A DNA stretch of 64,000 nucleotides. Origin: Mesorhizobium sophorae. Lineage in GTDB: Bacteria; Pseudomonadota; Alphaproteobacteria; Rhizobiales; Rhizobiaceae. The stretch's first letter is position 1, and every line of letters starts with the position of its first letter. This document shows, in pieces, positions 1 to 64,000 of the stretch. The DNA lies in assembly GCF_002270415.1 (NCBI RefSeq), contig NZ_NNRI01000015.1:124001-188000 (forward strand), written 5' to 3'. The notes below the pieces were generated by a model. It saw only the letters and a program-made list of their open reading frames with translations. It had not been told where the DNA came from and ran no database searches. The translations under genes and the position numbers were made by a program.

Positions 1-545
1 TCAGCGTCGATCGCAAGCGGGCGCGGCTTCAAGGCCAAAGGCTGACGCCGGCCACGCTGTCGCGGCGCATGAACGAAGCCCGCACGCTGACCGGCCGCGA
101 CCTCGCCCGCGCGCAAGCGGCATTTTTTGCCATCGTGCGCGAACGGCGCGCACGATTTTCGCGCACCGCGGCGCGGCTTTCGCCGGCCCCGATCGCGCGG
201 CGCCAGAAGCTGCAAGGGGACACGCTGGCAGCATTGGCACGACGGCAGGATCGGGTGATCTCCGCTCGGCTCGAGCGCCTGCGCGGACAATTGAACCAGG
301 CCGATCGCCTGTTGACCACGCTTTCGCACAAGGCCGTCCTGGCGCGCGGCTTCGCCCTGGTGAAGGACGCCGATGGGGCAGTGATCAAACATGCGGCCGA
401 AGTGGCGTCGGGAATGGCGCTTTCGCTGGAGTTCGCCGACGGTACCGCCGATGCGATTGCCACCAGCGGCACGGCAAGACCGAAAACCGTGGCCAAGCCG
501 GCGGCAAAGGCCAAAGAGCCCGGCAATCAGGGATCGCTGTTCTGA
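1..545 (+). CDS. xseA: Exodeoxyribonuclease VII large subunit, C-terminal part (5' truncated by window edge)
   Basis: The reading frame is open from base 3 and stops at 543-545. It gives about 180 residues of the C-terminal half of XseA, the large subunit of the ExoVII single-strand nuclease that works with XseB. Visible are the long basic helical (coiled-coil-like) stretch rich in Arg, Ala and Leu, then the typical C-terminal beta segment (VLARGFALVKDADG, around 342-384) where XseA proteins carry the conserved RGYALV-like motif. The tail is Lys/Ala-rich and ends GSLF. The catalytic N-terminal half and the OB-fold lie outside the window. The next gene begins 4 nt after the stop, so the two are probably co-transcribed. 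Confidence 0.85.
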   Translation, partial: SVDRKRARLQGQRLTPATLSRRMNEARTLTGRDLARAQAAFFAIVRERRARFSRTAARLSPAPIARRQKLQGDTLAALARRQDRVISARLERLRGQLNQADRLLTTLSHKAVLARGFALVKDADGAVIKHAAEVASGMALSLEFADGTADAIATSGTARPKTVAKPAAKAKEPGNQGSLF

Positions 546-549
546 GATC

Positions 550-1680
550 ATGACCGACAATCCGAACCATCTGGCAACGCCTTCCGGCAAGCCGCGCGCG
601 CGGCGTTTTGGCATCGGTTTCGACGGCACACCCGGTCCGTTCAACGCGATCACCGATGTGCCGGGCGTCGCCGTCGGTTTCACGACGCTGATTTCAGGCG
701 ATGGCGCGCTCGTCGTTGGCCAGGGACCGGTGCGTACCGGCGTCACCGCGATCCTGCCCCGGCCGCGCGCCGATCTTGCCACGCCCGTCTTTGCCGGCAT
801 CTTCAGCCAGAACGGCAATGGCGAAATGACCGGCTCGCACATCGTCGAGGAAACCGGCGCATTCAACTTTCCGATCACCATCACCAACACGCATTCCTGC
901 GGTGTTTCACGCGATGGCACGCTGCGCTGGATGCAAAGCGTACTGCCGGCGGCACTCGACAGCGCCTGGGGCCTGCCGGTGGCGGCGGAGACCTTTGACG
1001 GCTTCCTCAACGACATCAACGGCCACCATTTGACATCAGAGCATGTTGCGCAGGCACTTGACGGTGCGGCCAGCGGACCGATCGAGGAAGGCAGCGTCGG
1101 CGGCGGCACCGGCATGATCACCTTCGGCTTCAAGGCCGGATCCGGGACCGCGTCGCGCATCGTCGAATGGCACGGCCGCGCCTACACGGTCGGCGCCTTC
1201 GTGCAGTCGAATTTCGGCAAGCGGCATAATTTTACGGTTCGTAGCCTGCGCGCCGGGCCGGAGCTTGCCGAGCCGGCGATCCGGCAAGGCACACCGCGTG
1301 CCGAAAAGGGCTCGATCATCGCCGTCATCGCCACCGACGCGCCATTCCTGCCGCATCAAATGAAGCGGCTGGCGCGCCGCGTGCCGCTTGGCGTCGCCAT
1401 GACCGGCGGCTTCGGCTATCACAGTTCAGGCGACATCTTTATCGCCTTCTCGACCGCCAATGCGAGCGCGGCGCTGGCACCGTCCGGCCGCATCGCCAGC
1501 GCCGATTTTGTTCCCGACACCGACATCGATCCGTTTTTCGATGCGGTGATCCAGAGCGTGGAGGAATCGATCCTCAACGCCTTGGTCGCCAATGACGACA
1601 TGAGCGGACGCGACGGCAATTTCGTGCCGGCGTTGCCGAAAGTGTGGCTGAAAGAGAAATTTGGCGGAGGGGATGATTGA
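550..1680 (+). CDS. P1 family (DmpA/S58-type) aminopeptidase
   Basis: This 376-aa protein belongs to the DmpA-like P1 peptidases, N-terminal nucleophile hydrolases that cut themselves into two chains and then release N-terminal residues or hydrolyse beta-peptides and amides. The family signature is clear: an N-terminal GPFNAITDVPGV stretch, then TNTHSCGV, and the self-cleavage site EGSVGGGTGM, where Ser182 (codon at 1093) would become the nucleophile of the small chain. GGFGYHSSGD follows near residue 290. The length fits the family. The ATG at 550 is chosen because it sits 4 nt past the xseA stop and starts just before the conserved RFGIGFDGTPG stretch. No signal peptide is seen, so it is probably cytoplasmic. 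Confidence 0.85.
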   Translation: MTDNPNHLATPSGKPRARRFGIGFDGTPGPFNAITDVPGVAVGFTTLISGDGALVVGQGPVRTGVTAILPRPRADLATPVFAGIFSQNGNGEMTGSHIVEETGAFNFPITITNTHSCGVSRDGTLRWMQSVLPAALDSAWGLPVAAETFDGFLNDINGHHLTSEHVAQALDGAASGPIEEGSVGGGTGMITFGFKAGSGTASRIVEWHGRAYTVGAFVQSNFGKRHNFTVRSLRAGPELAEPAIRQGTPRAEKGSIIAVIATDAPFLPHQMKRLARRVPLGVAMTGGFGYHSSGDIFIAFSTANASAALAPSGRIASADFVPDTDIDPFFDAVIQSVEESILNALVANDDMSGRDGNFVPALPKVWLKEKFGGGDD

Positions 1681-1687
1681 TACGAAG

Positions 1688-1709
1688 ACGCGGGCCGAAT
1701 AGCCCGCGT
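1688..1709. terminator. Hairpin between the P1 peptidase and the DUF768 gene
   Basis: Perfect 8-bp arms ACGCGGGC (1688-1695) and GCCCGCGT (1702-1709) flank a 6-nt loop, 8 nt after the peptidase stop and between two convergent genes. There is no long T-run, so strength is uncertain. Confidence 0.4.
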
Positions 1710-1742
1710 TCCAGACAGTTTTCCTGGAATTGCTCTAAGCGG

Positions 1743-1997
1743 CTATTTCGCGGCTTTGCTGGGGGCCTGCTGGTTCTCGTCGGCCTCGGCCGCTTCCTCG
1801 AGCCGGGAGGCGATCAGTTCCTGAATGTCGCCGACCTCTTCCTGGATATCCTCCAGAGGGATGCCGACCTCTGCCGCCTTGGCAGCGCATTCCTTGGCCA
1901 GAGACTCGGCCTGCTTGTCGATCCTGGCGTGGGATGACTGGCAGTGGACCTTTTCGCCTATCCATCCCCGCAAGAACTCGATCGCGTGTTCACTCAT
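1743..1997 (-). CDS. DUF768 family small protein
   Basis: An 84-aa acidic helical protein starting MSEHAIEFLRGWIGEKV and containing the GIPLEDIQEEVGDIQELI motif that marks the DUF768 family. The family is abundant and multi-copy in Mesorhizobium, and its function is unknown. The chosen ATG (1995-1997) has an AGGGA ribosome site about 8 nt upstream on the minus strand. The C-terminus is Glu/Ala/Lys-rich and probably disordered. It stands alone, convergent with the P1 peptidase. The family call is fairly sure; no function can be given. Confidence 0.75.
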   Translation of the reverse strand: MSEHAIEFLRGWIGEKVHCQSSHARIDKQAESLAKECAAKAAEVGIPLEDIQEEVGDIQELIASRLEEAAEADENQQAPSKAAK

Positions 1998-2442
1998 ACT
2001 GCTGTTCCCTGGCGGCAAAGCCGGTTGGTAATCATAAACGCCGACACCCCGCAAAGGATGCATGGTCCCATACGAACCGAGTCGTCGCCAGCCGGCAAGC
2101 CGATCTTGTCCAAGGTCCACAGCGTCAAAGGAAATCGAGGGGTCAAGAGCATTCTGTTTCTGAGGGGTCGGTACCGTTGGCTGGGATCACGCCCAGCTTT
2201 GCGCCACTGTTTCTATTTGCTTTTTTCCGGTTTCCTAGCCGATTTCGTCACAATAGATGGCGCAATCCGTAACACATTTACAGTCGCTTCGGCGGCGCTG
2301 CCCTGAGGCGCGCGGGTCGAAGCCGCCGGTATATAGTGACATCCTCACGCAATGTCGACTCTGCTCGCCATCAGGTAGTGTCTCAGTTTGAAATCTTGCG
2401 ATGCGGTCGATGCCGAGACATGAGAGGCAGATCGACCCAGGG
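1998..2442. other. Intergenic region, no gene seen
   Basis: 445 bases between the DUF768 gene start and the lipocalin-like gene stop. Open frames here are short, lack ribosome sites and resemble no protein I know. The proximal part must hold the DUF768 promoter. Confidence 0.4.
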
Positions 2443-2895
2443 TCATTTCTCTCGCACATAGGTTACTTCGTGAATAATCTCGCGCCCGTCGAACGGATTT
2501 TGGGTGGGGGGCGAGGTGTAAGTCAGCGTATGTTCGTCGACTTTGCAGAACCGCACCTGTTCCGTGCCACTCCATGCTTCATTCCAGCTCATGTCGACAT
2601 GATGGACAACGCGATCTGACTCAACCGTATAGCTGCCCGAATAGGCGAACATCGAGTCGAACAACGCAATCTTCTCTTCGTCGGATGGCGGCAAACGCTG
2701 CGGCCGATTGCGATTGTTCCTAAGGATAAAGAAAATGACGCGCTCAGGTGTATAGATGACGATGCCATGAGGTTCCTGACCCAGAGCTGGCTGCCGCTCC
2801 CCGGTCGAAACGTCTCTCGTCATCCAAGACGTCATTCGCCAGCTTCCAAGCAGGAGTTCGTGGCGAATTGGTTGAACGGGCATATCTTGAGCCAT
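2443..2895 (-). CDS. Lipocalin-like domain protein
   Basis: A 150-aa protein with the hallmarks of the lipocalin-like families: an N-terminal LLGSWRMTSW (the G-x-W strand), then GIVIYTPERVIFFI, a variable middle with FAYSGSYTVES, then HHVDMSWNEAW and a C-terminal TYTSPP strand. Such small beta-barrels bind unknown ligands. No signal peptide is present. The ATG at 2893-2895 has GGAGG 8 nt upstream and is preferred over an in-frame GTG three codons earlier that overlaps the ribosome site. The gene is monocistronic. The fold call is moderately sure; the ligand is unknown. Confidence 0.65.
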   Translation of the reverse strand: MAQDMPVQPIRHELLLGSWRMTSWMTRDVSTGERQPALGQEPHGIVIYTPERVIFFILRNNRNRPQRLPPSDEEKIALFDSMFAYSGSYTVESDRVVHHVDMSWNEAWSGTEQVRFCKVDEHTLTYTSPPTQNPFDGREIIHEVTYVREK

Positions 2896-3295
2896 TGCCC
2901 ACACCTCCGCTATTTCTTGGCAGAGCGCTTTCTATACCGTCCGCGTGGTCCCGGGCTCGGCGCATCCGGGCAGTCTGGACGGCATATGGAATGAGACCTC
3001 CCCATGCTTTGCGGTAAGCATACAGGAGTTCGGCCCGGATCGCGACCAGCTAGCCTTCAAACCGAGACACGACCGGATCGTGCGCATCGAGAACGGCGCA
3101 GCGAATGCCGCCGCGTCCAAGCCGATAATGTGCTGGAGTATGCCGCCATTGACGCTGCCGCAGGGCGAGGTGCGGTGACAACAGGCCACCCCTATCTTGC
3201 CGGAAGCGAAGCCCCATATGCATGGTAGGGTCCACTCGTCTTGCTGAGTCCTGCCTAGGGCAAGGAAAACTGCGAACGACAGGGAAGCTTACCGG
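2896..3295. other. Intergenic region between divergent genes
   Basis: 400 bases between the divergently transcribed lipocalin-like gene and the TerC-family gene, so it should hold both promoters. A plus-strand frame stays open to a TGA at 3176-3178, but it has no convincing start and no recognisable family. Confidence 0.35.
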
Positions 3296-4006
3296 ATGTC
3301 CCTTGGGATCGATCAGGCGACGATCACAGCCTATCTGGAAGTCATCACCATCAATCTCGTTCTGTCGGGCGACAATGTCGTGGTGATCGGCATGGCGGCC
3401 GCGGGCCTGGCAAAGGCGCTGCGGCAGAAGGCGATCATCGCCGGCATCGCCGCAGCGGCTGTCATCCGTATCTTCTTTGCCGTGGTGGCCGTGCAGTTGC
3501 TGGCGATCCCGGGCATCATGCTGGTCGGCGGTCTGCTGTTGTTCTGGGTCTGCTGGAACATGTTCGGAGAATTGCGATCCGCCGGCAATGCCGATGACGG
3601 GGACGGCGCAGACGCCGATCCGACCGTGGCTTTCCTTGCGGCGACACGACCGGCCAAGGCGCTGCGCACAGCGATCGTGCAGATCGTCGTTGCCGACGTT
3701 TCGATGTCGTTGGACAATGTGCTCGCCGTGGCAGGTGCTGCCAGCAACGACATGGATGCGCTTGTCTTTGGCCTCATCCTGTCGGTGGTGCTGATGGCTA
3801 TCGCCTCGACCCTGGTCGCGGCGCTGCTGGCCAGGCATCGCTGGATCGGCTGGCTCGGCCTTGCGGTCATCGTCTATGTCGCAGGCAGCATGGTGCTGGA
3901 TGGCGTCGAGCAGTTGAAAGCACTCGACTATTGGACGGTTCTTTCAAGAACGTCGAGTTCGATGGGAGCCCCAACAATTAGAGTCTCCATGCGGGGCAAG
4001 GAATGA
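3296..4006 (+). CDS. TerC/YjbE-family integral membrane protein
   Basis: A 236-aa polytopic membrane protein of the TerC family (metal-ion export or metal homeostasis, often Mn). Two internally repeated motifs are diagnostic: LSGDNVVVIGMAA near residue 25 and ADVSMSLDNVLAVAGAA near residue 140, each with the membrane-embedded Asp-Asn pair. About six to seven hydrophobic segments are seen, with a charged Asp/Gly-rich loop around residues 97-108. The ATG has AGGGA about 10 nt upstream. The C-terminal ~25 residues are Ser/Arg-rich and not obviously membrane-bound. The substrate cannot be told from sequence, and no yybP-ykoY-like leader was recognised upstream. Confidence 0.8.
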   Translation: MSLGIDQATITAYLEVITINLVLSGDNVVVIGMAAAGLAKALRQKAIIAGIAAAAVIRIFFAVVAVQLLAIPGIMLVGGLLLFWVCWNMFGELRSAGNADDGDGADADPTVAFLAATRPAKALRTAIVQIVVADVSMSLDNVLAVAGAASNDMDALVFGLILSVVLMAIASTLVAALLARHRWIGWLGLAVIVYVAGSMVLDGVEQLKALDYWTVLSRTSSSMGAPTIRVSMRGKE

Positions 4007-4030
4007 GCGACCATTTCTGGATTCGAAATG

Positions 4031-4069
4031 CCGGAAATCCTCTTGGGCAAAGCCCTCAGGGATTTCCGG
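4031..4069. terminator. Hairpin between convergent genes
   Basis: Perfect 10-bp arms CCGGAAATCC (4031-4040) and GGATTTCCGG (4060-4069), with an inner GGGC/GCCC pair, lie between the convergent TerC-family and oxidoreductase genes. The right arm overlaps the last codons of the oxidoreductase. It could act as a bidirectional terminator. Confidence 0.5.
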
Positions 4070-5081
4070 CGACCCGCACGATGAGCTTGCCGAAATTCTT
4101 GCCTTCGAGAAGGCCAAGGAAAGCTCGCGGCGCGTTCTCTATTCCATCCACGATATCTTCCCGGTAGCGAACGCGGCCGGTTGCTATCCAGTCGGCCATG
4201 TCGCGGTAGAATGCCGGGCGCTGGTCGACGAATTCACGCTGGATGAACCCCCTGATCGTCAGGCTGCGGTGGAGCACCTGCTGCATCAGCGTCGGCAGCC
4301 TATCGATGCCGGACTCCGCGATGACATTGTATTGCGCGATCAACCCGCAGACCGGCACGCGGGCAAAATCGTTCAAAAGGGGGAACACCGCATCCCAGAC
4401 AGGGCCGCCGACATTCTCGAAATAGATGTCGATGCCATCAGGGCAGGCCGCCTTCAACTGCGCGGCAAAATCATCGGCACGATGATCGACGACCGCATCG
4501 AAGCCGAGCTCCTGCCGCACGAAAGCGCATTTGTCGGCGCCGCCGGCAATGCCAACGACACGCGCACCCTTGATGTGGGCGATCTGTCCAACGGCTGACC
4601 CGACCGCGCCGCTGGCCGCCGCCACGACGACCGTCTCGCCAGGCTTTGGCTGTCCGATCGTGAGCAGGCCGGCATAGGCGGTGAAGCCCGGCATGCCGAG
4701 AACGCCGAGTGCCGTGGTGACGGGCGCCGCCGCGGGTTCGAGCTTGCGCAGCCCGACGCCGTCGGACAGTGCAAAGCTCTGCCATCCCGAGTGCGACAGG
4801 ACGACATCGCCTTCAGCGAAGCCGGCATGGCGGGATCTGACGACACGCGCAACGGTGCCGCCTTCCATCACGCCGTCGATCTCGACCGGCTTGGCATAGG
4901 ATTTGGCGTCGTTCATCCGCCCGCGCATATAGGGATCAAGCGACAGGTAGAGGATCTGCAGGAGGAGTTCGTTCTCCGCCGGCTCGACAATTTCAACCGT
5001 CTCGATACGAAAATCGCCTGGCTTTGGCCGGCCTTGCGGTCGCGCTGCAAGCACGATGCGGGTGTTTGTCTGGGCTGACAT
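4056..5081 (-). CDS. NADP-dependent oxidoreductase (MDR family, CurA/prostaglandin-reductase type)
   Basis: A 341-aa zinc-independent medium-chain reductase that would reduce the double bond of alpha,beta-unsaturated ketones or aldehydes with NADPH. Diagnostic stretches are LSLDPYMRGRM near residue 47, GMPGFTAYAGL near 128, the nucleotide-binding VVAAASGAVGSAVGQIA near 150 (AxxGxxG type), and the subgroup signature YFENVGG near 220. The C-terminal region VRYREDIVDGIENAPRAF and GKLIVRV also fits. The length is normal. It is followed 29 nt downstream by the divergence-free LLM monooxygenase stop, so it lies in the same direction as that gene but downstream of it. The substrate is unknown. Confidence 0.85.
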   Translation of the reverse strand: MSAQTNTRIVLAARPQGRPKPGDFRIETVEIVEPAENELLLQILYLSLDPYMRGRMNDAKSYAKPVEIDGVMEGGTVARVVRSRHAGFAEGDVVLSHSGWQSFALSDGVGLRKLEPAAAPVTTALGVLGMPGFTAYAGLLTIGQPKPGETVVVAAASGAVGSAVGQIAHIKGARVVGIAGGADKCAFVRQELGFDAVVDHRADDFAAQLKAACPDGIDIYFENVGGPVWDAVFPLLNDFARVPVCGLIAQYNVIAESGIDRLPTLMQQVLHRSLTIRGFIQREFVDQRPAFYRDMADWIATGRVRYREDIVDGIENAPRAFLGLLEGKNFGKLIVRVAGNP

Positions 5082-5110
5082 TTGGGCACGACCTCGCTGT
5101 TAAGAACACT

Positions 5111-6433
5111 CTACTCGAAAAACCGGTTGGGCGGCCGCTTCAGGCCAAGATTCTCGCGCAATGTCGTTCCCTCGTACTGCCGCCTGAAGATCCCCCGTCC
5201 CTGCAGTTCGGGCACGACCTTCTCGACAAAGTCGTCGAGCCCGGCGGGCAGATAGGGAAACATGATGTTGAACCCGTCGGAGCCCTCGGTGACCAGCCAT
5301 TCCTCCATTTCGTCTGCGATCGTTTGAGGTGTACCGACGAAAGCAAGGCCGGAATAGCCACCCAGCCTCTGGGCAAGCTGCCTGACGGTCAGGTTCTCCT
5401 TGCGCGCCAGTTCGATGACACGCTCGCGGCCGCTCTTGCTGGCATTGGTTTCGGGGATTTCGGGCAAGGCCGCGTCCGGATCAAAACCGGATGCGTCATG
5501 CCCGATCGCGATCGACAGCGAGGCAATGCCGCTCTCGTAATAGACGAGGCTGTCGAGCTTCGCCCGCTTGGACTGCGCGTCCTCGACGCTGTCGCCGACG
5601 ACGACAAAGGCGCCGGGCAGGATCTTGATGTCGTCGCGCGAGCGGCCGAGTTTCTCCGCACGGCTTTTGACGTCGGCGAAGAAACGTTGGCCGGCGGCGA
5701 GATCGGCATGCGCGGCGAAAATGACTTCCGCCGTCTCTGCCGCCAGTTGCCGCCCTGCCTCCGACGCGCCGGCCTGGACGATGACCGGCCAACCCTGGAT
5801 GGGCCGGGCGATGTTGAGCGGCCCGCGCACCGAGAGATGCTCGCCCTTGTGATCGAGCACACGCAATCTGGAAGGATCGAAATAGAGACCGCTTTCAGCG
5901 TCGCGGATGAAGGCATCGTCAGCGAAGCTGTCCCACAGGCCGGTCACGACATCATAGAATTCCCGTGCCCGCCGGTAGCGCTCGTCATGCTCGACATGTT
6001 CGTCGAGGCCGAAGTTGAGCGCCGCATCGGGGTTGGATGTGGTGACGATGTTCCAGCCGGCGCGGCCGCCGCTGATATGGTCCAGCGAAGCGAAGCGGCG
6101 GGCGATGTGGTAGGGCGCGTCGAACGTCGTCGATGCGGTTGCGACCAGCCCGATATGATCGGTGACGGCCGCCAGCGCCGACAGCAGCGTGAACGGCTCG
6201 AACGACGTAACCGTGTGGCTGCGCCGCAGCGCCTCGATCGGCATGTTGAGAACGGCCAGATGGTCGGCCATGAAGAAGGCGTCGAACTTCGCCGCCTCCA
6301 GGGTCTGGGCGAAGCGTTTCAGATGCGCGAAATTGAAATTGGCGTCGGGATAGGCGCCCGGATAGCGCCAGGCGCCTGTGTGCAGGCTGACGGGGCGCAT
6401 GAAAGCGCCAAGCCGCAATTGTTTCTGTGTCAT
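5111..6433 (-). CDS. LLM-class flavin-dependent monooxygenase (NtaA/SnaA/DszA family)
   Basis: A 440-aa flavin-dependent monooxygenase of the NtaA/SnaA/SoxA(DszA) group, two-component enzymes that use FMNH2 supplied by a separate reductase. Family motifs are LRLGAFMRPVSLHTGAWRYP at the N-terminus, FDAFFMADHLA near residue 45, HIGLVATASTTFDAPYH, GRAGWNIVTTSNPDAALNFG, and GWPVIVQAGASEAGR near residue 220. The ATG at 6431-6433 begins at the conserved N-terminus; a TTG six codons upstream is less likely. The gene is upstream of, and in line with, the MDR oxidoreductase (29-bp gap). The substrate may be a sulfur compound or chelator, but this is inference only. Confidence 0.85.
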   Translation of the reverse strand: MTQKQLRLGAFMRPVSLHTGAWRYPGAYPDANFNFAHLKRFAQTLEAAKFDAFFMADHLAVLNMPIEALRRSHTVTSFEPFTLLSALAAVTDHIGLVATASTTFDAPYHIARRFASLDHISGGRAGWNIVTTSNPDAALNFGLDEHVEHDERYRRAREFYDVVTGLWDSFADDAFIRDAESGLYFDPSRLRVLDHKGEHLSVRGPLNIARPIQGWPVIVQAGASEAGRQLAAETAEVIFAAHADLAAGQRFFADVKSRAEKLGRSRDDIKILPGAFVVVGDSVEDAQSKRAKLDSLVYYESGIASLSIAIGHDASGFDPDAALPEIPETNASKSGRERVIELARKENLTVRQLAQRLGGYSGLAFVGTPQTIADEMEEWLVTEGSDGFNIMFPYLPAGLDDFVEKVVPELQGRGIFRRQYEGTTLRENLGLKRPPNRFFE

Positions 6434-6832
6434 GAAAATCGTTCCGACCAATCAATATGGTCGAGCGCCATCGCTCGAATCCTGATCTTTAGGATCGGCC
6501 GGTCCGCCCAACCCGGGAAGGTATTCCGTTGCGCCGCGCCGGGTTTTTGCAGCAATTCCGTTTTGCGATCCATGACCGCAGCACAAAAAATGGCCGGGCT
6601 CGAATTCGGCCCGGCCAAAAGAAGGTTCAAACCTTCAGAGGGGAACACCGCTCAGCGGAATGGGAGGAGACCGCCGATCGATTTTACCTTTCTGAGCTTA
6701 TTTCCGCGACTTGGCGACGAATGACGTTCCAAAGAACACGCAAAACGGCGAAAATCTGTTCGGCATCGAGGCTTTGTTATGCATGTCGTCCGCCTAAAAC
6801 CGGGGCCACTTTTGGGCGACATGCTTTGGGCT
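6434..6832. other. Intergenic region with rhizobial repeat
   Basis: 399 bases between the LLM monooxygenase start and the 2OG oxygenase stop. The right end holds a rhizobial hairpin repeat (listed separately). I see no gene in the rest; it should hold the monooxygenase promoter. Confidence 0.4.
6781..6824. repeat. Rhizobial palindromic intergenic repeat, copy 1
   Basis: A 44-bp imperfect hairpin whose ends are GCATGTCG and CGACATGC and whose core is AAAACCGGGGCCACTTTT. The same core and right arm recur at 9475-9518. Similar elements are frequent between genes in Mesorhizobium and related genomes; function unknown. Confidence 0.7.
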
Positions 6833-7852
6833 TCACGGGCGCTCCGCTCCGGTCTGGAGAAGATCGGCATAGTGGCGGCGCGCCACGTCGGGATGCGAAC
6901 GCAGACGGCTTTTCAGGACATTGGTGCCGACATCGCGGAACAACGGGTTGTCCGGGTCGCTTGCCGGTCCGCGTGCCTCGGCCGCCAGTTCCTCGGGCAA
7001 ATTCAGCAGCGGTATCGTCGCATCCAGCCGCGCGCTGAAGAAGAAGGGAACGGAAATCCGCTCGACGCCGGCAGGCGGCGTCACGACGCGGTGAACGGTG
7101 GCGCGCAGATAGCCATTCGACGCCAGTTCGAGCAGTTCGCCAATGTTGACGACAAGCGTTCCGGGGAGCGGGTCCACATTCACCCAGCTGCCGTCATATT
7201 CAACCTGCAGCCCTTTGTTGTCGTCCTGCAGCAACAGCGTCAGGAAGCCGCCATCCTTGTGCGCGCCGACACCCTGGTCGCCATCCGTCGCGTTACGTCC
7301 AGGGTAGCGCACGATCTTCATGCGATGGTTGGGCGAGTCCCTGTAGATCGCGTCGAAGGCGTCCTCGGGCTGATCAAGCGACAGCGCGAAGGCTTTCAGC
7401 AGCCGGATCGCCACCGCCGTAGCCCTGGCCTGCCATGCCAGCAGCGCCGGCTTGAGATCGGGCAATGCCGAGGGCCATTGGTTCGGTCCTTGCAGCCGTG
7501 TCCAAGGCGCAATTCCCGGCCCTTGCGGGATGGGCTGGCGCTCGACGCCGATGTCGAGTTGTTCACGCCAGTCGGCAGCGCCCTTGGTCAGTTCACCGCC
7601 GGCGCGCGTGTAGCCGCGAAACTGCGAGGACTTGACCATTTCGATCGCCAGCTTGTCGGTCTCCGGCAAGGCGAAGAACCGGCGCGAGGCATCGAGCACT
7701 TCATCGGTCTCCGAGGCCGAAATTCCGTGGCCGCTGAGATAGAAGAAGCCGACGTCGCGGGCCGCCGTGCGCAGATCCAGGAGAAAGGTGCGATGCTCGG
7801 ACGCTCCTTGTTCGAGACGGCTCAGATCGAGTACCGGCACAATTCTGGGCAT
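6833..7852 (-). CDS. 2-oxoglutarate/Fe(II) oxygenase, isopenicillin N synthase-like family
   Basis: A 339-aa non-haem iron dioxygenase. The N-terminal DIOX_N part is visible (VPVLDLSRLEQG, then VGFFYLSGHGIS), followed by the double-stranded beta-helix core with the facial triad: the His and Asp in GAHKDGGFLTLL (about residues 196-205) and the distal His in ATVHRVVTP (about residue 253), then the 2-oxoglutarate-binding RISVPFFF. The ATG at 7850-7852 has AAGGA about 8 nt upstream and starts at the conserved MPRIVPVLDL. The length (about 340 aa) is normal. The substrate cannot be assigned, and no partner gene is adjacent. Confidence 0.85.
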   Translation of the reverse strand: MPRIVPVLDLSRLEQGASEHRTFLLDLRTAARDVGFFYLSGHGISASETDEVLDASRRFFALPETDKLAIEMVKSSQFRGYTRAGGELTKGAADWREQLDIGVERQPIPQGPGIAPWTRLQGPNQWPSALPDLKPALLAWQARATAVAIRLLKAFALSLDQPEDAFDAIYRDSPNHRMKIVRYPGRNATDGDQGVGAHKDGGFLTLLLQDDNKGLQVEYDGSWVNVDPLPGTLVVNIGELLELASNGYLRATVHRVVTPPAGVERISVPFFFSARLDATIPLLNLPEELAAEARGPASDPDNPLFRDVGTNVLKSRLRSHPDVARRHYADLLQTGAERP

Positions 7853-8174
7853 GGCAGGTTCCTTCTTTTCTCCGCCCTTGCCGAGGAGAAGTAGAAGCGA
7901 CCATCGGCAAGCACTCGAGGCGTGGACGTGCATCCAAGGTGCCACGCAGGGGCAGCCGATCAAAGCAATGGGCACCCCAATATCGGCACCAACAGAAGAA
8001 AGTCAGCGCTGCATATTGTGGCCCGAGGGCAAAATAATATTCCCAACGGATGTTTCATGCATATTGCGACGAGACATAGATCGGAGACGTTTATGCGGAC
8101 TTCCGCATGAACTGAAGGCCCCGCAGGTTGGCCGTTGCGCCCGGATCCCTTCTCATGACGCGTGCCTGATGACT
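7853..8174. other. Intergenic region with small palindrome
   Basis: 322 bases between uxuA and the 2OG oxygenase gene. It contains a perfect 7-bp-arm palindrome ATGCGGA-CT-TCCGCAT at 8093-8108 that could be a protein-binding site. No gene seen. Confidence 0.35.
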
Positions 8175-9359
8175 TCAAGCCAGCCCGAAAGTCTCCACAG
8201 CGCGCATGATGCCGCGCAGTTCGGCGAGGCCTTTCAGCCGGCCGATCAGCGAGTAGCCGGGATTGATCCTGGTCTTGCCGATATCGTCGGCAAGCAGGTG
8301 GCCGTGATCGGGGCGCATGGGGATGCGCCAGTCGGCGCGGCCTTCCCTGCTGCGGCGCGCCTCTTCCTGCATCAGTGCGAGGATGACATGTGCCATGTCG
8401 GTGCCACCTTCGAGATGCTCGGCTTCATAGAACGAGCCATCCTCCTCGATGGTGATGTTGCGCAGATGGGCGAAATGGATGCGGTCGGCGAATTCCTTGA
8501 CCATGGCGACGATGTCGTTGTCGGCGCGCGTCCCATAGGAGCCGGTGCAGAATGTCAGGCCATTGGCGAGGCTGTCGACGGCGTTGAGAATAAAACGCGC
8601 ATCCGCGGCGGTCGAAACGATGCGCGGCAGGCCATAGAGCGAGAAGGGCGGATCGTCAGGATGGATGCACATGCGCACCCCCTCCTGCTCGGCCACCGGA
8701 ATGATCTCGCGCAGGAACCAGGCAAGGTTGTCGCGCAATTCCTTCGGACCGATCGCATCGTAGTCCGCCAGGGCCTCGCGAAAACTGTCACGGTCGTAGC
8801 TGCGCTCTGTTGCCGGCAGGCCGGCGATGAGGTTGCGCTCGATCCTGTCGATCTGCTCGTCGCTCAATTCCCTTAGTCGCGTTTCCGCCTCGGCAATGCG
8901 GGCGGCGCTGTAGCCGGCCTCGGCATTCCTGCGTTTCAGCACAAACAGGTCGTAGGCCGCGAAATCGATCGCATCGAAACGCAGGGCGTAGCCCGTCGTC
9001 GGAAGCCGATAGGCCAGATCGGTGCGGGTCCAATCGACCACGGGCATGAAATTGTAACAGACCGTTGTGATGCCGGCCTTGGCAAGGGCGCGGATCGTGT
9101 CGCGATAGTAGCCTGCGTAGCGCTCGCGCTCCGGCGCACCGATCTTGAAGGAATTGTGGACGGGAATGCTCTCGACGACCGACCAGGTCAGCCCTGCCGC
9201 CTCGATGATCCGCTTGCGCTCCAGAATGCTCTCAAGCGGCCAGGCGCGCCCGTCATAAATGTCGTGCAGCGCCGATACGATACCCGTCGCGCCCGCCTGC
9301 CTGACATGATCGAGCGTCACCGGGTCGTTCGGTCCATACCAGCGCCAGCATTGTTCCAT
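8175..9359 (-). CDS. uxuA: Mannonate dehydratase
   Basis: A 394-aa protein matching UxuA, which dehydrates D-mannonate to 2-keto-3-deoxygluconate in hexuronate breakdown. It begins with the typical [14 protein letters not shown] and contains [43 protein letters not shown] near residue 110, MCIHPDDPP near 230 (a metal-ligand region), and HFAHLRN and MRPDHGHL near residues 295 and 345. The length is as expected. The ATG has AAGGAAAG about 8 nt upstream. No other hexuronate genes sit next to it except possibly the broken SDR that starts divergently 200 bp away and may have been a mannonate or related oxidoreductase. Confidence 0.92.
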
Positions 9360-9418
9360 TACCGCTTTCCTTCTGCGAGGACGGCAACCTATTGTTGGAC
9401 CGCAACGAGTGTCAAACT

Positions 9419-9458
9419 AAAGCGCGTCGCGTTTGAGCGGATTCAGGCGACGCGCTTT
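9419..9458. repeat. Inverted repeat, part of a rhizobial intergenic element
   Basis: Perfect 12-bp arms AAAGCGCGTCGC (9419-9430) and GCGACGCGCTTT (9447-9458) flank a 16-nt loop. It lies directly upstream of palindromic repeat copy 2 and appears to form one composite intergenic element with it. It also sits between divergent uxuA and the SDR. Confidence 0.65.
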
Positions 9459-9474
9459 AGGTCCTTGTTTTTAT

Positions 9475-9518
9475 GGATGTCGTTGCCCCAAAACCGGGGC
9501 CACTTTTGGGCGACATGC
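9475..9518. repeat. Rhizobial palindromic intergenic repeat, copy 2
   Basis: Same element as at 6781-6824: GGATGTCG on the left, the AAAACCGGGGCCACTTTT core, and CGACATGC on the right. The two copies share about 28 contiguous bases across the core and right arm. Confidence 0.7.
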
Positions 9519-9559
9519 ATTAGGAGCCACCTTGGACAGCAAATAACGGAGTACCCGCA

Positions 9560-10346
9560 ATGAAGGATTTCGACGGCAAGGTCGCTCTGGTGACGGGTAC
9601 GACCGGGATTGGCCTCGCAAGCGCTATACGCCTGGCGGCAGGTGGTGCCGCGATCATCGCCTGTGGCATCGACCGCGCGGCCAACGCGGTCGATGCAAGC
9701 GCAACTGGAAAGCTCCGGGCCAGGCGTGCTGGTCATAGACACCGACGTCTCTGTGCCGGATCAGGTTCGCGATGCGGTCGCGGCCGGCGTCGAGCGGTTC
9801 GGCGGCCTCGATATCATCGTCAATTCGGCGGCGGTCCATCCATACGGAACAGCTACCAGCACCGATTTCGAGACCTGGAACAAGGCAATGTCGGTCAATG
9901 TCGGCTCGATCTACCTGACAGCGCATTTCGGCATTCCGGAAATGATCCGGCGGGGCGGCGGAGCCATCGTCAACGTGGCCTCGGTGCAGGGTCACGCTTG
10001 CCAACAGAATGTCGCCGCCTATGCGACGACCAAGGGGGCGATCCATACGCTGACGCGCTCACTGGCGCTCGACTACGCGCGCTCCGGCATCCGCGTCAAC
10101 TCCGTGAGCCCCGGCTCGATCCGCACCCCGATCCTGGAAAAAGCGGCACGCGGCGAAAACGGCACCGATGCCGATGTCGAGGCCGCCTACAAGCGCTTTG
10201 GCGAAGCGCATCCCATCGGGCGCATCGGCGAGCCGGAGGAAGTGGCGGAACTCATCGCCTTTCTGTGTTCGGCCAAAGCCGGGTTCTGCACCGGAGCGGA
10301 CTACAAAATCGATGGCGGCCTGACTGCCGGCATCGGCGTGAAATAG
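9560..10346 (+). pseudogene. Short-chain dehydrogenase/reductase, frameshifted
   Basis: A classical SDR of about 261 residues is split over two frames. The first frame (ATG at 9560, GGAG 8 nt upstream) carries the cofactor motif VTGTTGIGLASAI but then runs into unrelated sequence. From about 9690 the +1 frame carries the rest: the central DIIVNSAAV, the catalytic NVASVQG and YATTK (Ser/Tyr/Lys), VNSVSPGSIRTP, and the C-terminal GADYKIDGG. The combined length is 787 nt, so one extra base near 9680-9700 explains the break. It may be a real inactivating mutation or a sequencing error. It is divergent from uxuA and may have belonged to sugar-acid metabolism. Confidence 0.75.
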
Positions 10347-10561
10347 AGCCATGTAGATCGGTTTTGGCCTTTACCGGGAGTCGCCGACATCTGACGACCT
10401 CCGGCGCGACCGCTTTTGGCGGGCGCGGCGTTGAAGTCTTCATCGCCAAACTCGCAAGTTCTTGCCACCGCGAACCTCGACCAACACCGACTTCGGGTTT
10501 TTAAACAGATTTAGCTCGGCGTCTAGGCGCCTCGCGAGCGCTGCGGCCGTGGTCGCGGTAG

Positions 10562-10822
10562 CTCGCCCGGTTAGGGCGGTGGCTGGCACCCCGAGCACGG
10601 GGGAACGGCATTCTCGATGAGCTGGACAAGCCGGTAGACGACCTTGTTGAGCCGGGTCCTGATAGCCAGAATTACGTCGAACCCGTGCAGTACTATCGAT
10701 GGAGGCGGCAGCGTGTATGGAGGCGGCGGCGTGGATGGCGCGTGGTCTGGCGTCGCTATTGGCGTCGAGGCCGCTGGCGCCGGAGATGTTTCCGCCGATC
10801 CTACTGGATCCGCTTCTATTGA
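10562..10822 (+). other. Possible small Arg/Trp-rich ORF without a clear start (10347-10908 otherwise empty)
   Basis: After the broken SDR, 562 bases hold no clear gene. One plus-strand frame, open from a TAG near 10559 to the TGA at 10820-10822, reads DELDKPVDDL, then an acidic stretch and a striking C-terminus of alternating Arg, Trp and Tyr (YYRWRRQRVWRRRRGW and onward). Small secreted rhizobial proteins often end this way, but no ATG or GTG with a ribosome site is visible, so it may be a remnant or chance from the local GGCGG-rich repeat. Confidence 0.25.
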
Positions 10823-10835
10823 AATCCCGTAAACC

Positions 10836-10868
10836 GCGAAGGCTCCGGCATCTTGCTGGAGCCTTCGC
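10836..10868. terminator. Strong hairpin upstream of the DUF763 stop
   Basis: Perfect 11-bp arms GCGAAGGCTCC (10836-10846) and GGAGCCTTCGC (10858-10868) with an 11-nt loop, followed on the plus strand by AAAGAATTTT. It sits 40 bp beyond the DUF763 stop on the minus strand and 14 bp beyond the small plus-strand frame, so it can serve either side. Confidence 0.6.
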
Positions 10869-10908
10869 AAAGAATTTTAAAGTCGAGGGACAGGGCCTTC
10901 GGCTGACT

Positions 10909-12171
10909 TCATTCCTCAGTGCCGGATCGAACTGCCTGTGCTTGCGGCGGTGGTTCCCATCCGAAAACACTGCGTCCGCCCAGCATGTGCGACTGGTCGA
11001 ACTCGCCTGCCACGATTTCCTTCAGGCTGGGACCGGTGACATAGCGCTCGACCTGGCGTGACTGGTCGTCCAGCCGTCTCAATGCATCGATTTCCTCGGT
11101 GCGGCCGAGCTTGGCCTTGTGAACGGCCGATTTCAGCACGCCGATCGTCTCGTCATAGACTTTCAGCGGCACCGGGAACGGGTGCCTGTCCTTGCCGCCA
11201 TGCGCCAGCGAGAACCGGCCGGGGTCCGAGAACCGGCATGGCGCTCCATGCACGACCTCGGCCACCATCGCCAGCGCACGCACGGTGCGGGCACCGACGC
11301 CCGGCACCAAGAGCAGCTCCGGGAAATCGGCAGGCCCGCGCTCGACGGCGGCAGCGATATTGCCGTACAGGCGGCGCATGACGACGTCGCTTTCGCGAAC
11401 GTCGTGATGGGCCGGCATAATCAGATGCGGCAGCAGGGGCTGCGCGGGAGCGGGTGGCGAGCCGTGCTCCAGCAAGGCAAACTCTTTCACGATGCGATCG
11501 GGACCCAGATCCCGCAGCAGCTCCAGCTGGCCGTGACGCGAAGCATCGGCGCGCCGGTCGGTCAGATTGACGATCTCGCCCTGATTAGCGCCTTCGATCG
11601 CGGCATGTGGCTGCTCGACAAAGCTCGTCAGCCCCTCGGACAGCCAGTGATAGCGACGCGCCACCTTGCTGTCGCCGTTCATGCCTTGTTGCACCACGAC
11701 CCAGTCGCCATCGTCGGTGACTATGAAGCCATGAAGGTAGAGGTCGAAGCCGTCCTGGACGGCAGCGCTATCGACCTTGGCGACCAGCCGACTGGCCTTG
11801 GCCAGCCCCGTTCCGTCGAAGCCGACGCGCTCGCCGATCAAGGTCAGTTCGTGCGGAGTCTTGCGCGAATGGGTGCCACGCCCGCCACAGACATGGATAC
11901 CGAGTTCGCCGGAGAGTGGAGACAGGCCCCGTTTCAGGGCGCCGACAACGCTTGTCGTGATGCCGGAGGAATGCCAGTCCATCCCCATCACCGCGCCGAA
12001 AGACTGGAACCAGAACGGGTGAGCCAGGCGGCGCAGCAATTCAGTGCGACCATAGTGATGGATGATCGCCTCGCACATCACCGCGCCAAGGCGCGTCATG
12101 CGATCACCGAGCCATTTGGGCACGCGACCGCCATGCAGTGGGAGATCAGCACTTCCAGATCGTTGCGCCAA
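10909..12171 (-). CDS. DUF763 domain protein
   Basis: A 420-aa protein matching DUF763, a family of unknown function in bacteria and archaea. Hallmarks run from the start: AQRSGSADLPLHGGRVPKWL, AIIHHYGRTELLRRL, HPFWFQSFGAVMGMDWHSSG, then HVCGGRGTHSRKTP near residue 95. A later segment LLVPGVGARTVRALAMVAEV (about residues 275-295) resembles a helix-hairpin-helix DNA-binding motif, and GGKDRHPFPVP follows. The best start is a TTG at 12169-12171 preceded by GGGCGG, because homology begins exactly there and no ATG is available. It is divergent from the Ku gene across 195 bp, which suggests, but does not prove, a DNA-repair link. Confidence 0.8.
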   Translation of the reverse strand: MAQRSGSADLPLHGGRVPKWLGDRMTRLGAVMCEAIIHHYGRTELLRRLAHPFWFQSFGAVMGMDWHSSGITTSVVGALKRGLSPLSGELGIHVCGGRGTHSRKTPHELTLIGERVGFDGTGLAKASRLVAKVDSAAVQDGFDLYLHGFIVTDDGDWVVVQQGMNGDSKVARRYHWLSEGLTSFVEQPHAAIEGANQGEIVNLTDRRADASRHGQLELLRDLGPDRIVKEFALLEHGSPPAPAQPLLPHLIMPAHHDVRESDVVMRRLYGNIAAAVERGPADFPELLLVPGVGARTVRALAMVAEVVHGAPCRFSDPGRFSLAHGGKDRHPFPVPLKVYDETIGVLKSAVHKAKLGRTEEIDALRRLDDQSRQVERYVTGPSLKEIVAGEFDQSHMLGGRSVFGWEPPPQAQAVRSGTEE

Positions 12172-12366
12172 TTTCTGCCGCCCGCGTTGCTCGTTGATTA
12201 GAGATAGGTGTTGCGCACCTGTCAGAGAAGCCTGCCGTCGCCCTTGCCAACGGATCGCACCCTGCGGGTTCGTCGGATTTGCCGATCTCGAGCGTAGCGG
12301 AAACGGATGGCGGCAAACCGTAGGAACGATTTGCACGGAAACCCGTTTGCCCTGACTGGAAACAGG

Positions 12367-13203
12367 ATGAGCAAAATGGTCGCCCCGCGTGCTGCCTGGA
12401 AGGGTTTTTTGAAGGTTGGTTCGGTGTCCTGCGGCGTGAAGATCGTCGGCGCCACCAGCGAGGCGTCGAAGGTTCATTTCAGGATATTGAACCGCAAGGA
12501 CGGACTCCCGGTCAAAAGCGTCTACGCCGACGAGGACACTGGAGAGCCGGTCGACGCGGAAGACCAGGTGAAGGGCTTCGAGGTCGAAAAGGATCAGTTC
12601 CTCCAGATAGAGCCCGACGACATCAAGGCGCTCAAGCTGACGTCGCAGCATACGCTTGAGGTCGGCGAGTTCGTGTCGATTGACGAGATCGATACGCGCT
12701 ATCTGGAGAAACCCTACTATCTGATTCCGGCCGATGGCGCCGCTGTAGAGGCCTATGGCGTGATCCGCGATGCCATGAAGAACAAGGGCGTCGCTGCACG
12801 ATCCTGCGTCGTGCTGTATCAGCGCTGCCGCGAGGTTCTGATCCAGCCCTATGGCAAGGGCATGGTGATGACCGAGCTGCGCAACCACAATGAAATGGTC
12901 TCGCAGGACAGCGTGTTCGATGGCTTGAAGACGCAGAAATATGATCCCGAACTGCTCGAAATCGCCGGCATGCTCATCGACAAGAAGGTGACGACTTTCG
13001 ATCCTTCGAAGTTCGAGGACACCTACGAAGATGCGCTGATTGCCATGATCGACGCGAAACGCAGGGGCAAGCAGCCGCCGAAGCCCGCGCCGAAGCCGAA
13101 AGAGAACGTCATCAACCTGGCCGAGGTGCTGAAAAAGAGCCTCAAACAGGAAGGGTTGGGGCCGCCTAAAAAGAGCGCCTCGCCGAAACGCAAGATTGCT
13201 TAG
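12367..13203 (+). CDS. ku: Ku protein (non-homologous end joining)
   Basis: A 278-aa bacterial Ku homologue. Ku binds DNA ends as a homodimeric ring and recruits LigD for end joining. Visible features are the N-terminal AWKGFLKVGSVSCGVKIV strand, VHFRILNRKDG, the conserved KGFEVEKDQFLQIEPDDI, DTRYLEKPYYLIPADG, and SQDSVFDGLKTQ. The C-terminus is Lys/Pro-rich (about residues 237-278), like the basic tails that aid DNA binding. The length fits the family. The ATG at 12367 lies just after AACAGG and just before the conserved domain. Rhizobia often carry several ku copies; no ligD is seen in this window. Confidence 0.92.
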   Translation: MSKMVAPRAAWKGFLKVGSVSCGVKIVGATSEASKVHFRILNRKDGLPVKSVYADEDTGEPVDAEDQVKGFEVEKDQFLQIEPDDIKALKLTSQHTLEVGEFVSIDEIDTRYLEKPYYLIPADGAAVEAYGVIRDAMKNKGVAARSCVVLYQRCREVLIQPYGKGMVMTELRNHNEMVSQDSVFDGLKTQKYDPELLEIAGMLIDKKVTTFDPSKFEDTYEDALIAMIDAKRRGKQPPKPAPKPKENVINLAEVLKKSLKQEGLGPPKKSASPKRKIA

Positions 13204-13661
13204 CGCCTGTCGTCGCTGGCACGCGCCAACACGCTAGAATTGATCGAAGTGGAGAACGGCAGCCACGTGGTAGGCCGGCACGGTTGCAGCCTTCGGGGTG
13301 GCGCTGGGCCGTGCCGGCCAGTGCTGGGGCTTCGAGGGACCAGCAACGATCAAGCTACAAGCATATTAGCAATCTCGCAATTAAGCCAAATGGCCTATCC
13401 TGCGCGGATATCGCGAAGGATGCGCATGCGGTCAGCTCGCCATCGCGTTCGCAAACGATCTCATTCATAGCGGCACTACAGCAATTTTCCCCAAGCCCTG
13501 GACACCGCAACGCCGCAAGTTGTGGCGGCAATGTTCCGGCGCCGACATGGGCTTCCATCGCAAAATTCCACAAGTCGGCGCTCTTGCGGCAGGCGGGCGC
13601 GACAATGGCCGGCAGGGCTGCTCTGGCAGTTTGGTTCGTTTAGCTGGAAAGGCGTAGGACG
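13204..13661. other. Intergenic region, no gene seen
   Basis: 458 bases between Ku and the next gene. Short open frames exist on both strands but none has a ribosome site or a recognisable sequence. Confidence 0.4.
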
Positions 13662-14180
13662 ATGACGATTTCTCCGTTTCTCACCGCTCTCGGATCCGAA
13701 GGTCCCCCAGCCGACCGGGCGAAAGACATGGCCCTGTATGGATGGCTGGTTGGAAGTTGGGAAATGGACACGGTCCACCACCTCGACGACGGCACAATGC
13801 AGAAATGGAATGGAGAATGCCATTTTGGCTGGGTGCTCGGAGGCCGCGCGATTCAGGACGTCTGGATCAGGCCCAAGCGGTCTGCGCCGTCAACGATGTA
13901 TGGCACGACATTGCGCATCTTCGATCCTGGGATCGATGGCTGGCACATCATATGGAACGACCCGCTCAACCAGGATCACTCGCGCCAGATCGGGCGGGCC
14001 GAGGGTAAGGACATCGTCCAGCTCGGCGATGACTCGCGCGGTTTGAAAACCCGATGGCGTTTCACCGAGATCGCTGCCGACAGCTTCCATTGGATCGGCG
14101 AGGAAAGAGCTTCCGAGAGCGACCCCTGGCAAATCACCTATGAACATTTTGCGCGCCGGCAAAACCCTGAAGCCAGGTAG
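13662..14180 (+). CDS. Conserved protein of unknown function, beta-rich (DUF1579-like)
   Basis: A 172-aa protein with no signal peptide. The sequence is rich in Trp and alternating hydrophobic residues: YGWLVGSWEMDTVHH, GECHFGWVLGGRAIQDVW, TTLRIFDPGIDGWHIIW, then RWRFTEIAADSFHWIGE. This pattern (G-S-W near the start, then repeated beta strands) is like DUF1579 and other lipocalin-fold proteins, but I do not recognise a specific family with confidence. The ATG follows AGGAC a few bases upstream. It ends just before a strong terminator and so appears monocistronic. No function is proposed. Confidence 0.6.
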   Translation: MTISPFLTALGSEGPPADRAKDMALYGWLVGSWEMDTVHHLDDGTMQKWNGECHFGWVLGGRAIQDVWIRPKRSAPSTMYGTTLRIFDPGIDGWHIIWNDPLNQDHSRQIGRAEGKDIVQLGDDSRGLKTRWRFTEIAADSFHWIGEERASESDPWQITYEHFARRQNPEAR

Positions 14181-14194
14181 CCGTCGAAAGGAAA

Positions 14195-14222
14195 GGCCGT
14201 CGTTTTCCCACAAACGACGGCC
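14195..14222 (+). terminator. Rho-independent-like terminator after the DUF1579-like gene
   Basis: Perfect 11-bp arms GGCCGTCGTTT (14195-14205) and AAACGACGGCC (14212-14222) with a 6-nt loop, beginning 14 nt after the stop. The T-run is short. It separates the upstream gene from the giant-gene operon. Confidence 0.65.
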
Positions 14223-14612
14223 CCATGCTTGTCTGCCCACTACCCCCAGACAGCATGAAGCTCCATTAGAGCAGGCTAAAGTTTGCCGTCTATAAACTTT
14301 GACATAGAGGGGCGGAAAGATTTTGCCGCCCTGATTGGCGGCGATGTTCCCCAGCGAGTTTTTCGGACTAGGACAAATGGCTAGCCGCCCCTGAAGCGCG
14401 TCGCGCCGGTCCCGGCATAGCTTTTGCGGTTACGCACGCGACCGCCATCGGAATAAGATTATTTCTCCCGTCATACTAAGTGATTGATTCTGTTGAGGTG
14501 CGTATTACTGCGCCGCTCGGTATCAAAACAGAACCCATTCATACCGATGAGTTAGCCGGGTCACCATATAGATAAAATTTATTTCATTTTGAAATCCACC
14601 CAAATATAGTCT

Positions 14613-14641
14613 TTTACAAATCTCTTTCTTCGTCTTACAAT
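14613..14641 (+). promoter_or_regulatory. Candidate sigma70-type promoter of the giant-gene operon
   Basis: TTTACA (14613-14618), a 17-bp spacer and TACAAT (14636-14641) match a housekeeping promoter closely. It lies in a stretch (about 14440-14700) that is far more AT-rich than the rest of the window, 108 bp upstream of the ATG at 14750. The rest of 14223-14749 shows no gene. Confidence 0.5.
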
Positions 14642-14749
14642 TATACTTTACGTCTTGGTAATATAAGCGGCGCGCCAAGTCCTCCCGCCCAACTCAAAGC
14701 GGCGGCAGGAGATAGCCGGATAGCGCCGTAGAGTGCATGGGAGGTGGGG

Positions 14750-17700
14750 ATGATCGCTTTCAAACGCGATGCGAGCGGTCTTTATCTGGCGGACCCATTA
14801 GCCGGCGCACGTGTCGCCTTTGTGTTCCAGGATAAGTCACGCGCCGACCCGACATTCGATCTGACCGCCCAGAGCTGGGTCGACCCCGGTCAGCTTGGTT
14901 ACATCGCGTTCTTCGTCCCTTCGGCGACACGCGACTGGAACGCTTTCGAGATAGGCATCCGCAAAGCCTTCGCCGACAGTCCCGGAACTCAGATCGGCTG
15001 GTTTCCCGAGCCGCTCAGCATCGCGCCGATCCTGGTCTCGGTCACCGGGCAAGGCACCTCGTCGCCTACGGTGGGGGAGTCCTTCTCGCTGGCATTCCGG
15101 CAGAGCGTGACGTTCCAGGTTCAGCCCGACCTGTTCACGCTGTCCACGACGGTGCTGTTCGACGACGCCTCCAACAGCCTGCAGATCGCCAACAGCCAGC
15201 CGCCGGCGGCGCTGCTGTTGACGGCGACGCCGCCAGCCGGCGCCACGGTGACATTCCAGTCGGCCGCGCCATTCGCGAGCTTGGCGCTCAGCGGACCGCT
15301 CGCTGGTACGGCAAGCGTCGCGTTTGAACTGGCGACCACCGACCTCGTCCAGTTCGAGGCCGGCATGATGTATTTCAACCCGCCAACCGGCGGCGGGCTG
15401 GTCGGCGCCTTGAACTATCCGGTTTTCCGCGGCGTCGGTGGCTCGGCCACGCCGTTCGGCTTCAACGTCACGCTGGACGTGCTCGGCCCGCTCGACGCGA
15501 CGCGCAGCTTTTTCCAGTTCACCGACCCGCTGCTCGGCTCGACTTTCGTCACCGCCGACGGCAAGCCCTTCGCCCTCAGCACCGTCAACACCGGCGATAT
15601 CAGCACGGCGAGCCGTCTCGTCTTCGCCGGCCGTCCGCAACAATCGCCGAGCGAGCAGCGCTATTACTACCTGACGCCGGCTGGACAATTCGGCCTGGCG
15701 CTCGATGCCGGCGCCAACCTGGCCGCAGGCGCAAGCTCCGAAACGGTGCAGATGCTGTGCGGCGTTACCGGCACCGAGTTCGTGACCGTCACCATCGGCT
15801 CGGCACCAGACAAGCTCGAATTCGTACCGGCGCAGCCGGCCTATCGCATAGCGCCAGCGCAGGATTCGCCGACCAGCCCGGCTTTTCTCGATGCCACCGC
15901 GACGACTTCGTGGGCACAGCTCATCGTCCAGGACGGCAGCTATATCTCGCAGCCCGAGCGCGCTCCGCTCTACAATCAGCGCACCAACACGGCCACAATG
16001 CTTGCCGGCGCTGAACCCGCCTCCGGCCTCACCGTCTATGTCCTCGACGCTTTCAAGGTCGCCTCATGGAGCGCGAAAGCCGCAAGCACGCCAGCCATAC
16101 CGTTGGTGCCCTATGCGGGGCTCGATTTCTCGACCGACCCGAACCTCAATGCCGCCGCCTATCTCGACATGGAATCGCGGGCGCTCAACCCGAGGCGCGC
16201 CAGCGGCTTCATTCCGGCGCCGAAGCAAGGCGCGACGGTAAACGCTGCCGCCGCCGGACCGACGACGCTGGCGATGACGCCGCAAGGCATGCTGGCCGAA
16301 CTTGCCGGCACGCCGCTGGCATGGACCGGGTTGCAGATGGCGACGAGTGCGGCCGGCATCCTGGAATTCGAAGCCATGGGTCCGTCGATCTGCAAGGCCG
16401 TGCAGCAGAACCAGATCTTCACGGTGGTCAGCGAAAACCCCGCCAACCCCGACCCGCTTGGCTCCGGGCAGGCCCTGTTCGACTTTTCAGGCGACAAACT
16501 GGAGATCGGCGACTGGACGTTCGACCTGTCGCCGGGCAAGCTCGCCGCGCCCGACGGTACGCCGCCGATCTTCATGATGAAATTCTATCCGGGCGAGACG
16601 ATCGAAGCTCTGGTTGCCGACACAAGGCTGTGGTCTCAGGCCGACATCTTCAACAAGACGTTCACCGCCGCCGCCACCCAGGCCTATCTGCAAAAGCTGA
16701 TCACCGAGGCGAAGGCCGCGGTGTTCCCGAATGGCGGCACGCAGCCCGACACCACCTCGCTATACTGGAATTTCTACCAGACGGTCACCGACCCGACTTT
16801 CAACGGCATCCTCGCCGTCAACTGCAACATGCAACTCGATGAATTGCCGACCGCGGTGCGCGCTGTGCTCGGCGGCATGAAGGATCCAGGCATAGCCGGC
16901 TTTCGTGTCCACCATGTCGGCATCGCCATCAACAACACCGACCCGTCGCAGGCCGTGCCGACGCTGGCGCAGAGCGCGACCTTCGCACTGGTCGACTATG
17001 AAAAGGCGGCGAGCAAGTCGGCAGCGGCCCCCGATAGCAATATTGATATCGACATCGACTATGGCTTCGAGGTCGAATATCTGCGCGCTTTGTTCACCAA
17101 TTCCGAGTTGCGCAGCTTCGCCTGCGAGGTCAATCTCACCATCAACAATCTGTTCAAGACCGGCGTCAATCTCGATGCCGCGCTGAGCCCGGCCGCCAAT
17201 GCCGGCGATGACGCCAATGTCATCGCCATCATGGGTTCCTACCAGGCGCACGGCACCAGCGGCGACGACAAGAGTTCCGGACAGGGCGTCTATTCGTTCG
17301 TCGCCCAGGGCGATTTCGTCTTCAACTTCACAGACGAGAACGGCAAGTCCAACAACAAATATCTCAGGCAGATCACGCTGACGAAACTGCAATTCTCGTT
17401 CGACGACGAAACCGCGGCGACGCCGCCAAAAGCCGACACGACCCACATCAGCGCCCATTTCGCCATCTGGGGCGATATCGAGTTCAACGAATTCCAGGTG
17501 CTCGACCTGTTTGCGTTCGAGAAGCTGGCCTTTTCCAATCTCGGCATCGACGTTGGCTTCGACCTGACGATCCCGGACAAGGGACAGCCGTCGACAAGCA
17601 CGCCGTCGCTTAGCTTTTCGCCGGGTGACCTGCGGCTCGACCTCGGCGCCACCGAGAAGCGCAGCGGCGCCGACAGCCTGCTCGACCTGATCCCGTTCAA

Positions 17701-20700
17701 GCTGAAATCGTTCCTCTATTCGGGCACGGCCGATCAGACGATCGAGAGCCTGAACTACTATTCGCTCGGTTCGCTGCCGGGCCTGGCGGAAAACGGCATC
17801 ACGCTGCAGGACAATTTCAACTATGCGCTGATCTTCGATCTCGATCTCGGCTCGATGGGCGGGCTGGTCGGTTCGCTTTCGGCCTTCAAATTCAGCGTCC
17901 TCATCGGCTGGCTTAGCCCCGAGGACGGCGGTGGGCTGGCCTTCGGCATCCAGCTTCCGCAAGTCGACGGCAAGCTGGAAATCAAGATCGAGGGCGTGCT
18001 GACCATCTCGATCGAACAGTTCAATCTCGAATACGCTACCGATGCCGATCCCAAGATGCTGGTGCTCGGCATGCACAATTGCTTCATCGAGATACTGGGC
18101 CAGCGCCTGCCGCCGGACGGGACGATCAGCATCGGCCTGTTCGCGCCGACCGAAGGCGCCGACCAGATTGGCTGGATCGGTGCTTACAATTTGGGCAAGG
18201 ATGGCGGCGGTGGTGGCGGCGACGATGCGCAGAAACTGCTGGCGGCGCCTGTGCCCGCCAAGGTGGGCGCTGTCAGCGATGTCTTCGAGCTCGTCTATCT
18301 CGGCGTCGGCCAGCGGGTCGGCCCGGACCCGACCAAGCCGCCCGCCAATTTCGATGCTTTCCTGAAGTTCATGCAGGGCGACTTCTGGGACGCCCTCAAG
18401 AACAAGAAATTTGCCGATATCTACCATCCCGAAGGCAAGTGGATCATCGTCACCGACTTCACGCTGCTGAAAGTGCTCGAGGTCGGCTTCGTCTTCTACG
18501 ACGTGACGCCGTTCTACGCGCTACTGCTCAAGCTGACCGGCGGTGCCGGCAAGGGTGCGGAATTCGAGGTCGTCTACACCAAGATCTCCGACACGATCGG
18601 CAAATTCGCCGCCGTCTTCAGCCTGCCCGACAGCCTGCGCACCTTCCAGGTTGGCGCAGCCTCGCTGACGCTGCCGACACTGAGCGTCGACGTCTACACG
18701 AATGGCGACTGGAAGGTCGACCTCGGTTTCCCCGACGGCGACAACTGGAGCGTCTGCTTCCAGGTGCAGGCGCAGGCCGGGCCTATTCCGGTGACCGGAT
18801 CGGGCGGCTTCTACATAGCCAGCCTGAGCTCGGCTACCGACCCCGACGTGTTCAAGGGCACCTACCAGAGCATCCTGGCGTTCGGCTTTGCCGCGCGGCT
18901 GGGCGTCGGCAAGGACTTCACCGCCGGGCCGCTGAAGGCGGGGGTGAGCGTCACCTTCTTCGGCATCATCCAGGGTGCGGCCGGCTATCTCACCAGCGGT
19001 GGCGGAGACCTCGCCAAAAAGCCGGACGCGCTGTCGCTGCAAGGCCAGTTCGGCATCATCGGCGAGCTCTACGGCTCGCTCGACTTCGTCATCATCAAGG
19101 CCAGCGTCAACGTCCGCCTCGAGGCCAGCATCGGCATCATCCTGGCGCTGGAACCACCCAGTGTGCCGGGCGGCGGTGGCGGCTCGATCCTGCTCTACAT
19201 CGAGGCGAGCGTCAGCGTCAGCGTCACGGTGGAGATCAACCTCTTCCTCTTCTCCATTTCCATCAGCTTTAGCTTCAATGCCTCGTTCCGCTTCGAATGG
19301 CAGCTTGCCGGTTCGTCGCAACAGGCCCAGATCGAAACGTTCGCGCGACTGAAGCAGCGGCTTCTTGCGGGTGCAGCGGCGAATGTCGGGCTTTGCCCCA
19401 ACCTGCCGAAGGACCTACCTATCCTGTTCCTGCCGGAACTGACCGTGGTGTTCCCCGATGCGACCAGCAAGGGCACGCCGTGGGTCGTGACCTCGCTCGG
19501 CATACAGTATGACGACAACCCATCGCACAACCCGACCTATGCCGACTTCAAGCCGTTCGAGGCGGTGACGACGCAGCTCGCCACCTTCGCACTCATGCAC
19601 GCACTGAACCTGCCGGCCTACAACTCCGTGGTGTTGCTTGAATTCGATTCCAGCAGCGGCACGCCCGGCTTGAAGGACATCGACAGCGAGCCGGACGCGC
19701 TCACTGCCTGGATCGACTATCCGACCTTGCTTAGCCAGCTCGCCAATTTCTCCGCCACGCTTGCCGCACCGACCGGCAAAGCCAAGGCTTGCGTGTTCCC
19801 GATGCCGCCGTTCCTCAACATGGCGACCACCGGACGCACCGACGGCAATGGCAACGCACAGGATCTGTCCTACCAGTTCCTGGCGCAGAACCTCGTCTCG
19901 CAGACCTACCTGCAAGCGGTCGACACCTATTTCAACCAGCTGTTCGTCAACCAGACCTCGAACCCGACCTCGGTCAACGACAGCGACGGCACCACGCCGT
20001 TGTCGCAGGAGATATTCCTCGATTATTTCAAAGGCTTGATCCGTGGCGCGGTGCACGAGCTGCTGGTGACGATGCAGGATGCGGGGCTGACCTCGTCACC
20101 GCTCGACAAGCTGTTCATGGCAGCGGTGGCCGCACCGACACCCGGCGCACAAACACGCTTCCAGGGTCTCGCCGGTCAGATGTCGAGCGCATTGCGTGGC
20201 GGCGTGCGCCTGCCTTACACCGCCGGTCTCACCGTGCCGGGCGAGGCGGTGTCGACCAGCACGAACCCGCTGTTCGCGCTTCTGTGGCAGGAATTTCCCG
20301 CCGGCGGCTTCGCCAAGAACAACAGCTACAGCATCACGCTGAGCAATCCCGACAAGACGCAGGACTGGCTTGCCGTCAACGCCTCGTTCTCGCTCACCCA
20401 AGACGTCCTCAGCCCCTATCTCGCCTTCACCGAAGCGTCGATAACGGCGCCAAGCAGCCCGACACCAATCGCGCTCAGTTCGACCGGGCCGCAATCCTTT
20501 GCGCTGGAGAACGCCATCGCCTGGACGCCGCCAAGCGCGACGGCGCTCAGCCTGCGGCCATTCGCGTCAAGCCTGGAGAAATTGCAGGCAAATGAAGGAA
20601 CGGCTGCTGTCCCCGTCCTGGTGAAATCCCGCCAGGCGCAAGGGGCCTATCTGCCGGACGGCACGCCGCTGCCCGCCGGCGACATCACTTTCGCCACCAG

Positions 20701-23700
20701 CATCACGCTGACGGTCAAGCAGATTCCGGGCGCCACGCAAGGCAGCGTGCTTGCCGACGTCTACGCACTGTCCGGCGCCAGCCAGTCGGACGAGGCGCTG
20801 CTCGGCCGGATCCTCGACGATCTCAGGGGCGGTGACCGGCCGGTCGACGCAATCCAGATCCTGTTCCAGACGGCCGCCGGTGCGCCCGGCCTCGTCTCGG
20901 CAGTGGTCGATCCAAATGCCGTCTTCGCGCTGCGCACCAACACCACGACGGTGTCGCAGCCGCCGCAAGGGCTGATGGCCTTCGCGCTCGGTCTGCCGGC
21001 GGGTGTGTCCGTCGGCTCCAGCACCGACATCACCGCGGATGGCGGCTACGGTTTCCTGCAGATCATCCAGCAGGCGACGGTCACCAACGCGCAGGGTTAC
21101 TACCTGCGCTTTGTCGACAAGACCGGCAACGCACTGCCAACGCCGCTGTTCGTCAAGGGCGTCGCGCAGGTGACGATGCTGGTGACCTACAAGGCCGGCA
21201 GCGGAACCAACCAGAGCGGCTCGCCGCTCGCCATCCAGCCCTATTACAACGCGGTCGTGCTTGCCGGCACGCAGAGCGGCCTCGTCTACTATGCTGAGAC
21301 CGCAGACCCGGCCCTGGAGGCCCGCTACGTCAAGGTCGCGGCCGGTACCTTCGGTGTCGAGTTGACGCGCTCCGAAAGCGTCATGCAGCTGAAGACGCCT
21401 GCCGCCCTGGTCAAGACCGGGCAGCTTGGCGCGGCGAACTCCCATTCGCGCGGCCGCGTCATTGAGGCGCTGCGCGCATCCGGCATCGCCGACGATACCG
21501 AACTGCACGCAGCACTGGTCGCGGCGGGTGACGCAAAAGCGTCGCTCAACTCGCTCTACAGTCTCGTCACTTACCAAATACAGGCGACGACAGGCTTCAC
21601 GCTCAGCAATTTGTCGGCGCCGATCCAGCCGCAAAAGCCCGACCAGTCCGGCACCACCGGCACGTACCGGGTGTTCGCGCCGCTGTACAACGTCGCCACC
21701 GCCAATGCCGGCTCCGCCACGCCCGACCGCTACGCCTCGATCAACGACAAGTTCACGCTGGACTTCTTCGTCAACGACGCCTTCGGCAACCAACTGCCGA
21801 CCCCGGCCAGCTACAGCGATACCAACCTCTATTTCGATCCGATCGTGCCGGTCGACCAATGGCCGGGGATCCTGCCGACCTATGGCTTCAACGGCTCGAC
21901 GCCTAACACGATCGAGATCGTCCTGACGCCGAGCCAGGCGGCCTTCAGCAGCATGTCGGCGGACCAGAAGGCGGCAGCTCTGGCCAATTTCCGCACCATA
22001 GAGGACCAGATCAGCGGCCCAGGCGTCTCGTTCTATGTCGAGACCAGTCTTGCCCTGCAAGCGGATGGCAGCAGCCTTGTCAATTTCCCGGTTGGTGCAG
22101 CAGACACAAGCAAGGTGACCGGCATGGTTGCCGACCTCGTCAACTGGCTGGCCGGGCTCAGCACCAACTTCCCCGGCGCGGTGACCATCTCGATGCCGGT
22201 CAGCGGCCCCGGCGCCCTGCCGCCGCTGTTCGAGATCGTCGTGCTGTTCGGCATCACCCGCGATGCCAATTTGATCTCGCCCTATCTGAAGGACCAGTTC
22301 GGCACGATCATGGTGCCGTCGGCGCAGAACGTCGCGACCGGATTTGTTCCGGCGACCGGCGGTGCCAGCAACATGTCGCAATTCGCCGCCGCTTTCGTCG
22401 GCGCCTTCCCGGCGCAGAAGCTCGCCATCGGCATGAACGGGGCCGATGCGTCGCCACAGCAGAAACTGTCGAGCACGGCCCAATCCAGCACGGCACTGGC
22501 GCGCAAGCGGCTCAAGTCATTGAAGCTTGCCCATGACGGCTCCGGCGGGGCACGCGCCGGCTCGCAATCGCTGTGGGCGGCCGCGGTATCGCTGCTCGAC
22601 ATCTCGATCGGTGCCGCCGGGGCCGGACCGCGCTTCCTGTCGCCCAAGCCGCTCGACAATGTGCTGAACAGCGCCAGTGTTTCGATGCCGCAGCTGTCGT
22701 CCAAGCTGCCGGCGCTGCCGGCGCAACAGCTGTTCATCGACACCGACCTCGATCAGCTCAACCGCATCTTCTTCCAGGCGGTCGACGAGGTGCTGTCACC
22801 GGCCTCGGCGGCCAAGGCCTTCGAGGTCGCCCCCGACGCCTACGACGCGATGGCGCTCGGCCGCGAGGCGCTGGCGCAGAAATACGCGCAATACGAAGTG
22901 GACTGGCTGTTTGGCCCGCAATCGCCGTTCACCGGCACGACCGCGGCACTTGCCATCGCGAAGGATGTGTTCGAGCAGCAGATGCGCGCGGCGTTGATGA
23001 CGGCCTATTCCGTCGACACCATCGTCCAATACGACGTGACCTGGAACCAGTCGGTCTCGGCTGCCGCCGATGGCAATATCGAGCTCTTCGGCCAGATCGA
23101 AGCCGTACTCGCCGGAGACTACAGCTGGAGCGGTCTCAGCCTGTCGGCGACGACAAACAATCCGCACGGCCTGACCGACGGCAGCCGGGTGCTGATGATA
23201 TTCCAGGCCAGTTCGGGGCAATTGCCGGCGAATGGCGTCTACGGCGTCACCGTCACCGGGGACACCACCTTCACGATCGCCACCGCCGCCAGCGGTTCAG
23301 GCGCCGGCACCTTCTCCGCCACGCGCCAGAATGCCGGGCTCTCAACCGCCCATGTCGGCATCAGCAGCACGGGGGCGAGCCCCCTCACCTTCCTCTACGG
23401 CGATCCCGACGCGGCCGCTGCCGCGGTGGTGCCATTCGATCTGCGTTTCGCCATCACAAACCTGCAGTTCTTCCTGGCGCCGGCGGGCGCACCCGGCGAA
23501 GCGCGTCCATCGATCTGGCTGCAGCTCGTCGATCCCTATCCAAAGGGCGTGCCGCATGTCGGACCTGCCGGCGCCTTGACCAAAATCCCGGTGGTGTATC
23601 GCCAATACCCAACACCGCCGACGCTGGTCAGCCAGACCTGGTCGGGCTACACGCCAACGTCGGGTTCGGGCAATCCAATCGCCGACGGCGCCGACTGGAG

Positions 23701-24976
23701 CTACCTCTATACCTATCAGGCGTTCCTCGTCGCGCAGGACCAGATCAACACCGCCGTCACCTACAACACCAACCTCAGCGCGGCGCCGGACAACCCGCCG
23801 AACTCCACCAACCCTGCCCCCAGCGCAGGCCCGCCCTACGACCTGTTCACGGCATTGGCGCGCACCTCGGCCGTCTACGGTGCCATCAACCCGGTGCTCC
23901 GCAACCCGGCCGATCCAGCCTGGGCCGATGCGGTGGCCGCCTTCGCCACCGCCATTGGCGAGGTGACGGCGAACAAGGACTGGAATCCGAGCCTGGACAT
24001 GGCCCTCGGTCAGGGTCTGGTCAGCGTCACCGACAGCTACGTCGTCACCGACACGCTGCAGCCGGACGGGACGACGCGGCAGATCGAGTTGCAGTGGCCG
24101 GCCGCGCAAGGTGAATCGAGCTTCTCCAATGTCGCGCTGACCGTCACCGCGCTCGACCCGTCGACGCTGACGCCGTACCCGAACCAGCATCCGGTCCAGC
24201 CGTCACCACCAGACGGCCTGCTGTTCGAGGTCGACAACGCCGCGCCCGGCAATTTCGGCGTGGCGCACACGATCGAGGTCGATGCACTCAACGTGCTGGC
24301 GGCCGAGAATGCGCTCGCCTCGGTGCAGATCGAGCGCAACCTGATCACGCTTGAAGCCTCGAACAACACCGCGTGGCAGGTGGTGCCCGAATTCGTCTAC
24401 ATGACGCCGCAGGTCAGGCCGAGCCAGCCGGTCACGCCGTTCATCGACAATGCGACGCCGATCGATGTGGCGACGCTGCCCGGCCAGGGTTCAGGTGCCG
24501 CCTGTCCGACATCGCCGTCAAGCCTTTGCCAGCGCATCTACACGATCATGGCCGACCTTTTGGCGGACCCGGTGCACGAACAATCGCTGCTTGCGGCGCA
24601 TGCGGCCGCCAACGTGACCAGCGGAACCACAAGGCGGGTCAAGGTCGCCTGCTCCTACCAGTTCCCGTTCCCCGCCGTTGCCGGCGGCGCGTTCGACAGC
24701 GCCTCGATCAGTCCGCTTGTTCCGATCGTGCTGGCGCGGTCCTTCGAGATCGACGGGCAACAGCCGGCGGAGCTCGGCGATTTCGCCGCGCTTTTCGCGG
24801 CGGCGATCGCCGGCTGGGCCTCCAAAAACAGCATCGTCTTTGGCGCCAACGCAATGCCGGCAGGCGCGAGGCTGGTCTTCGACATCACGCTTTACGCAGC
24901 ACTCAGCGGCGTCAATACGCCGGTGCTGCGCTTCAGCAACCTGCAACTGAAACTGACGGACATCGACGCGAGCTGA
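14750..24976 (+). CDS. Giant beta-rich protein of unknown function (about 3408 aa)
   Basis: One uninterrupted frame of 10.2 kb. The ATG at 14750 has GGGAGG 5 nt upstream; a GTG two codons earlier overlaps that site. There is no signal peptide at the start. The composition is high in Ala, Ser, Thr, Gly, Asn and Asp with little Cys, like large beta-structured surface or structural proteins. Residues about 1020-1100 hold regular amphipathic strands. Residues about 1400-1520 hold Gly-rich and strictly alternating strands (SVSVSVTVEINLFLFSISIS), suggesting a barrel or sheet. Near residue 2805 a NPHGLTDGSRVLM motif resembles HGL-type beta domains of phage-tail-like proteins. I recognise no enzyme motif. 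It heads a run of same-strand genes with three paralogous proteins and three oxidases. It could be a substrate, scaffold or secreted effector. Confidence 0.75.
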   Translation: MIAFKRDASGLYLADPLAGARVAFVFQDKSRADPTFDLTAQSWVDPGQLGYIAFFVPSATRDWNAFEIGIRKAFADSPGTQIGWFPEPLSIAPILVSVTGQGTSSPTVGESFSLAFRQSVTFQVQPDLFTLSTTVLFDDASNSLQIANSQPPAALLLTATPPAGATVTFQSAAPFASLALSGPLAGTASVAFELATTDLVQFEAGMMYFNPPTGGGLVGALNYPVFRGVGGSATPFGFNVTLDVLGPLDATRSFFQFTDPLLGSTFVTADGKPFALSTVNTGDISTASRLVFAGRPQQSPSEQRYYYLTPAGQFGLALDAGANLAAGASSETVQMLCGVTGTEFVTVTIGSAPDKLEFVPAQPAYRIAPAQDSPTSPAFLDATATTSWAQLIVQDGSYISQPERAPLYNQRTNTATMLAGAEPASGLTVYVLDAFKVASWSAKAASTPAIPLVPYAGLDFSTDPNLNAAAYLDMESRALNPRRASGFIPAPKQGATVNAAAAGPTTLAMTPQGMLAELAGTPLAWTGLQMATSAAGILEFEAMGPSICKAVQQNQIFTVVSENPANPDPLGSGQALFDFSGDKLEIGDWTFDLSPGKLAAPDGTPPIFMMKFYPGETIEALVADTRLWSQADIFNKTFTAAATQAYLQKLITEAKAAVFPNGGTQPDTTSLYWNFYQTVTDPTFNGILAVNCNMQLDELPTAVRAVLGGMKDPGIAGFRVHHVGIAINNTDPSQAVPTLAQSATFALVDYEKAASKSAAAPDSNIDIDIDYGFEVEYLRALFTNSELRSFACEVNLTINNLFKTGVNLDAALSPAANAGDDANVIAIMGSYQAHGTSGDDKSSGQGVYSFVAQGDFVFNFTDENGKSNNKYLRQITLTKLQFSFDDETAATPPKADTTHISAHFAIWGDIEFNEFQVLDLFAFEKLAFSNLGIDVGFDLTIPDKGQPSTSTPSLSFSPGDLRLDLGATEKRSGADSLLDLIPFKLKSFLYSGTADQTIESLNYYSLGSLPGLAENGITLQDNFNYALIFDLDLGSMGGLVGSLSAFKFSVLIGWLSPEDGGGLAFGIQLPQVDGKLEIKIEGVLTISIEQFNLEYATDADPKMLVLGMHNCFIEILGQRLPPDGTISIGLFAPTEGADQIGWIGAYNLGKDGGGGGGDDAQKLLAAPVPAKVGAVSDVFELVYLGVGQRVGPDPTKPPANFDAFLKFMQGDFWDALKNKKFADIYHPEGKWIIVTDFTLLKVLEVGFVFYDVTPFYALLLKLTGGAGKGAEFEVVYTKISDTIGKFAAVFSLPDSLRTFQVGAASLTLPTLSVDVYTNGDWKVDLGFPDGDNWSVCFQVQAQAGPIPVTGSGGFYIASLSSATDPDVFKGTYQSILAFGFAARLGVGKDFTAGPLKAGVSVTFFGIIQGAAGYLTSGGGDLAKKPDALSLQGQFGIIGELYGSLDFVIIKASVNVRLEASIGIILALEPPSVPGGGGGSILLYIEASVSVSVTVEINLFLFSISISFSFNASFRFEWQLAGSSQQAQIETFARLKQRLLAGAAANVGLCPNLPKDLPILFLPELTVVFPDATSKGTPWVVTSLGIQYDDNPSHNPTYADFKPFEAVTTQLATFALMHALNLPAYNSVVLLEFDSSSGTPGLKDIDSEPDALTAWIDYPTLLSQLANFSATLAAPTGKAKACVFPMPPFLNMATTGRTDGNGNAQDLSYQFLAQNLVSQTYLQAVDTYFNQLFVNQTSNPTSVNDSDGTTPLSQEIFLDYFKGLIRGAVHELLVTMQDAGLTSSPLDKLFMAAVAAPTPGAQTRFQGLAGQMSSALRGGVRLPYTAGLTVPGEAVSTSTNPLFALLWQEFPAGGFAKNNSYSITLSNPDKTQDWLAVNASFSLTQDVLSPYLAFTEASITAPSSPTPIALSSTGPQSFALENAIAWTPPSATALSLRPFASSLEKLQANEGTAAVPVLVKSRQAQGAYLPDGTPLPAGDITFATSITLTVKQIPGATQGSVLADVYALSGASQSDEALLGRILDDLRGGDRPVDAIQILFQTAAGAPGLVSAVVDPNAVFALRTNTTTVSQPPQGLMAFALGLPAGVSVGSSTDITADGGYGFLQIIQQATVTNAQGYYLRFVDKTGNALPTPLFVKGVAQVTMLVTYKAGSGTNQSGSPLAIQPYYNAVVLAGTQSGLVYYAETADPALEARYVKVAAGTFGVELTRSESVMQLKTPAALVKTGQLGAANSHSRGRVIEALRASGIADDTELHAALVAAGDAKASLNSLYSLVTYQIQATTGFTLSNLSAPIQPQKPDQSGTTGTYRVFAPLYNVATANAGSATPDRYASINDKFTLDFFVNDAFGNQLPTPASYSDTNLYFDPIVPVDQWPGILPTYGFNGSTPNTIEIVLTPSQAAFSSMSADQKAAALANFRTIEDQISGPGVSFYVETSLALQADGSSLVNFPVGAADTSKVTGMVADLVNWLAGLSTNFPGAVTISMPVSGPGALPPLFEIVVLFGITRDANLISPYLKDQFGTIMVPSAQNVATGFVPATGGASNMSQFAAAFVGAFPAQKLAIGMNGADASPQQKLSSTAQSSTALARKRLKSLKLAHDGSGGARAGSQSLWAAAVSLLDISIGAAGAGPRFLSPKPLDNVLNSASVSMPQLSSKLPALPAQQLFIDTDLDQLNRIFFQAVDEVLSPASAAKAFEVAPDAYDAMALGREALAQKYAQYEVDWLFGPQSPFTGTTAALAIAKDVFEQQMRAALMTAYSVDTIVQYDVTWNQSVSAAADGNIELFGQIEAVLAGDYSWSGLSLSATTNNPHGLTDGSRVLMIFQASSGQLPANGVYGVTVTGDTTFTIATAASGSGAGTFSATRQNAGLSTAHVGISSTGASPLTFLYGDPDAAAAAVVPFDLRFAITNLQFFLAPAGAPGEARPSIWLQLVDPYPKGVPHVGPAGALTKIPVVYRQYPTPPTLVSQTWSGYTPTSGSGNPIADGADWSYLYTYQAFLVAQDQINTAVTYNTNLSAAPDNPPNSTNPAPSAGPPYDLFTALARTSAVYGAINPVLRNPADPAWADAVAAFATAIGEVTANKDWNPSLDMALGQGLVSVTDSYVVTDTLQPDGTTRQIELQWPAAQGESSFSNVALTVTALDPSTLTPYPNQHPVQPSPPDGLLFEVDNAAPGNFGVAHTIEVDALNVLAAENALASVQIERNLITLEASNNTAWQVVPEFVYMTPQVRPSQPVTPFIDNATPIDVATLPGQGSGAACPTSPSSLCQRIYTIMADLLADPVHEQSLLAAHAAANVTSGTTRRVKVACSYQFPFPAVAGGAFDSASISPLVPIVLARSFEIDGQQPAELGDFAALFAAAIAGWASKNSIVFGANAMPAGARLVFDITLYAALSGVNTPVLRFSNLQLKLTDIDAS

Positions 24977-25197
24977 CCGCCTCAAGGCGGGCATCGCGGC
25001 GGCGTCACGCAGACACGAGTGGAAGGAGGAGCCGTTTCGAAACCAGACCATCGGGCCCCAAGCCGGCAACAGGTTTTGGAAACATCCGATGTTGAAACAA
25101 AACGATCGAGCGACGGCACGCTTCGACTTCAAGTCCGCCGCTCTGGAATTCGCCTGCAAGAACGACAGTCCGAAACCCGCAAACCGCGAGGGAAATT

Positions 25198-25908
25198 ATG
25201 GCAACGACCGCAAAATTCGACATTCTCGGTGCAAACGCATCTAACCCAAACTGGGATGGCTCGCCGCTGACGCTGGCCTACCGCGACAGCGCGGCGATGC
25301 CGCAGACGACCAACGGATCGATGATCTTCGCCTATCAGAACACCGCCTCCCTCAACAATGCCGGCAAGCTGGCGCTGACTTCAGGCAGTTCGACACCGTC
25401 GTTCCTGACAGCTCCGGCGTTGCTTTCCCAGCCGAACATCCTCGTCAACAACTGGCAGGCAAACAATCTCTCCGTCACCAATGTCAGCGTCGCGACCGCG
25501 ACGCCGATCTGGATCGAGGCCTTCGGTCCTGGACTGCCCGGCCAGAAGCCGGTTGCGCTAGCCATCAACACCGCGCTGACGCTCAAGCCAGGCGGCATCG
25601 CCCAGGGAACGTCGACCCCGAACTGGATGCAGCTGACCCTGGGGACGAATACCGGCCAGTTGATCATCGTCGCCGTTGTCGGCGGTCCGCAGGATGCGTC
25701 AGGCAACAACGCCTACGCTGTCGCGCTGAACTCGCCGTCCGGCAACACCGGTCCGGGCACCGGCACGGCAGCGCCACAAGGCTATTACGCGACGACGGGC
25801 GGCAACAACTACTCCTTCGAATTCAACTGGGGTTCCTCGGTTGTCTACGTGGCGAACATGTCGCCTTCGACGGCTTCCTCGCTGACGGCGGAACTGCTGT
25901 CTCTGTGA
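25198..25908 (+). CDS. Tandem paralogue 1 of an unknown beta protein family
   Basis: A 236-aa protein of unknown function, first of three adjacent relatives. Shared blocks are the N-terminal NWDGSPLTLAYRDSAAMPQT, then TNGSMIFAYQN, NAGKLALTSGSS, the central NNWQANNLSVTNVS, TPIWIEAFGPGLPG, VVGGPQDASGNNAYAVALNS and a C-terminal YSFEFNWGSSVVYVANMSP. No signal peptide, no Cys, few charged residues, and rich in Asn, Ser, Thr and Gly, which suggests a compact beta fold. The ATG has GAGGGA 4 nt upstream. It follows the giant gene by 221 bp on the same strand. A role as partner or substrate of the giant protein or the oxidases is inference. Confidence 0.75.
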   Translation: MATTAKFDILGANASNPNWDGSPLTLAYRDSAAMPQTTNGSMIFAYQNTASLNNAGKLALTSGSSTPSFLTAPALLSQPNILVNNWQANNLSVTNVSVATATPIWIEAFGPGLPGQKPVALAINTALTLKPGGIAQGTSTPNWMQLTLGTNTGQLIIVAVVGGPQDASGNNAYAVALNSPSGNTGPGTGTAAPQGYYATTGGNNYSFEFNWGSSVVYVANMSPSTASSLTAELLSL

Positions 25909-25980
25909 TCGAAGCGCGGGAGCCGGAAGCGCAAGCCGCCGGCTCCCGTGACAACGCCGGTGCAAAGAGGACATCCTGAC

Positions 25981-26676
25981 ATGCACGACTTCATCGCAGC
26001 GGGCACGGTCAACGCGACCTGGAACGGCATGCCGCAGACACTGGCGGTCCGTGGCAGCGTGACCATGCCGCAGACGCCCAACGGCTCCCTCATCGTCGGC
26101 TACTTCAACCAGTCACAGCAGAACAACGAGGGCAGGCTTACCGTCACCTCTGGCAGCAGCGCGCCAACGAACGTTCGGGTCCCGGCTCTGGCACGGATGA
26201 TCAGCGTGCTGACGGCGAACTGGCAGGCCAACAACCTGACCCTCACCAACACCAGCCTCAATGCCGCGACCCCCATCTTCGTGCAGGCCTTCGGCCCCGG
26301 CATTCCCGGCATGCAGCCTGGCCAGCTCGTGAGCGGCACACCTGTCCAGCTGGCGATGCGCCAGGCGGTGCAAGGGATAACGACACCGAACTGGATGCAG
26401 CTTGAATTCAGCTCGAGCACCGGCAATCAGCAGGTGGTCGCGGTGGTCGGTGGACCGCCTGACCAGTCGGGCAACAATGCCTATGTGATTGCGCTCAACG
26501 CCCCGAGCGGCGACACCGGACCGCCGACCGGGAACACTCCGCCGGACGGGTTTTACGCCACGGCGGCCGGCAACAGATACACGATGTCCTTCAGTTGGGG
26601 GGCGGCGATAGTCTACGTGGTCAATCTCTCGCCGCAGACCGCAACGCCGGTGACGACCCTGCTGCAATCCTTGTAG
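25981..26676 (+). CDS. Tandem paralogue 2 of the same unknown family
   Basis: A 231-aa protein sharing the block order of its neighbours: ATWNGMPQTLAVRGSVTMPQ, TPNGSLIVGYFNQ, TANWQANNLTLTNTS, TPIFVQAFGPGIPG, VVGGPPDQSGNNAYVIALNA and FSWGAAIVYVVNLSP. It is the most divergent of the three. The ATG at 25981 is chosen because homology starts there and GAGG lies about 9 nt upstream; an upstream ATG at 25948 would add an unrelated tail. The gap to paralogue 1 is 72 bp, consistent with one operon. Function unknown. Confidence 0.75.
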   Translation: MHDFIAAGTVNATWNGMPQTLAVRGSVTMPQTPNGSLIVGYFNQSQQNNEGRLTVTSGSSAPTNVRVPALARMISVLTANWQANNLTLTNTSLNAATPIFVQAFGPGIPGMQPGQLVSGTPVQLAMRQAVQGITTPNWMQLEFSSSTGNQQVVAVVGGPPDQSGNNAYVIALNAPSGDTGPPTGNTPPDGFYATAAGNRYTMSFSWGAAIVYVVNLSPQTATPVTTLLQSL

Positions 26677-26731
26677 ACCTCCGCACCGGTCCGCCTTTCC
26701 GCCATCCTGGCTGCTCTCTGAGACGGAAGCC

Positions 26732-27469
26732 ATGCCACCTTCGGACTTCAACATTTTGGGTCAATCCCTGGCGACGGACAATTGGGATGGCTCTCCGGTG
26801 GAGCTTGCCGTGCGCGACAGCGTGGCGATGCCGCAGACCCCCAACGGGTCGATGATCCTGGCTTTCCAGAATGCTTCCGAGATGAACAATGCCGGCAAGC
26901 TGGCGCTGACCAGCGGCAGCAGCCAGCCGCAATTCCTGCTGGCGCCGGGGCTGGCCTTGCAGCCCACCATCCTGATCAACAATTGGCAGGCCAACAATCT
27001 GAACATCACCAATGTCAGCGTGAACACCAACACGCCAATCTGGATCGCGGCCTATGGGCCGGGCATGGGCGGCGCGGCGCCAACGCCTTTGCCGACCACC
27101 GGCGACGCCGTCCCGGTCGCTGTCGACACGACGCTGAAGGCGGTCACGCTGCCGCAGTACATGCAGCTGGGCTTCCAGGCGAATTCGGCCGGTCTTTGCC
27201 TGTTCGCTTTCATCGGCGGCCCGCAGGACACCAAAGGCAACAATGCCTATGCGATCGCGCTGAATTCGCAGTACGGCGATACCGGGCCCGGCCACCCGAC
27301 ACCGGCCCCGGCCGGTTACTACGCGACGGTCGGCGGCAACAGCTACAGCTTCGAGTTCAACTGGGGAACCTCGGTGCTGTTCGTGGCCTATTTTGGCAGC
27401 GGCTCCGTCCTGAGCGGCGTCCCCAAGGTGGTGACTGCCGCCCCCACGGTGACATTGCAGACGCTGTGA
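26732..27469 (+). CDS. Tandem paralogue 3 of the same unknown family
   Basis: A 245-aa protein closest to paralogue 1 (NWDGSPVELAVRDSVAMPQT, NGSMILAFQN, NNAGKLALTSGSS, NNWQANNLNITNVS, TPIWIAAYGPGMGG, YSFEFNWGTSVLFVAYFG). It has a short insertion (around residues 115-130) and a Val/Thr-rich C-terminal extension of about ten residues relative to the others. The ATG follows GACGGAAG, 55 bp after paralogue 2. No signal peptide. Three tandem, diverged copies next to one giant gene suggest hetero-oligomeric or dosage roles; this is inference. Confidence 0.75.
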   Translation: MPPSDFNILGQSLATDNWDGSPVELAVRDSVAMPQTPNGSMILAFQNASEMNNAGKLALTSGSSQPQFLLAPGLALQPTILINNWQANNLNITNVSVNTNTPIWIAAYGPGMGGAAPTPLPTTGDAVPVAVDTTLKAVTLPQYMQLGFQANSAGLCLFAFIGGPQDTKGNNAYAIALNSQYGDTGPGHPTPAPAGYYATVGGNSYSFEFNWGTSVLFVAYFGSGSVLSGVPKVVTAAPTVTLQTL

Positions 27470-27694
27470 TCCTTGCGGTCATGGTCCGCCGTCGATCGGC
27501 ACCTAAACTGATTAAAAATAGAGCAATATCGAAATGAACTGACCTTTAGTCGTATAAGCAAGTTCTTAAGTGCGCCATAACAGTTTTGTTGGAAGTAAAT
27601 TTTAGATTTTATGGCTTTGCAAGCTAGACAGATTTTCGGATTGGGCGCACTATGCTTACGGATCGAAGTCTACAGCCAGTATGAGGGAGGCCCC
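27470..27694. other. AT-rich gap inside the cluster
   Basis: 225 bases separate paralogue 3 from the oxidase genes. The stretch 27510-27625 is clearly AT-richer than the flanking coding DNA (for example GATTAAAAATAGAGCAATAT and AAGTAAATTTTAGATTTTAT), so a second promoter for the oxidase genes is plausible. Confidence 0.35.
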
Positions 27695-29800
27695 ATGTCG
27701 CTTGGTGGATCGATGGCGCGTGCGCGATTTCTCTTGGGTTTTTTCGGCAGCAGCCTGGTACCAATCGCGGTGCTGCCCGCGGCGGCCGAGATCCTCAATC
27801 CACCGGTGCTGCAGGATGACCGCGCGCCGATCGCCAAGCCTGCCCTGACGGAGCTCGCACCTGCTGCACCACTGCCCGGAAATACGCTGCCGGTGCGTGG
27901 CGACCGCCTGCTCAATCTCAAGATCGAGTACATCGACAACCAGATCTACAACCCGTCCACGGGCGGCTACGACAAGGTCCATTTGCGCGGCTACACCGGC
28001 AAGGGCGTCGATCCCAAGGCTCCTTATGTCTCGCCGACGATCGAGGCCGTTCCGGGCGACACGGTGCGCGTCACCCTCGACAATCAGTTGCCGGCAGGGC
28101 CGCAGCCCGGCGACCCCGGCTGCATGCCCGGTGGCCAGATGCCCGATATCCCCCACTGCTTCAACGGCACCAATCTGCATACTCACGGGCTGTGGGTAAG
28201 CCCGTCGGGCAACAGCGACAACGTGCTGCTGTCGATCAACCCGCAAACGCAGTTCACCTACGAATACAACATCCCGTCGGACCATCCTTCCGGCACGTTC
28301 TGGTATCACACCCATCGCCACGGCTCGACGGCGCTGCAGGTGTCGAGCGGCATGGCCGGTGCGCTGATCATCCGCGGCAACCGCTTCCCGACCCCGACAA
28401 CCCATGGCGACATCGATACGCTGATCCCGACCTCGGCGATCCCCGAGCGGGTGCTGGTGATGCAGCAGATCCAGTATGCCTGCCGCGCGCCGGCGGCGAA
28501 GCCTGGAGAGCTCGGCCCGATCAAGCAGGACATCAACGGCCACTATTTCTGTGATCCGGGCGATGTCGGCGGCATCGAGGGCTATGACCAGTTCGGGCCG
28601 GGCACATGGCCGGCATCGGGGCGCTATACCTCGCTCAATGGCAGGGTGTTCAATCCGAACGACCCCTTGAAGGCGACGCAGGGCCAGATCGAGCGCTGGC
28701 GGATGGTCCATGCCGGCGTCCGCGACACGATCAGCCTACAATTTTTCAAGGTGCTTGACGGCAAGCTCAAGCCCGGAGTGAAAACGCTGCTCAATGCCGA
28801 CACCAACGCGGCGTTCATCAAGGATACGTGCAGCACCACACCCGTGCCCTATACGCTGGTCGCGGCCGACGGGCTGACGATGGCGGCGGCGCAGCCGACC
28901 AAGCTTGCAACCTTCCAGCCCGGCTATCGCTTTGACGCGCTGGTCGTCTTTCCAGACGCCGGACGCTACTGCGTGATCGACTCCTCGGCACCAAAATCGG
29001 GTGTGGTCAACGGGCTCGATGTCGGACCGCAACTGCTCGCACTGGTCGACGTCGCGCCAGGGACGCCGGTCGATAACGTGGAAACCTACGTCAATCGCAA
29101 GCTGGTTGCCCTGGCCGAGGCCAACATGCCCGCGAATGTCAAAGCGACGGTGGTGGCCGATCTCAAGGCCGGAACGAAATTCACCAGCTTCACGCCGCAT
29201 CCCGACGTCACCGACGACGAGGTGAAGGGCAACGGCACACAGGAGCTGACCTTCTTCATCGACACGACCGGGCCGAACACCAAGTTCGAAGTCGGCAACA
29301 CGCTCAACACAGCCGACGTCAAGCCCTACGACCCGACCCGCATCGACCGCTCGCTGCCGCTGGGCAAGGCGCAGGAATGGACGCTGCAGTCACACTTCGT
29401 CAGCCATCCGTTCCACATCCATGTCAATCCGTTCCAGATCGTCTCGATCATCGATCCCAACGGCAAGGACGTCAGCGCGCCGGGCGCGATAGACGATGCC
29501 GGCGGTGAGCCCTACGATCCGCAATATGCCGGGCTCAAGGGCGTGTGGAAGGATACGCTGTGGATCAAGAGCCTGATCCCGCAATCCTTGCCGGCCGGCT
29601 TCTCGGGCATCTACACGATCAAGGTCCGTACCCGTTACGAGCGCTACATTGGCGAGTACGTGCTGCACTGCCACATCCTCGATCATGAGGACCAGGGCAT
29701 GATGCAGAACGTTGCCGTGGTGCTGCCTGATCAGGTGGGCGACATCACCCAGAGCGGCGCGATGCAGATGCAGATGGATGGCCACGATGGCCACAAATAA
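27695..29800 (+). CDS. Secreted multicopper oxidase (laccase-like)
   Basis: A 701-aa copper oxidase that would oxidise phenols, amines or metals while reducing O2 to water. All four copper-binding motifs are present: HTHG at residues 162-165, WYHTHRHG from 203, HPFHIHV from 571, and HCHILDHEDQGMM from 658, which holds the type-1 Cys and the axial Met. The N-terminus has a Sec-like signal peptide (FLLGFFGSSLVPIAVLPAAA, probable cleavage near residue 31), so it is exported. The C-terminus is Met/His-rich (MQMQMDGHDGHK), possibly a copper-loading tail. The ATG at 27695 has GGGAGG 4 nt upstream; an ATG at 27713 is an alternative. It is the first oxidase of the run. Confidence 0.9.
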   Translation: MSLGGSMARARFLLGFFGSSLVPIAVLPAAAEILNPPVLQDDRAPIAKPALTELAPAAPLPGNTLPVRGDRLLNLKIEYIDNQIYNPSTGGYDKVHLRGYTGKGVDPKAPYVSPTIEAVPGDTVRVTLDNQLPAGPQPGDPGCMPGGQMPDIPHCFNGTNLHTHGLWVSPSGNSDNVLLSINPQTQFTYEYNIPSDHPSGTFWYHTHRHGSTALQVSSGMAGALIIRGNRFPTPTTHGDIDTLIPTSAIPERVLVMQQIQYACRAPAAKPGELGPIKQDINGHYFCDPGDVGGIEGYDQFGPGTWPASGRYTSLNGRVFNPNDPLKATQGQIERWRMVHAGVRDTISLQFFKVLDGKLKPGVKTLLNADTNAAFIKDTCSTTPVPYTLVAADGLTMAAAQPTKLATFQPGYRFDALVVFPDAGRYCVIDSSAPKSGVVNGLDVGPQLLALVDVAPGTPVDNVETYVNRKLVALAEANMPANVKATVVADLKAGTKFTSFTPHPDVTDDEVKGNGTQELTFFIDTTGPNTKFEVGNTLNTADVKPYDPTRIDRSLPLGKAQEWTLQSHFVSHPFHIHVNPFQIVSIIDPNGKDVSAPGAIDDAGGEPYDPQYAGLKGVWKDTLWIKSLIPQSLPAGFSGIYTIKVRTRYERYIGEYVLHCHILDHEDQGMMQNVAVVLPDQVGDITQSGAMQMQMDGHDGHK

Positions 29801-29810
29801 GGCGCAGCCA

Positions 29811-31784
29811 ATGCCCGCCGCGCCGTTCACCTGGAGCGACGTGGAGGCGATCCTCGCCACGGCCGGCGGCACCGGGGGACCCGGCAGCCTGACGGGACTG
29901 ACGCTGCCAGAGTTCCTGGCACTGCAGCTGCACGGGATGCCACTGATCGCGCCGCTCTCGACCACCTGCTGCGGCACCAGCGATGCCAAGGGGCGCGGCG
30001 CGCGCTCGGCGCTGATCCGGGGCTTGCGCGGACTGCCGCCGTTCGACGGCAAGCAGTTCCCTCGCCTGCCCTGGGGCGGGACGGCGGTCGCCGATGAAGA
30101 CATAGACCGGATCGAGACGTGGATCGAAGAGGGCTGCCCCGGCGCGTTGATCGGTTCGATTGCACTCGCCAGCGAGGTCAGCGTGGCGACCGAGGCGCGC
30201 GTCGAGGTCAAGGGGATTGCCGGCCCGGTCTTCAGCGAGGCGTCCGATTCGGCGGCATGGCGCTATGCCAAGGGCGAGCTGCGGCAGCGCATGGACGTCG
30301 ATGTGCTGGACGACGCGCAAAAGGAGCGGCTGCGCTATGCCTTTCGTGAGCTCTACAAGCTCAATAAATGGGTCGGCGACAAGCGCAGCTACAACAATCT
30401 GGCCTTGATCCACCAGAACCATTGTCAGCATGGCTGGGAACGTTTCCTGCCGTGGCATCGCGTGTATCTTTATGAATTCGAACAGGCGTTGCAGGATTTC
30501 TGCCCCGACGTGACCATGCCGTGGTGGGATTTCCCGGCTGAGCGCTACAAGCCTGAGGATCCGGCCAACGGCGCTATCCTCCCCGATGCGTTCAAAGGTT
30601 TCCTCACCGAGGCCTCAGTGCGCTTCCTGCGCGATCATGGTTTCCCGGCCAAGATCGGCACGCTGGTGGGCAAGCTGTGGGCCAATCCGACGCAGGCCTA
30701 TGACGCGGTCAGCGGCGCCTGCGGCAAGGACTATGTGGAAGGGGAAAACCGCAAACGGCTGATCGACGCGCTGCTCGAGGTCAATTCGCTATGGTATCCG
30801 CTGCGCTATTCAAGCCAGTTCGGCAAAGGCACGATCAACACCGTCATCCACTATCATTATCCGGCACAGGAGGACATCGACGAGATCCTCAGCCTGCGCA
30901 CCTTCCGCGACTTCGGCGGTGGCAGCCTCTATGTCGACAGCTTCGGCTTCCTGGACCAGAATCCGCACAACACGATGCACATCTGGACCGGGGGCATGAA
31001 CCCTGCGTTCAAGACCAGCGCGCCCGCCGATCGCAACAGCGCGGTACGCGTTGCCGGACGCAAGTTCCACCAGCGCGACGACCTCTACTCCGAGCCGCAG
31101 TTCGGCGACATGTTCTCGAACCTGACCGCGTCCTACGACCCGATCTTCTGGCCGGTGCACGCCAATATCGACCGGCTCTGGTGGCGCTGGCAGCAGGACC
31201 ATCCCGACGGCCTGCCCGCCGATCTCGATTCCGCGCTGACGCCGTGGAGCTACGCGGTGCGCGATACGCTCGATATGAACCGCTTCGGCTATGAATATGT
31301 TCGTGGCGGATGCCTCATGCCGGTCGGGCTGACCAGTCCGGTCGGACGCTTCGTTTCGGCGCCGATCGCGGTGCCTGAAGCGACCAAGAGCTTCCGCTCG
31401 GCGGAAGTGCGGCTGCACCGCGTGCCGCAGCTGCCGCGCTCCTGCTTCATCCGCGTGTTTCTCAACACGCCGGATGCCGACGCCAGCACGCCGCTCAACC
31501 TGGCGGGCTATGCCGGCTATGCGGCAATCTTCGGCCACGGCGAATGTTTTGGCGGGCCCGGGCATTGCGAAATTCCACCAGCGGAGAACCGCAAGTTCGA
31601 TCTACGCGAGCGCAGCATGAACACGCCGCGCAACCACCGTATCGATGTGACGCGCGCGGCACGCCGGCTGATCGCGGCCGGCGCCACCAGCCTTACAGTA
31701 AGCCTGGTCGTGATCGGCGCCTCCTATGAGGAGGACCGCGAGTTGCTGCGGCTCGACGGGGTCTCGCTCAACTTTCTCGATTGA
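29811..31784 (+). CDS. Tyrosinase-family copper enzyme with extra N-terminal region
   Basis: About 657 aa. A type-3 dicopper enzyme that would hydroxylate monophenols and oxidise o-diphenols to quinones. The CuA site is in HQNHCQHGWERFLPWHRVYL (His201 to His216). The CuB site is in HNTMH (His386 and His390) and DPIFWPVHANIDRLW (His450). An N-terminal part of about 130 residues precedes the domain, ending PWGGTAVADEDIDRIETW and IEEGCPG; it resembles cytochrome-c-like segments but lacks CxxCH. A C-terminal beta domain follows. No signal peptide. The start is uncertain: ATG 29811 has AAGG 8 nt upstream, while ATGs at 29778 and 29787 would overlap the oxidase gene. Confidence 0.88.
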   Translation: MPAAPFTWSDVEAILATAGGTGGPGSLTGLTLPEFLALQLHGMPLIAPLSTTCCGTSDAKGRGARSALIRGLRGLPPFDGKQFPRLPWGGTAVADEDIDRIETWIEEGCPGALIGSIALASEVSVATEARVEVKGIAGPVFSEASDSAAWRYAKGELRQRMDVDVLDDAQKERLRYAFRELYKLNKWVGDKRSYNNLALIHQNHCQHGWERFLPWHRVYLYEFEQALQDFCPDVTMPWWDFPAERYKPEDPANGAILPDAFKGFLTEASVRFLRDHGFPAKIGTLVGKLWANPTQAYDAVSGACGKDYVEGENRKRLIDALLEVNSLWYPLRYSSQFGKGTINTVIHYHYPAQEDIDEILSLRTFRDFGGGSLYVDSFGFLDQNPHNTMHIWTGGMNPAFKTSAPADRNSAVRVAGRKFHQRDDLYSEPQFGDMFSNLTASYDPIFWPVHANIDRLWWRWQQDHPDGLPADLDSALTPWSYAVRDTLDMNRFGYEYVRGGCLMPVGLTSPVGRFVSAPIAVPEATKSFRSAEVRLHRVPQLPRSCFIRVFLNTPDADASTPLNLAGYAGYAAIFGHGECFGGPGHCEIPPAENRKFDLRERSMNTPRNHRIDVTRAARRLIAAGATSLTVSLVVIGASYEEDRELLRLDGVSLNFLD

Positions 31785-31826
31785 AAACACAAGACACGGC
31801 CGGCGCAGGCACCGAGGGGAAATCAA

Positions 31827-34472
31827 ATGGCCGACCCAACAGTCTATCGCATCCACCCGGCCGTCGGCATCGCGCGGCTCGGCGACAGCCCCGAGGGTTT
31901 CTGCATCTCGCCGGAAAAGCCGGCGCAGTTGCCGATCGAGTGCGACGCCAACGGCAATGCCGCGAAAGGCGATGCGCCGATCAAACACTTCAAGGACAGC
32001 AAGGGCCGCATCAAGCGCCAGGCCGCGCGTTTCCAGATCTTCGTCTATGACGCGGCCAACCCACAGGGCAGTCCGCTGAAGATCGGCGACCATGTCGAAG
32101 GCGGCGGCAATCGCGGCAAGCTGGTCGACATCCAGTGGCGCGTTCAGCTCGCCAACAAGAAGGCGGCATGGTTCACCTTCGACGGGCTGCGCGGCGAGGC
32201 CGGCTATGCCGCCGACGCGCCGCTGCGCAACGCCGGCATCACCGATCCGGTCGAACGGCAGAATCTGATCATCGACGCCGGCCCGCAAGCCGTCGACTGC
32301 ACCGCGCGGCGCAAGGCGAGCTTCGGGCGGGACACCAACCCGGCCTATGCCGTCACCTTCCCGCCGACCGGGATGGTGCCAAACGACATCGACACGCTGG
32401 GCGAAATGATGACCGACGACAGCGGGCGGCTGCTGCTGCTTGGCGGACACGGCAACAGCGGCTCGTTCCTCAGCGGGTTTGGCCATCCGCGCATCAAGAC
32501 CTACGCCAACAGCGACGGCTGGTTCGACGACATCTCCGACGGGCCGGTGATGGCGCGGCTGGTGATGATGGAGGAGCGCGTCCAGGCGCTGCGCTACATC
32601 GATGTCGAATATCCTGCCTGGGTGCTGGTCGGGTATCCGCGCTATGCGCCGGAAGTGCTCGACATGATCACGCTGGAGGACGTGGTCGAGGACATGTCTA
32701 TCCGGGAATTTGCCTATCGCACCGACATGTACGGCACCGCGGGAACGTTTGACGCGCCGCAGAAGATCGATCCGACCGACACGGCGGCCTTGCTGCACTG
32801 GCAGGCAGGACCGGTTGAGTGGAATCCGGCCTATCGCCCCTGGTTCTGGCGCGACATCTGGCCGATCATTTTCCGCGCCGACGAATTCTCCTATTTCACC
32901 AACATCCTCCAGCAATCGAACTTCCCGCACAACCAGTCGAGCCGGGGCACGTTCGATCCCTATCGCCTGTGCATCCCGCCACGCATCGCACCGCGTGCGC
33001 TGGCGCAAAAGGAAGGCCGCGCGAAGGACGACCATGTCGGCGGACGGCTGCTCGAGGCAGCGGTGGAACCGAGCCTGATGCTACTCGATGCAACGCAGGC
33101 GCCGGGCGCGGCTAGAGATGCCGTGGTTGGCGATGCCGCCGCCACGCTGAGGGCGGCAGCGGCGACGTTCACCGCCGCGGTCTGCCCGCCCGACGATGGC
33201 GAGGCGCCGCGCAGCTATGCCGCGCGCTGGCAAAAAACCTTCGCCGACAACGACACCGTGGCCGAGCCGGCCTATGCCGAGGCGCGCAGCGCCTTCGATG
33301 CTGAGATCACCGGCGTGATCGAGCGCATCGCCGCGGCCGCCGCGCCGCCGCGCAAACGGATGCTGACGCTCGCCCGGGCCTCGTCGCGGCAGGAGCCCGG
33401 CGAACCAGACCGGACCACCGATCCGGACGAGCCGATCGAGGCTGCGCTCCGCCGGTTGGCGTTCGAATACCGTTCCGGCCAGTTGCTCGAGCGCGCGCTC
33501 GCTGCCGCGGCCAAGGATGCCACGACCGATCCCGGCCGTTCCGCGCGGCAGTATCTGTTCGACCTGCTGCGCAAGCCAGGCGAGGAGAACCTGTTCCGGC
33601 TCGACGCCAATCCGGCGACGCGGACCTATCATCTGCCGCTGATGCCGCTGCTTGCCGGCGACAATCCGATCACCAACAAGACGGTGAGCAAGTTCCTGCG
33701 GCTGACCGACACGCAACTGTTCCTGCTGCGGCAATGGGCGGCGGGCATCTTCATTGACGAGGTGGATGCAGGCTTCGCCCCCGCGATCGATCCCTGGCAG
33801 CCCTACAAGGACTGGAATGTGCCGGGCGGACGCGGTCTCGACCAGGGTGTGCTGTCGAACGGACTTGGCGGCGCCTTCTGCCCAGGCGGTGAGGTCACGT
33901 GGATCATCCGCAACCCGGCGATCTGGCGCGAGCCCTACCGGATCAAAGCAGACCCGGAATGGTATAGCTTTGCGCTGACCGCGGCGCAGGAGAACGCCAA
34001 CCGATGGGGAGCGGGCGTCAGCGAGGAAGGCTATATCGCCTATGCCTCCGACCCGCTGTCGCAAGGCAGCGACCTCGATGTGGGATTGCAGCCCGGCGAC
34101 CTGACCAAGCTCAGCGGGCTGCCATGGCAGGCGGATTTCAACGAATGCTCCACCCAGACGATCGACGTCACCTACGAGGAATGGAACGTCCTTTATCCCG
34201 ACAGCGTCGGCAACACGCTGATGGAGCGCGAGCGGCGCGTGTGGGAGACCTTATGGTGGCCGGCGCATCGGCCGATGCAGGCCTATTATCCCGTCGGCAA
34301 GGACTTCCAGTTCCGCAACTGGGCGCGCGGCATTCCGCAGACGCTTGCCGGCGACCTCAAGATGGTGACCGAATGGTCGAAGCTCGGCTTCATCGTCCGC
34401 AATCCGGCGGGCGGGCTCGATCAGCCCTCGCCCGGTATCAAATACATCTGCGTCGAAGATTCGGGAGAATGA
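31827..34472 (+). CDS. LodA/GoxA-like CTQ-dependent amino-acid oxidase
   Basis: An 881-aa protein of the LodA/GoxA family, which oxidises the amino group of lysine or glycine to an aldehyde, releasing NH3 and H2O2, with a cysteine tryptophylquinone cofactor made from its own residues. It begins with the family hallmark YRIHPAVGIARLGDSPEGF. The cofactor region is WQADFNEC with Asp770 and Cys774 (the Asp-x3-Cys spacing of LodA), followed by WWPAHRP with Trp810/811. No signal peptide, as is usual for LodA. GAGGGGAAAT precedes the ATG. The interval from Cys to Trp is about 36 residues, shorter than in LodA (65, from memory). Residues about 400-600 are an extra Ala/Arg-rich region. Its maturation partner LodB lies two genes downstream. 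Confidence 0.85.
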   Translation: MADPTVYRIHPAVGIARLGDSPEGFCISPEKPAQLPIECDANGNAAKGDAPIKHFKDSKGRIKRQAARFQIFVYDAANPQGSPLKIGDHVEGGGNRGKLVDIQWRVQLANKKAAWFTFDGLRGEAGYAADAPLRNAGITDPVERQNLIIDAGPQAVDCTARRKASFGRDTNPAYAVTFPPTGMVPNDIDTLGEMMTDDSGRLLLLGGHGNSGSFLSGFGHPRIKTYANSDGWFDDISDGPVMARLVMMEERVQALRYIDVEYPAWVLVGYPRYAPEVLDMITLEDVVEDMSIREFAYRTDMYGTAGTFDAPQKIDPTDTAALLHWQAGPVEWNPAYRPWFWRDIWPIIFRADEFSYFTNILQQSNFPHNQSSRGTFDPYRLCIPPRIAPRALAQKEGRAKDDHVGGRLLEAAVEPSLMLLDATQAPGAARDAVVGDAAATLRAAAATFTAAVCPPDDGEAPRSYAARWQKTFADNDTVAEPAYAEARSAFDAEITGVIERIAAAAAPPRKRMLTLARASSRQEPGEPDRTTDPDEPIEAALRRLAFEYRSGQLLERALAAAAKDATTDPGRSARQYLFDLLRKPGEENLFRLDANPATRTYHLPLMPLLAGDNPITNKTVSKFLRLTDTQLFLLRQWAAGIFIDEVDAGFAPAIDPWQPYKDWNVPGGRGLDQGVLSNGLGGAFCPGGEVTWIIRNPAIWREPYRIKADPEWYSFALTAAQENANRWGAGVSEEGYIAYASDPLSQGSDLDVGLQPGDLTKLSGLPWQADFNECSTQTIDVTYEEWNVLYPDSVGNTLMERERRVWETLWWPAHRPMQAYYPVGKDFQFRNWARGIPQTLAGDLKMVTEWSKLGFIVRNPAGGLDQPSPGIKYICVEDSGE

Positions 34473-34891
34473 CCGTGACCAATCCGTTTGTCGGCAACTG
34501 GGCCTATCGCAGCTTCAACAACGACCCCGATCTCAGCAAGGCGACCAACGACCTTTTGTTCGGCGAAGGCACGCTGGCCATTGCGGAGCAGTCCGTCACC
34601 GAACTTGCGGGAACGATCGGCGGGTCGGGATGGTCGCTCGATCTGCGCGGTAGCTTCGCTTACGGTTCGCCGATGCAGGTCCGCTTCCAGGGCAAGGGCG
34701 TGGTCGGCGGCGAGCAGTGGATCTACGACTATATCGGCTGGCTTGTACCGGTTTGGCCCGACAGCACCGACCGGCTGGAAGTGCCCGCGATCGTCGGCTC
34801 GGTGGTGCGCACCATCCCGCATTCGGGCGATGGCGGCAGCACGAACCCGGCAGGGGTGGTGGCATCCTTCTATGCCGTGCGAGCAGGCTGA
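34469..34891 (+). CDS. Small beta protein between the LodA- and LodB-like genes
   Basis: A 140-aa protein whose ATG overlaps the LodA-like stop (ATGA). It starts NPFVGNWAYRSFNNDPD and contains NDLLFGEGTLAI, LDLRGSFAYG, QWIYDYIGWLVPVWP, IVGSVVRTIPHS and ends SFYAVRAG. The G-x-W start and repeated beta strands suggest a lipocalin- or avidin-like barrel. No signal peptide. Translational coupling on both sides implies that it works with the CTQ oxidase, perhaps as a chaperone, a subunit or a carrier of product. The family is not one I can name. Function is inference from position only. Confidence 0.65.
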   Translation: MTVTNPFVGNWAYRSFNNDPDLSKATNDLLFGEGTLAIAEQSVTELAGTIGGSGWSLDLRGSFAYGSPMQVRFQGKGVVGGEQWIYDYIGWLVPVWPDSTDRLEVPAIVGSVVRTIPHSGDGGSTNPAGVVASFYAVRAG

Positions 34892-35981
34892 CTTCGTCGT
34901 CATCGGCGGCGGCCCGGCGGGTGCCGCGGCAGCGCTGATGCTGCGCCGCCACGCGCCCGGACGGCGCGTGGTGCTGTTCGAAGCGGGGCGGCACGAGCTG
35001 ATAAAACCGGGTGAGATGTTGGCGGCGGTGGCACAGGGGCTGCTGCGCCAGCTCGGCGTCTGGACGCCGTTCCTTGCTGCGGCTTTCGTGGAGAACCGCG
35101 CGGTCGTTTCGGCATGGGCCCGCGAGGCGCTCGACGAGCGGTACAGCATATTCTCCGCCCACGGCGCCGGCTGGCAACTCGACCGGGCACGGTTCGATCA
35201 GATTCTGGTGCAGGCGGCAGCGGCGGCCGGCGCACAAGTGCGACTTGGGTGCGAGGTGCGTTCGGCGGTGCGCGAGGACCAGGGCTGGCGGCTCAAGCTC
35301 GCCGATGGGGACATTTTCGCAGGCGCCGTGATCTGGGCGACTGGCCGCAGCTGGCGGCTGGCGCGATCCTTCGGCGCGAAGCTTCGGGTGCATGGCCACC
35401 TCGCCGCATACACCCGCTTCTTCGACCGCGCGCCGGGCGATGGCCGCATGGTCATCGAGGCGCGCCCCGAGGGCTGGTGGTATAGCGCCGACTTGCCCGG
35501 CGGACGCCGGGTGGTGGCGTGCCTGACCGATCCTGACCTGGGCAGCGGCCTGCGCGACCCAGAATCCTGGTACCGCGCACTGGCGGCAACACGGCTGATC
35601 GCACCGCTTCTGCCTCCTGGCGCGCGTGAAACCGCAATGCTGGTGAAATCGGCGGGAACGGCCACCGTCGATCCGGCCGCGGGTGAGCGCTGGGTGGCGG
35701 CGGGCGACTGCCTGTTCGCCGCCGATCCGCTGTCGTCGCGCGGGATCGTGCATGCGCTGCGCTCAGGGATCCTCGCCGCCTATGCCGCGTCGGATATGGT
35801 CGACGGACGCGACGACCTCGCACGCACGCGCTACGCGATGATCGCCTCGCAGGGCTTTGCCGACTACGCCTCCGCGCTCGACGTGCATTATGCCGCCGCC
35901 GCGCGGTGGGACACTGCCTTCTGGCAGCGGCGTCGGCCTCAACCCGAAGTGCGCGCGGCAGATTTGTATCACAATACGTAG
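34872..35981 (+). CDS. LodB-like FAD-dependent protein (CTQ maturation)
   Basis: A 369-aa flavoprotein of the tryptophan-halogenase/geranylgeranyl-reductase-like group. The FAD-binding motif VVIGGGPAGAAAALML begins at about residue 9, then LFEAGRHELIKPGEM, GWQLDRARFDQIL, AVIWATGRSW, and the second FAD motif WVAAGDCLFAADPLSSRGI near residue 275. In LodA systems, LodB is needed to form the tryptophylquinone, and it is encoded directly downstream, as here. The ATG overlaps the preceding gene by 20 nt, which indicates translational coupling. No export signal. It ends the plus-strand run. Confidence 0.8.
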   Translation: MPCEQADFVVIGGGPAGAAAALMLRRHAPGRRVVLFEAGRHELIKPGEMLAAVAQGLLRQLGVWTPFLAAAFVENRAVVSAWAREALDERYSIFSAHGAGWQLDRARFDQILVQAAAAAGAQVRLGCEVRSAVREDQGWRLKLADGDIFAGAVIWATGRSWRLARSFGAKLRVHGHLAAYTRFFDRAPGDGRMVIEARPEGWWYSADLPGGRRVVACLTDPDLGSGLRDPESWYRALAATRLIAPLLPPGARETAMLVKSAGTATVDPAAGERWVAAGDCLFAADPLSSRGIVHALRSGILAAYAASDMVDGRDDLARTRYAMIASQGFADYASALDVHYAAAARWDTAFWQRRRPQPEVRAADLYHNT

Positions 35982-36184
35982 CACATTTACGGACCTGCCC
36001 TCGCCGACACCATTGACGTCGGGCTCGGCTGCCTGAAGATGTCGATACTGCCCGCCCGAACAAAACAAGCGTCGGGCCGCCACGTTAGACGAGGGATTTC
36101 AGCAGTGCCCCTGTCGGCGATTTCCATGCCGAAATCGGGCGTGCCGTCGTGTGGCTGCATATCGATCGCCAGGGATTGAACGCA

Positions 36185-36931
36185 ATGAACAAAATCGATC
36201 TTGAAGGACAGGTCGCCGTCGTTACCGGCGGAGCGCAAGGGCTGGGCCTGGCCTTTGCCAGGCGGATGGTCGCATCGGGCGCAAGGGTAAGCCTTTGGGA
36301 CATGAACAAGGCAGGGCTGGAGGTGGCTGTTGCCGGCCTCGGGGACGCAGCCAAGGGCGTCCTGGTCGACATCACCGATGCCGAGGCGGTGCTTGCGGCG
36401 CACGCCCGCACCGAAAACGAGAGCGGGGCCGTCTCGATCCTGGTCAATTCGGCGGGGATAGCCGGGCCAAATCACACGCTCGAAGAGTATCCGCTCGATG
36501 CCTGGCGGCGCGTCATCGATATCAATCTCAACGGAACCTTTCATGTCAACCGCGCTGTCGTGCCTGCCATGAAGGCGCGCAACTACGGCCGCATTGTCAA
36601 CATCGCCTCGATCGCAGGCAAGGAAGGCAACCCCAACGCTTCGGCCTACTCGGCGTCCAAGGCGGGCGTCATCGGGCTGACCAAGTCACTGGGCAAGGAG
36701 CTTGCTGGCTATGACATAGCGGTCAACTGCATCACGCCGGCTGCGACGCGCACGCCGATCTTCGACCAGTTGAAACAGGAGCATATCGACTACATGCTGG
36801 CCAAGATCCCGCGCGCGCGGTTCCTGGAAGTCGACGAGGCGGCAAACATGGTCGCCTGGCTGGTCTCGAAGGAGAACAGCTTCACCACCGCGTCGGTATT
36901 CGATCTCTCCGGCGGCCGCGCCACCTACTGA
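36185..36931 (+). CDS. SDR family NAD(P)-dependent oxidoreductase (FabG-like)
   Basis: A 248-aa classical SDR. Motifs are VTGGAQGLGLAFA (cofactor), NSAGIAG, NLNGTFHVNRA, the catalytic NIASIAG and YSASK, and VNCITPAATRTP. The C-terminal ASVFDLSGGRATY fits the family. The ATG at 36185 starts at the usual MNKIDLEGQVAVV; AGGGATTG lies about 11 nt upstream. It follows the LodB-like gene by 203 bp on the same strand but may have its own promoter. The substrate is unknown; 3-oxoacyl or sugar-alcohol dehydrogenase activity is possible. Confidence 0.88.
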   Translation: MNKIDLEGQVAVVTGGAQGLGLAFARRMVASGARVSLWDMNKAGLEVAVAGLGDAAKGVLVDITDAEAVLAAHARTENESGAVSILVNSAGIAGPNHTLEEYPLDAWRRVIDINLNGTFHVNRAVVPAMKARNYGRIVNIASIAGKEGNPNASAYSASKAGVIGLTKSLGKELAGYDIAVNCITPAATRTPIFDQLKQEHIDYMLAKIPRARFLEVDEAANMVAWLVSKENSFTTASVFDLSGGRATY

Positions 36932-36963
36932 TCCAAACCACGAGAATTCGCACCCTTCTCACT

Positions 36964-37221
36964 CTAGAACGAGATACCGTCGCGTTTGGCGGGAAACGCT
37001 TCATCGGACTTCTTCTGAACCGCTCGATCGGCATCGGTTGTTTCATCGACGCGACGGAAAATCATGATGAGCACACAGGCGAAATACCCCACCTGCAGCA
37101 CGACGGCGCTGATGACTGTCCACGCCAACGAGACCCAAAACGAGCCCGTGACGCTGTAGATCCAGCCAAAGATAACGGCCAACGCCGCCGTTGCTCCCAC
37201 CAGAAACTGTGGAAAATACAT
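36964..37221 (-). CDS. Exopolysaccharide production repressor-like small membrane protein (ExoX/SyrA type)
   Basis: An 85-aa protein beginning MYFPQFLVGATAALAVIFGW with two hydrophobic segments (about residues 5-22 and 28-50) and a charged C-terminus (FRRVDETTDADRAVQKKSDE). The MYFPQFLVG start, VTGSFW and VLQVGYF match the small rhizobial family that includes ExoX and SyrA, which modulate exopolysaccharide synthesis after transcription. The ATG at 37219-37221 has GAGGGCGA immediately upstream; upstream in-frame ATGs would add an unrelated 58-residue tail. It is convergent with the SDR. The family call is good; the effect on EPS here is inferred. Confidence 0.7.
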   Translation of the reverse strand: MYFPQFLVGATAALAVIFGWIYSVTGSFWVSLAWTVISAVVLQVGYFACVLIMIFRRVDETTDADRAVQKKSDEAFPAKRDGISF

Positions 37222-37683
37222 TCGCCCTCGAAAGATTCCGGGAAGCATCGACCCGGTTGTCTTTCGCCCCATCGCATGATTTCTACCCCGCACGAACAGT
37301 TCCAGTTTTTGGACATCAATGCAAGCATGAACTAATATGCCTTTGCGGCGCGCCATGACGGATCTTTGTCTGTCCAAATTGCAAACGAAACCCACACGGC
37401 GGAAAGCGTTGCTGCAACGCCCGCGTCGTCACCCCGAGGGGACCGAGCGCCGGCAAACTGGAGAGTCTGGTGAGCGCATATTTGCCGGCGCTCGGTAATC
37501 GCAGCACCGGGGGGTCGTTTGGGGTGTTTTGGGCTGCGACCTCTATACGTTAGCACAAGCTAATATAGAGGTATACGGCCATTTTTGCTGGCTATTTAGG
37601 CACATCGCCGACTTGATGAGGGCGCGGTTTTCCGCACTTCAGATCGCTGGGCTAGGGTATTCTAATGGCGCGGCGGCGTTCGA
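37222..37683. other. Intergenic region with long palindrome
   Basis: 462 bases between the EPS-repressor-like gene and the methyltransferase-like gene. It contains the 32-bp palindrome listed separately and an AT-rich stretch around it; no gene is convincing. Confidence 0.4.
37540..37571. promoter_or_regulatory. Long near-perfect palindrome, candidate operator
   Basis: CCTCTATA (37540-37547), then TTAGC (37550-37554), ACAA as centre, GCTAA (37559-37563) and TATAGAGG (37564-37571). Both arm pairs are perfect, with only a CG bulge on the left. It lies about 320 bp upstream of the EPS-repressor-like gene on its promoter side. The size and symmetry fit a dimeric regulator's site; the regulator is unknown. 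Confidence 0.4.
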
Positions 37684-38475
37684 TCACCAAAATGAAGAAA
37701 AGGAAGGAAGTAGCATCGGCGTCGTACGCTTGTAGGACTCGTATTCGGGGAAGGCCGATTGTAAGACCTTTTCCTCATTGACCAGCCGCCGATATTGAAA
37801 GGTGAGAGCAATCGCGCAAATTGCAACTGTTTCCCATATCGGATTGCGCAAGACGATGCCGACCAGGACGATCGCCTCGCAGACATAGAGAGGGTGTCGC
37901 ACAAACCGGTAGGGGCCTGCTGTGACAAGTCGCCTGGCCTGGGCAGTGATGCTGAACGATCTGCCGAGCCACCACAGGCACCAAATGCAAAGCGTGAAAC
38001 CGCCGATGATGATGAGGTCCGCAAACAATTCAAGCTGCGGAAGGATCTGGACACGAGGGACAACCACCAAAGTCACCGTGGCAAAGCATCCGATCAGCGC
38101 CGAGATTCGGGGTTCGATTCCCTGCGCTGTCTTCACCGGCGGAAGACGCGTCACGGTTGAAACAACCATCAGCACCAGGAAGCCGAGAGAGGCAACGTCC
38201 GCCGCAAGGTCGACGCCAGATGCTGTCGTCCACACCATATTGCGCAGAGCCAATATGAGAGCTCCCACCTTTATGGCCGCGCCGAACGCGAAGTAAAATG
38301 TCAGCGTTGCGCGGCCGACAAAATCACGCAGAGCTGGAGGCGGGAGCAAGCGCATGGATCGTTGACGAATGCCTTCCTGATCACTTTCCGACTGCGCCTC
38401 AGAGCAAACGGATATGCGATCGGAATCAAAATCAGAACCGCGATCACGAGCCTTTTCAGAATTGGAAATGTTCAT
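37684..38475 (-). CDS. Isoprenylcysteine carboxyl methyltransferase-like membrane protein
   Basis: A 263-aa polytopic protein. Five or so hydrophobic segments lead to the ICMT/PEMT signature LVTAGPYRFVRHPLYVCEAI near residue 190 (S-adenosylmethionine-binding region) and RLVNEEKVLQSAFPEYESY near 235. These bacterial enzymes methylate lipids or small molecules in the membrane; the substrate is unknown. The N-terminal ~40 residues are hydrophilic (Ser/Asp/Glu-rich). The ATG at 38473-38475 follows GGGGCG; a TTG ten codons upstream is an alternative. It stands alone, downstream of the Tad operon and in the same direction. Confidence 0.75.
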   Translation of the reverse strand: MNISNSEKARDRGSDFDSDRISVCSEAQSESDQEGIRQRSMRLLPPPALRDFVGRATLTFYFAFGAAIKVGALILALRNMVWTTASGVDLAADVASLGFLVLMVVSTVTRLPPVKTAQGIEPRISALIGCFATVTLVVVPRVQILPQLELFADLIIIGGFTLCIWCLWWLGRSFSITAQARRLVTAGPYRFVRHPLYVCEAIVLVGIVLRNPIWETVAICAIALTFQYRRLVNEEKVLQSAFPEYESYKRTTPMLLPSFSSFW

Positions 38476-38605
38476 TTGGCGCCCCACCAACAAGATGCAA
38501 TCCAAGCATTTTGCAGGCTCTGGGGCAAGTTATTGGTTTCCAGAGGGTTAACTCAGCAGCCGAAGCTTCGCCGAACTCCACCAAGTGATTTCGTGCATGA
38601 CCCCT

Positions 38606-39130
38606 TCAGATCAATAGACTTCCGGGGGCGATGAAGCTGCTTACGATTTGGAACGCGATCGTACATATCGACGCCAAGGAAATCGGCACTCCAAACGGCA
38701 CAACACCTTTGCGATCCAAATGCTGAATGTATACGCGGAAGGTGCCTTCCGGCAGCAGCGTTGGGTTTTTCACGACCAGCGCCGTGACGAGAGCAAAAAG
38801 CAGCATCAGAAAGGAAAAGACGACGAGCGCGCTGCCACCGATCAGAAAAGGCACGGTCGCCATCAGCTTGATATCGCCGGCGCCAACCTTGCGCAGCGCC
38901 CAGAAAGGCAAGAGCGCGACAAACAACAGAAGCCCGGCAGCGGCACTCAACCCCATGTCCAACCAGAATCCGGACTGTAGCGACAGCAGCAACTGCGACC
39001 CCGCCCCCAGGCAGAGCAGCAGAAGCACGTCGCGATTGGCTATCTGCTGGGTGGTGAAGTCGAGCCACGCAATCCTTGCCAGCAAGGGGATGGCGAGCGC
39101 CATCAGCAGCAGCGATTCGACAAGCAGCAT
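38606..39130 (-). CDS. cpaA: Prepilin peptidase, A24 family (CpaA/TadV)
   Basis: A 174-aa integral membrane aspartyl protease that cleaves the leader peptide of Flp pilin and pseudopilins. The two catalytic Asp motifs are seen: WLDFTTQQIANRD (Asp near residue 24) and GAGDIKLMA (GxGD, Asp near residue 85). There are about five to six hydrophobic segments, and the protein is short, as in CpaA/TadV, without the methylase domain of PilD. It begins one base after the TadD stop, so it is coupled to tadD and ends the minus-strand Tad operon. Confidence 0.88.
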   Translation of the reverse strand: MLLVESLLLMALAIPLLARIAWLDFTTQQIANRDVLLLLCLGAGSQLLLSLQSGFWLDMGLSAAAGLLLFVALLPFWALRKVGAGDIKLMATVPFLIGGSALVVFSFLMLLFALVTALVVKNPTLLPEGTFRVYIQHLDRKGVVPFGVPISLASICTIAFQIVSSFIAPGSLLI

Positions 39131-39131
39131 G

Positions 39132-39683
39132 CTAGCGCTCGATGTTCTGCACGCTCGACGACAGCAGCTTCAGATTGTTGGCGACGGTCGGATCTTTTGG
39201 CGCCAGTTCGTAGGCCTTGAGGAAATTGCTGCGTGCATTCTGCAGCTTGCCGCGCAGCAGGTAGGAATAGCCGACATTGTTGTAATATTCCGCCGTCGGG
39301 CCGACCAGCTTGAGGGCTCGGGCATAGGCCCGGTCGGCGAGATCGAAGCGGTGGATCCGGTCGCTGCAGGCAGCCAACCCCATCCACGCGTTACCGTCAT
39401 TGGGTGACAGTTGCGTCGCCTTGAAGAACAAGGCGCCGGCATTGCCATAGTTTTCCGCACGGAACTGGTTCTTGGCTTCGGCCACGGCCTGGTCCGAGGC
39501 GTGATATTCGACATCGCCGACCGTCTTCAGCCCGTCGAAAGCATCGCCAAAGGACGTTACGTCGCCTTTCGACGGCTCGTTGGTGCGAACGACACCATCG
39601 AGGGAGTCGTTCGTTTGACAGCCGGCAAGCACCATCATCAACAGACTGGCTGCTACGGCTGCGAGACGCATTGGCCCTATCAT
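39132..39683 (-). CDS. tadD: TPR lipoprotein of the Tad pilus (TadD)
   Basis: A 183-aa lipoprotein: the signal LAAVAASLLMMVLAGC ends in a lipobox (Cys near residue 22). After it come tandem TPR-type helices, seen as GNAGALFFKATQLSPNDGNAW, then DLADRAYARALKLVGPTAEY and NNVGYSYLLRGKLQNARSNF. TadD acts as a pilotin-like TPR lipoprotein needed for secretin assembly in Tad systems. The ATG at 39681-39683 has GGGGGAC a few bases upstream. The length is shorter than typical TadD (about 250 aa). It lies between tadC (68-bp gap) and cpaA. Confidence 0.8.
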   Translation of the reverse strand: MIGPMRLAAVAASLLMMVLAGCQTNDSLDGVVRTNEPSKGDVTSFGDAFDGLKTVGDVEYHASDQAVAEAKNQFRAENYGNAGALFFKATQLSPNDGNAWMGLAACSDRIHRFDLADRAYARALKLVGPTAEYYNNVGYSYLLRGKLQNARSNFLKAYELAPKDPTVANNLKLLSSSVQNIER

Positions 39684-39751
39684 TTTGTCCCCCAAGAGCT
39701 TGTCCCCACGAGCCCTCCGACTCTAGCTTTAGAACCAAAGCATATATGGAA

Positions 39752-40708
39752 CTAGAAGAAAACGCCTTTCATTCGGATGACAACTGGTAGCATGACAATC
39801 ATCATAACGACAGGAAAGATGCAAAGACCCAGCGGAATCATCATCTTGACCGGAAGAGCGTTGGCGATCTCCTCCGCGCGCAGGATTCTCTGACTGCGCA
39901 TTTCGTCGCTGTAGACCCGCAAGGCGTCTGTCAGGCTGGTGCCGAGCTCTTCCGATTGCCGGAACAGCACCGCCAGGGATCTCGCCTCTTCGAGACCGAT
40001 TCGGTCCGCGAGCTCGCGCAGTGCATCCCGCAATGGCTTGCCGGCGCGCAACTGCAAATTCATGATCGTCAGCTGAATACCGAGCCATTTGTGGGTGGCG
40101 GCAAGTTCTGTTCCGACGCGCTCGACCGCCGCCTCGAGGCTCATGCCGGCATCGGCGCAGGTGATCATCATGTCCATGAAATCCGGAAAGCCGCGGCGAT
40201 AGACCTGCTTTTGTGCATTCTCGAACCGATCGAGAGCGATGCTTGGTATGACTATGCAGGCCAGCCCGAACACGGCAGCGATGGCAAAGGCTACGACCCC
40301 TGGCACCTTGGACGGCAGTATATGGGACAGGATTGCGAACGTCACCGCGAAGCCTATCAAGACCGCAGCCAGGCGCGACAAGGTGTAAACCGCCGGCGCG
40401 GTTGATTGATAGAAGCCGGCGCGGAAAAGCTTGGCGTCCAGGGCGCTGGGTTCGTCACGTTCCTTTTCTATCGACCGAAAATACGCATCGACTGGGCGCT
40501 GCGCCGAAATCTTGGCCAACTGGTCCTGGCCCATCAGCGAGCGACGGCTGGCAATACCCTCGGCCAACAGGCTTTGCGCTACCAGCTTCCGTGTCTGCAT
40601 GGCCGGCAAGATTATCAATGCGCCGAACAGAAAAAGCGCCATCGCCGCCATGAGAACGGCGAACGAGATGAGCATCCCCGAATTCTGAAGGCTTGCAAAA
40701 ACGGTCAT
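39752..40708 (-). CDS. tadC: Tad inner-membrane platform protein TadC
   Basis: A 318-aa GspF-like (T2SS_F) membrane protein. An N-terminal segment (about residues 12-33), two central segments (about 110-155) and a C-terminal segment (about 285-310) flank the cytoplasmic four-helix region DMMITCADAGMSLEAAVERV and GKPLRDALRELADRI, then RQSEELGTSLTDALRVYSDE, which is typical of TadC. It would form the pilus platform with TadB and contact the ATPase. It starts 12 bp after tadB. Confidence 0.9.
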   Translation of the reverse strand: MTVFASLQNSGMLISFAVLMAAMALFLFGALIILPAMQTRKLVAQSLLAEGIASRRSLMGQDQLAKISAQRPVDAYFRSIEKERDEPSALDAKLFRAGFYQSTAPAVYTLSRLAAVLIGFAVTFAILSHILPSKVPGVVAFAIAAVFGLACIVIPSIALDRFENAQKQVYRRGFPDFMDMMITCADAGMSLEAAVERVGTELAATHKWLGIQLTIMNLQLRAGKPLRDALRELADRIGLEEARSLAVLFRQSEELGTSLTDALRVYSDEMRSQRILRAEEIANALPVKMMIPLGLCIFPVVMMIVMLPVVIRMKGVFF

Positions 40709-40720
40709 GGCGCGCCCTCC

Positions 40721-41692
40721 TCAGAAATCGAAATTGACCATTCGAAACATGATGAAATCGCCAAAAAGCGCCAATATTCCAAATATCAGGAATACCGGCG
40801 TTATCAGCGGGCTACCCCAAATATCTCCATAATAGCTGGGAGCAACTATAAAAAGTATTCCAAACATAACCAAGGGAAATAAAGATATTATCCATGCCGA
40901 TGCTCGGCCCTCGGCGGAAAGCGCCTTGATCTTCAGCCTCAATTTCTGCCGCTCGCGGAGCGAAGATGAAAGATTCGATAGCATCTCGGTCAGGTTGCCG
41001 CCGGTCTTGGCCTGAATGGAGAGTGATATGGTAAGGAGATGGAGGCCTTCAAAGCCGACGCGTTGCGAGAGTTTGCGCACGGCCTGTTCGAGGCTGAGGC
41101 CAAAGGTGATTTCGTCGGAGACGATGCCGAATTCGGTACCGAGCGGGTCTGGCATCTCACGTGCCACAAGCCCGATTGCCACCGATGTCGGATGACCGGC
41201 GCGCAACGAACGCACGATCATGTCGAGTGCGTTGGGAAGTTGGGCAGCAAATTTCTGGATTCGCTTGTTGCGTGCACGGCGCAAGACGAGAAGCGGCAGG
41301 ATAAGGCCGACGACAAAAAAGGCGATGATCCCGGCCACAGTCGAAAAGCCCAGAACCAACGGCAGCACCAGGGCCGACACCAGACCGGCCAACAGGAATA
41401 CCGCGGCAAAGGCCAGGGGGTTACCAGTTATGCCGGATTGCGTGTAAAGCCGGTTGAGCGCGACTGCGCCGAAGATGAAGTCGCCAGTCGCCGTCAGGCC
41501 ACGTTCCTGCAACAGGCCCTGCAACGTCTGTTCGGCCGGGGCCTCCTCTTGCAACCGTTTGATACGCCGGTTGACGGTGGTGATGCGCGCGCGCCGCCCT
41601 GAAAATGATACGTAGAACGATTCCGCAGCGAGAATGACCGAGGCCGCTGCCAGCACGTAGATGAAGTAGAGTAAGGTCTGTCCGGTCGGCAT
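40721..41692 (-). CDS. tadB: Tad inner-membrane platform protein TadB
   Basis: A 323-aa GspF-like protein. An N-terminal TM (about residues 5-28), two TMs near residues 95-135, the cytoplasmic region QLPNALDMIVRSLRAGHP, then LGLxLEQAVRKL-type helices and NLTEMLSNLSSSLRERQKLR, and C-terminal TMs (about 265-315) are all typical of TadB. The stop codon of tadA overlaps its ATG by one base (TGATG), which implies coupled translation. It pairs with TadC as the assembly platform. Confidence 0.9.
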   Translation of the reverse strand: MPTGQTLLYFIYVLAAASVILAAESFYVSFSGRRARITTVNRRIKRLQEEAPAEQTLQGLLQERGLTATGDFIFGAVALNRLYTQSGITGNPLAFAAVFLLAGLVSALVLPLVLGFSTVAGIIAFFVVGLILPLLVLRRARNKRIQKFAAQLPNALDMIVRSLRAGHPTSVAIGLVAREMPDPLGTEFGIVSDEITFGLSLEQAVRKLSQRVGFEGLHLLTISLSIQAKTGGNLTEMLSNLSSSLRERQKLRLKIKALSAEGRASAWIISLFPLVMFGILFIVAPSYYGDIWGSPLITPVFLIFGILALFGDFIMFRMVNFDF

Positions 41693-43077
41693 CAGAGCGG
41701 AACCTGAGGATTGAAGGCATCCTTGGCAAACTGATGGCCAAGCGTCGCCGCCTCCTGGGCAAAGCGCGGTCGAACACCGGTGGCGCGAAAGTCACCGACA
41801 ATGGAGCCGTCGGCGCCGACGTCGCGGCGCACGAAATGGTAGATTTCCTGAAGCTGGACAACGTTGCCTTCCATGCCGGTCAGCTCCGATATGGACGTTA
41901 CGCGCCTGCCGCCATCCGAAAGACGCTGCGTCTGCACGACAATATCGATGGCCGAGGCAATCTGCGCCCGGATGGAATCGTTGCTCATCGGCATGCCGGC
42001 CATGCCGACCATCTGCTCCAGCCGCGAGATCGCGTCGCGTGGCGTGTTGGCATGGATGGTGGTCATCGACCCCTCATGGCCGGTGTTCATCGCCTGCAGC
42101 ATGTCGAAGGCTTCCTCGCCGCGTACCTCGCCCACGATGATCCGATCGGGCCGCATGCGCAACGCGTTCTTCAGCAATTCGCGCTGGCGCACCTCGCCCT
42201 TGCCCTCGACATTGGGCGGACGCGTCTCCAGCCTGCCGACATGCGGCTGTTGCAGCTGCAGTTCGGCCGCATCCTCGATGGTGATCAGTCTTTCTCTCGA
42301 GGGGATGTAACTCGACAGCGCGTTGAGCAAGGTCGTCTTGCCGCTGCCGGTGCCGCCCGAAACCAGGATCGACTTGCGCGATTGCACGGCGATGCGCAGG
42401 AGATCGACCATCGGCGGGCGGATGGAATTGAATGCCATCAGGCGCTCAAGCGAATAGGGATTCTTTGAGAATTTGCGGATCGACACCAGGGGCCCATCCA
42501 CGGAGATCGGCCGCACCGCGATGTTGACGCGCGAGCCGTCGGCCAGCCGCGCATCGACCATCGGCGCCGATTCATCCACGCGCCGCCCAATTGCCGAGAC
42601 GATCTTGTTGATGATACGCAGCAGATGCGCCTCGTCGCGAAAACGAATCCCGGTCTCCTCGATCACGCCATATCGCTCGATGAAGACGCGCTTGTGGGTG
42701 TTGATCAGGATGTCGGCAATAGAATCGTCCTTCAGCAGCGGCTCGATCGGTCCCAGCCCGAGCATCTCGTCGGCGGTGTCGCTCGTCAGTTGGTCGAGTT
42801 CGCGGGCATTCAGCGGCACGTTGCGGCCACGAACGAACTCACGCACGATCGGGCGGATCTCGTTCAGGATCTCGTCCTTCGACGATGTTTCAAGCGCCGC
42901 GAGGTTGAACCGGTCGATCAGATGTCGATGGAGATCGACTTTCAGCGCCAGGAACTCGTCGCCATGCGGTGCCAGATCCGGAACTGGTGGCGGCGGCGGT
43001 GCAACGGGTAGCGGTGCCCGTTGGGTTACTTGCTGCGCCAGCGGCTCGGCTGCCCCCTTGATGAAACGGCCTAACAT
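41692..43077 (-). CDS. cpaF: Tad pilus assembly/secretion ATPase (CpaF/TadA)
   Basis: A 461-aa type IV secretion-like hexameric ATPase that powers Flp pilus assembly. The Walker A motif [14 protein letters not shown] lies at about residues 239-250, followed by the Asp box ([16 protein letters not shown]), Walker B region ([16 protein letters not shown]) and His box ([14 protein letters not shown]). The N-terminus has a Pro-rich linker ([13 protein letters not shown]) and the [14 protein letters not shown] helix. The length is normal. It heads the minus-strand operon tadA-tadB-tadC-tadD-cpaA and is divergent from the pilin gene. A piece of its 5' end is duplicated at 43990-44187. Confidence 0.95.
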
Positions 43078-43758
43078 TTTGTGCTGCCCCCGAATTCTCG
43101 TGCCCTGAGACTATTTGTTGACCGGGAGCTGCGCGCACCGCCGGCGAGGCCCACCTGGGTCACGCCGCATGCGCGATCCTGAAGCCGTCTCGCGAACCGC
43201 TCCCCACTCTCCGCCTGCCCCGTTTCCGATCGCCTCGACACAACGATTAGCCCCGCTAAATTCGTAAGGCATAAACTAACCATTAACCACGGGAGGGGGC
43301 AAGCGTCTGGCGGCGGACCGCAAGTCAATACTTGCAACATAGTTAAGGCCTCTGTCCAAAAAACGTCGTTCTTATTTTGTCTGAGGCGCCCTCCCACCCG
43401 GTCTCACGGAACCTTACAGACCGCAACAGGTGGTGCGGAGCCATGAACAAGGTGTAACCCCTTAGATATAAAGGAATATGCTGTACGCCTAATATATTAT
43501 CGGCATACCCCCAACTGCGACGGAATTGTGAACGAGTGGTTAAGAGCGCTTGAAAAATTAGTCGAATCAATCCTTTGCCAAGATCTAGATCGGCTCGAAT
43601 CTTGGTAGATCAGGTATTCAAACGTTAACGAACTCTTAATCCCGTTTGACTCTGCTTTTTCGTGAGACCTAGGATTGAGATGACGGGGGATGCTTGGGTA
43701 TGGATTTCATCTCTGGCTCGTCTCGTCGGGTTCAAACCTCCAAAAGGGAGAAATTGAC
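43078..43758. promoter_or_regulatory. Divergent control region of the two Tad operons
   Basis: 681 bases between cpaF and the first pilin gene hold no gene. From 43326 the sequence belongs to the 613-bp duplicated block and is AT-rich with several TTAAC/GTTAA patches around 43490-43640, so the pilin promoter is probably there. A long leader (or regulatory RNA) is possible, because sequence conservation between the two copies extends well upstream of the ribosome site. Confidence 0.4.
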
Positions 43759-43938
43759 ATGAAGAAGTTCATGACGATGACCCGGCAGTTCCGCGACGAC
43801 GAAAACGGCGCTGCCATGGTCGAATACTCGATCCTGATCGGTCTAATCAGCGCCGCGGCAATTGCGGCGATTGTTCTGGTCGGCGGTTATGTGTCCACGT
43901 CGTGGAACACACTGACCAACGCGCTCAATCTGGGCTGA
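43326..43938 (+). repeat. 613-bp direct repeat with Flp pilin, copy 1
   Basis: Aligns with 45180-45792 without any net insertion or deletion. The first ~120 bases are diverged, the middle (around 43450-43500) is nearly identical, and the pilin-proximal ~120 bases and pilin gene are almost identical. Confidence 0.8.
43759..43938 (+). CDS. flp: Flp family type IVb pilin, copy 1
   Basis: A 59-aa prepilin. The leader MKKFMTMTRQFRDDENG would be cut by the prepilin peptidase after Gly17, leaving AAMVEYSILIGLISAAAIAA with the Glu at +5 and Tyr at +6 typical of Flp pilins. A single hydrophobic helix and a short C-terminus (VSTSWNTLTNALNLG) follow. AAGGGAG lies about 8 nt upstream of the ATG. It differs from copy 2 at one residue (Phe4 versus Leu). 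Major pilin subunit of the Tad pilus. Confidence 0.92.
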   Translation: MKKFMTMTRQFRDDENGAAMVEYSILIGLISAAAIAAIVLVGGYVSTSWNTLTNALNLG

Positions 43939-43959
43939 CTACAATTTAGGCCCAGGCTT

Positions 43960-43986
43960 GGTCCCGGCTCGATCGGCGCCGGGACC
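43960..43986 (+). terminator. Hairpin after Flp pilin copy 1
   Basis: Perfect 9-bp arms GGTCCCGGC (43960-43968) and GCCGGGACC (43978-43986), 21 nt after the pilin stop. Such a structure can both stop transcription and protect the abundant pilin mRNA. Confidence 0.55.
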
Positions 43987-43989
43987 AAA

Positions 43990-44126
43990 GCATCTCGTCG
44001 GCGGTGCCGCTGGTCAATTGGTCGAGCTCGCGAGCATTCAGCGGCGCGCGTTGCCGCCACGAACGGACTGACGAACGGGCGGATCTTGTTCAAGACCTCG
44101 TCCTTCGACGCTGTTTCAAGCGCCGC
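43990..44126 (-). pseudogene. cpaF/tadA 5' fragment, same orientation as the parent
   Basis: About 137 bases clearly similar to 42762-42902 inside cpaF (shared runs such as CATCTCGTCGGCGGTG and TTTCAAGCGCCGC), with point changes and small indels that destroy the frame. It encodes no complete domain. It is a leftover of the duplication that also copied the pilin. Confidence 0.8.
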
Positions 44127-44130
44127 ATGG

Positions 44131-44187
44131 CCGATGAATTTTCTGGCCTTGAAAGTGGATTTCCATCGACATCTGATTGATCGGTAA
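44131..44187 (+). pseudogene. cpaF/tadA fragment, inverted relative to its neighbour
   Basis: Reads FLALKVDFHRHLIDR then TAA on the plus strand, matching the cpaF segment [16 protein letters not shown] encoded at 42909-42965 on the minus strand. It directly continues the fragment at 43990-44126 in cpaF coordinates but is flipped, so about 57 bp was inverted in place. Confidence 0.75.
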
Positions 44188-44294
44188 ACTTGTGGGGCGC
44201 TGTTAACTCCTCAGAAGCCATCCGCTTGCGTCATCGACCGGCAAGTGCTTGCGCTTGGCAGTGTCTGGGGACTTTTGCTTTGATCTGATCTTTG

Positions 44295-44990
44295 CAAATA
44301 CTTCGCTTCATAGCGGCGCTGATGGTCGTCTATGTGCATGCCGCCATGACCGCACCGCTATAACCGGGTCAGGCGGCCTGGCGTCTCAAAACGTTCAGAG
44401 TGTCGGCGTGCCGGGGTCGATATTTTCTTCGTCATATCCGGCGTCATCATCGCCAGAACATCCGTCGGATTGACTTGGCAGGAGTTCGCATGGCGGCGCT
44501 GGCGCCGCGTGTGCCGATCTATATTGTCGTTTGCATTCCTGCCGCGCTCCTAATGTCAGGCCCGGATGTTGGCTAGCGGAATGTGGCCGCCACGTTCCTG
44601 CTGTGGCCAGCAACCGACGTCATGACAAAACCTTGCTGCCTGTCGCATGGACCCTTTGTTTCGAGGTCCTGTTCTATGCAATGGCAGCCTTGGTGCTCTG
44701 GAACCGCAGGTCGCTTTAGGTCGTGCTCGGATTGTATGGTTCGGCGATGCTGCTTCGCCCGATAGGTCCGGTGTATCCAGTTTGTAGGCAACGCGATCAT
44801 CATGGTCCCACTGTGGATCATCATCCATCCGACCTCGCCCGACCTGATTATCGTGCTGACGTTGGCGGTCTGTGGGCTGATCGGCTGGACGGTCCACGTC
44901 TGGATCGAGAAGCCGCTTTTTAAAGCGCTCAAAACCGCGCCACCCATGATTCAAGCCTTTGGCTCCAAGAGCCGACGCGCTGTTCTTTAG
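44295..44990 (+). pseudogene. Acyltransferase-3 family (OafA/YrhL-like) remnant
   Basis: Recognisable pieces of a membrane O-acyltransferase are scattered over three frames with stops: ILRFIAALMVVYVHAAM at 44298, GVDIFFVISGVIIAR near 44413, VPIYIVVCIPAALLM near 44510, LPVAWTLCFEVLFYAMAALV near 44640, and VPLWIIIHPTSPDLIIVL with WTVHVWIEKPLFKAL near 44805-44930. The order matches the family (N-terminal RxxA-type start, FFVISG, SLxxE-type WTLCFEVLFY, C-terminal WxxExP). It is shortened (about 230 codons instead of about 350) and cannot be functional. Confidence 0.75.
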
Positions 44991-45116
44991 GGCTCACGGC
45001 GGGCTGGATTTGCAGGGGTGGCCTCTCGCCAGTTTGCATTCTGGACGCGATACGTGCATGACCCCCTGCTCCCCACCCATTGCCCTGCTGGCCCGACCAG
45101 GCTGCCGACTGCGCAT

Positions 45117-45149
45117 AGTGCTAAGTTTGCGATGCGCAAACTTAGCACT
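45117..45149. repeat. Perfect 15-bp inverted repeat with 3-nt loop
   Basis: AGTGCTAAGTTTGCG (45117-45131), ATG, CGCAAACTTAGCACT (45135-45149). It sits just before duplicated block copy 2. It may be a terminator, an operator or the relic of a mobile-element end. Confidence 0.7.
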
Positions 45150-45179
45150 GGGAAAGGGCTCCTGGTGGTGCCCCGGAGC

Positions 45180-45792
45180 CAATACTTACAACATAGTTAA
45201 GGCTGCCTTCTGGAAAATATCGTTTTTATTCTGCCTAGACGCCCCTCTACCCAGCCTCACGGAACCTTACAAGCCGTAACAGGTGGCGCAGCGTCCACAA
45301 ACAAGGCGTAACCCCTTAGATATAAAGGAATATGCTGTACGCCTAATATATGATCGGCATACCCCCAACTGAGACCGAATTGTGAACGAATGGTTAAGAG
45401 CGCTTGAAAAATTAGTCGAATCAAGGTCTTGCTCAAATCTAAATCGGCTCATAGCGCGGTAGATCAGGTATTCAAACGTTAACGAACTCTTAATCCCATT
45501 TGACTTCGCTTTTTCGTGGGACCTAGGATCGAGATGACGGGGGATGCTTGGGTATGGATTTCATCTCTGGCTCGTCTCGTCGGGTTCAAACCTCCAAAAG
45601 GGAGAAATTGACATGAAGAAGCTCATGACGATGACCCGGCAGTTCCGCGACGACGAAAACGGCGCTGCCATGGTCGAATACTCGATCCTGATCGGCCTGA
45701 TCAGCGCCGCAGCAATTGCGGCGATTGTTCTGGTCGGTGGTTATGTGTCGACCTCGTGGAACACACTGACCAACGCGCTCAATCTGGGCTAA
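45180..45792 (+). repeat. 613-bp direct repeat with Flp pilin, copy 2
   Basis: Second copy of the block at 43326-43938, same orientation and same length, including the putative promoter, leader and pilin gene. Confidence 0.8.
45613..45792 (+). CDS. flp: Flp family type IVb pilin, copy 2
   Basis: A 59-aa prepilin identical to copy 1 except Leu4. The same cleavage site (NG|AAMVEY) and ribosome site (AAGGGAG) are present. This copy stands directly upstream of cpaB (88-bp gap) and so is the pilin physically linked to the rest of the plus-strand Tad operon. Silent third-position changes between the copies show that they are not a recent assembly artefact. Confidence 0.92.
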   Translation: MKKLMTMTRQFRDDENGAAMVEYSILIGLISAAAIAAIVLVGGYVSTSWNTLTNALNLG

Positions 45793-45803
45793 CCAAACAC
45801 TCT

Positions 45804-45824
45804 GGGCCCGGCTGGTCCGGGCCC
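45804..45824 (+). terminator. GC-rich hairpin between pilin copy 2 and cpaB
   Basis: Perfect 8-bp arms GGGCCCGG (45804-45811) and CCGGGCCC (45817-45824) with a 5-nt loop, 11 nt after the pilin stop. Probably an attenuator or mRNA-stabilising element giving more pilin than assembly protein. Confidence 0.5.
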
Positions 45825-45880
45825 AAAGCTCTACAAGGGGCGGGCGACGAGCGTTTGCCCGGGGAACAAGGGGCTGGGTC

Positions 45881-46942
45881 ATGCGTGCCAACACTGTCAT
45901 TATGGTTGTTCTCGCCGGCGTGTTCGGCGTTATTGCGGTTGTCCTCGCCAACATCTGGCTGGCAAATCAGCGAGATGCGATGGCACAAACAAGTGAAGTC
46001 CCGCGCGATACGGTCGTCGTCGCCGCGGTGGGGCTGAAGTTCGGCGACACGCTTGACGCCGACAAATTGCGTGAAGTTGCATGGCCATCTGGCGCTGTTC
46101 CGGCCGGTGCCTTCAAGACGACAAAGGAACTGCTCGCCGGTGACGGCTCGAAGCAGGCGTTGCAGGCGATCGGCGTCAACGAACCGATCCTCGCCACCAA
46201 AATTACCGGCCCCGGCCAGCGCGCCACGCTATCGGCGGTGCTCGGCGAAGGCATGAAGGCGGTGTCCATCCGCGTCAACGACGTGCTCGGCGTTGCCGGC
46301 TTCGTCTTTCCGGGTGACCGGGTCGATGTGCTGCTGACTCGTACGGTGCGAAGTGAAGATGGCCCGGACCAGAGTTTTGTCGACGTGCTGCTGCAAAGCA
46401 TGAAGGTGCTCGCCGTCGACCAGGTTGCGGACGAAAGCAAGGACAGCCCAACGGTCGTCAAATCAGTGACGCTCGAGGCCAGCACCAAGGATGCGCAGAA
46501 GCTCACCTTGGCCGCCGGCGCGGGCCAGTTGTCCCTGGCGCTTCGCCAGGCAGCCGCCAGCAAGGGCGAGACGACCGAGCGCGTGACTCTTTCCGACCTG
46601 ACCGGGGAAATGCCGGCTGACGTCGCCAAAAGGCAAGCCGAGCTCGCCAAACAGGCTGCAGCCGACGCTGCTGCCGCAGCCGATCGCCAGCTCGCGGAGG
46701 ACGCGCGCAAGCGTGCCGACGACAAGATTGCTGGATTGGCACAGGCAGTCGACCGAGTCGGAAACAAGCTCGACGATCTGAGCAAGATCAAGCCGGCTCC
46801 GGCCGTGGCAACGGCCCCGGAAGCGCGGGAAGTTGTTAAGGAAGTAGTCAAATATGTCACACCCGAGCCCCCGTCGCGTGCTAGCGTGGGCGTTTTTCGG
46901 GGTGTGAAGCTTGAGACATATGACGTGCCGCGACAACAATGA
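45881..46942 (+). CDS. cpaB: Flp pilus assembly protein CpaB/RcpC
   Basis: A 353-aa periplasmic/inner-membrane protein. An N-terminal TM (TVIMVVLAGVFGVIAVVLAN) is followed by the SAF domain (VVVAAVGLKFGDTLDADKLR, VPAGAFKT) and the RcpC domain (MKAVSIRVNDVLGVAGFVFPGDRVDVLLTR split over residues 125-155). The C-terminal ~110 residues are an Ala/Lys/Asp-rich coiled coil with a Pro/Val tail. CpaB works with the secretin CpaC. A GGGGCTGGG precedes the ATG. Confidence 0.92.
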   Translation: MRANTVIMVVLAGVFGVIAVVLANIWLANQRDAMAQTSEVPRDTVVVAAVGLKFGDTLDADKLREVAWPSGAVPAGAFKTTKELLAGDGSKQALQAIGVNEPILATKITGPGQRATLSAVLGEGMKAVSIRVNDVLGVAGFVFPGDRVDVLLTRTVRSEDGPDQSFVDVLLQSMKVLAVDQVADESKDSPTVVKSVTLEASTKDAQKLTLAAGAGQLSLALRQAAASKGETTERVTLSDLTGEMPADVAKRQAELAKQAAADAAAAADRQLAEDARKRADDKIAGLAQAVDRVGNKLDDLSKIKPAPAVATAPEAREVVKEVVKYVTPEPPSRASVGVFRGVKLETYDVPRQQ

Positions 46943-46953
46943 TAAGATGCGCT

Positions 46954-46999
46954 GAATAAAGTGGCTGCCACCGGCGAATAAAGTGGGGCTGCCACCGGT
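46954..46999. repeat. Tandem 22/24-bp direct repeat before cpaC
   Basis: GAATAAAGTGGCTGCCACCGGC (split: 46954-46975) is followed directly by the same unit with two extra G (46976-46999). It lies between cpaB and the cpaC ribosome site and may affect spacing or mRNA folding. Confidence 0.65.
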
Positions 47000-47018
47000 A
47001 GCGAGTGGGGAGTTGGGG

Positions 47019-48458
47019 ATGCAGTGGACTTGGTTGAGAATGGCGGCGGCCGCGTTGTTCTGTACGGCAGCGCTGTTTCTGTCGAGCCTGGCGGCTGAGG
47101 CGGCCGACCGCTTCATCGACGTGTCGAACCCCAGCGTCCATAAGATCTTCCTGCCGATGTCGCAATCGGTGACGATCCAGGTGAACGCCACTCTGGGTGA
47201 CATCGTCGTCGGCGACGAGAAGATCGCCGATGCCCAGCCGATGACCGACCGCACGCTCTATGTCATCGGCAAGGGCGCCGGCACCACCACGGTCAATCTC
47301 TTCTCCACGGACAAGCACTCGCTCGGCGTCATCCAGATCGAGGTCGGCGTCGACGTCAGCGACATGGCGCAGGCGATCCGCCAGGTGGCGCCAAGGTCGC
47401 GCGTCGAAGTCGGTTCGGTCAATGGCAGGGTCAGGCTTGGCGGTCATGTCAAGGACGGCGCCACGCTGGCGGCGATCATGGAAGTGGCGCAGCAATATGG
47501 CCCCGATGCCATCATCAACTCCGTCATCGTCGACGACAGCCAGCAGGTCAACCTGGAAGTGCGCGTGCTGGAAGCCAAGCGCAACGCCGGTCGCGACGTC
47601 GGCGTTTCCTTCGTCGGGCGCAGCGATGCAACCAAGTTTGCAACCGGCATTGGCACGGTTGACAGGGACAGAGACCCGATTGGGGTCGGAAGTCTGGTCC
47701 CCGGACTCCTGTCGAACGCCAATCCGTTCGCGGCGCTGATCACCCAAATCATCGACAGCAACATCAAGGTCGACATGGTCATCCAGGCGCTCGAGGCCAA
47801 GGGTGTCGTGCGCATGCTGGCCGAACCCAATCTCACCACGCTTTCAGGCGAGCCGGCCAGCTTCAACGCCGGCGGTGAAATACCCATCCGCAGCCTCGAC
47901 AGTAATGGCCAGCCCATCATCCAGTACAAGCAATTCGGCGTCAATCTGCTGTTCACGCCGATCGTGCTCGACGACGGCAAGATCCATATCCAACTGGCGC
48001 CGGAAGTCAGCGACCTGACTTCCTTCACCGTTACCGGCGACCCGATCTTCACCAACCGCAAGCTGTCGACCGTCGTCGAATTGCGCGACGGCCAGAGTTT
48101 CGCCGTCGGCGGGCTTCTGTCCAGCAAGAACACCAAGATCCAGAAACAGGTGCCGTGGCTTGGCCAGGTGCCGGTCGTCGGCGCGCTTTTCCGCAATTCG
48201 GACAACCAGAAGGAAGAAACCGAGCTGGTCGTCATCGTCACGCCGCATGTCGTGCGGCCGGTGAAGCCCGGCGAGCAGCTGGCGACGCCGTTCGACAAGA
48301 CACGGCCGGCCAACGACCCGGAATTCTTCTTGCTGGGCCAGCTCGAGGTGAACAAGGACATGATCCGAAAATATGAAACAGGCGACGGCGTCACCGGCCC
48401 CTATGGCCACATGCTCGACTTCAAATCGAAGGACAAGATGATCTATGTCAAGAAATAG
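47019..48458 (+). CDS. cpaC: Tad pilus outer-membrane secretin CpaC/RcpA
   Basis: A 479-aa secretin. The signal peptide (LRMAAAALFCTAALFLSSLA, cleavage near AEA) is followed by the CpaC N-domain (KIFLPMSQSVTIQVNATLGD, IVGDEKIADAQP), a BON/N1-like region, VNLEVRVLEAKRNAGRDVG and the C-terminal secretin core (EPNLTTLSGEPASFNAGGEIPI, QFGVNLLFTP, FAVGGLLSS, PWLGQVPVVGALFRN and ETELVVIVTPHVVRPV). It forms the outer-membrane pore for the pilus. GGGGAG 6 nt upstream supports the ATG at 47019 over one twelve codons earlier. Confidence 0.93.
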   Translation: MQWTWLRMAAAALFCTAALFLSSLAAEAADRFIDVSNPSVHKIFLPMSQSVTIQVNATLGDIVVGDEKIADAQPMTDRTLYVIGKGAGTTTVNLFSTDKHSLGVIQIEVGVDVSDMAQAIRQVAPRSRVEVGSVNGRVRLGGHVKDGATLAAIMEVAQQYGPDAIINSVIVDDSQQVNLEVRVLEAKRNAGRDVGVSFVGRSDATKFATGIGTVDRDRDPIGVGSLVPGLLSNANPFAALITQIIDSNIKVDMVIQALEAKGVVRMLAEPNLTTLSGEPASFNAGGEIPIRSLDSNGQPIIQYKQFGVNLLFTPIVLDDGKIHIQLAPEVSDLTSFTVTGDPIFTNRKLSTVVELRDGQSFAVGGLLSSKNTKIQKQVPWLGQVPVVGALFRNSDNQKEETELVVIVTPHVVRPVKPGEQLATPFDKTRPANDPEFFLLGQLEVNKDMIRKYETGDGVTGPYGHMLDFKSKDKMIYVKK

Positions 48459-48756
48459 CCTCTTGATCCTCATCCTGTGCGCCAGCGCGCTGTCAGGCTG
48501 CGCCGCGGACTATCTGAACAACTACGATACGGTGACCTTGGCCGCCGGCGACACGCAGAAGTTCAACTCGCTGCTGCAGACGGTCGACCCGCTCAACCCG
48601 GCTTCCAAGAACACCAGGATCGAAGGCGACGGCACGCGGGCCGCCGCTGTTGCAAACAACTACAGATTTCCGCCGCCGCCGCCGCCACCGCCAGCGATAA
48701 ATGTCAATGTCGGCGGGGCAGGGTCGGCTGTAACGACGACGACGACGACGCCGTGA
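48445..48756 (+). CDS. Small Tad-linked lipoprotein
   Basis: A 103-aa lipoprotein overlapping the cpaC end by 14 nt. The signal LLILILCASALSGC ends in a lipobox (Cys19). The mature part has DYLNNYDTVTLAAGDTQKFN, then an eight-Pro run (PPPPPPPP near residue 76) and a Thr run near the C-terminus. The position after cpaC is where cpaD (an outer-membrane lipoprotein) usually sits, but this protein is half the size and only the N-terminal region could be compared. It may replace CpaD; this is inference. Confidence 0.75.
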   Translation: MSRNSLLILILCASALSGCAADYLNNYDTVTLAAGDTQKFNSLLQTVDPLNPASKNTRIEGDGTRAAAVANNYRFPPPPPPPPAINVNVGGAGSAVTTTTTTP

Positions 48757-48833
48757 ACTGAACAGAAGGATGCGGTTTTAATGCGCCAGGCAATACGAGG
48801 AAAGCCGGCGTCAGGGGAGCAAAGAGTAAGGCC

Positions 48834-50360
48834 ATGCTGCGGACCATTCGCGCGTTCTGGCACGATCAGAGAGGAGTAGCGCTGATCCTCGTCAGCGTCA
48901 CGCTGCCGGCGATCATCGGCTTTTCGCTGCTGGCGATCGACATGAGCCGGGTCAATAACCTGCACAATGATTTGCAGAAGGCGGCGGATGCCTTTGCATT
49001 GGCCGGAGCCGCCGAGCTTGATGGCTTGCCCGGGTCATGGGTCAGAGCCGAACGCGCCATGGCGACGCTGGTTACCAACGAGGCCACTTTCTCAACCGTT
49101 GGTCCTACTGGCCGGTTCAATTTGACTTCCGGGGAGCCAGGCGGCACCGCACGATGCAACAGCTCCGGCAACATTTCGTGGTGTTTCCTGAAGACCATAC
49201 CCGCGTCAGACGGAACTCTCGTCACCAGCGCAAACTATGCCAATGCAACGCAATCTATCGGCGAAGATGAAACCGCATTCATTGAAGTGAAGGTGGCGCC
49301 GACTGGTTTCGCCGCGATATTCCCCGCGTCGTTTCTGACGGGCAACTCGGCCAGCAACGGCTTCAACGTTGCTGCCCGGGCGACTGCCGGGTTTACGTCG
49401 GGCGTCTGCGATTACACGCCCGTTTTCATGTGCAACCCGTATGAGGATACAACCCTCACCGGCGGCGTCACGCTGGAACAGGCGGCGCAAACCAGGCAAT
49501 ACCGCCGCCGCCAAATCATGCTGCGCGGAGACGGGTCTTACTTTCCCGGCAACTTCGCTTTCCTGGCTTCACCGTTTGGCAACGGCGCCAATCAGCTCGA
49601 AAAGATGCTTGCCGACTCCAAGCCGCAGAATTGCTATTCGCGCGACGGCGTCGACACCGAGCCGGGACAGAATGCGGGTCCGGTGCTGGATGGCATCAAC
49701 TCGCGCTTCGGTATCGATGCGTCATCGTTCTCGGACGGGCCTGCGGTCAATGTACGCAAGGGTGCCATAAACTGGGATCAATTTGTCAAGAACAACAAGG
49801 TCAACTACCAAACAGACCCGACCAAAGGCATCGGGCTTGAACGCGACTCGTGCCAGATCGCCGGCAACTGCACCATGATGGGCGGTCGCATGGGCGCCGG
49901 CGATTGGAACTTCGCACGCTACTGGGCCGCCAATCATCCGACACGTGCGGTGCCTACGGCTCTATCAGGAACCGGTGCCAACCTCCCGACGCGGTATGAG
50001 GTTTACCGCTACGAGATCGATCCCGACGGAAACCCGCTCACCAATGACAGTATCGTCGGCGATGCTTCGGTTGGAGGTGAAAAAGGCACGCCGCCCGCAG
50101 GAGCCGGCACCCCGATCTCGACGCCCGACCGCCGATTGCTTTACGGCGCAATCCTGGACTGCAATGCGCTCAAAGCTTCGGGCACGAATTTCAGCGGCCG
50201 CCAGACGGGCATTCCGGTCAGGAGATTCGGCAGCTTCTTCATCACCGAGCCGATCATAGACGGTAAGAATATCTACGTCGAGTTGGTCGACATCACCGGC
50301 AAAGGCGGCAGCGGTACGCTCGACAACTATCTGCGCGACGAAGCGCAGCTCTACCGGTGA
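48834..50360 (+). CDS. tadG: TadG-like pilus assembly protein
   Basis: A 508-aa protein with an N-terminal pseudopilin-like Tad segment (HDQRGVALILVSVTLPAIIG, then SLLAIDMSRVNNLHNDLQKA and ADAFALAGAAELDG), typical of TadG/PF13400. The rest is a large periplasmic region with four or more Cys (CNSSGNISWC, CDYTPVFMCNPYED), and a C-terminal beta part (RFGSFFITEPIIDGKNIYVE). No MIDAS-type vWA motif was recognised. TAAGGCC precedes the ATG. It overlaps nothing upstream (77-bp gap). Confidence 0.85.
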   Translation: MLRTIRAFWHDQRGVALILVSVTLPAIIGFSLLAIDMSRVNNLHNDLQKAADAFALAGAAELDGLPGSWVRAERAMATLVTNEATFSTVGPTGRFNLTSGEPGGTARCNSSGNISWCFLKTIPASDGTLVTSANYANATQSIGEDETAFIEVKVAPTGFAAIFPASFLTGNSASNGFNVAARATAGFTSGVCDYTPVFMCNPYEDTTLTGGVTLEQAAQTRQYRRRQIMLRGDGSYFPGNFAFLASPFGNGANQLEKMLADSKPQNCYSRDGVDTEPGQNAGPVLDGINSRFGIDASSFSDGPAVNVRKGAINWDQFVKNNKVNYQTDPTKGIGLERDSCQIAGNCTMMGGRMGAGDWNFARYWAANHPTRAVPTALSGTGANLPTRYEVYRYEIDPDGNPLTNDSIVGDASVGGEKGTPPAGAGTPISTPDRRLLYGAILDCNALKASGTNFSGRQTGIPVRRFGSFFITEPIIDGKNIYVELVDITGKGGSGTLDNYLRDEAQLYR

Positions 50361-50365
50361 CCGCG

Positions 50366-50899
50366 ATGTTCAAGATGCTGTCCCGATATCTCAGTCGATT
50401 TCGACACGACCAACGCGGTGCAGTGATTGTCGAGATGACACTGATCACGCCGCTGATGCTGGTCCTGTCGGCAGGAGTGTTCGAGTTCGGCAACCTGATC
50501 CATGACAAGCTGCTGATGGAGGCCGGGCTTACAGACGCCGCCCGCTTTGGCGCGCGTTGCAACAGCCAGATGTATACCGATGCGGGGCTGGCGGCGATCA
50601 ACTGCGCCACCATGGCCGCGAACATCGCAGTGTTCGGCAACCCGACCGGCACCGGCAGCGCGCGCGTCAGCGGCTGGCAGACATCAGGGGCGACATCGTA
50701 TGCGACGGTGACGATGAACAACTCATGCAAGGATACCGTGTCGGGCGGCGTTACCCAATATCGCTCCACCACGGCACAAGTCTGCACCGTCCGTGCGGTC
50801 GGCTCGTACCCATACGCGGGTGTTGGAATGCTGTCGTTCATCGGCATTGGGCCGCTCACGATTCATGGTTCCCACGACGAGCGGTTGATCCGGTTCTGA
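50366..50899 (+). CDS. TadE-like minor pseudopilin 1
   Basis: A 177-aa TadE/TadF-type pseudopilin: the prepilin-like motif HDQRGAVIVEMTLITPLMLV (Glu after the cleavage Gly) near residue 15, one TM helix, and a C-terminal periplasmic beta domain with several Cys (CNSQMY, CATMAA, CKDTV, CTVRAV). ATG 50366 is preferred; a GTG at 50357 overlaps the tadG stop. Processed by CpaA. Whether it is tadE or tadF cannot be decided. Confidence 0.82.
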   Translation: MFKMLSRYLSRFRHDQRGAVIVEMTLITPLMLVLSAGVFEFGNLIHDKLLMEAGLTDAARFGARCNSQMYTDAGLAAINCATMAANIAVFGNPTGTGSARVSGWQTSGATSYATVTMNNSCKDTVSGGVTQYRSTTAQVCTVRAVGSYPYAGVGMLSFIGIGPLTIHGSHDERLIRF

Positions 50900-50901
50900 C
50901 C

Positions 50902-51525
50902 ATGCTCAAGCGTTTTGCAAAATCGGAAGACGGCGCGGCGATGGTGGAAATGACCATCGTCTCGTCGCTGCTGTTCTCGCTTGTCCTGGGCTTCGTCGAT
51001 TTCGGCTATGCGTTCTATCAATGGAACGAGGCGACGAAGGCCGTCCAGATCGGCGCCCGGCTGGCGTCGATCTCCAATCCGGTTGTCAGCAATCTGACGG
51101 CCGCCGCCCCTATCGCTTCGCCGGGTGCCCCCGTCGCGGCAGGCGCCTATGGTCCGTTTTCCTGCAAGTACACCGGAACCACCGGTGCATGCAGCAATGG
51201 CGGCACATTCGATGCTGCCGCCTTCAGCCGTATCTTCCGCGGCGACACCGCCAACACCGCCAACGACGTCTGTCCGGCGCTGGCCGCCAACCAGCGGCCA
51301 GGCATGTGTCACTTCTTCGCAGGACTACATCGCGACAACGTCGTCGTCACCTACGCGGCAACCGGTCTCGGCTACCAGACCCGTCTGGGTGGACCGGTGC
51401 CGACAATCACCGTGAACTTGCAGAATTTAACCTTCCAGTTCTTCTTCCTGAAGTTTGCGGACATCAACATGCCCTCCATGCTGAGCACGGTTACGGGCGA
51501 AGACCTGAAGGCCTCCTTCCCATGA
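50902..51525 (+). CDS. TadE-like minor pseudopilin 2
   Basis: A 207-aa pseudopilin starting MLKRFAKSEDGAAMVEMTIV: cleavage after Gly11 leaves AAMVEM, as in pilin. One TM helix follows, then GYAFYQWNEATKAVQIGARL and a periplasmic domain with Cys (CKYTGTTGAC, CPALAANQRPGMC) and a C-terminal LTFQFFFLKFADINMPSM. It begins 2 bp after pseudopilin 1. The stop overlaps the cpaE start (ATGA). Together with the previous gene it forms the tadEF pair. Confidence 0.85.
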   Translation: MLKRFAKSEDGAAMVEMTIVSSLLFSLVLGFVDFGYAFYQWNEATKAVQIGARLASISNPVVSNLTAAAPIASPGAPVAAGAYGPFSCKYTGTTGACSNGGTFDAAAFSRIFRGDTANTANDVCPALAANQRPGMCHFFAGLHRDNVVVTYAATGLGYQTRLGGPVPTITVNLQNLTFQFFFLKFADINMPSMLSTVTGEDLKASFP

Positions 51526-52685
51526 ATGCCATCAACACCAAGGTTACGCCTACCAAGCGAAAGCAGGTGGCGCTGTTCTCGTCGGATCCGAACTTCAAGC
51601 GCGAGGTGGCGACGCGGCTCGAAGCGCTGGCAATCTACGATGTCAGGGTTTCCGAGACGGCCGACTTCCACAAGGGACCGCCCGCCGACACGCGACCCGG
51701 CATCGTCATCCTAGATCTCGGCAATGGCGAGGTGCTCGGCCAGGCCGGCATCGTCGAGGCGCGGTCCAAATGGGCAACCGTGCCGCTGATCGCGGTTTCC
51801 GACGAGCTGACGTCGGAACAGACGCGCGTGCTGGTGCGCATGAACGCCTCGGACTGGCTGCACAAGCCGCTCGACGGCAAGGAATTGCTCAGCGCGGTGA
51901 CCTTCCACGACACCGGCAACCAGGGAACGAAAAGCCGGATCATCACCTTCGTCAGCGCCAGCGGCGGTGCCGGTGGCACGACACTCGCTTTGTCGGCGGC
52001 CGAATTCCTGGCCTCGAAATCGGCCGAACGCGCGGGTTCCACCTGCCTGGTCGACCTCGATTTCCAGAGCGCCAATTGCGGTGCCTATCTCAACCTGTTC
52101 AACCAGTTCGACCTTGCCGGCATCATCGGCCAGCCGGAACGGCTCGATGTCGAGCTGATGGATGTCATCAAGCTGTCGCGCCCGTCCGGCCTCACCCTCT
52201 ATGCGTTCGAGAGGCCGCAGCTGCCATTCGAGCCGCACGGCAGCGATTTCGTCTTCCGGCTGCTGGACCTCGTCGCCTACCGCTTCGACGACATCGTCAT
52301 CGACCTGCCCAACCTCGAAACGCCCTGGCACAATTCCGTGCTGTCGACGAGCGACGAGATTTTCATCGTCTTCGAACTCAACGTCGCTTCGCTGCGGCAA
52401 GGCAAGCGGCTCTACAGGAAGATCCGCGAGTTGCGCGGCAATGCGGTCAACATCACGCTGGTCGCCAACAAGCACAAGCGCAAATGGTTCGGCAACCACT
52501 TCTCGCGCAGCGAGCTCGAGAAGATCTTCAAGGCGCCGCACATCAAGTCGGTCCCGCTCGACAATGCGCTGCTGACCGACGCCTTGAATCGTGCGATCCT
52601 GCCTTCCGAAGTCGATGGGCGGGCGCGCTTCAACAAGGACCTGAAGCGGATGTTCAAAGAGCGGCTCGATGACGCTGCACGCTAG
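51522..52685 (+). CDS. cpaE: Tad pilus localisation ATPase CpaE/TadZ
   Basis: A 387-aa protein with an N-terminal receiver-like domain (VALFSSDPNFKREVATRLEA, then VILDLGNGEVLG, and the SDWLHKPLDGKELL end) and a C-terminal MinD/ParA-like domain from about residue 135. The Walker A is deviant: SASGGAGGTTLALSAAEF around residues 144-160 has Gly-Gly-Thr-Thr where classical ParA has GKT/S, as known for TadZ. Other signs are CLVDLDFQSANCGAYL and DDIVIDLPNLETPWHN. TadZ places the Tad system in the cell. The ATG overlaps tadE (ATGA) and its end overlaps the L,D-transpeptidase gene by 17 nt. Confidence 0.9.
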   Translation: MNAINTKVTPTKRKQVALFSSDPNFKREVATRLEALAIYDVRVSETADFHKGPPADTRPGIVILDLGNGEVLGQAGIVEARSKWATVPLIAVSDELTSEQTRVLVRMNASDWLHKPLDGKELLSAVTFHDTGNQGTKSRIITFVSASGGAGGTTLALSAAEFLASKSAERAGSTCLVDLDFQSANCGAYLNLFNQFDLAGIIGQPERLDVELMDVIKLSRPSGLTLYAFERPQLPFEPHGSDFVFRLLDLVAYRFDDIVIDLPNLETPWHNSVLSTSDEIFIVFELNVASLRQGKRLYRKIRELRGNAVNITLVANKHKRKWFGNHFSRSELEKIFKAPHIKSVPLDNALLTDALNRAILPSEVDGRARFNKDLKRMFKERLDDAAR

Positions 52686-53259
52686 CTACCGGATCGTCCA
52701 GGGGTTGGCCTACGCCAGCCTGCTGGGCGCGGCGTTGGCGCTACCAGTCCAGGACTTCGCCCAGGCGAGATCGAGCCTTTCGGATCGGCCGCCGCTGCCG
52801 GCAATGGGCCCCAGCCTGCGCAAGACGGTTGCCTTCGCGACCACAGAGCAGCCAGGAACCATCATCATCCGCAAGACCGAGAAAGCGCTTTACCTGGTGA
52901 CCCGCCAGGGCCAGGCGCTCCGCTACCAGATCAGCGTCGGGCGCGACGGGTTTGGCTGGACAGGCATCGTCCAGGTGGGGGCCAAGACCGAATGGCCGGA
53001 GTGGCGCCCGCCGCAGGAAATGCGGGCCCGCCAGCCGGAGCTGCCGAAAATGGTGCCCGCCGGCCCCTACAATCCCCTCGGCGCAAGGGCGCTCTACCTG
53101 CTTCGCGACGGTCGCGACACACTCTACCGTATACACGGCACCAATGATCCGTCTGGTGTCGGGTTCGACGGGACATCGGGATGTTTTCGGCTTACAAACA
53201 CCGATGTGATCGATCTTTTCAAGCGCGTCGCGGTTGGCGCGAAGGTGGTGGTCCAATGA
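52669..53259 (+). CDS. L,D-transpeptidase (YkuD family) in the Tad operon
   Basis: A 196-aa YkuD-type enzyme. An N-terminal hydrophobic signal (YASLLGAALALPVQDFAQA) exports it. The catalytic region is IHGTNDPSGVGFDGTSGCFR with His156 and Cys172, followed by LTNTDVIDLFKRV. It would make 3-3 crosslinks in peptidoglycan or attach proteins to it. Upstream, IIIRKTEKALYLVTRQGQ and QISVGRDGFGWTG are also typical. It overlaps cpaE by 17 nt and the next gene by 4 nt, so it belongs to the pilus operon. Placement here suggests local wall remodelling for pilus passage (inference). Confidence 0.88.
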   Translation: MTLHASYRIVQGLAYASLLGAALALPVQDFAQARSSLSDRPPLPAMGPSLRKTVAFATTEQPGTIIIRKTEKALYLVTRQGQALRYQISVGRDGFGWTGIVQVGAKTEWPEWRPPQEMRARQPELPKMVPAGPYNPLGARALYLLRDGRDTLYRIHGTNDPSGVGFDGTSGCFRLTNTDVIDLFKRVAVGAKVVVQ

Positions 53260-53852
53260 CGATGCTCAGCGAACCGGACATGCCGGCGATCGATATCGGA
53301 CAACAGGAGCAGCGCGAACAGGTCGCTATCGAGAAACCGAGCAAGATAAAGACGATCGGCATTCTCATCGCCAGCGGCGGCTTGCTGCTCACCGTGGTCA
53401 ACATGGCGGCCGCGATTTATCTCTATCGCGGCATGAACGACTTGCGTTTTGTCGAAGCGCGGCTGGAGCAGCTCGGGGCGTTCGAGCAGCGGATCGCGGC
53501 ACGGCTCGACACGGTCAACAACGGCTTCCAGAGCCGGTTCGAGAAACTGGACAGCCAACTGCAAGGCAGTTTCAACGAGATCAATAGCAACGTTGCCCAG
53601 CTGGCACTGACTAGGCCGATCGCCGGCGACGAGGCCACGCCGGGTGCTCCGGAACCGCCCGAGATCACCACCAGCACGCTGGCTGAGGCGCCCGAAGCTG
53701 TCGAAGGCGCGAGCGCGAGCGAATCCGGTGTCATCGAAGCGCCGCGTGCGCCCAGGAAAAGGGCCGCACCGGCGTCACCCCCTCCCCCAAGCTCCAACTA
53801 CCAGCGCATCCAGCAGCCTGACGGCAAGGTCTATTACAAGAGGGTCAATTAG
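53256..53852 (+). CDS. Membrane-anchored coiled-coil protein ending the Tad operon
   Basis: A 198-aa bitopic protein of unknown function. It has a short cytoplasmic N-terminus with Gln/Glu (IGQQEQREQVAIEKPSK), one TM (IGILIASGGLLLTVVNMAAA, about residues 35-56), a coiled coil (RLEQLGAFEQRIAARLDTV to about residue 115), a Pro/Ala/Glu-rich linker and a C-terminal YQRIQQPDGKVYYKRVN. Its ATG overlaps the transpeptidase stop (ATGA). It may tether the transpeptidase or pilus complex; I know no named homologue. Confidence 0.75.
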   Translation: MTMLSEPDMPAIDIGQQEQREQVAIEKPSKIKTIGILIASGGLLLTVVNMAAAIYLYRGMNDLRFVEARLEQLGAFEQRIAARLDTVNNGFQSRFEKLDSQLQGSFNEINSNVAQLALTRPIAGDEATPGAPEPPEITTSTLAEAPEAVEGASASESGVIEAPRAPRKRAAPASPPPPSSNYQRIQQPDGKVYYKRVN

Positions 53853-53881
53853 ACCTCGTAGGCCATGGATTTGGGCAGGGC

Positions 53882-53903
53882 GCAGGTGGCGAATGGCACC
53901 TGC
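53882..53903 (+). terminator. Hairpin at the end of the Tad operon
   Basis: Arms GCAGGTG (53882-53888) and CACCTGC (53897-53903) with an 8-nt loop, 29 nt after the last Tad gene and just before the convergent membrane-protein gene. No T-run. Confidence 0.4.
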
Positions 53904-53904
53904 T

Positions 53905-54441
53905 CTAGAGATCGCGCCGCAGGGCCAGGATGCGGACGGTTCGGGCTTCTGACCGCGCCCGCGCTTCGGCGAGGAAGGCGACGTGGCAGTATGCACAGGC
54001 GGCTGTGCCCAGAAGCAGCAACAGGCTGCCCTTCAAGGTGAAATCGACCGTCAGCGAGAATGGAAAACCACTGGGCGACGTGAATGTAGCGATCGTGCTC
54101 GCCGTTTCCGAGTGGCTGCCAGCCGCGATCATCAGCCCCGCGAAAATCAGGGCGATGTGGTTGGCGAGGAAGAAGAAAGCCGACCTTCTGGTGTGGCATG
54201 CTATCCAGCAGACGATCGATGCGACAGCAAGGACGGCGGCGTCGGCAACCATCGAGCCACCCAGATTGGCATCGACCTGCTGCCAAAGCATCGTCGACAA
54301 CGGGCGCAGTTCAAGCCATATCCACCATGCGGTGGGGCTGGCTGGATAGGCTCCCAACAAGAAAGTCGCCAAGCGCTCCCCTGCCAGGATCGCAAGAATG
54401 AGAAACGGGAAGGCAAAAAGCAGAAGCGGCTTGCGTTTCAT
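53905..54441 (-). CDS. Small polytopic membrane protein, unknown
   Basis: A 178-aa protein with about four hydrophobic segments (LLLFAFPFLILAILAG; VADAAVLAVASIVCWIA; FFFLANHIALIFAGLMIAAG; LLLLLGTAACAYCHVAF) and a basic C-terminus (RSEARTVRILALRRDL). No enzyme motif was recognised. The ATG at 54439-54441 has GAGGGAACC directly upstream; an in-frame start 24 codons earlier lacks such a site. It is convergent with the Tad operon and looks monocistronic. I do not recognise the family. Confidence 0.6.
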   Translation of the reverse strand: MKRKPLLLFAFPFLILAILAGERLATFLLGAYPASPTAWWIWLELRPLSTMLWQQVDANLGGSMVADAAVLAVASIVCWIACHTRRSAFFFLANHIALIFAGLMIAAGSHSETASTIATFTSPSGFPFSLTVDFTLKGSLLLLLGTAACAYCHVAFLAEARARSEARTVRILALRRDL

Positions 54442-54633
54442 GGTTCCCTCGCCAATCTGCCCGTGACGATAGACCGCGAAGATTGCACAAGCCTTAACGC
54501 CTTTCGCCGCCACGAAGCGCCGGCCCGCAGCGAGGGGCCGCCCGCTCTACGGGACGCTCGGGCTCGGGCGGAACCGCCCGAGGCGAAATAGGCGCCACGG
54601 CTGGACGGCAGCAGTCGCGGGCCTGGGAATCGA

Positions 54634-55029
54634 TCAAAGATTGAAGACGTGCGAAGCCGTCAGCCCGGCGAGCAGCACGCCCGCAAGGAGAGCGATGATC
54701 GAGGCGAGGAACCAGCGCAGCGTGACCTGATAAACCGGCTCGTCATCGTCTCGTGGGAGCAACGACCGCCACAGCGCAACGAACTGAAGGACGATGGCCA
54801 GTGCCAGCAGCAGCGTCGCCAGGATCGACGCAAACGTCCATCCGCCCTCGACTTCGAAATTCCAGTACCGCAGGAAAAGAAGCGAAAATCCGAGCAGCAC
54901 GGTGATCGCGGAGATGACACCTTGTCGGTAGCCAGCGGGCAAGGGAACTCTGCGCTGAAAACCTGTTTCCTGCTGGCGATCGATCTGGCGATCGGGATAG
55001 TCGTCCGGGCGGTTGGGCTGGTCGGTCAT
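54634..55029 (-). CDS. Small membrane protein, unknown
   Basis: About 131 aa. A hydrophilic N-terminus rich in Asp, Arg and Gln (DQPNRPDDYPDRQIDRQQET) is followed by three hydrophobic segments (VISAITVLLGFSLLFL, TFASILATLLLALAIVLQFV, FLASIIALLAGVLLAGL) and a short tail. There is a charged loop LLPRDDDEPVYQ between the last two. ATG 55029 or a GTG at 55038 may be the start; neither ribosome site is strong. No family recognised. Confidence 0.6.
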   Translation of the reverse strand: MTDQPNRPDDYPDRQIDRQQETGFQRRVPLPAGYRQGVISAITVLLGFSLLFLRYWNFEVEGGWTFASILATLLLALAIVLQFVALWRSLLPRDDDEPVYQVTLRWFLASIIALLAGVLLAGLTASHVFNL

Positions 55030-55344
55030 GCGGTTCACAATATCGCCGGCGTCGGCATCGTCAAATGGTGACGATTTTCAAGGTATCGCTCGCCATAGAA
55101 GATGCGATCTTCTTCCGCTTCAAGGTCGGGAAATCACACCTTCCCGCGGCGCCCGTTCGAGCAGCCCGGCCTCTACGAGAACAAAGGCGCCGCTGCAGGG
55201 GAGCAGTTACCAAGAAGGCCACCCTACACGTCCTTGTCCTCGAGCGCCCTGCGCATGCGCCTGATCACCGCGGCGCGACCCCGTTCATCGGTCGCGGCGC
55301 TGACCGCCTCGTTTACGTCCAGGCGACAGCGTGGTTGCCTTCGA

Positions 55345-55947
55345 TCAGCCTTTCCATGTCGGCTGGCGCGGATGGATGTCGTCCTTGAAGGCGTCGAAGC
55401 CCTTCCAAGCAGGTTCGATCAGATCGCAGCCCGGCATGGGCGTGAAGGGCGACGGCTCGCTGAGCTGCATCGTCGGGATGTAGCGCGGACAGTTCGGGAA
55501 GATCACGCGCGCCTCCACGCGCACCATCATCTGTGCGCCGACCGTCCTGCCTGTTAGCGGATCGTCTCGGTCGATTCGGGCGGCGCCGTTAATGCGCAGG
55601 CGGCGCGGTGTGCCGTGCATGGCGATGAACAACAGTGCGACGTTCGGATTGACGTCGAGGTTGCCGAGGCTCCTGAACATGCCGTTGCCGTCATAATCCG
55701 GGAACGCCAGCTCCGACGGCCCAATGACACGCACGAAGCCGGCGGGGCCGCCCTTGAATGAGCAATCTGGCCGTCCCTCGGCGTCGACAGTGGCAAGAAA
55801 GAAGTAAATCGCATTCTCGATGAACGCCTTATCCTCGTCGGTGAAGGCCGTCCGCGCCATCTCTGCCAGGCGGTCGGCGATGCGCCGGCTCTCGAAGCGG
55901 TCCTGCAGAGAGCGATTGCCTTCGTGGTAGAATGCTTCGCTGGTCAT
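55345..55947 (-). CDS. Pyridoxamine 5'-phosphate oxidase-fold protein
   Basis: A 200-aa flavin-binding split-barrel protein: AFIENAIYFFLATVDAEGRP (about residues 43-62), DCSFKGGPAGFVRV, LAFPDYDGNGMFRSLGNL, NVALLFIAMHGTPRRLRING, and VRVEARVIFPNCPRYIP. This order is typical of the FMN-binding PPOX-like proteins that act as reductases or bind flavin/haem rather than making PLP. The ATG at 55945-55947 is preceded by a strong AGGAGGAACG. The C-terminus is Pro/Trp-containing. Monocistronic; substrate unknown. Confidence 0.82.
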   Translation of the reverse strand: MTSEAFYHEGNRSLQDRFESRRIADRLAEMARTAFTDEDKAFIENAIYFFLATVDAEGRPDCSFKGGPAGFVRVIGPSELAFPDYDGNGMFRSLGNLDVNPNVALLFIAMHGTPRRLRINGAARIDRDDPLTGRTVGAQMMVRVEARVIFPNCPRYIPTMQLSEPSPFTPMPGCDLIEPAWKGFDAFKDDIHPRQPTWKG

Positions 55948-56468
55948 GGACGTTCCTCCTTCACAACTCGGGTCTTGGTCCGATCCTAAGTGATGCGGCA
56001 AGTCGTACGTCAGGCGCGAGGCGCTCGTCGCGCGTAGCATGGGCTGCCTGCGATGCAATCGCGAGAGCACCAGATCGCGCGAGCCCATGCCCATCGCTCT
56101 GTACGCGATCCTCGCCATCACTTCTCGAATGACGGATCTTGGCCGGGCGCATCGTCTCATTCCGGAAGCACTGAGGACCCCTATCGTTTTACACGATATC
56201 AAGGGCCGATCATATCGGAGTGTCGAACTGCAATGGTGTCGCGCCTGGCGCGTGCCCTAGTGGGCGCCCGGTCCCGTCGCCGCATGCAGGGGGCCCAAAG
56301 CTGCAAGACATCGGCTTCGACCTTTAAGCTGACGTAAGGTCAGAAAGTCAATGACTCGAGTGCACCGCTCCAATAAGCTGGTCCTTGATGGTCGGCGGGG
56401 AGTTAGCCACGCAACCCTAAAAATCCAACCCAGCGCGGTGCGAAGAATGATACTCAGGGAGGGTATCA
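55948..56468. other. Intergenic region between divergent genes
   Basis: 521 bases between the PPOX-fold gene and the nitrile hydratase operon. It must contain both promoters. Open frames are short and unconvincing. Confidence 0.4.
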
Positions 56469-57116
56469 ATGAGTTCATACGATTCCGACAAGGTTGCCAA
56501 ACTTCATCGGGAATTGCACAGCCATCTTCCGCCTGAATCGGCGCTTCGCCTGAGAGCACTGGAGACGGTTCTGGTCGAGAAAGGCTTTCTGGCGGCCGAC
56601 GCCGTGGACAAGTGGCTCGACGACTACTCGGAAAACGTAGGTCCGATGAATGGAGCCAAGGTCATCGCGCGGGCGTGGACTGATCCTAAGTTCGCGGAAC
56701 GCCTGGCGAAACATGCCGCCGAGGCGTTTTCGGAAATCGTCCCAAACGTCAGGAAGGACTACCCCCTTGTCGCAGTGTTCAACACGCCGGAGATCCACAA
56801 CGTTGTCGTCTGTACCTTGTGTTCCTGCTATCCGGTTGGAATCTTGGGAATGTCTCCATCTTGGTACAAGTCGACCGAGTACCGGGCGCGAGTGGTCCGC
56901 GATCCGCGTGGCGTTCTCGCCGAATTGGGAACCGACCTGCCGGACACGGTTGAGGTCACGGTGTGGGACTCGACTTCAGACCGGCGGTACATGGTGGTCC
57001 CGGAGCGTCCAAAGGGGACGGACGGCTGGACCGAAGAGGACCTTGCCGGCCTCGTGACGCGCAATGCAATGATCGGGACGATGAGGGATCTGTCGCCAAA
57101 GCAGGAGGTGGGGTGA
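56469..57116 (+). CDS. nthA: Nitrile hydratase alpha subunit, cobalt type
   Basis: A 215-aa metal-binding subunit of nitrile hydratase, which hydrates nitriles to amides. The metal claw is VVCTLCSCYP with Cys115, Cys118 and Cys120; Thr116 (CTLCSC rather than CSLCSC) points to the low-spin Co(III) type. Two of these Cys are oxidised in the mature enzyme. Other family signs are ALETVLVEKGFL, GPMNGAKVIARAWTDP, and KSTEYRARVVRDPRGVLAEL near residue 138. The ATG follows GGGAGGGT. The stop overlaps the beta-subunit ATG by one base. Thiocyanate hydrolase gamma is related, but the full-length beta gene downstream argues for nitrile hydratase. Confidence 0.9.
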   Translation: MSSYDSDKVAKLHRELHSHLPPESALRLRALETVLVEKGFLAADAVDKWLDDYSENVGPMNGAKVIARAWTDPKFAERLAKHAAEAFSEIVPNVRKDYPLVAVFNTPEIHNVVVCTLCSCYPVGILGMSPSWYKSTEYRARVVRDPRGVLAELGTDLPDTVEVTVWDSTSDRRYMVVPERPKGTDGWTEEDLAGLVTRNAMIGTMRDLSPKQEVG

Positions 57117-57754
57117 TGGATACGGTACACGACCTCGGCGGCAGGCAAGGGTTCAGACCGATCCCAAACGTCGCAGAAGATGACTCGGCGCTGTTTTCCG
57201 ATGAATGGAAGGCGCGAACATGGGCGATCGCCATGATGTCGATGAAAAAGCTGACGACGGATCGCACGGGCTGGACGCTCGATTGGTATCGCCACGTCTT
57301 GGAAAGGCTTCCCCCGGACGCCTACCTCGGCCTCGACTATTTCGAGAAGTGGATTCTGGCCATGATGGTCACGTCTGTGGATGAAGGCGTCGCGGGCGTT
57401 CAGGAGTTCGTCGACGGCAGGGCCTCAAGTCGAACCTTCGAATACGAGGCGCCCAGGCCTGCGGTCGAGGTCTCGCCCACAGGGGCAAGGTTCAAGGCTG
57501 GCGACAAGATTGTGGCACGGCGCGACGTCGCCACAATGCACACGCGGCTGGCTGGGTATGTCCGCGGCCGACCCGGGGTTGTCGACAGCGTGAACGGACC
57601 ACAGCCCTTGCCCGACGAGAAAGCTGTCGGCACGATACGGCGCGAGCAGACATACGTCGTGCGGTTTCGCATGTCGGATCTTTGGCCTGAAGCCGGCGAC
57701 AGCGCAGACAGCCTGCGGATCGACATGTGGGACAGCTATCTTGAGCCGGCCTGA
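57116..57754 (+). CDS. nthB: Nitrile hydratase beta subunit
   Basis: A 212-aa beta subunit. The N-terminal part is typical (MDTVHDLGGRQGFRPI, then FSDEWKARTWAIAMMSM and YFEKWILAMM), and the C-terminal SH3-like domain contains KAGDKIVARRDVATMHTRLA, GYVRGRPGVVDSVNG and YVVRFRMSDLW. It forms the active heterodimer with the alpha subunit. Translation is coupled to alpha (TGATG), and the stop lies beyond the start of the accessory gene by 14 nt. Confidence 0.9.
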   Translation: MDTVHDLGGRQGFRPIPNVAEDDSALFSDEWKARTWAIAMMSMKKLTTDRTGWTLDWYRHVLERLPPDAYLGLDYFEKWILAMMVTSVDEGVAGVQEFVDGRASSRTFEYEAPRPAVEVSPTGARFKAGDKIVARRDVATMHTRLAGYVRGRPGVVDSVNGPQPLPDEKAVGTIRREQTYVVRFRMSDLWPEAGDSADSLRIDMWDSYLEPA

Positions 57755-58106
57755 GATTGCCCGTCGCGCGCGGCGCCATCGCGATGGCGAACCTGTCTTC
57801 TCCGAGCAATGGCACGCTCAGGTCATTGCGTTGGTCGAGCTGCTCATCGCCGACGGAAAGATCGAAGCCGAGGATTGGTCTCAGACCTTGGGCGCCGAGC
57901 TTGATCGACGGGCGACCGATACAGCCATGGACCCCGACGCGATCTATTACGGGGCCTTTCTCAGCGCTCTGGAGCAGATACTCGACAGGAGCCAGTTCGC
58001 CCTGCGAGCCGAGGTGGACAGACGCCAACAGGATTGGCGAAACGCCTACCTGACTACACCGCATGGCAAGCCAGTGGCCCTGGCTCCGCAAGCAGATTCA
58101 ATTTGA
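57741..58106 (+). CDS. Nitrile hydratase accessory protein
   Basis: A 121-aa protein related to the N-terminal part of beta subunits: FSEQWHAQVIALVELLIADG, EDWSQTLGAELDRRA and YYGAFLSALEQILD. Such small proteins act as activators or cobalt-insertion chaperones for the alpha subunit. The start is a TTG at 57741, with GGGACAGC just upstream; homology leaves no ATG. It overlaps the beta gene by 14 nt. No cobalt transporter is seen nearby. Confidence 0.8.
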   Translation: MSRPEIARRARRHRDGEPVFSEQWHAQVIALVELLIADGKIEAEDWSQTLGAELDRRATDTAMDPDAIYYGAFLSALEQILDRSQFALRAEVDRRQQDWRNAYLTTPHGKPVALAPQADSI

Positions 58107-58168
58107 CCGTAAGCAGCGGTGCGCGTTGCTGCCCACCCTCTCCAACGCGGTCACCCCGTCGCCCATCG

Positions 58169-59029
58169 CTACCGGCCCGGCACCTGAGCTATCCCGTTGC
58201 AATCGACCGTGCGGTGTGAACGCACGGTGTAGCTGGCGTGGATCACCTGACCCATGTTCATGGAGATTTCACGCACCAGCTTTCGACGGACTGCGGTGGC
58301 GAACATAGCGGCCTCGGTGACGCCGATTGTAAATGCGTCTGGCCCGCCAATGACGCAGCGCTCGAAATAGGATTGGAGATTGGGGCGGTCGTACATCGCA
58401 AACCCGTCGGCCCCGCCAATGCGGGGCATTGCGATAGGCAGCCCGTTGATCGTCACGCCTTCCGCGAGAAGCACCTGCCGGATGGGGTCGAGGAGCGCTC
58501 CGGCATTGTTGGGTCCGTCGCCGGATACGTCGATAACCCTGCGCGGGCTGCGCAATTCACTCTTCGCGAACTGATCATTCGCGGCCGACAATGCGCCGGA
58601 AATCGACGTTCCGCGGCCTTCAGTCAACGGCAGCGCCGCAAGCCTGTCTGCCAAAGTCAGAACATCGTCGAGGCTTTCGACAATTGTCCACGGCACAATG
58701 ACTGTTTGCTGACGTGGGCCGGCCCACTCCAGATAAAGCACTGCGATCCTGCCCCGCTCTCCCGACTTGATTGCCCTCGCGATGTCCGTGTGGCGGAAAG
58801 CATCGACGTAGCCGTCGCGTTGCACTCTTTGCTCAACCTTGCTCATCGATGGCGAGACGTCCACGGCAAGGATCAATTGCAGATCGACTTCAGTCAGGTC
58901 GTCTGCGCGACGGTCAGTCGAGTAAGCCTGTGACGCCATCGCGAAGAACAGACTGAGCAGGCAGAGGCCCGTGAGCCGTGGCACCGGTCTTGCACCCGCA
59001 GATCGAGCAATCCGCACCAAGTAGTCCAT
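58169..59029 (-). CDS. DUF1194 (vWA-like) secreted protein
   Basis: A 286-aa protein with a Sec-like signal (RLTGLCLLSLFFAMASQAYS) and a von Willebrand-A-like fold: VDLQLILAVDVSPSMSKVEQ with the MIDAS DxSxS near residue 55, then GRGTSISGALSAANDQF with the conserved Thr/Ser, and VIDVSGDGPNN with the third MIDAS Asp. These match DUF1194, a periplasmic family common in Rhizobiales. GGGAGG lies 6 nt upstream of the ATG at 59027-59029. It is convergent with the nitrile hydratase operon and divergent from the STAND gene. Function unknown. Confidence 0.82.
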   Translation of the reverse strand: MDYLVRIARSAGARPVPRLTGLCLLSLFFAMASQAYSTDRRADDLTEVDLQLILAVDVSPSMSKVEQRVQRDGYVDAFRHTDIARAIKSGERGRIAVLYLEWAGPRQQTVIVPWTIVESLDDVLTLADRLAALPLTEGRGTSISGALSAANDQFAKSELRSPRRVIDVSGDGPNNAGALLDPIRQVLLAEGVTINGLPIAMPRIGGADGFAMYDRPNLQSYFERCVIGGPDAFTIGVTEAAMFATAVRRKLVREISMNMGQVIHASYTVRSHRTVDCNGIAQVPGR

Positions 59030-59210
59030 GGCGAGCCTCCCGCTGAGAATGCAATTGTCGGTCCGAGGCGTCTCTTTGGTCACGAATGGCTTCCGATCAT
59101 TCGCCGAAATCTGCGCTCCCCGCCGGTCTGGATGGCGATGACCTCTTCGCAGTGCGAACCGTGCTAAGATCGAAGAATTGGACTGCGGCTTCGTGCGTGA
59201 GGAAACCGGC

Positions 59211-62200
59211 TTGAATAGCTCGCCGCCCACGACGTTCGTACTCAACGGCATTACTGCCGATCTGAGCAGCGAGACCTTGCGCGACAAGTCCAACAGGACA
59301 ATCGCACTTCGCCACCAGACCTTCGCGGTGCTTCGTCACCTTCTGGAGAACGCTGATCGCGTCATCACCAAGGACGACCTGATGAAGGCAGTCTGGAACG
59401 GCATAGCCGTGACCGACGACAGCCTAGTGCAATGCATTCACGAGATCCGTGCGGCGCTCAACGACAATCGGCAGGCCGTCGTGCAGACGGTTCCGAGGCG
59501 CGGTTACAGGTTGGTCCTTTCCTCAAATGCCGCACCGAGAATGGCCACCATCCTGGCAGCCGAATTGGCTCCTGAGGGCCGGCTGACAGGCAAGGATGAG
59601 CGGAGCACTGCTGCAGCTTTCTGGGCATACAGGCAGATCATCGATCGGCTGCTGGTTGAACATGCGGATGGTGTGTTCTGGAGCGCCGAAGAGAGCGTGG
59701 TCGCCGAGTTTTCCGGCCCTGTCGAGGCGATGCGGTGTGCGAGTGAGATCCAGCATGATGTCGATAGGCGGAACTGCGAAGTTCCCGAGACAAAGCGCCT
59801 GCGTTTCCGCATCGGCGTTCACCTGGGTTATGTCGTCGCGGAGGGCGATCACCTCGCGGGCGAGGCCGTCGATGTCGCCGCTCATCTGCAAACATTGTCA
59901 CGACCGGGCGGGATTTGTGTCACGGAAGCGGTCCAGGCCCAGGCTCAAGACCGGCTCTCGCTGGACTTCGTCGATCTCGGCGAGTACAAGCTGAAGAGCG
60001 TCGCACGCGCCTTGCGCGTCTACCGCGTACCCCTTGCTTCGGAGGAACCGGTCAGGTCGCCATTTCGCGGTCTCGATGCCTTCGAATTCGAAGATGCCGA
60101 TCTCTTCTTCGGCCGAGCGCGGGCGATTGCTGCCTGCATTGCAAGACTGGAGCGGCAGGCAGCTAGCGGCATGGCATTCCTTCTCATTTACGGAATGAGC
60201 GGTTGCGGCAAGTCTTCCCTCCTGCGCGCTGGCCTGCTGCCGTCATTGACACAGCCTGGAGCCGTGGCCGGCATATCCTTGTGGCGCCGCTGCCTGATCC
60301 GCCTTTCCGAAGGACCGGATCCATTCGCTGTGCTGGCTGCGGCACTGCTTCGCGAAGCTGCTGTGCCGGAGCTGGCCTCCGAAGTAACGGCCGCGGAGTT
60401 TGCTCGGCTCTGCAGGAGCACGCCGGATCGGGCACTGACGATGGTCCGACAGGCACTTGGCAAGGCCGCCGGGCCGGCCCGCTCGCAGATCAGATTGCTT
60501 GTCGCCATCGATCAGCTGGAGGAGCTGTTCACGACCGAGAGGCAGCCGGCGACGCGCGAGGCCCTTGTGCGTTTCATGGCGGTGCTGGCCGCGAGCGGAC
60601 TGGTCTGGGTGATAGCGGCGATCCGTTCGGACTTCTTTCACCGCTGCGGTGAGGTCCGGGGTTTCTCGGCGCTCAAGGATGGCCTCTCCAGCTACGAACT
60701 CCTGCCGCCGACTGGCCCAGAGATCGCGCAGATCATCCGCGAGCCTGCGGGCGTTGCCGGTCTCCGCTTCGAGGAGAGTGCCGAGCTGGGGCGGCTCGAT
60801 GATGTCCTGCAGGAGGCAGCAGCTGCCGATCCCGGATCATTGCCGCTTCTCGAGTTTGTGCTCGACGCGTTGTACGAAGCCGGCCGCGCGCGCCGAGTTC
60901 TCACCTTTGGGCATTATCACGCGCTCGGCGGGCTCGAAGGCGCAATCGCGCGCCGCGCCGATGAAGTCGTAGACTTGCTGGCGCCCAACATCCAGGAGGC
61001 CTTACCCGCGGTGCTGCGCGCGCTCACCACGGCAAGGCCGGGCGATGAAACGGTGACGGCACGTCCGGCCCTGTTCCCCGAAATTGCAGGCACTCCCGAG
61101 CGATCGGCCCTCGTCAGGGGCCTGATCGACGCACGGCTCCTCGTCAGCGACGAGGACGCCGGAGGGCATGTTTTCGTCCGCGTTGCACATGAAGCACTGT
61201 TGAGCCGTTGGCCGCGCGCCAGTGACATTGTGAATGCAAACCGGAACTTCCTCGAGACCCGCGACCGCCTCAGGGCCGACGCTCACCGTTGGCACCTGGA
61301 GAACAGGAATCGAGAGCTTCTCCTTCCGTCCGGCAAACGTCTCGCAGAGGGTGAAGAGCTGATGCTGTCAAGACGGGAGGAGGTCGACGATGACGTCCTT
61401 GAATACATCGAGGCGTCCTTGCGTGCCCATCAGCAGAGAGAGGAGAAGGACCGGCAGGCAGAGCTGGCACTGATCGAGGCCGCCCAAGAGGCAAAACGCG
61501 AACGCCTGGAGCGCGAGGCCGAGCGCCGGAGCCTTGCGGCTGCCGCGGCAAACCGGCTAGCCGGACGTACGCGCAATGCCGCGATTGTAGCGATAATGCT
61601 CGCCCTCCTGGCGGGCGCAGGCGCACTGGTCGCCTTCAGGGCGCAGGAGGAAGCCGGGCGGCAACGCGACCAGGCGCTGCGCAACCAGTCTCTTTCGCTC
61701 TCCTTTCTTTCACAGCAGTCCACGGCGACAGGCAGCACCGAGGCTGCGATCCTCTTGGCGCTCGAAGCACTGCCCTCGAAAGACCAGTCCGAGCGGCCCT
61801 ATCTCTTTGAAGCGGAGGCAGCCCTCTACAAGGCCCTGCTGGCGCACCACCAGATCAAAATCTTCCGGCATGGCGCCGGCGTCGCGGATGCGGCGTTCAA
61901 TCCGAGCGGCGATCACATCGTCACCGCATCCTACGATAAAACTGCAGGCGTCTGGGACATCTCCAGCGGTGCCGAAACTGCGGTTCTAAAAGGTCATGGA
62001 GGGGCCGTGGAGAGGGCTGAGTTCAGCCCGGACGGGAGCCGTATCCTGACGGCCGCGAGGGACGGCACTGCACGCGTATGGAACGCCATCTCGGGAGAAC
62101 AGCTCTTCATCCTGCAGCCGGTAGGCAATTATCCAACCGCAATCTTCAGCCCGAATGGCAACCAGGTGCTGACGGCGGGGGAGAACAGCGATGCAGTGCT

Positions 62201-64000
62201 CTGGGACGCCCGGACCGGAAGAAAAGTCGTGAGTGTAAGAAGCGACGGATATGCACGGGCTGGCTTCAGTCCGGACGGTCACAGCTTCGCGACGGCACGC
62301 AAGCACTTTGTTTCGATCTGGAATACCGCGGATGGCGCACTGACGCGGTCATTCCGGGTGAACTCCCGGCCCTATAGCCTGGCGTTCAGCCCGGACGGGG
62401 GCCGGCTGCTGGCTGGCGCATGCGGCCCGCTTTCATACGGCGGCACTTCCAGCCTTTTAGATGCGTCGAAAGGAACGGAGATCGCGAAGCTGGACGGCCA
62501 CAAGAGCGACACGCAATTGAACGGCGTGATTTTCAGTCACGGGGGTCAGCGGATCGCCACCGTATCACTCGACGGCGCTGCCCGGATTTGGGATGGAGCG
62601 TTGGGAACGTTGCATGACCTGCTCGGCCAGGAGGTTTCGGGTTTGAAGCTCGCCGATATCGGTGCGGATGAACGCGATGAAGAGATGAACGGTGCTTTCA
62701 GCCCGGACGACCGCTTTCTGGCGACTGCTTCGGTCAATGGGCCGGTCCGCATCTGGGACGTTGAACGCGCCTCGTTGGTCACGACGATCGCCGGTCATGA
62801 ATCTTTGGTCGAGCATCTGGAATTCAGCCCGGCCGACAGCAACATTCTTCTCACCGCTTCGCACGATGGCACAGCTCGGCTGTGGGATGTCGACGGCGCA
62901 CTGACGACCACGCTCTCTCATGAATATCGGCCGACTTTCGCGGTCTTCAGTCCCGACAATATCCACCTGTTGACCGGTGGCGGCGACAGCGCGGCGCATC
63001 TCTGGGATGTCCTGAGCGGCCGCGAGATCATCCGGCTCGATACCCATGAGATCGTTCAACGCGCGACGTTCAGTCCCGATGGAAGGCGCGTCGCGACGGC
63101 ATCTCTTGGGGGCCAGGTCCGAATTTGGGAGGTTGCCAGGGGATTCGAGACCGCCCAGTTCCGAGCACATGGCGGACTGATCCAGATCCAGTTTGGTCGC
63201 GACGGCAAATCGCTTGTTTCCGCATCGATCGACGGTACCGCGCAGCTGTGGGATGCGGCGACCGGTACCGAGCTGGCCGTCATCAATACAAGCAGCAAGC
63301 TGCCGCAGGCCATTCTTAGCCCCGACGGACGTCTGGTCTTCGCGGCCAGGGAAGACAATGCGGGCCACCTCCTGAAGGCGGGCGGAGCTGAGCTTAAGGC
63401 CCTTGTGGGGCACCGGGACCGCATCACGGCAGCGGCCTTCAACCCAGACGGTCAACTGGTCGCCACGGGCTCACTCGACCACACGGCCCGAATTTGGTCG
63501 ACAGCGGACGGAGCAAACGTCGTAACGCTGGAAGGACATACCGGCGAGGTGACGGTGGTCTCCTTCAGTCCCGACGGCCAGTCGCTGCTGACGGCCTCAC
63601 GCGATGGAACCGTCCGGATCTGGAGCGTCGCTGGCGGACTGGAAAGGGCCGTTCTTAGGGGCCACAGCGGCGCGGTGGTCAGCGCCCAGTTCAGTCCCAG
63701 TGGTTTGTATGTCGTGACCGCGTCGTCCGAAGATCGCACGGTCCGGCTATGGGCGACGCAATCGGGGCGCCAGATTGCCGTCCTTGCCAGCCGGGACGAA
63801 GCGACCGTTCGACCGGGCCTTACACGCGCAGCTTTCAGTTCCGACGGCACCCAGATCGCAATTGTTTCCGGCGAGGAAAGGGTCCGCATCGTTCGCGTCT
63901 TCCAGACACCCAAGGACCTCATTGACTTCGCCCGGCGCACCGTGCCTCGCGAACTCACCCCTTGCGAGCGGCGAAGCTTCTTCCTTCCTGAAGACCGTGC
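59211..64000 (+). CDS. wHTH / cyclase-like / STAND NTPase / TM / WD40 multidomain protein (3' end outside window)
   Basis: At least 1596 residues, open to the window edge. In order: an OmpR/CadC-type winged helix (residues about 8-103, LLENADRVITKDDLMKAVWN, TVPRRGYRLV), a class III adenylate-cyclase-like domain (about 111-272, FRIGVHLGYVV, GEAVDVAAHL) that lacks obvious catalytic Asp pairs, a STAND-type NTPase with Walker A YGMSGCGKSSLLRA (about 326-339) and Walker B LLVAIDQLEELF (about 427-438), a coiled coil, a TM helix (about 790-810) and at least sixteen WD40-type repeats (FSPDG...WD). The start is probably the TTG at 59211 with GAGGA 7 nt upstream; a GTG at 59193 is possible. Such proteins couple ligand sensing by the WD40 propellers to oligomerisation of the NTPase; here a DNA-binding head suggests a transcriptional output (inference). 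Confidence 0.85.
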   Translation, partial: MNSSPPTTFVLNGITADLSSETLRDKSNRTIALRHQTFAVLRHLLENADRVITKDDLMKAVWNGIAVTDDSLVQCIHEIRAALNDNRQAVVQTVPRRGYRLVLSSNAAPRMATILAAELAPEGRLTGKDERSTAAAFWAYRQIIDRLLVEHADGVFWSAEESVVAEFSGPVEAMRCASEIQHDVDRRNCEVPETKRLRFRIGVHLGYVVAEGDHLAGEAVDVAAHLQTLSRPGGICVTEAVQAQAQDRLSLDFVDLGEYKLKSVARALRVYRVPLASEEPVRSPFRGLDAFEFEDADLFFGRARAIAACIARLERQAASGMAFLLIYGMSGCGKSSLLRAGLLPSLTQPGAVAGISLWRRCLIRLSEGPDPFAVLAAALLREAAVPELASEVTAAEFARLCRSTPDRALTMVRQALGKAAGPARSQIRLLVAIDQLEELFTTERQPATREALVRFMAVLAASGLVWVIAAIRSDFFHRCGEVRGFSALKDGLSSYELLPPTGPEIAQIIREPAGVAGLRFEESAELGRLDDVLQEAAAADPGSLPLLEFVLDALYEAGRARRVLTFGHYHALGGLEGAIARRADEVVDLLAPNIQEALPAVLRALTTARPGDETVTARPALFPEIAGTPERSALVRGLIDARLLVSDEDAGGHVFVRVAHEALLSRWPRASDIVNANRNFLETRDRLRADAHRWHLENRNRELLLPSGKRLAEGEELMLSRREEVDDDVLEYIEASLRAHQQREEKDRQAELALIEAAQEAKRERLEREAERRSLAAAAANRLAGRTRNAAIVAIMLALLAGAGALVAFRAQEEAGRQRDQALRNQSLSLSFLSQQSTATGSTEAAILLALEALPSKDQSERPYLFEAEAALYKALLAHHQIKIFRHGAGVADAAFNPSGDHIVTASYDKTAGVWDISSGAETAVLKGHGGAVERAEFSPDGSRILTAARDGTARVWNAISGEQLFILQPVGNYPTAIFSPNGNQVLTAGENSDAVLWDARTGRKVVSVRSDGYARAGFSPDGHSFATARKHFVSIWNTADGALTRSFRVNSRPYSLAFSPDGGRLLAGACGPLSYGGTSSLLDASKGTEIAKLDGHKSDTQLNGVIFSHGGQRIATVSLDGAARIWDGALGTLHDLLGQEVSGLKLADIGADERDEEMNGAFSPDDRFLATASVNGPVRIWDVERASLVTTIAGHESLVEHLEFSPADSNILLTASHDGTARLWDVDGALTTTLSHEYRPTFAVFSPDNIHLLTGGGDSAAHLWDVLSGREIIRLDTHEIVQRATFSPDGRRVATASLGGQVRIWEVARGFETAQFRAHGGLIQIQFGRDGKSLVSASIDGTAQLWDAATGTELAVINTSSKLPQAILSPDGRLVFAAREDNAGHLLKAGGAELKALVGHRDRITAAAFNPDGQLVATGSLDHTARIWSTADGANVVTLEGHTGEVTVVSFSPDGQSLLTASRDGTVRIWSVAGGLERAVLRGHSGAVVSAQFSPSGLYVVTASSEDRTVRLWATQSGRQIAVLASRDEATVRPGLTRAAFSSDGTQIAIVSGEERVRIVRVFQTPKDLIDFARRTVPRELTPCERRSFFLPEDR

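Follow-up and report, generated by a model that had tools for sequence, protein, structure and literature searches.

Why are three tandem copies of a small, charge-poor protein kept beside a single giant gene? The question is raised by a locus of Mesorhizobium sophorae, which lies in a 64,000-nt stretch of contig NZ_NNRI01000015.1 (termed the window here; positions are counted from its start) within a genome of 8.05 Mb. An earlier note had read the three products as different subunits of one assembly, and from the sequences we infer that this is the most economical reading.

Organisation of the gene block

The first gene of the block is an open frame at 14744-24976 on the + strand that encodes a giant protein of 3410 aa. 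Three small genes follow on the same strand, with gaps of 221, 72 and 55 nt, and were delimited by open reading frame and alignment: P1 (c1; 25198-25908, 236 aa), P2 (c2; 25981-26676, 231 aa) and P3 (c3; 26732-27469, 245 aa), the last with a longer C-terminal tail. By eye, sequences resembling ribosome-binding sites were seen upstream of P1 (GAGGGA, 25188-25193, +) and P2 (AGAGGAC, 25966-25972, +). The latter precedes the ATG at 25981, which is preferred as the P2 start over the GTG at 25948. No promoter or terminator appeared in a scan of 24900-27800, such a scan being uninformative in this clade. Among the 21 open reading frames tabulated, the share of C-ending two-fold codons is highest in P1 (0.82) and P2 (0.81), and unremarkable in P3 (0.71).

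Sequence and composition of P1-P3

The three intact frames encode tandem paralogues, as had been claimed. In end-to-end alignments, identity is 52% for P1-P2, 56-58% for P1-P3 and 47% for P2-P3, and P1 as query finds P2 at E 6e-72 and P3 at E 6e-78, well past chance. The motif order described for them is shared, with variants in P2 (ANWQANNL, TPIFVQAFGPG and YTMSFSWG) and P3 (AYGPG). However, the description of the copies as strongly diverged is overstated, since divergence at 47-58% identity is moderate.

Charged residues (D+E+K+R) make up only 5.1, 5.2 and 6.5% of P1, P2 and P3, compared with 13.7% of the giant and 15.5-30.2% of the 17 other window open reading frames taken as genes; across 22 gathered family members the range is 2.5-7.4%. 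The charge poverty noted earlier is thereby borne out, but the supposed lack of Cys is not, given a single Cys in P3 and at least one in 9 of the 22 members. None of the 34 invariant columns of the family alignment holds D, E, K, R, H or C, and D166 is the sole charged position among 23 nearly invariant ones. Conserved aromatic residues include W19 and W86, which are invariant, and W211, Y173, Y197 and Y205, which are nearly so. An enzymatic role for P1-P3 appears unlikely, because no invariant residue is charged and no sign of an active site is seen. As stated before for the small proteins, inspection by eye shows no signal peptide on P1, P2, P3 or the giant, and export would need some other route.

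Profile libraries offered no established relative. No convincing match was obtained from Pfam for the 22 members, from NCBIfam and PHROGs for the three window copies, or from PDB sequences in a profile search with the small family. Four candidates were dismissed as chance: KPP10_Orf10 (E 0.08), a plant cysteine-rich domain (E 0.03), a ketoacyl synthase (E 0.03) and a trypsin inhibitor (E 1.6). Comparison of the family with segments of the giant revealed no homology (hhalign probabilities all <1%).

The two halves of the small proteins may share an origin. The N half and C half of the family align with an hhalign score of 19.3 (probability 3.3%), which 5 of 300 column-shuffled controls attain, and a weak BLAST sub-alignment of P2 with P3 (E 0.049) likewise matches a C half to an N half. 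These values are suggestive only of an old internal duplication.

Predicted fold of P1

P1 was modelled from 22 sequences with a pLDDT of 89.0 and a pTM of 0.84, giving a predicted two-domain β-sandwich of 18 strands and zero helices. Foldseek returned 30 PDB matches at E ≤0.001 (TM-score at most 0.43) and, at the same threshold, 28 matches to viral models, chiefly sandwiches, among them capsid and tail ones (TM-score at most 0.37). Both sets are read as reflecting a common fold. In VIA alignments, residues 20-112 and 109-235 of P1 each fit single β-sandwiches with an rmsd <3 Å.

The best full-length match is the extracellular domain of SID-1/SIDT, which like P1 has tandem β-sandwiches (Z 9.2, rmsd 5.4 Å over 165 residues; Foldseek E 3e-6, TM-score at most 0.43, identity 8%). 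However, SID-1/SIDT proteins are eukaryotic and have a transmembrane domain, whereas P1-P3 have no transmembrane part. The P1 model is all β and 236 aa long, and of the dsRNA transporter only the extracellular domain was matched. Residues 109-235 resemble the collagen-binding/PPC β-sandwich of bacterial collagenase (1nqd; Z 9.0, 2.7 Å, 95 residues), with other sandwiches scoring alike. P1-P3 differ from this type in that identity is 10%, they are not joined to an enzyme and each has two domains; the collagen-binding/PPC profile is absent among the Pfam matches listed for the 22 members at E 0.5. Residues 20-112 fit the nucleoplasmin core (1nlq; Z 8.5, 2.8 Å, 90 residues) at 9% identity, and several unrelated sandwiches tie with it.

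A Z of 7-8 is the typical best value of the tool for models without a clear match. The best values hardly exceed this background, and thus they point to a tandem β-sandwich arrangement rather than to kinship. Being near background, the P1 matches also name no ligand.

Distribution and linkage to the giant

Relatives were sought in 84,980 genomes, one per species, through two short peptide patterns that distant members may escape. Of 97 candidate stretches, six loci were confirmed: two in Mesorhizobium (L004 and L005), one in Pseudolabrys (L006), two in Sphingomonas (L007 and L008) and one in a Thermoanaerobaculia bacterium of the Acidobacteriota (L009). The Mesorhizobium loci are from close relatives, with P1 89-90% identical to that of the window. 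Each of the six has three copies, apart from four in L009, and all six carry the giant directly upstream. The same block was seen in a further genome (G476) by whole-genome search alone. Counting duplicates once (G391 is L004 and G425 is L005), the intact family is present in eight genomes, namely those of the window, L004-L009 and G476, and in 8/8 the gene immediately upstream, in the same orientation, is the giant.

Whole-genome searches gave a sparse distribution. Among 146 Mesorhizobium genomes the family occurs in five (four with three copies, one with a fragment), and the centre genome was the only match in samples of the class (1/385), the phylum (1/398), the phylum of L009 (1/297) and the family of L008 (1/249). 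These five samples overlap, and the class and phylum sets are draws in which part of the first-look candidates was scored (for G000, 7/15 in the class and 7/30 in the phylum). Across the 146 Mesorhizobium, 385 class, 398 phylum, 297 L009-phylum and 249 L008-family genomes, no stand-alone copy was found except a stub in G522. The case that would have counted against the earlier note, lone family genes of known function in unrelated surroundings, was sought in the sampled genomes and not seen. Its remark that the copies are retained beside the giant is strongly supported by the linkage in all eight intact-family genomes, by the lack of stand-alone copies in the genomes sampled and by the position-specific Pseudolabrys orthologues described below.

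Searches of 72,556 plasmids and 50,697 phage records gave no match to P1, and no P1 locus was confirmed in viral contigs. No phage or viral homologue of P1 that would mark the small proteins as phage structural proteins was found, the best PHROG match standing at E 0.12. PADLOC models of anti-phage defence matched neither P1 nor the giant at E 1. No paper on the block was found among literature listings and the openings of abstracts.

The neighbouring oxidase cluster

In the window, 141 nt past P3, lies an oxidase cluster (27611-35981, +) with genes for a multicopper oxidase, a tyrosinase and LodA-like and LodB-like proteins, assigned by Pfam and NCBIfam. It invites the proposal that P1-P3 are substrates, cross-linked through conserved tyrosines by the tyrosinase, the multicopper oxidase and LodA into an insoluble coat. 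The short distance, the nearly invariant Y173, Y197 and Y205 and the presence of the cluster in 4/4 module-bearing Mesorhizobium genomes all suit this proposal, but the wider distribution does not.

One and the same set of ten genomes, out of 144 from Mesorhizobium, has close orthologues of the oxidase (at least 81% identity) and of LodA (at least 88%), with the LodA of G391 and G401 in two pieces and a 62-aa LodA fragment of G409 left out of the count. The module is present in four of the ten, reduced to a stub in one (G522, where only the C-terminal end of P3 precedes an oxidase gene without internal stops) and absent from five (G413, G401, G431, G526 and G482, from a tally of 146 genomes of which the best 25 were listed). 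A second copy of the cluster in G425 also has no module upstream. When the stretches upstream of the cluster were compared, with 1.5 kb covered for G526, similarity of module-less loci to the window began at 27494-27511 in three of seven stretches, just past the stop of P3. The segment at 27494-27610 (+) is accordingly taken as the leader of the next unit. No oxidase cluster was matched by tblastn in the stretches examined of the four loci outside Mesorhizobium (L006-L009).

The cluster is therefore judged, on comparative grounds, not to be part of the module, and the coat proposal is considered most improbable. Because the cluster occurs without the module, and because similarity breaks off at the end of P3, the module appears to be a discrete block that can be missing or lost.

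Evolution of the copies

In a tree of the 22 proteins, c1, c2 and c3 each form a clade of Mesorhizobium and Pseudolabrys sequences (support 97/94, 100/97 and 100/99), and the Sphingomonas and Acidobacteriota copies form a separate clade (99/97). Topologies uniting one position across the two clades were rejected (p-AU 1.1e-5 for c1, 0.0135 for c2 and 1.3e-4 for c3), the groups being gene positions chosen after the tree was seen. Given this rejection, the copies would have multiplied at least twice or been homogenised within each clade. On this tree the triplication is placed before the split of the Mesorhizobium and Pseudolabrys genes. The earlier view of an old triplication thus stands for that lineage but does not extend to Sphingomonas and Acidobacteriota, whose copies were multiplied or homogenised separately. 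Such repeated origin or re-homogenisation of at least three copies in two clades is what would be expected if an assembly needs several small subunits.

Selection is purifying on all three proteins, and P3 is the freest. Between the window and L004/L005, dN/dS is 0.13-0.15 for P1, 0.22-0.26 for P2 and 0.27-0.35 for P3, compared with 0.09-0.10 for residues 690-1570 of the giant; the highest value among the pairs listed is 0.41.

These results bear on two other readings. The three copies might be redundant, having arisen by unequal crossing-over and been retained only for dosage, and both their tandem layout and the multiplication or gene conversion that occurred independently in two clades would agree with that. 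Yet the window copies are only 47-58% identical, and their order and copy-specific orthology are kept in Mesorhizobium and Pseudolabrys. Since the copies are divergent, their order conserved and their orthology copy-specific, P1-P3 do not look like simple dosage copies, and this explanation is very unlikely. The position-specific clades indicate that the copies are not interchangeable.

Alternatively, P1-P3 might be lectin-like or adhesive proteins that are secreted alongside the giant yet stay free of its particle, with several copies providing a variety of ligands. Sandwich pairs, conserved tryptophans (W19, W86 and W211), low charge and richness in Asn, Thr and Gly would suit the binding of sugars, and single P1 domains resemble collagen-binding/PPC and other sandwiches. 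On the other hand, free lectins would not be expected to show 8/8 linkage with a giant gene or position-specific conservation, and no lectin profile matched P1-P3. We regard this alternative as unlikely.

The giant tree (six rows) has the same two-clade split as that of the small proteins, and the matching splits imply that the block seems to move as a whole, reaching even the Acidobacteriota. The giant of the Acidobacteriota locus shares 58-61% identity with the Sphingomonas giants and 52-53% with those of Mesorhizobium and Pseudolabrys. This greater nearness to Sphingomonas suggests that the block was transferred between phyla.

The giant protein and its wider superfamily

No described family accounts for the giant. 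Pfam returned nothing above cutoff, with only Imm57 listed at E 0.014, under its gathering score, and NCBIfam, PADLOC and PDB sequences gave no match at E 1. DUF6603, which we took to be a family similar to the giant, found no Pfam or literature match and was dropped. Residues 690-1570 were modelled from seven rows with a pLDDT of 38, a fold model judged too poor to use, and a Foldseek search with it gave no match at E ≤0.001. At low confidence, the core model shows two adjacent long alternating strands of 19 and 18 residues at model positions 793-831.

Those strands would suit a further reading, by which the block makes up a weapon of several components, acting by contact or by forming pores, or the body that delivers it, the giant inserting through amphipathic β-hairpins with P1-P3 as helpers. 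Patchy spread across phyla and deletion in one strain are likewise typical of such traits. Against this, the toxin, immunity and defence families all lack a match above cutoff (the Imm57 hit included), no immunity gene was recognised within the block, and the model of the giant is too poor to lend the strands weight. This reading is considered quite unlikely.

More distant relatives of the giant were located. Its last 2,325 residues, used in tblastn against plasmids, matched eight records, from Nostoc, Azospirillum (two), Embleya, Mycetohabitans, Paenibacillus, Tistrella and Lysinibacillus, of which all but the last were looked at. Their plasmid location is no finding, as only plasmids were searched. 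No phage record was matched by tblastn with the giant, and a viral-contig scan with its core confirmed none. One further superfamily member, G636, was found among 218 other genomes of the phylum (core E 8e-53), with no relative of P1-P3 in the 31 kb examined near it. The most widely conserved part of the giant, as defined by phmmer domain matches and the plasmid tblastn, is this core of about residues 1150-1527 (18191-19324, +). It is common to the window giant and those of Nostoc, Azospirillum, Embleya, Mycetohabitans, Tistrella, Paenibacillus and G636 (phmmer E about 1e-31 to 1e-63).

The remote giants include proteins of Nostoc carneum NIES-2107, Azospirillum lipoferum 4B, Azospirillum sp. 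B510, Mycetohabitans rhizoxinica, Tistrella mobilis, Paenibacillus sp. 37 and Embleya (unannotated), elsewhere annotated as hypothetical, as LysM domain-containing or, in B510, as Ig-like domain-containing. Like the window giant they are very large, and most share further, weaker stretches beyond the core. They differ in having no detectable P1-P3 homologue in the stretches examined, and the units are often split into several genes, as in Paenibacillus (a 1107-aa N-terminal part and a 1528-aa protein with the core). LysM, the only Pfam domain above cutoff in the remote giants scanned, was found in the Embleya and Mycetohabitans proteins, and cluster genes of Tistrella and Paenibacillus are so annotated. 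It is absent from the window giant and from the Nostoc and A. lipoferum giants scanned; because these last two lack it, LysM is not a defining trait of the superfamily.

Neighbours of the remote giants vary and include endonuclease/phosphatase-like proteins (sub-cutoff in Pfam), a laminin-G protein with a sub-cutoff papain match and a Nal1-type protease. Some are small and charge-poor. Upstream of its giant cluster, Azospirillum sp. B510 carries a tandem pair of small paralogues (273 and 226 aa, with 10.6 and 4.0% charged residues), and Mycetohabitans has one small neighbour of 252 aa with 18.7% charged residues. No kinship of such neighbours with the P1-P3 family was detected (hhalign probability 0.3%), and as the profiles show none, the Azospirillum parallel may be coincidence.

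Proposed role and significance

The reading we favour, with a chance we put at about even, takes P1-P3 as distinct subunits, non-catalytic and with binding or structural roles, of a large assembly built on the giant that is probably surface-exposed or released and binds a neutral ligand. The small proteins would be produced along with the giant from a single gene block and would dock at different places on it, or onto each other. The assembly would probably be exposed at the cell surface or released, and its outward faces may attach to this neutral ligand, for instance a polysaccharide or the surface of another cell. Operon partners, for their part, can also encode proteins that never touch.

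A broader proposal, possible though doubtful, is that the block represents a new class of very large bacterial assembly. This would comprise a scaffold of 3,400 residues and a fixed order of three to four charge-poor double-sandwich subunits, spreading horizontally across phyla within a wider superfamily of giants, sometimes bearing LysM, that swaps its accessory proteins, and it may be a new surface or contact machine. In the libraries searched, the block has no counterpart among described families or systems, and its newness is one of elimination, not of demonstrated function.

The block is conserved as a unit across two phyla despite matching no described family. P1, with its small size and confident predicted fold, offers a cheap experimental entry. 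Should the giant and P1-P3 form a single assembly, this would be a giant bacterial complex of a new type, and its wider superfamily, spread over cyanobacteria, actinobacteria, Bacillota and proteobacteria, could then be interpreted.

Variation within the giant protein and the neighbours of its remote relatives

Conservation along the 3410-aa giant protein, which is encoded directly upstream of the three tandem charge-poor paralogues (P1-P3), is lowest in the 100-aa block at residues 2801-2900 (window 23144-23443; 0.48, against 0.60-0.87 in the rest of the protein). This block looks like an inserted domain, and its sequence (NPHGLTDGSRV...YGVTVTGDTTFTI) resembles a repeat of phage tail proteins.

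Small genes also adjoin some remote relatives of the giant protein. In Azospirillum B510, two small tandem paralogues (L041 736-2317), one of which has only 4.0% charged residues, lie beside such a relative in a layout of the same kind as that of P1-P3, although kinship with P1-P3 is not detectable. Another remote giant frame, of 4365 aa (G636:C15; L045, L046), has a partner of 1236 aa, two charge-poor neighbours (152 and 438 aa) and a 317-aa neighbour that was judged by eye to be glycoside hydrolase-like.

Downstream genes and the limits of the module

In M. qingshengii, P3 and the multicopper oxidase are separated by a 1599-aa open reading frame and other sequence (L005 15313-20112). The Mesorhizobium genome G522 retains a stub of the P3 C-terminus (L015 ~1501-1660; G522:C54) with a multicopper oxidase gene directly downstream; in this genome the module formed by the giant gene and P1-P3 seems to have been deleted naturally.

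Within the oxidase cluster, the match of the LodB-like frame (window 34488-35981) to the LodB model begins only at residue 135, which means that the frame either carries an N-terminal extension or really starts downstream of the listed TTG codon. The LodA orthologues in two Mesorhizobium genomes (G391:C88:99834-102474 and G401:C3:251398-254039) each match in two pieces that overlap but lie in different reading frames, and both copies of the gene therefore appear to be disrupted. Further along the window, a TadB/TadC-like type II secretion F-domain protein is encoded on the minus strand (40721-41692), and therefore a Tad pilus locus may be located close by.
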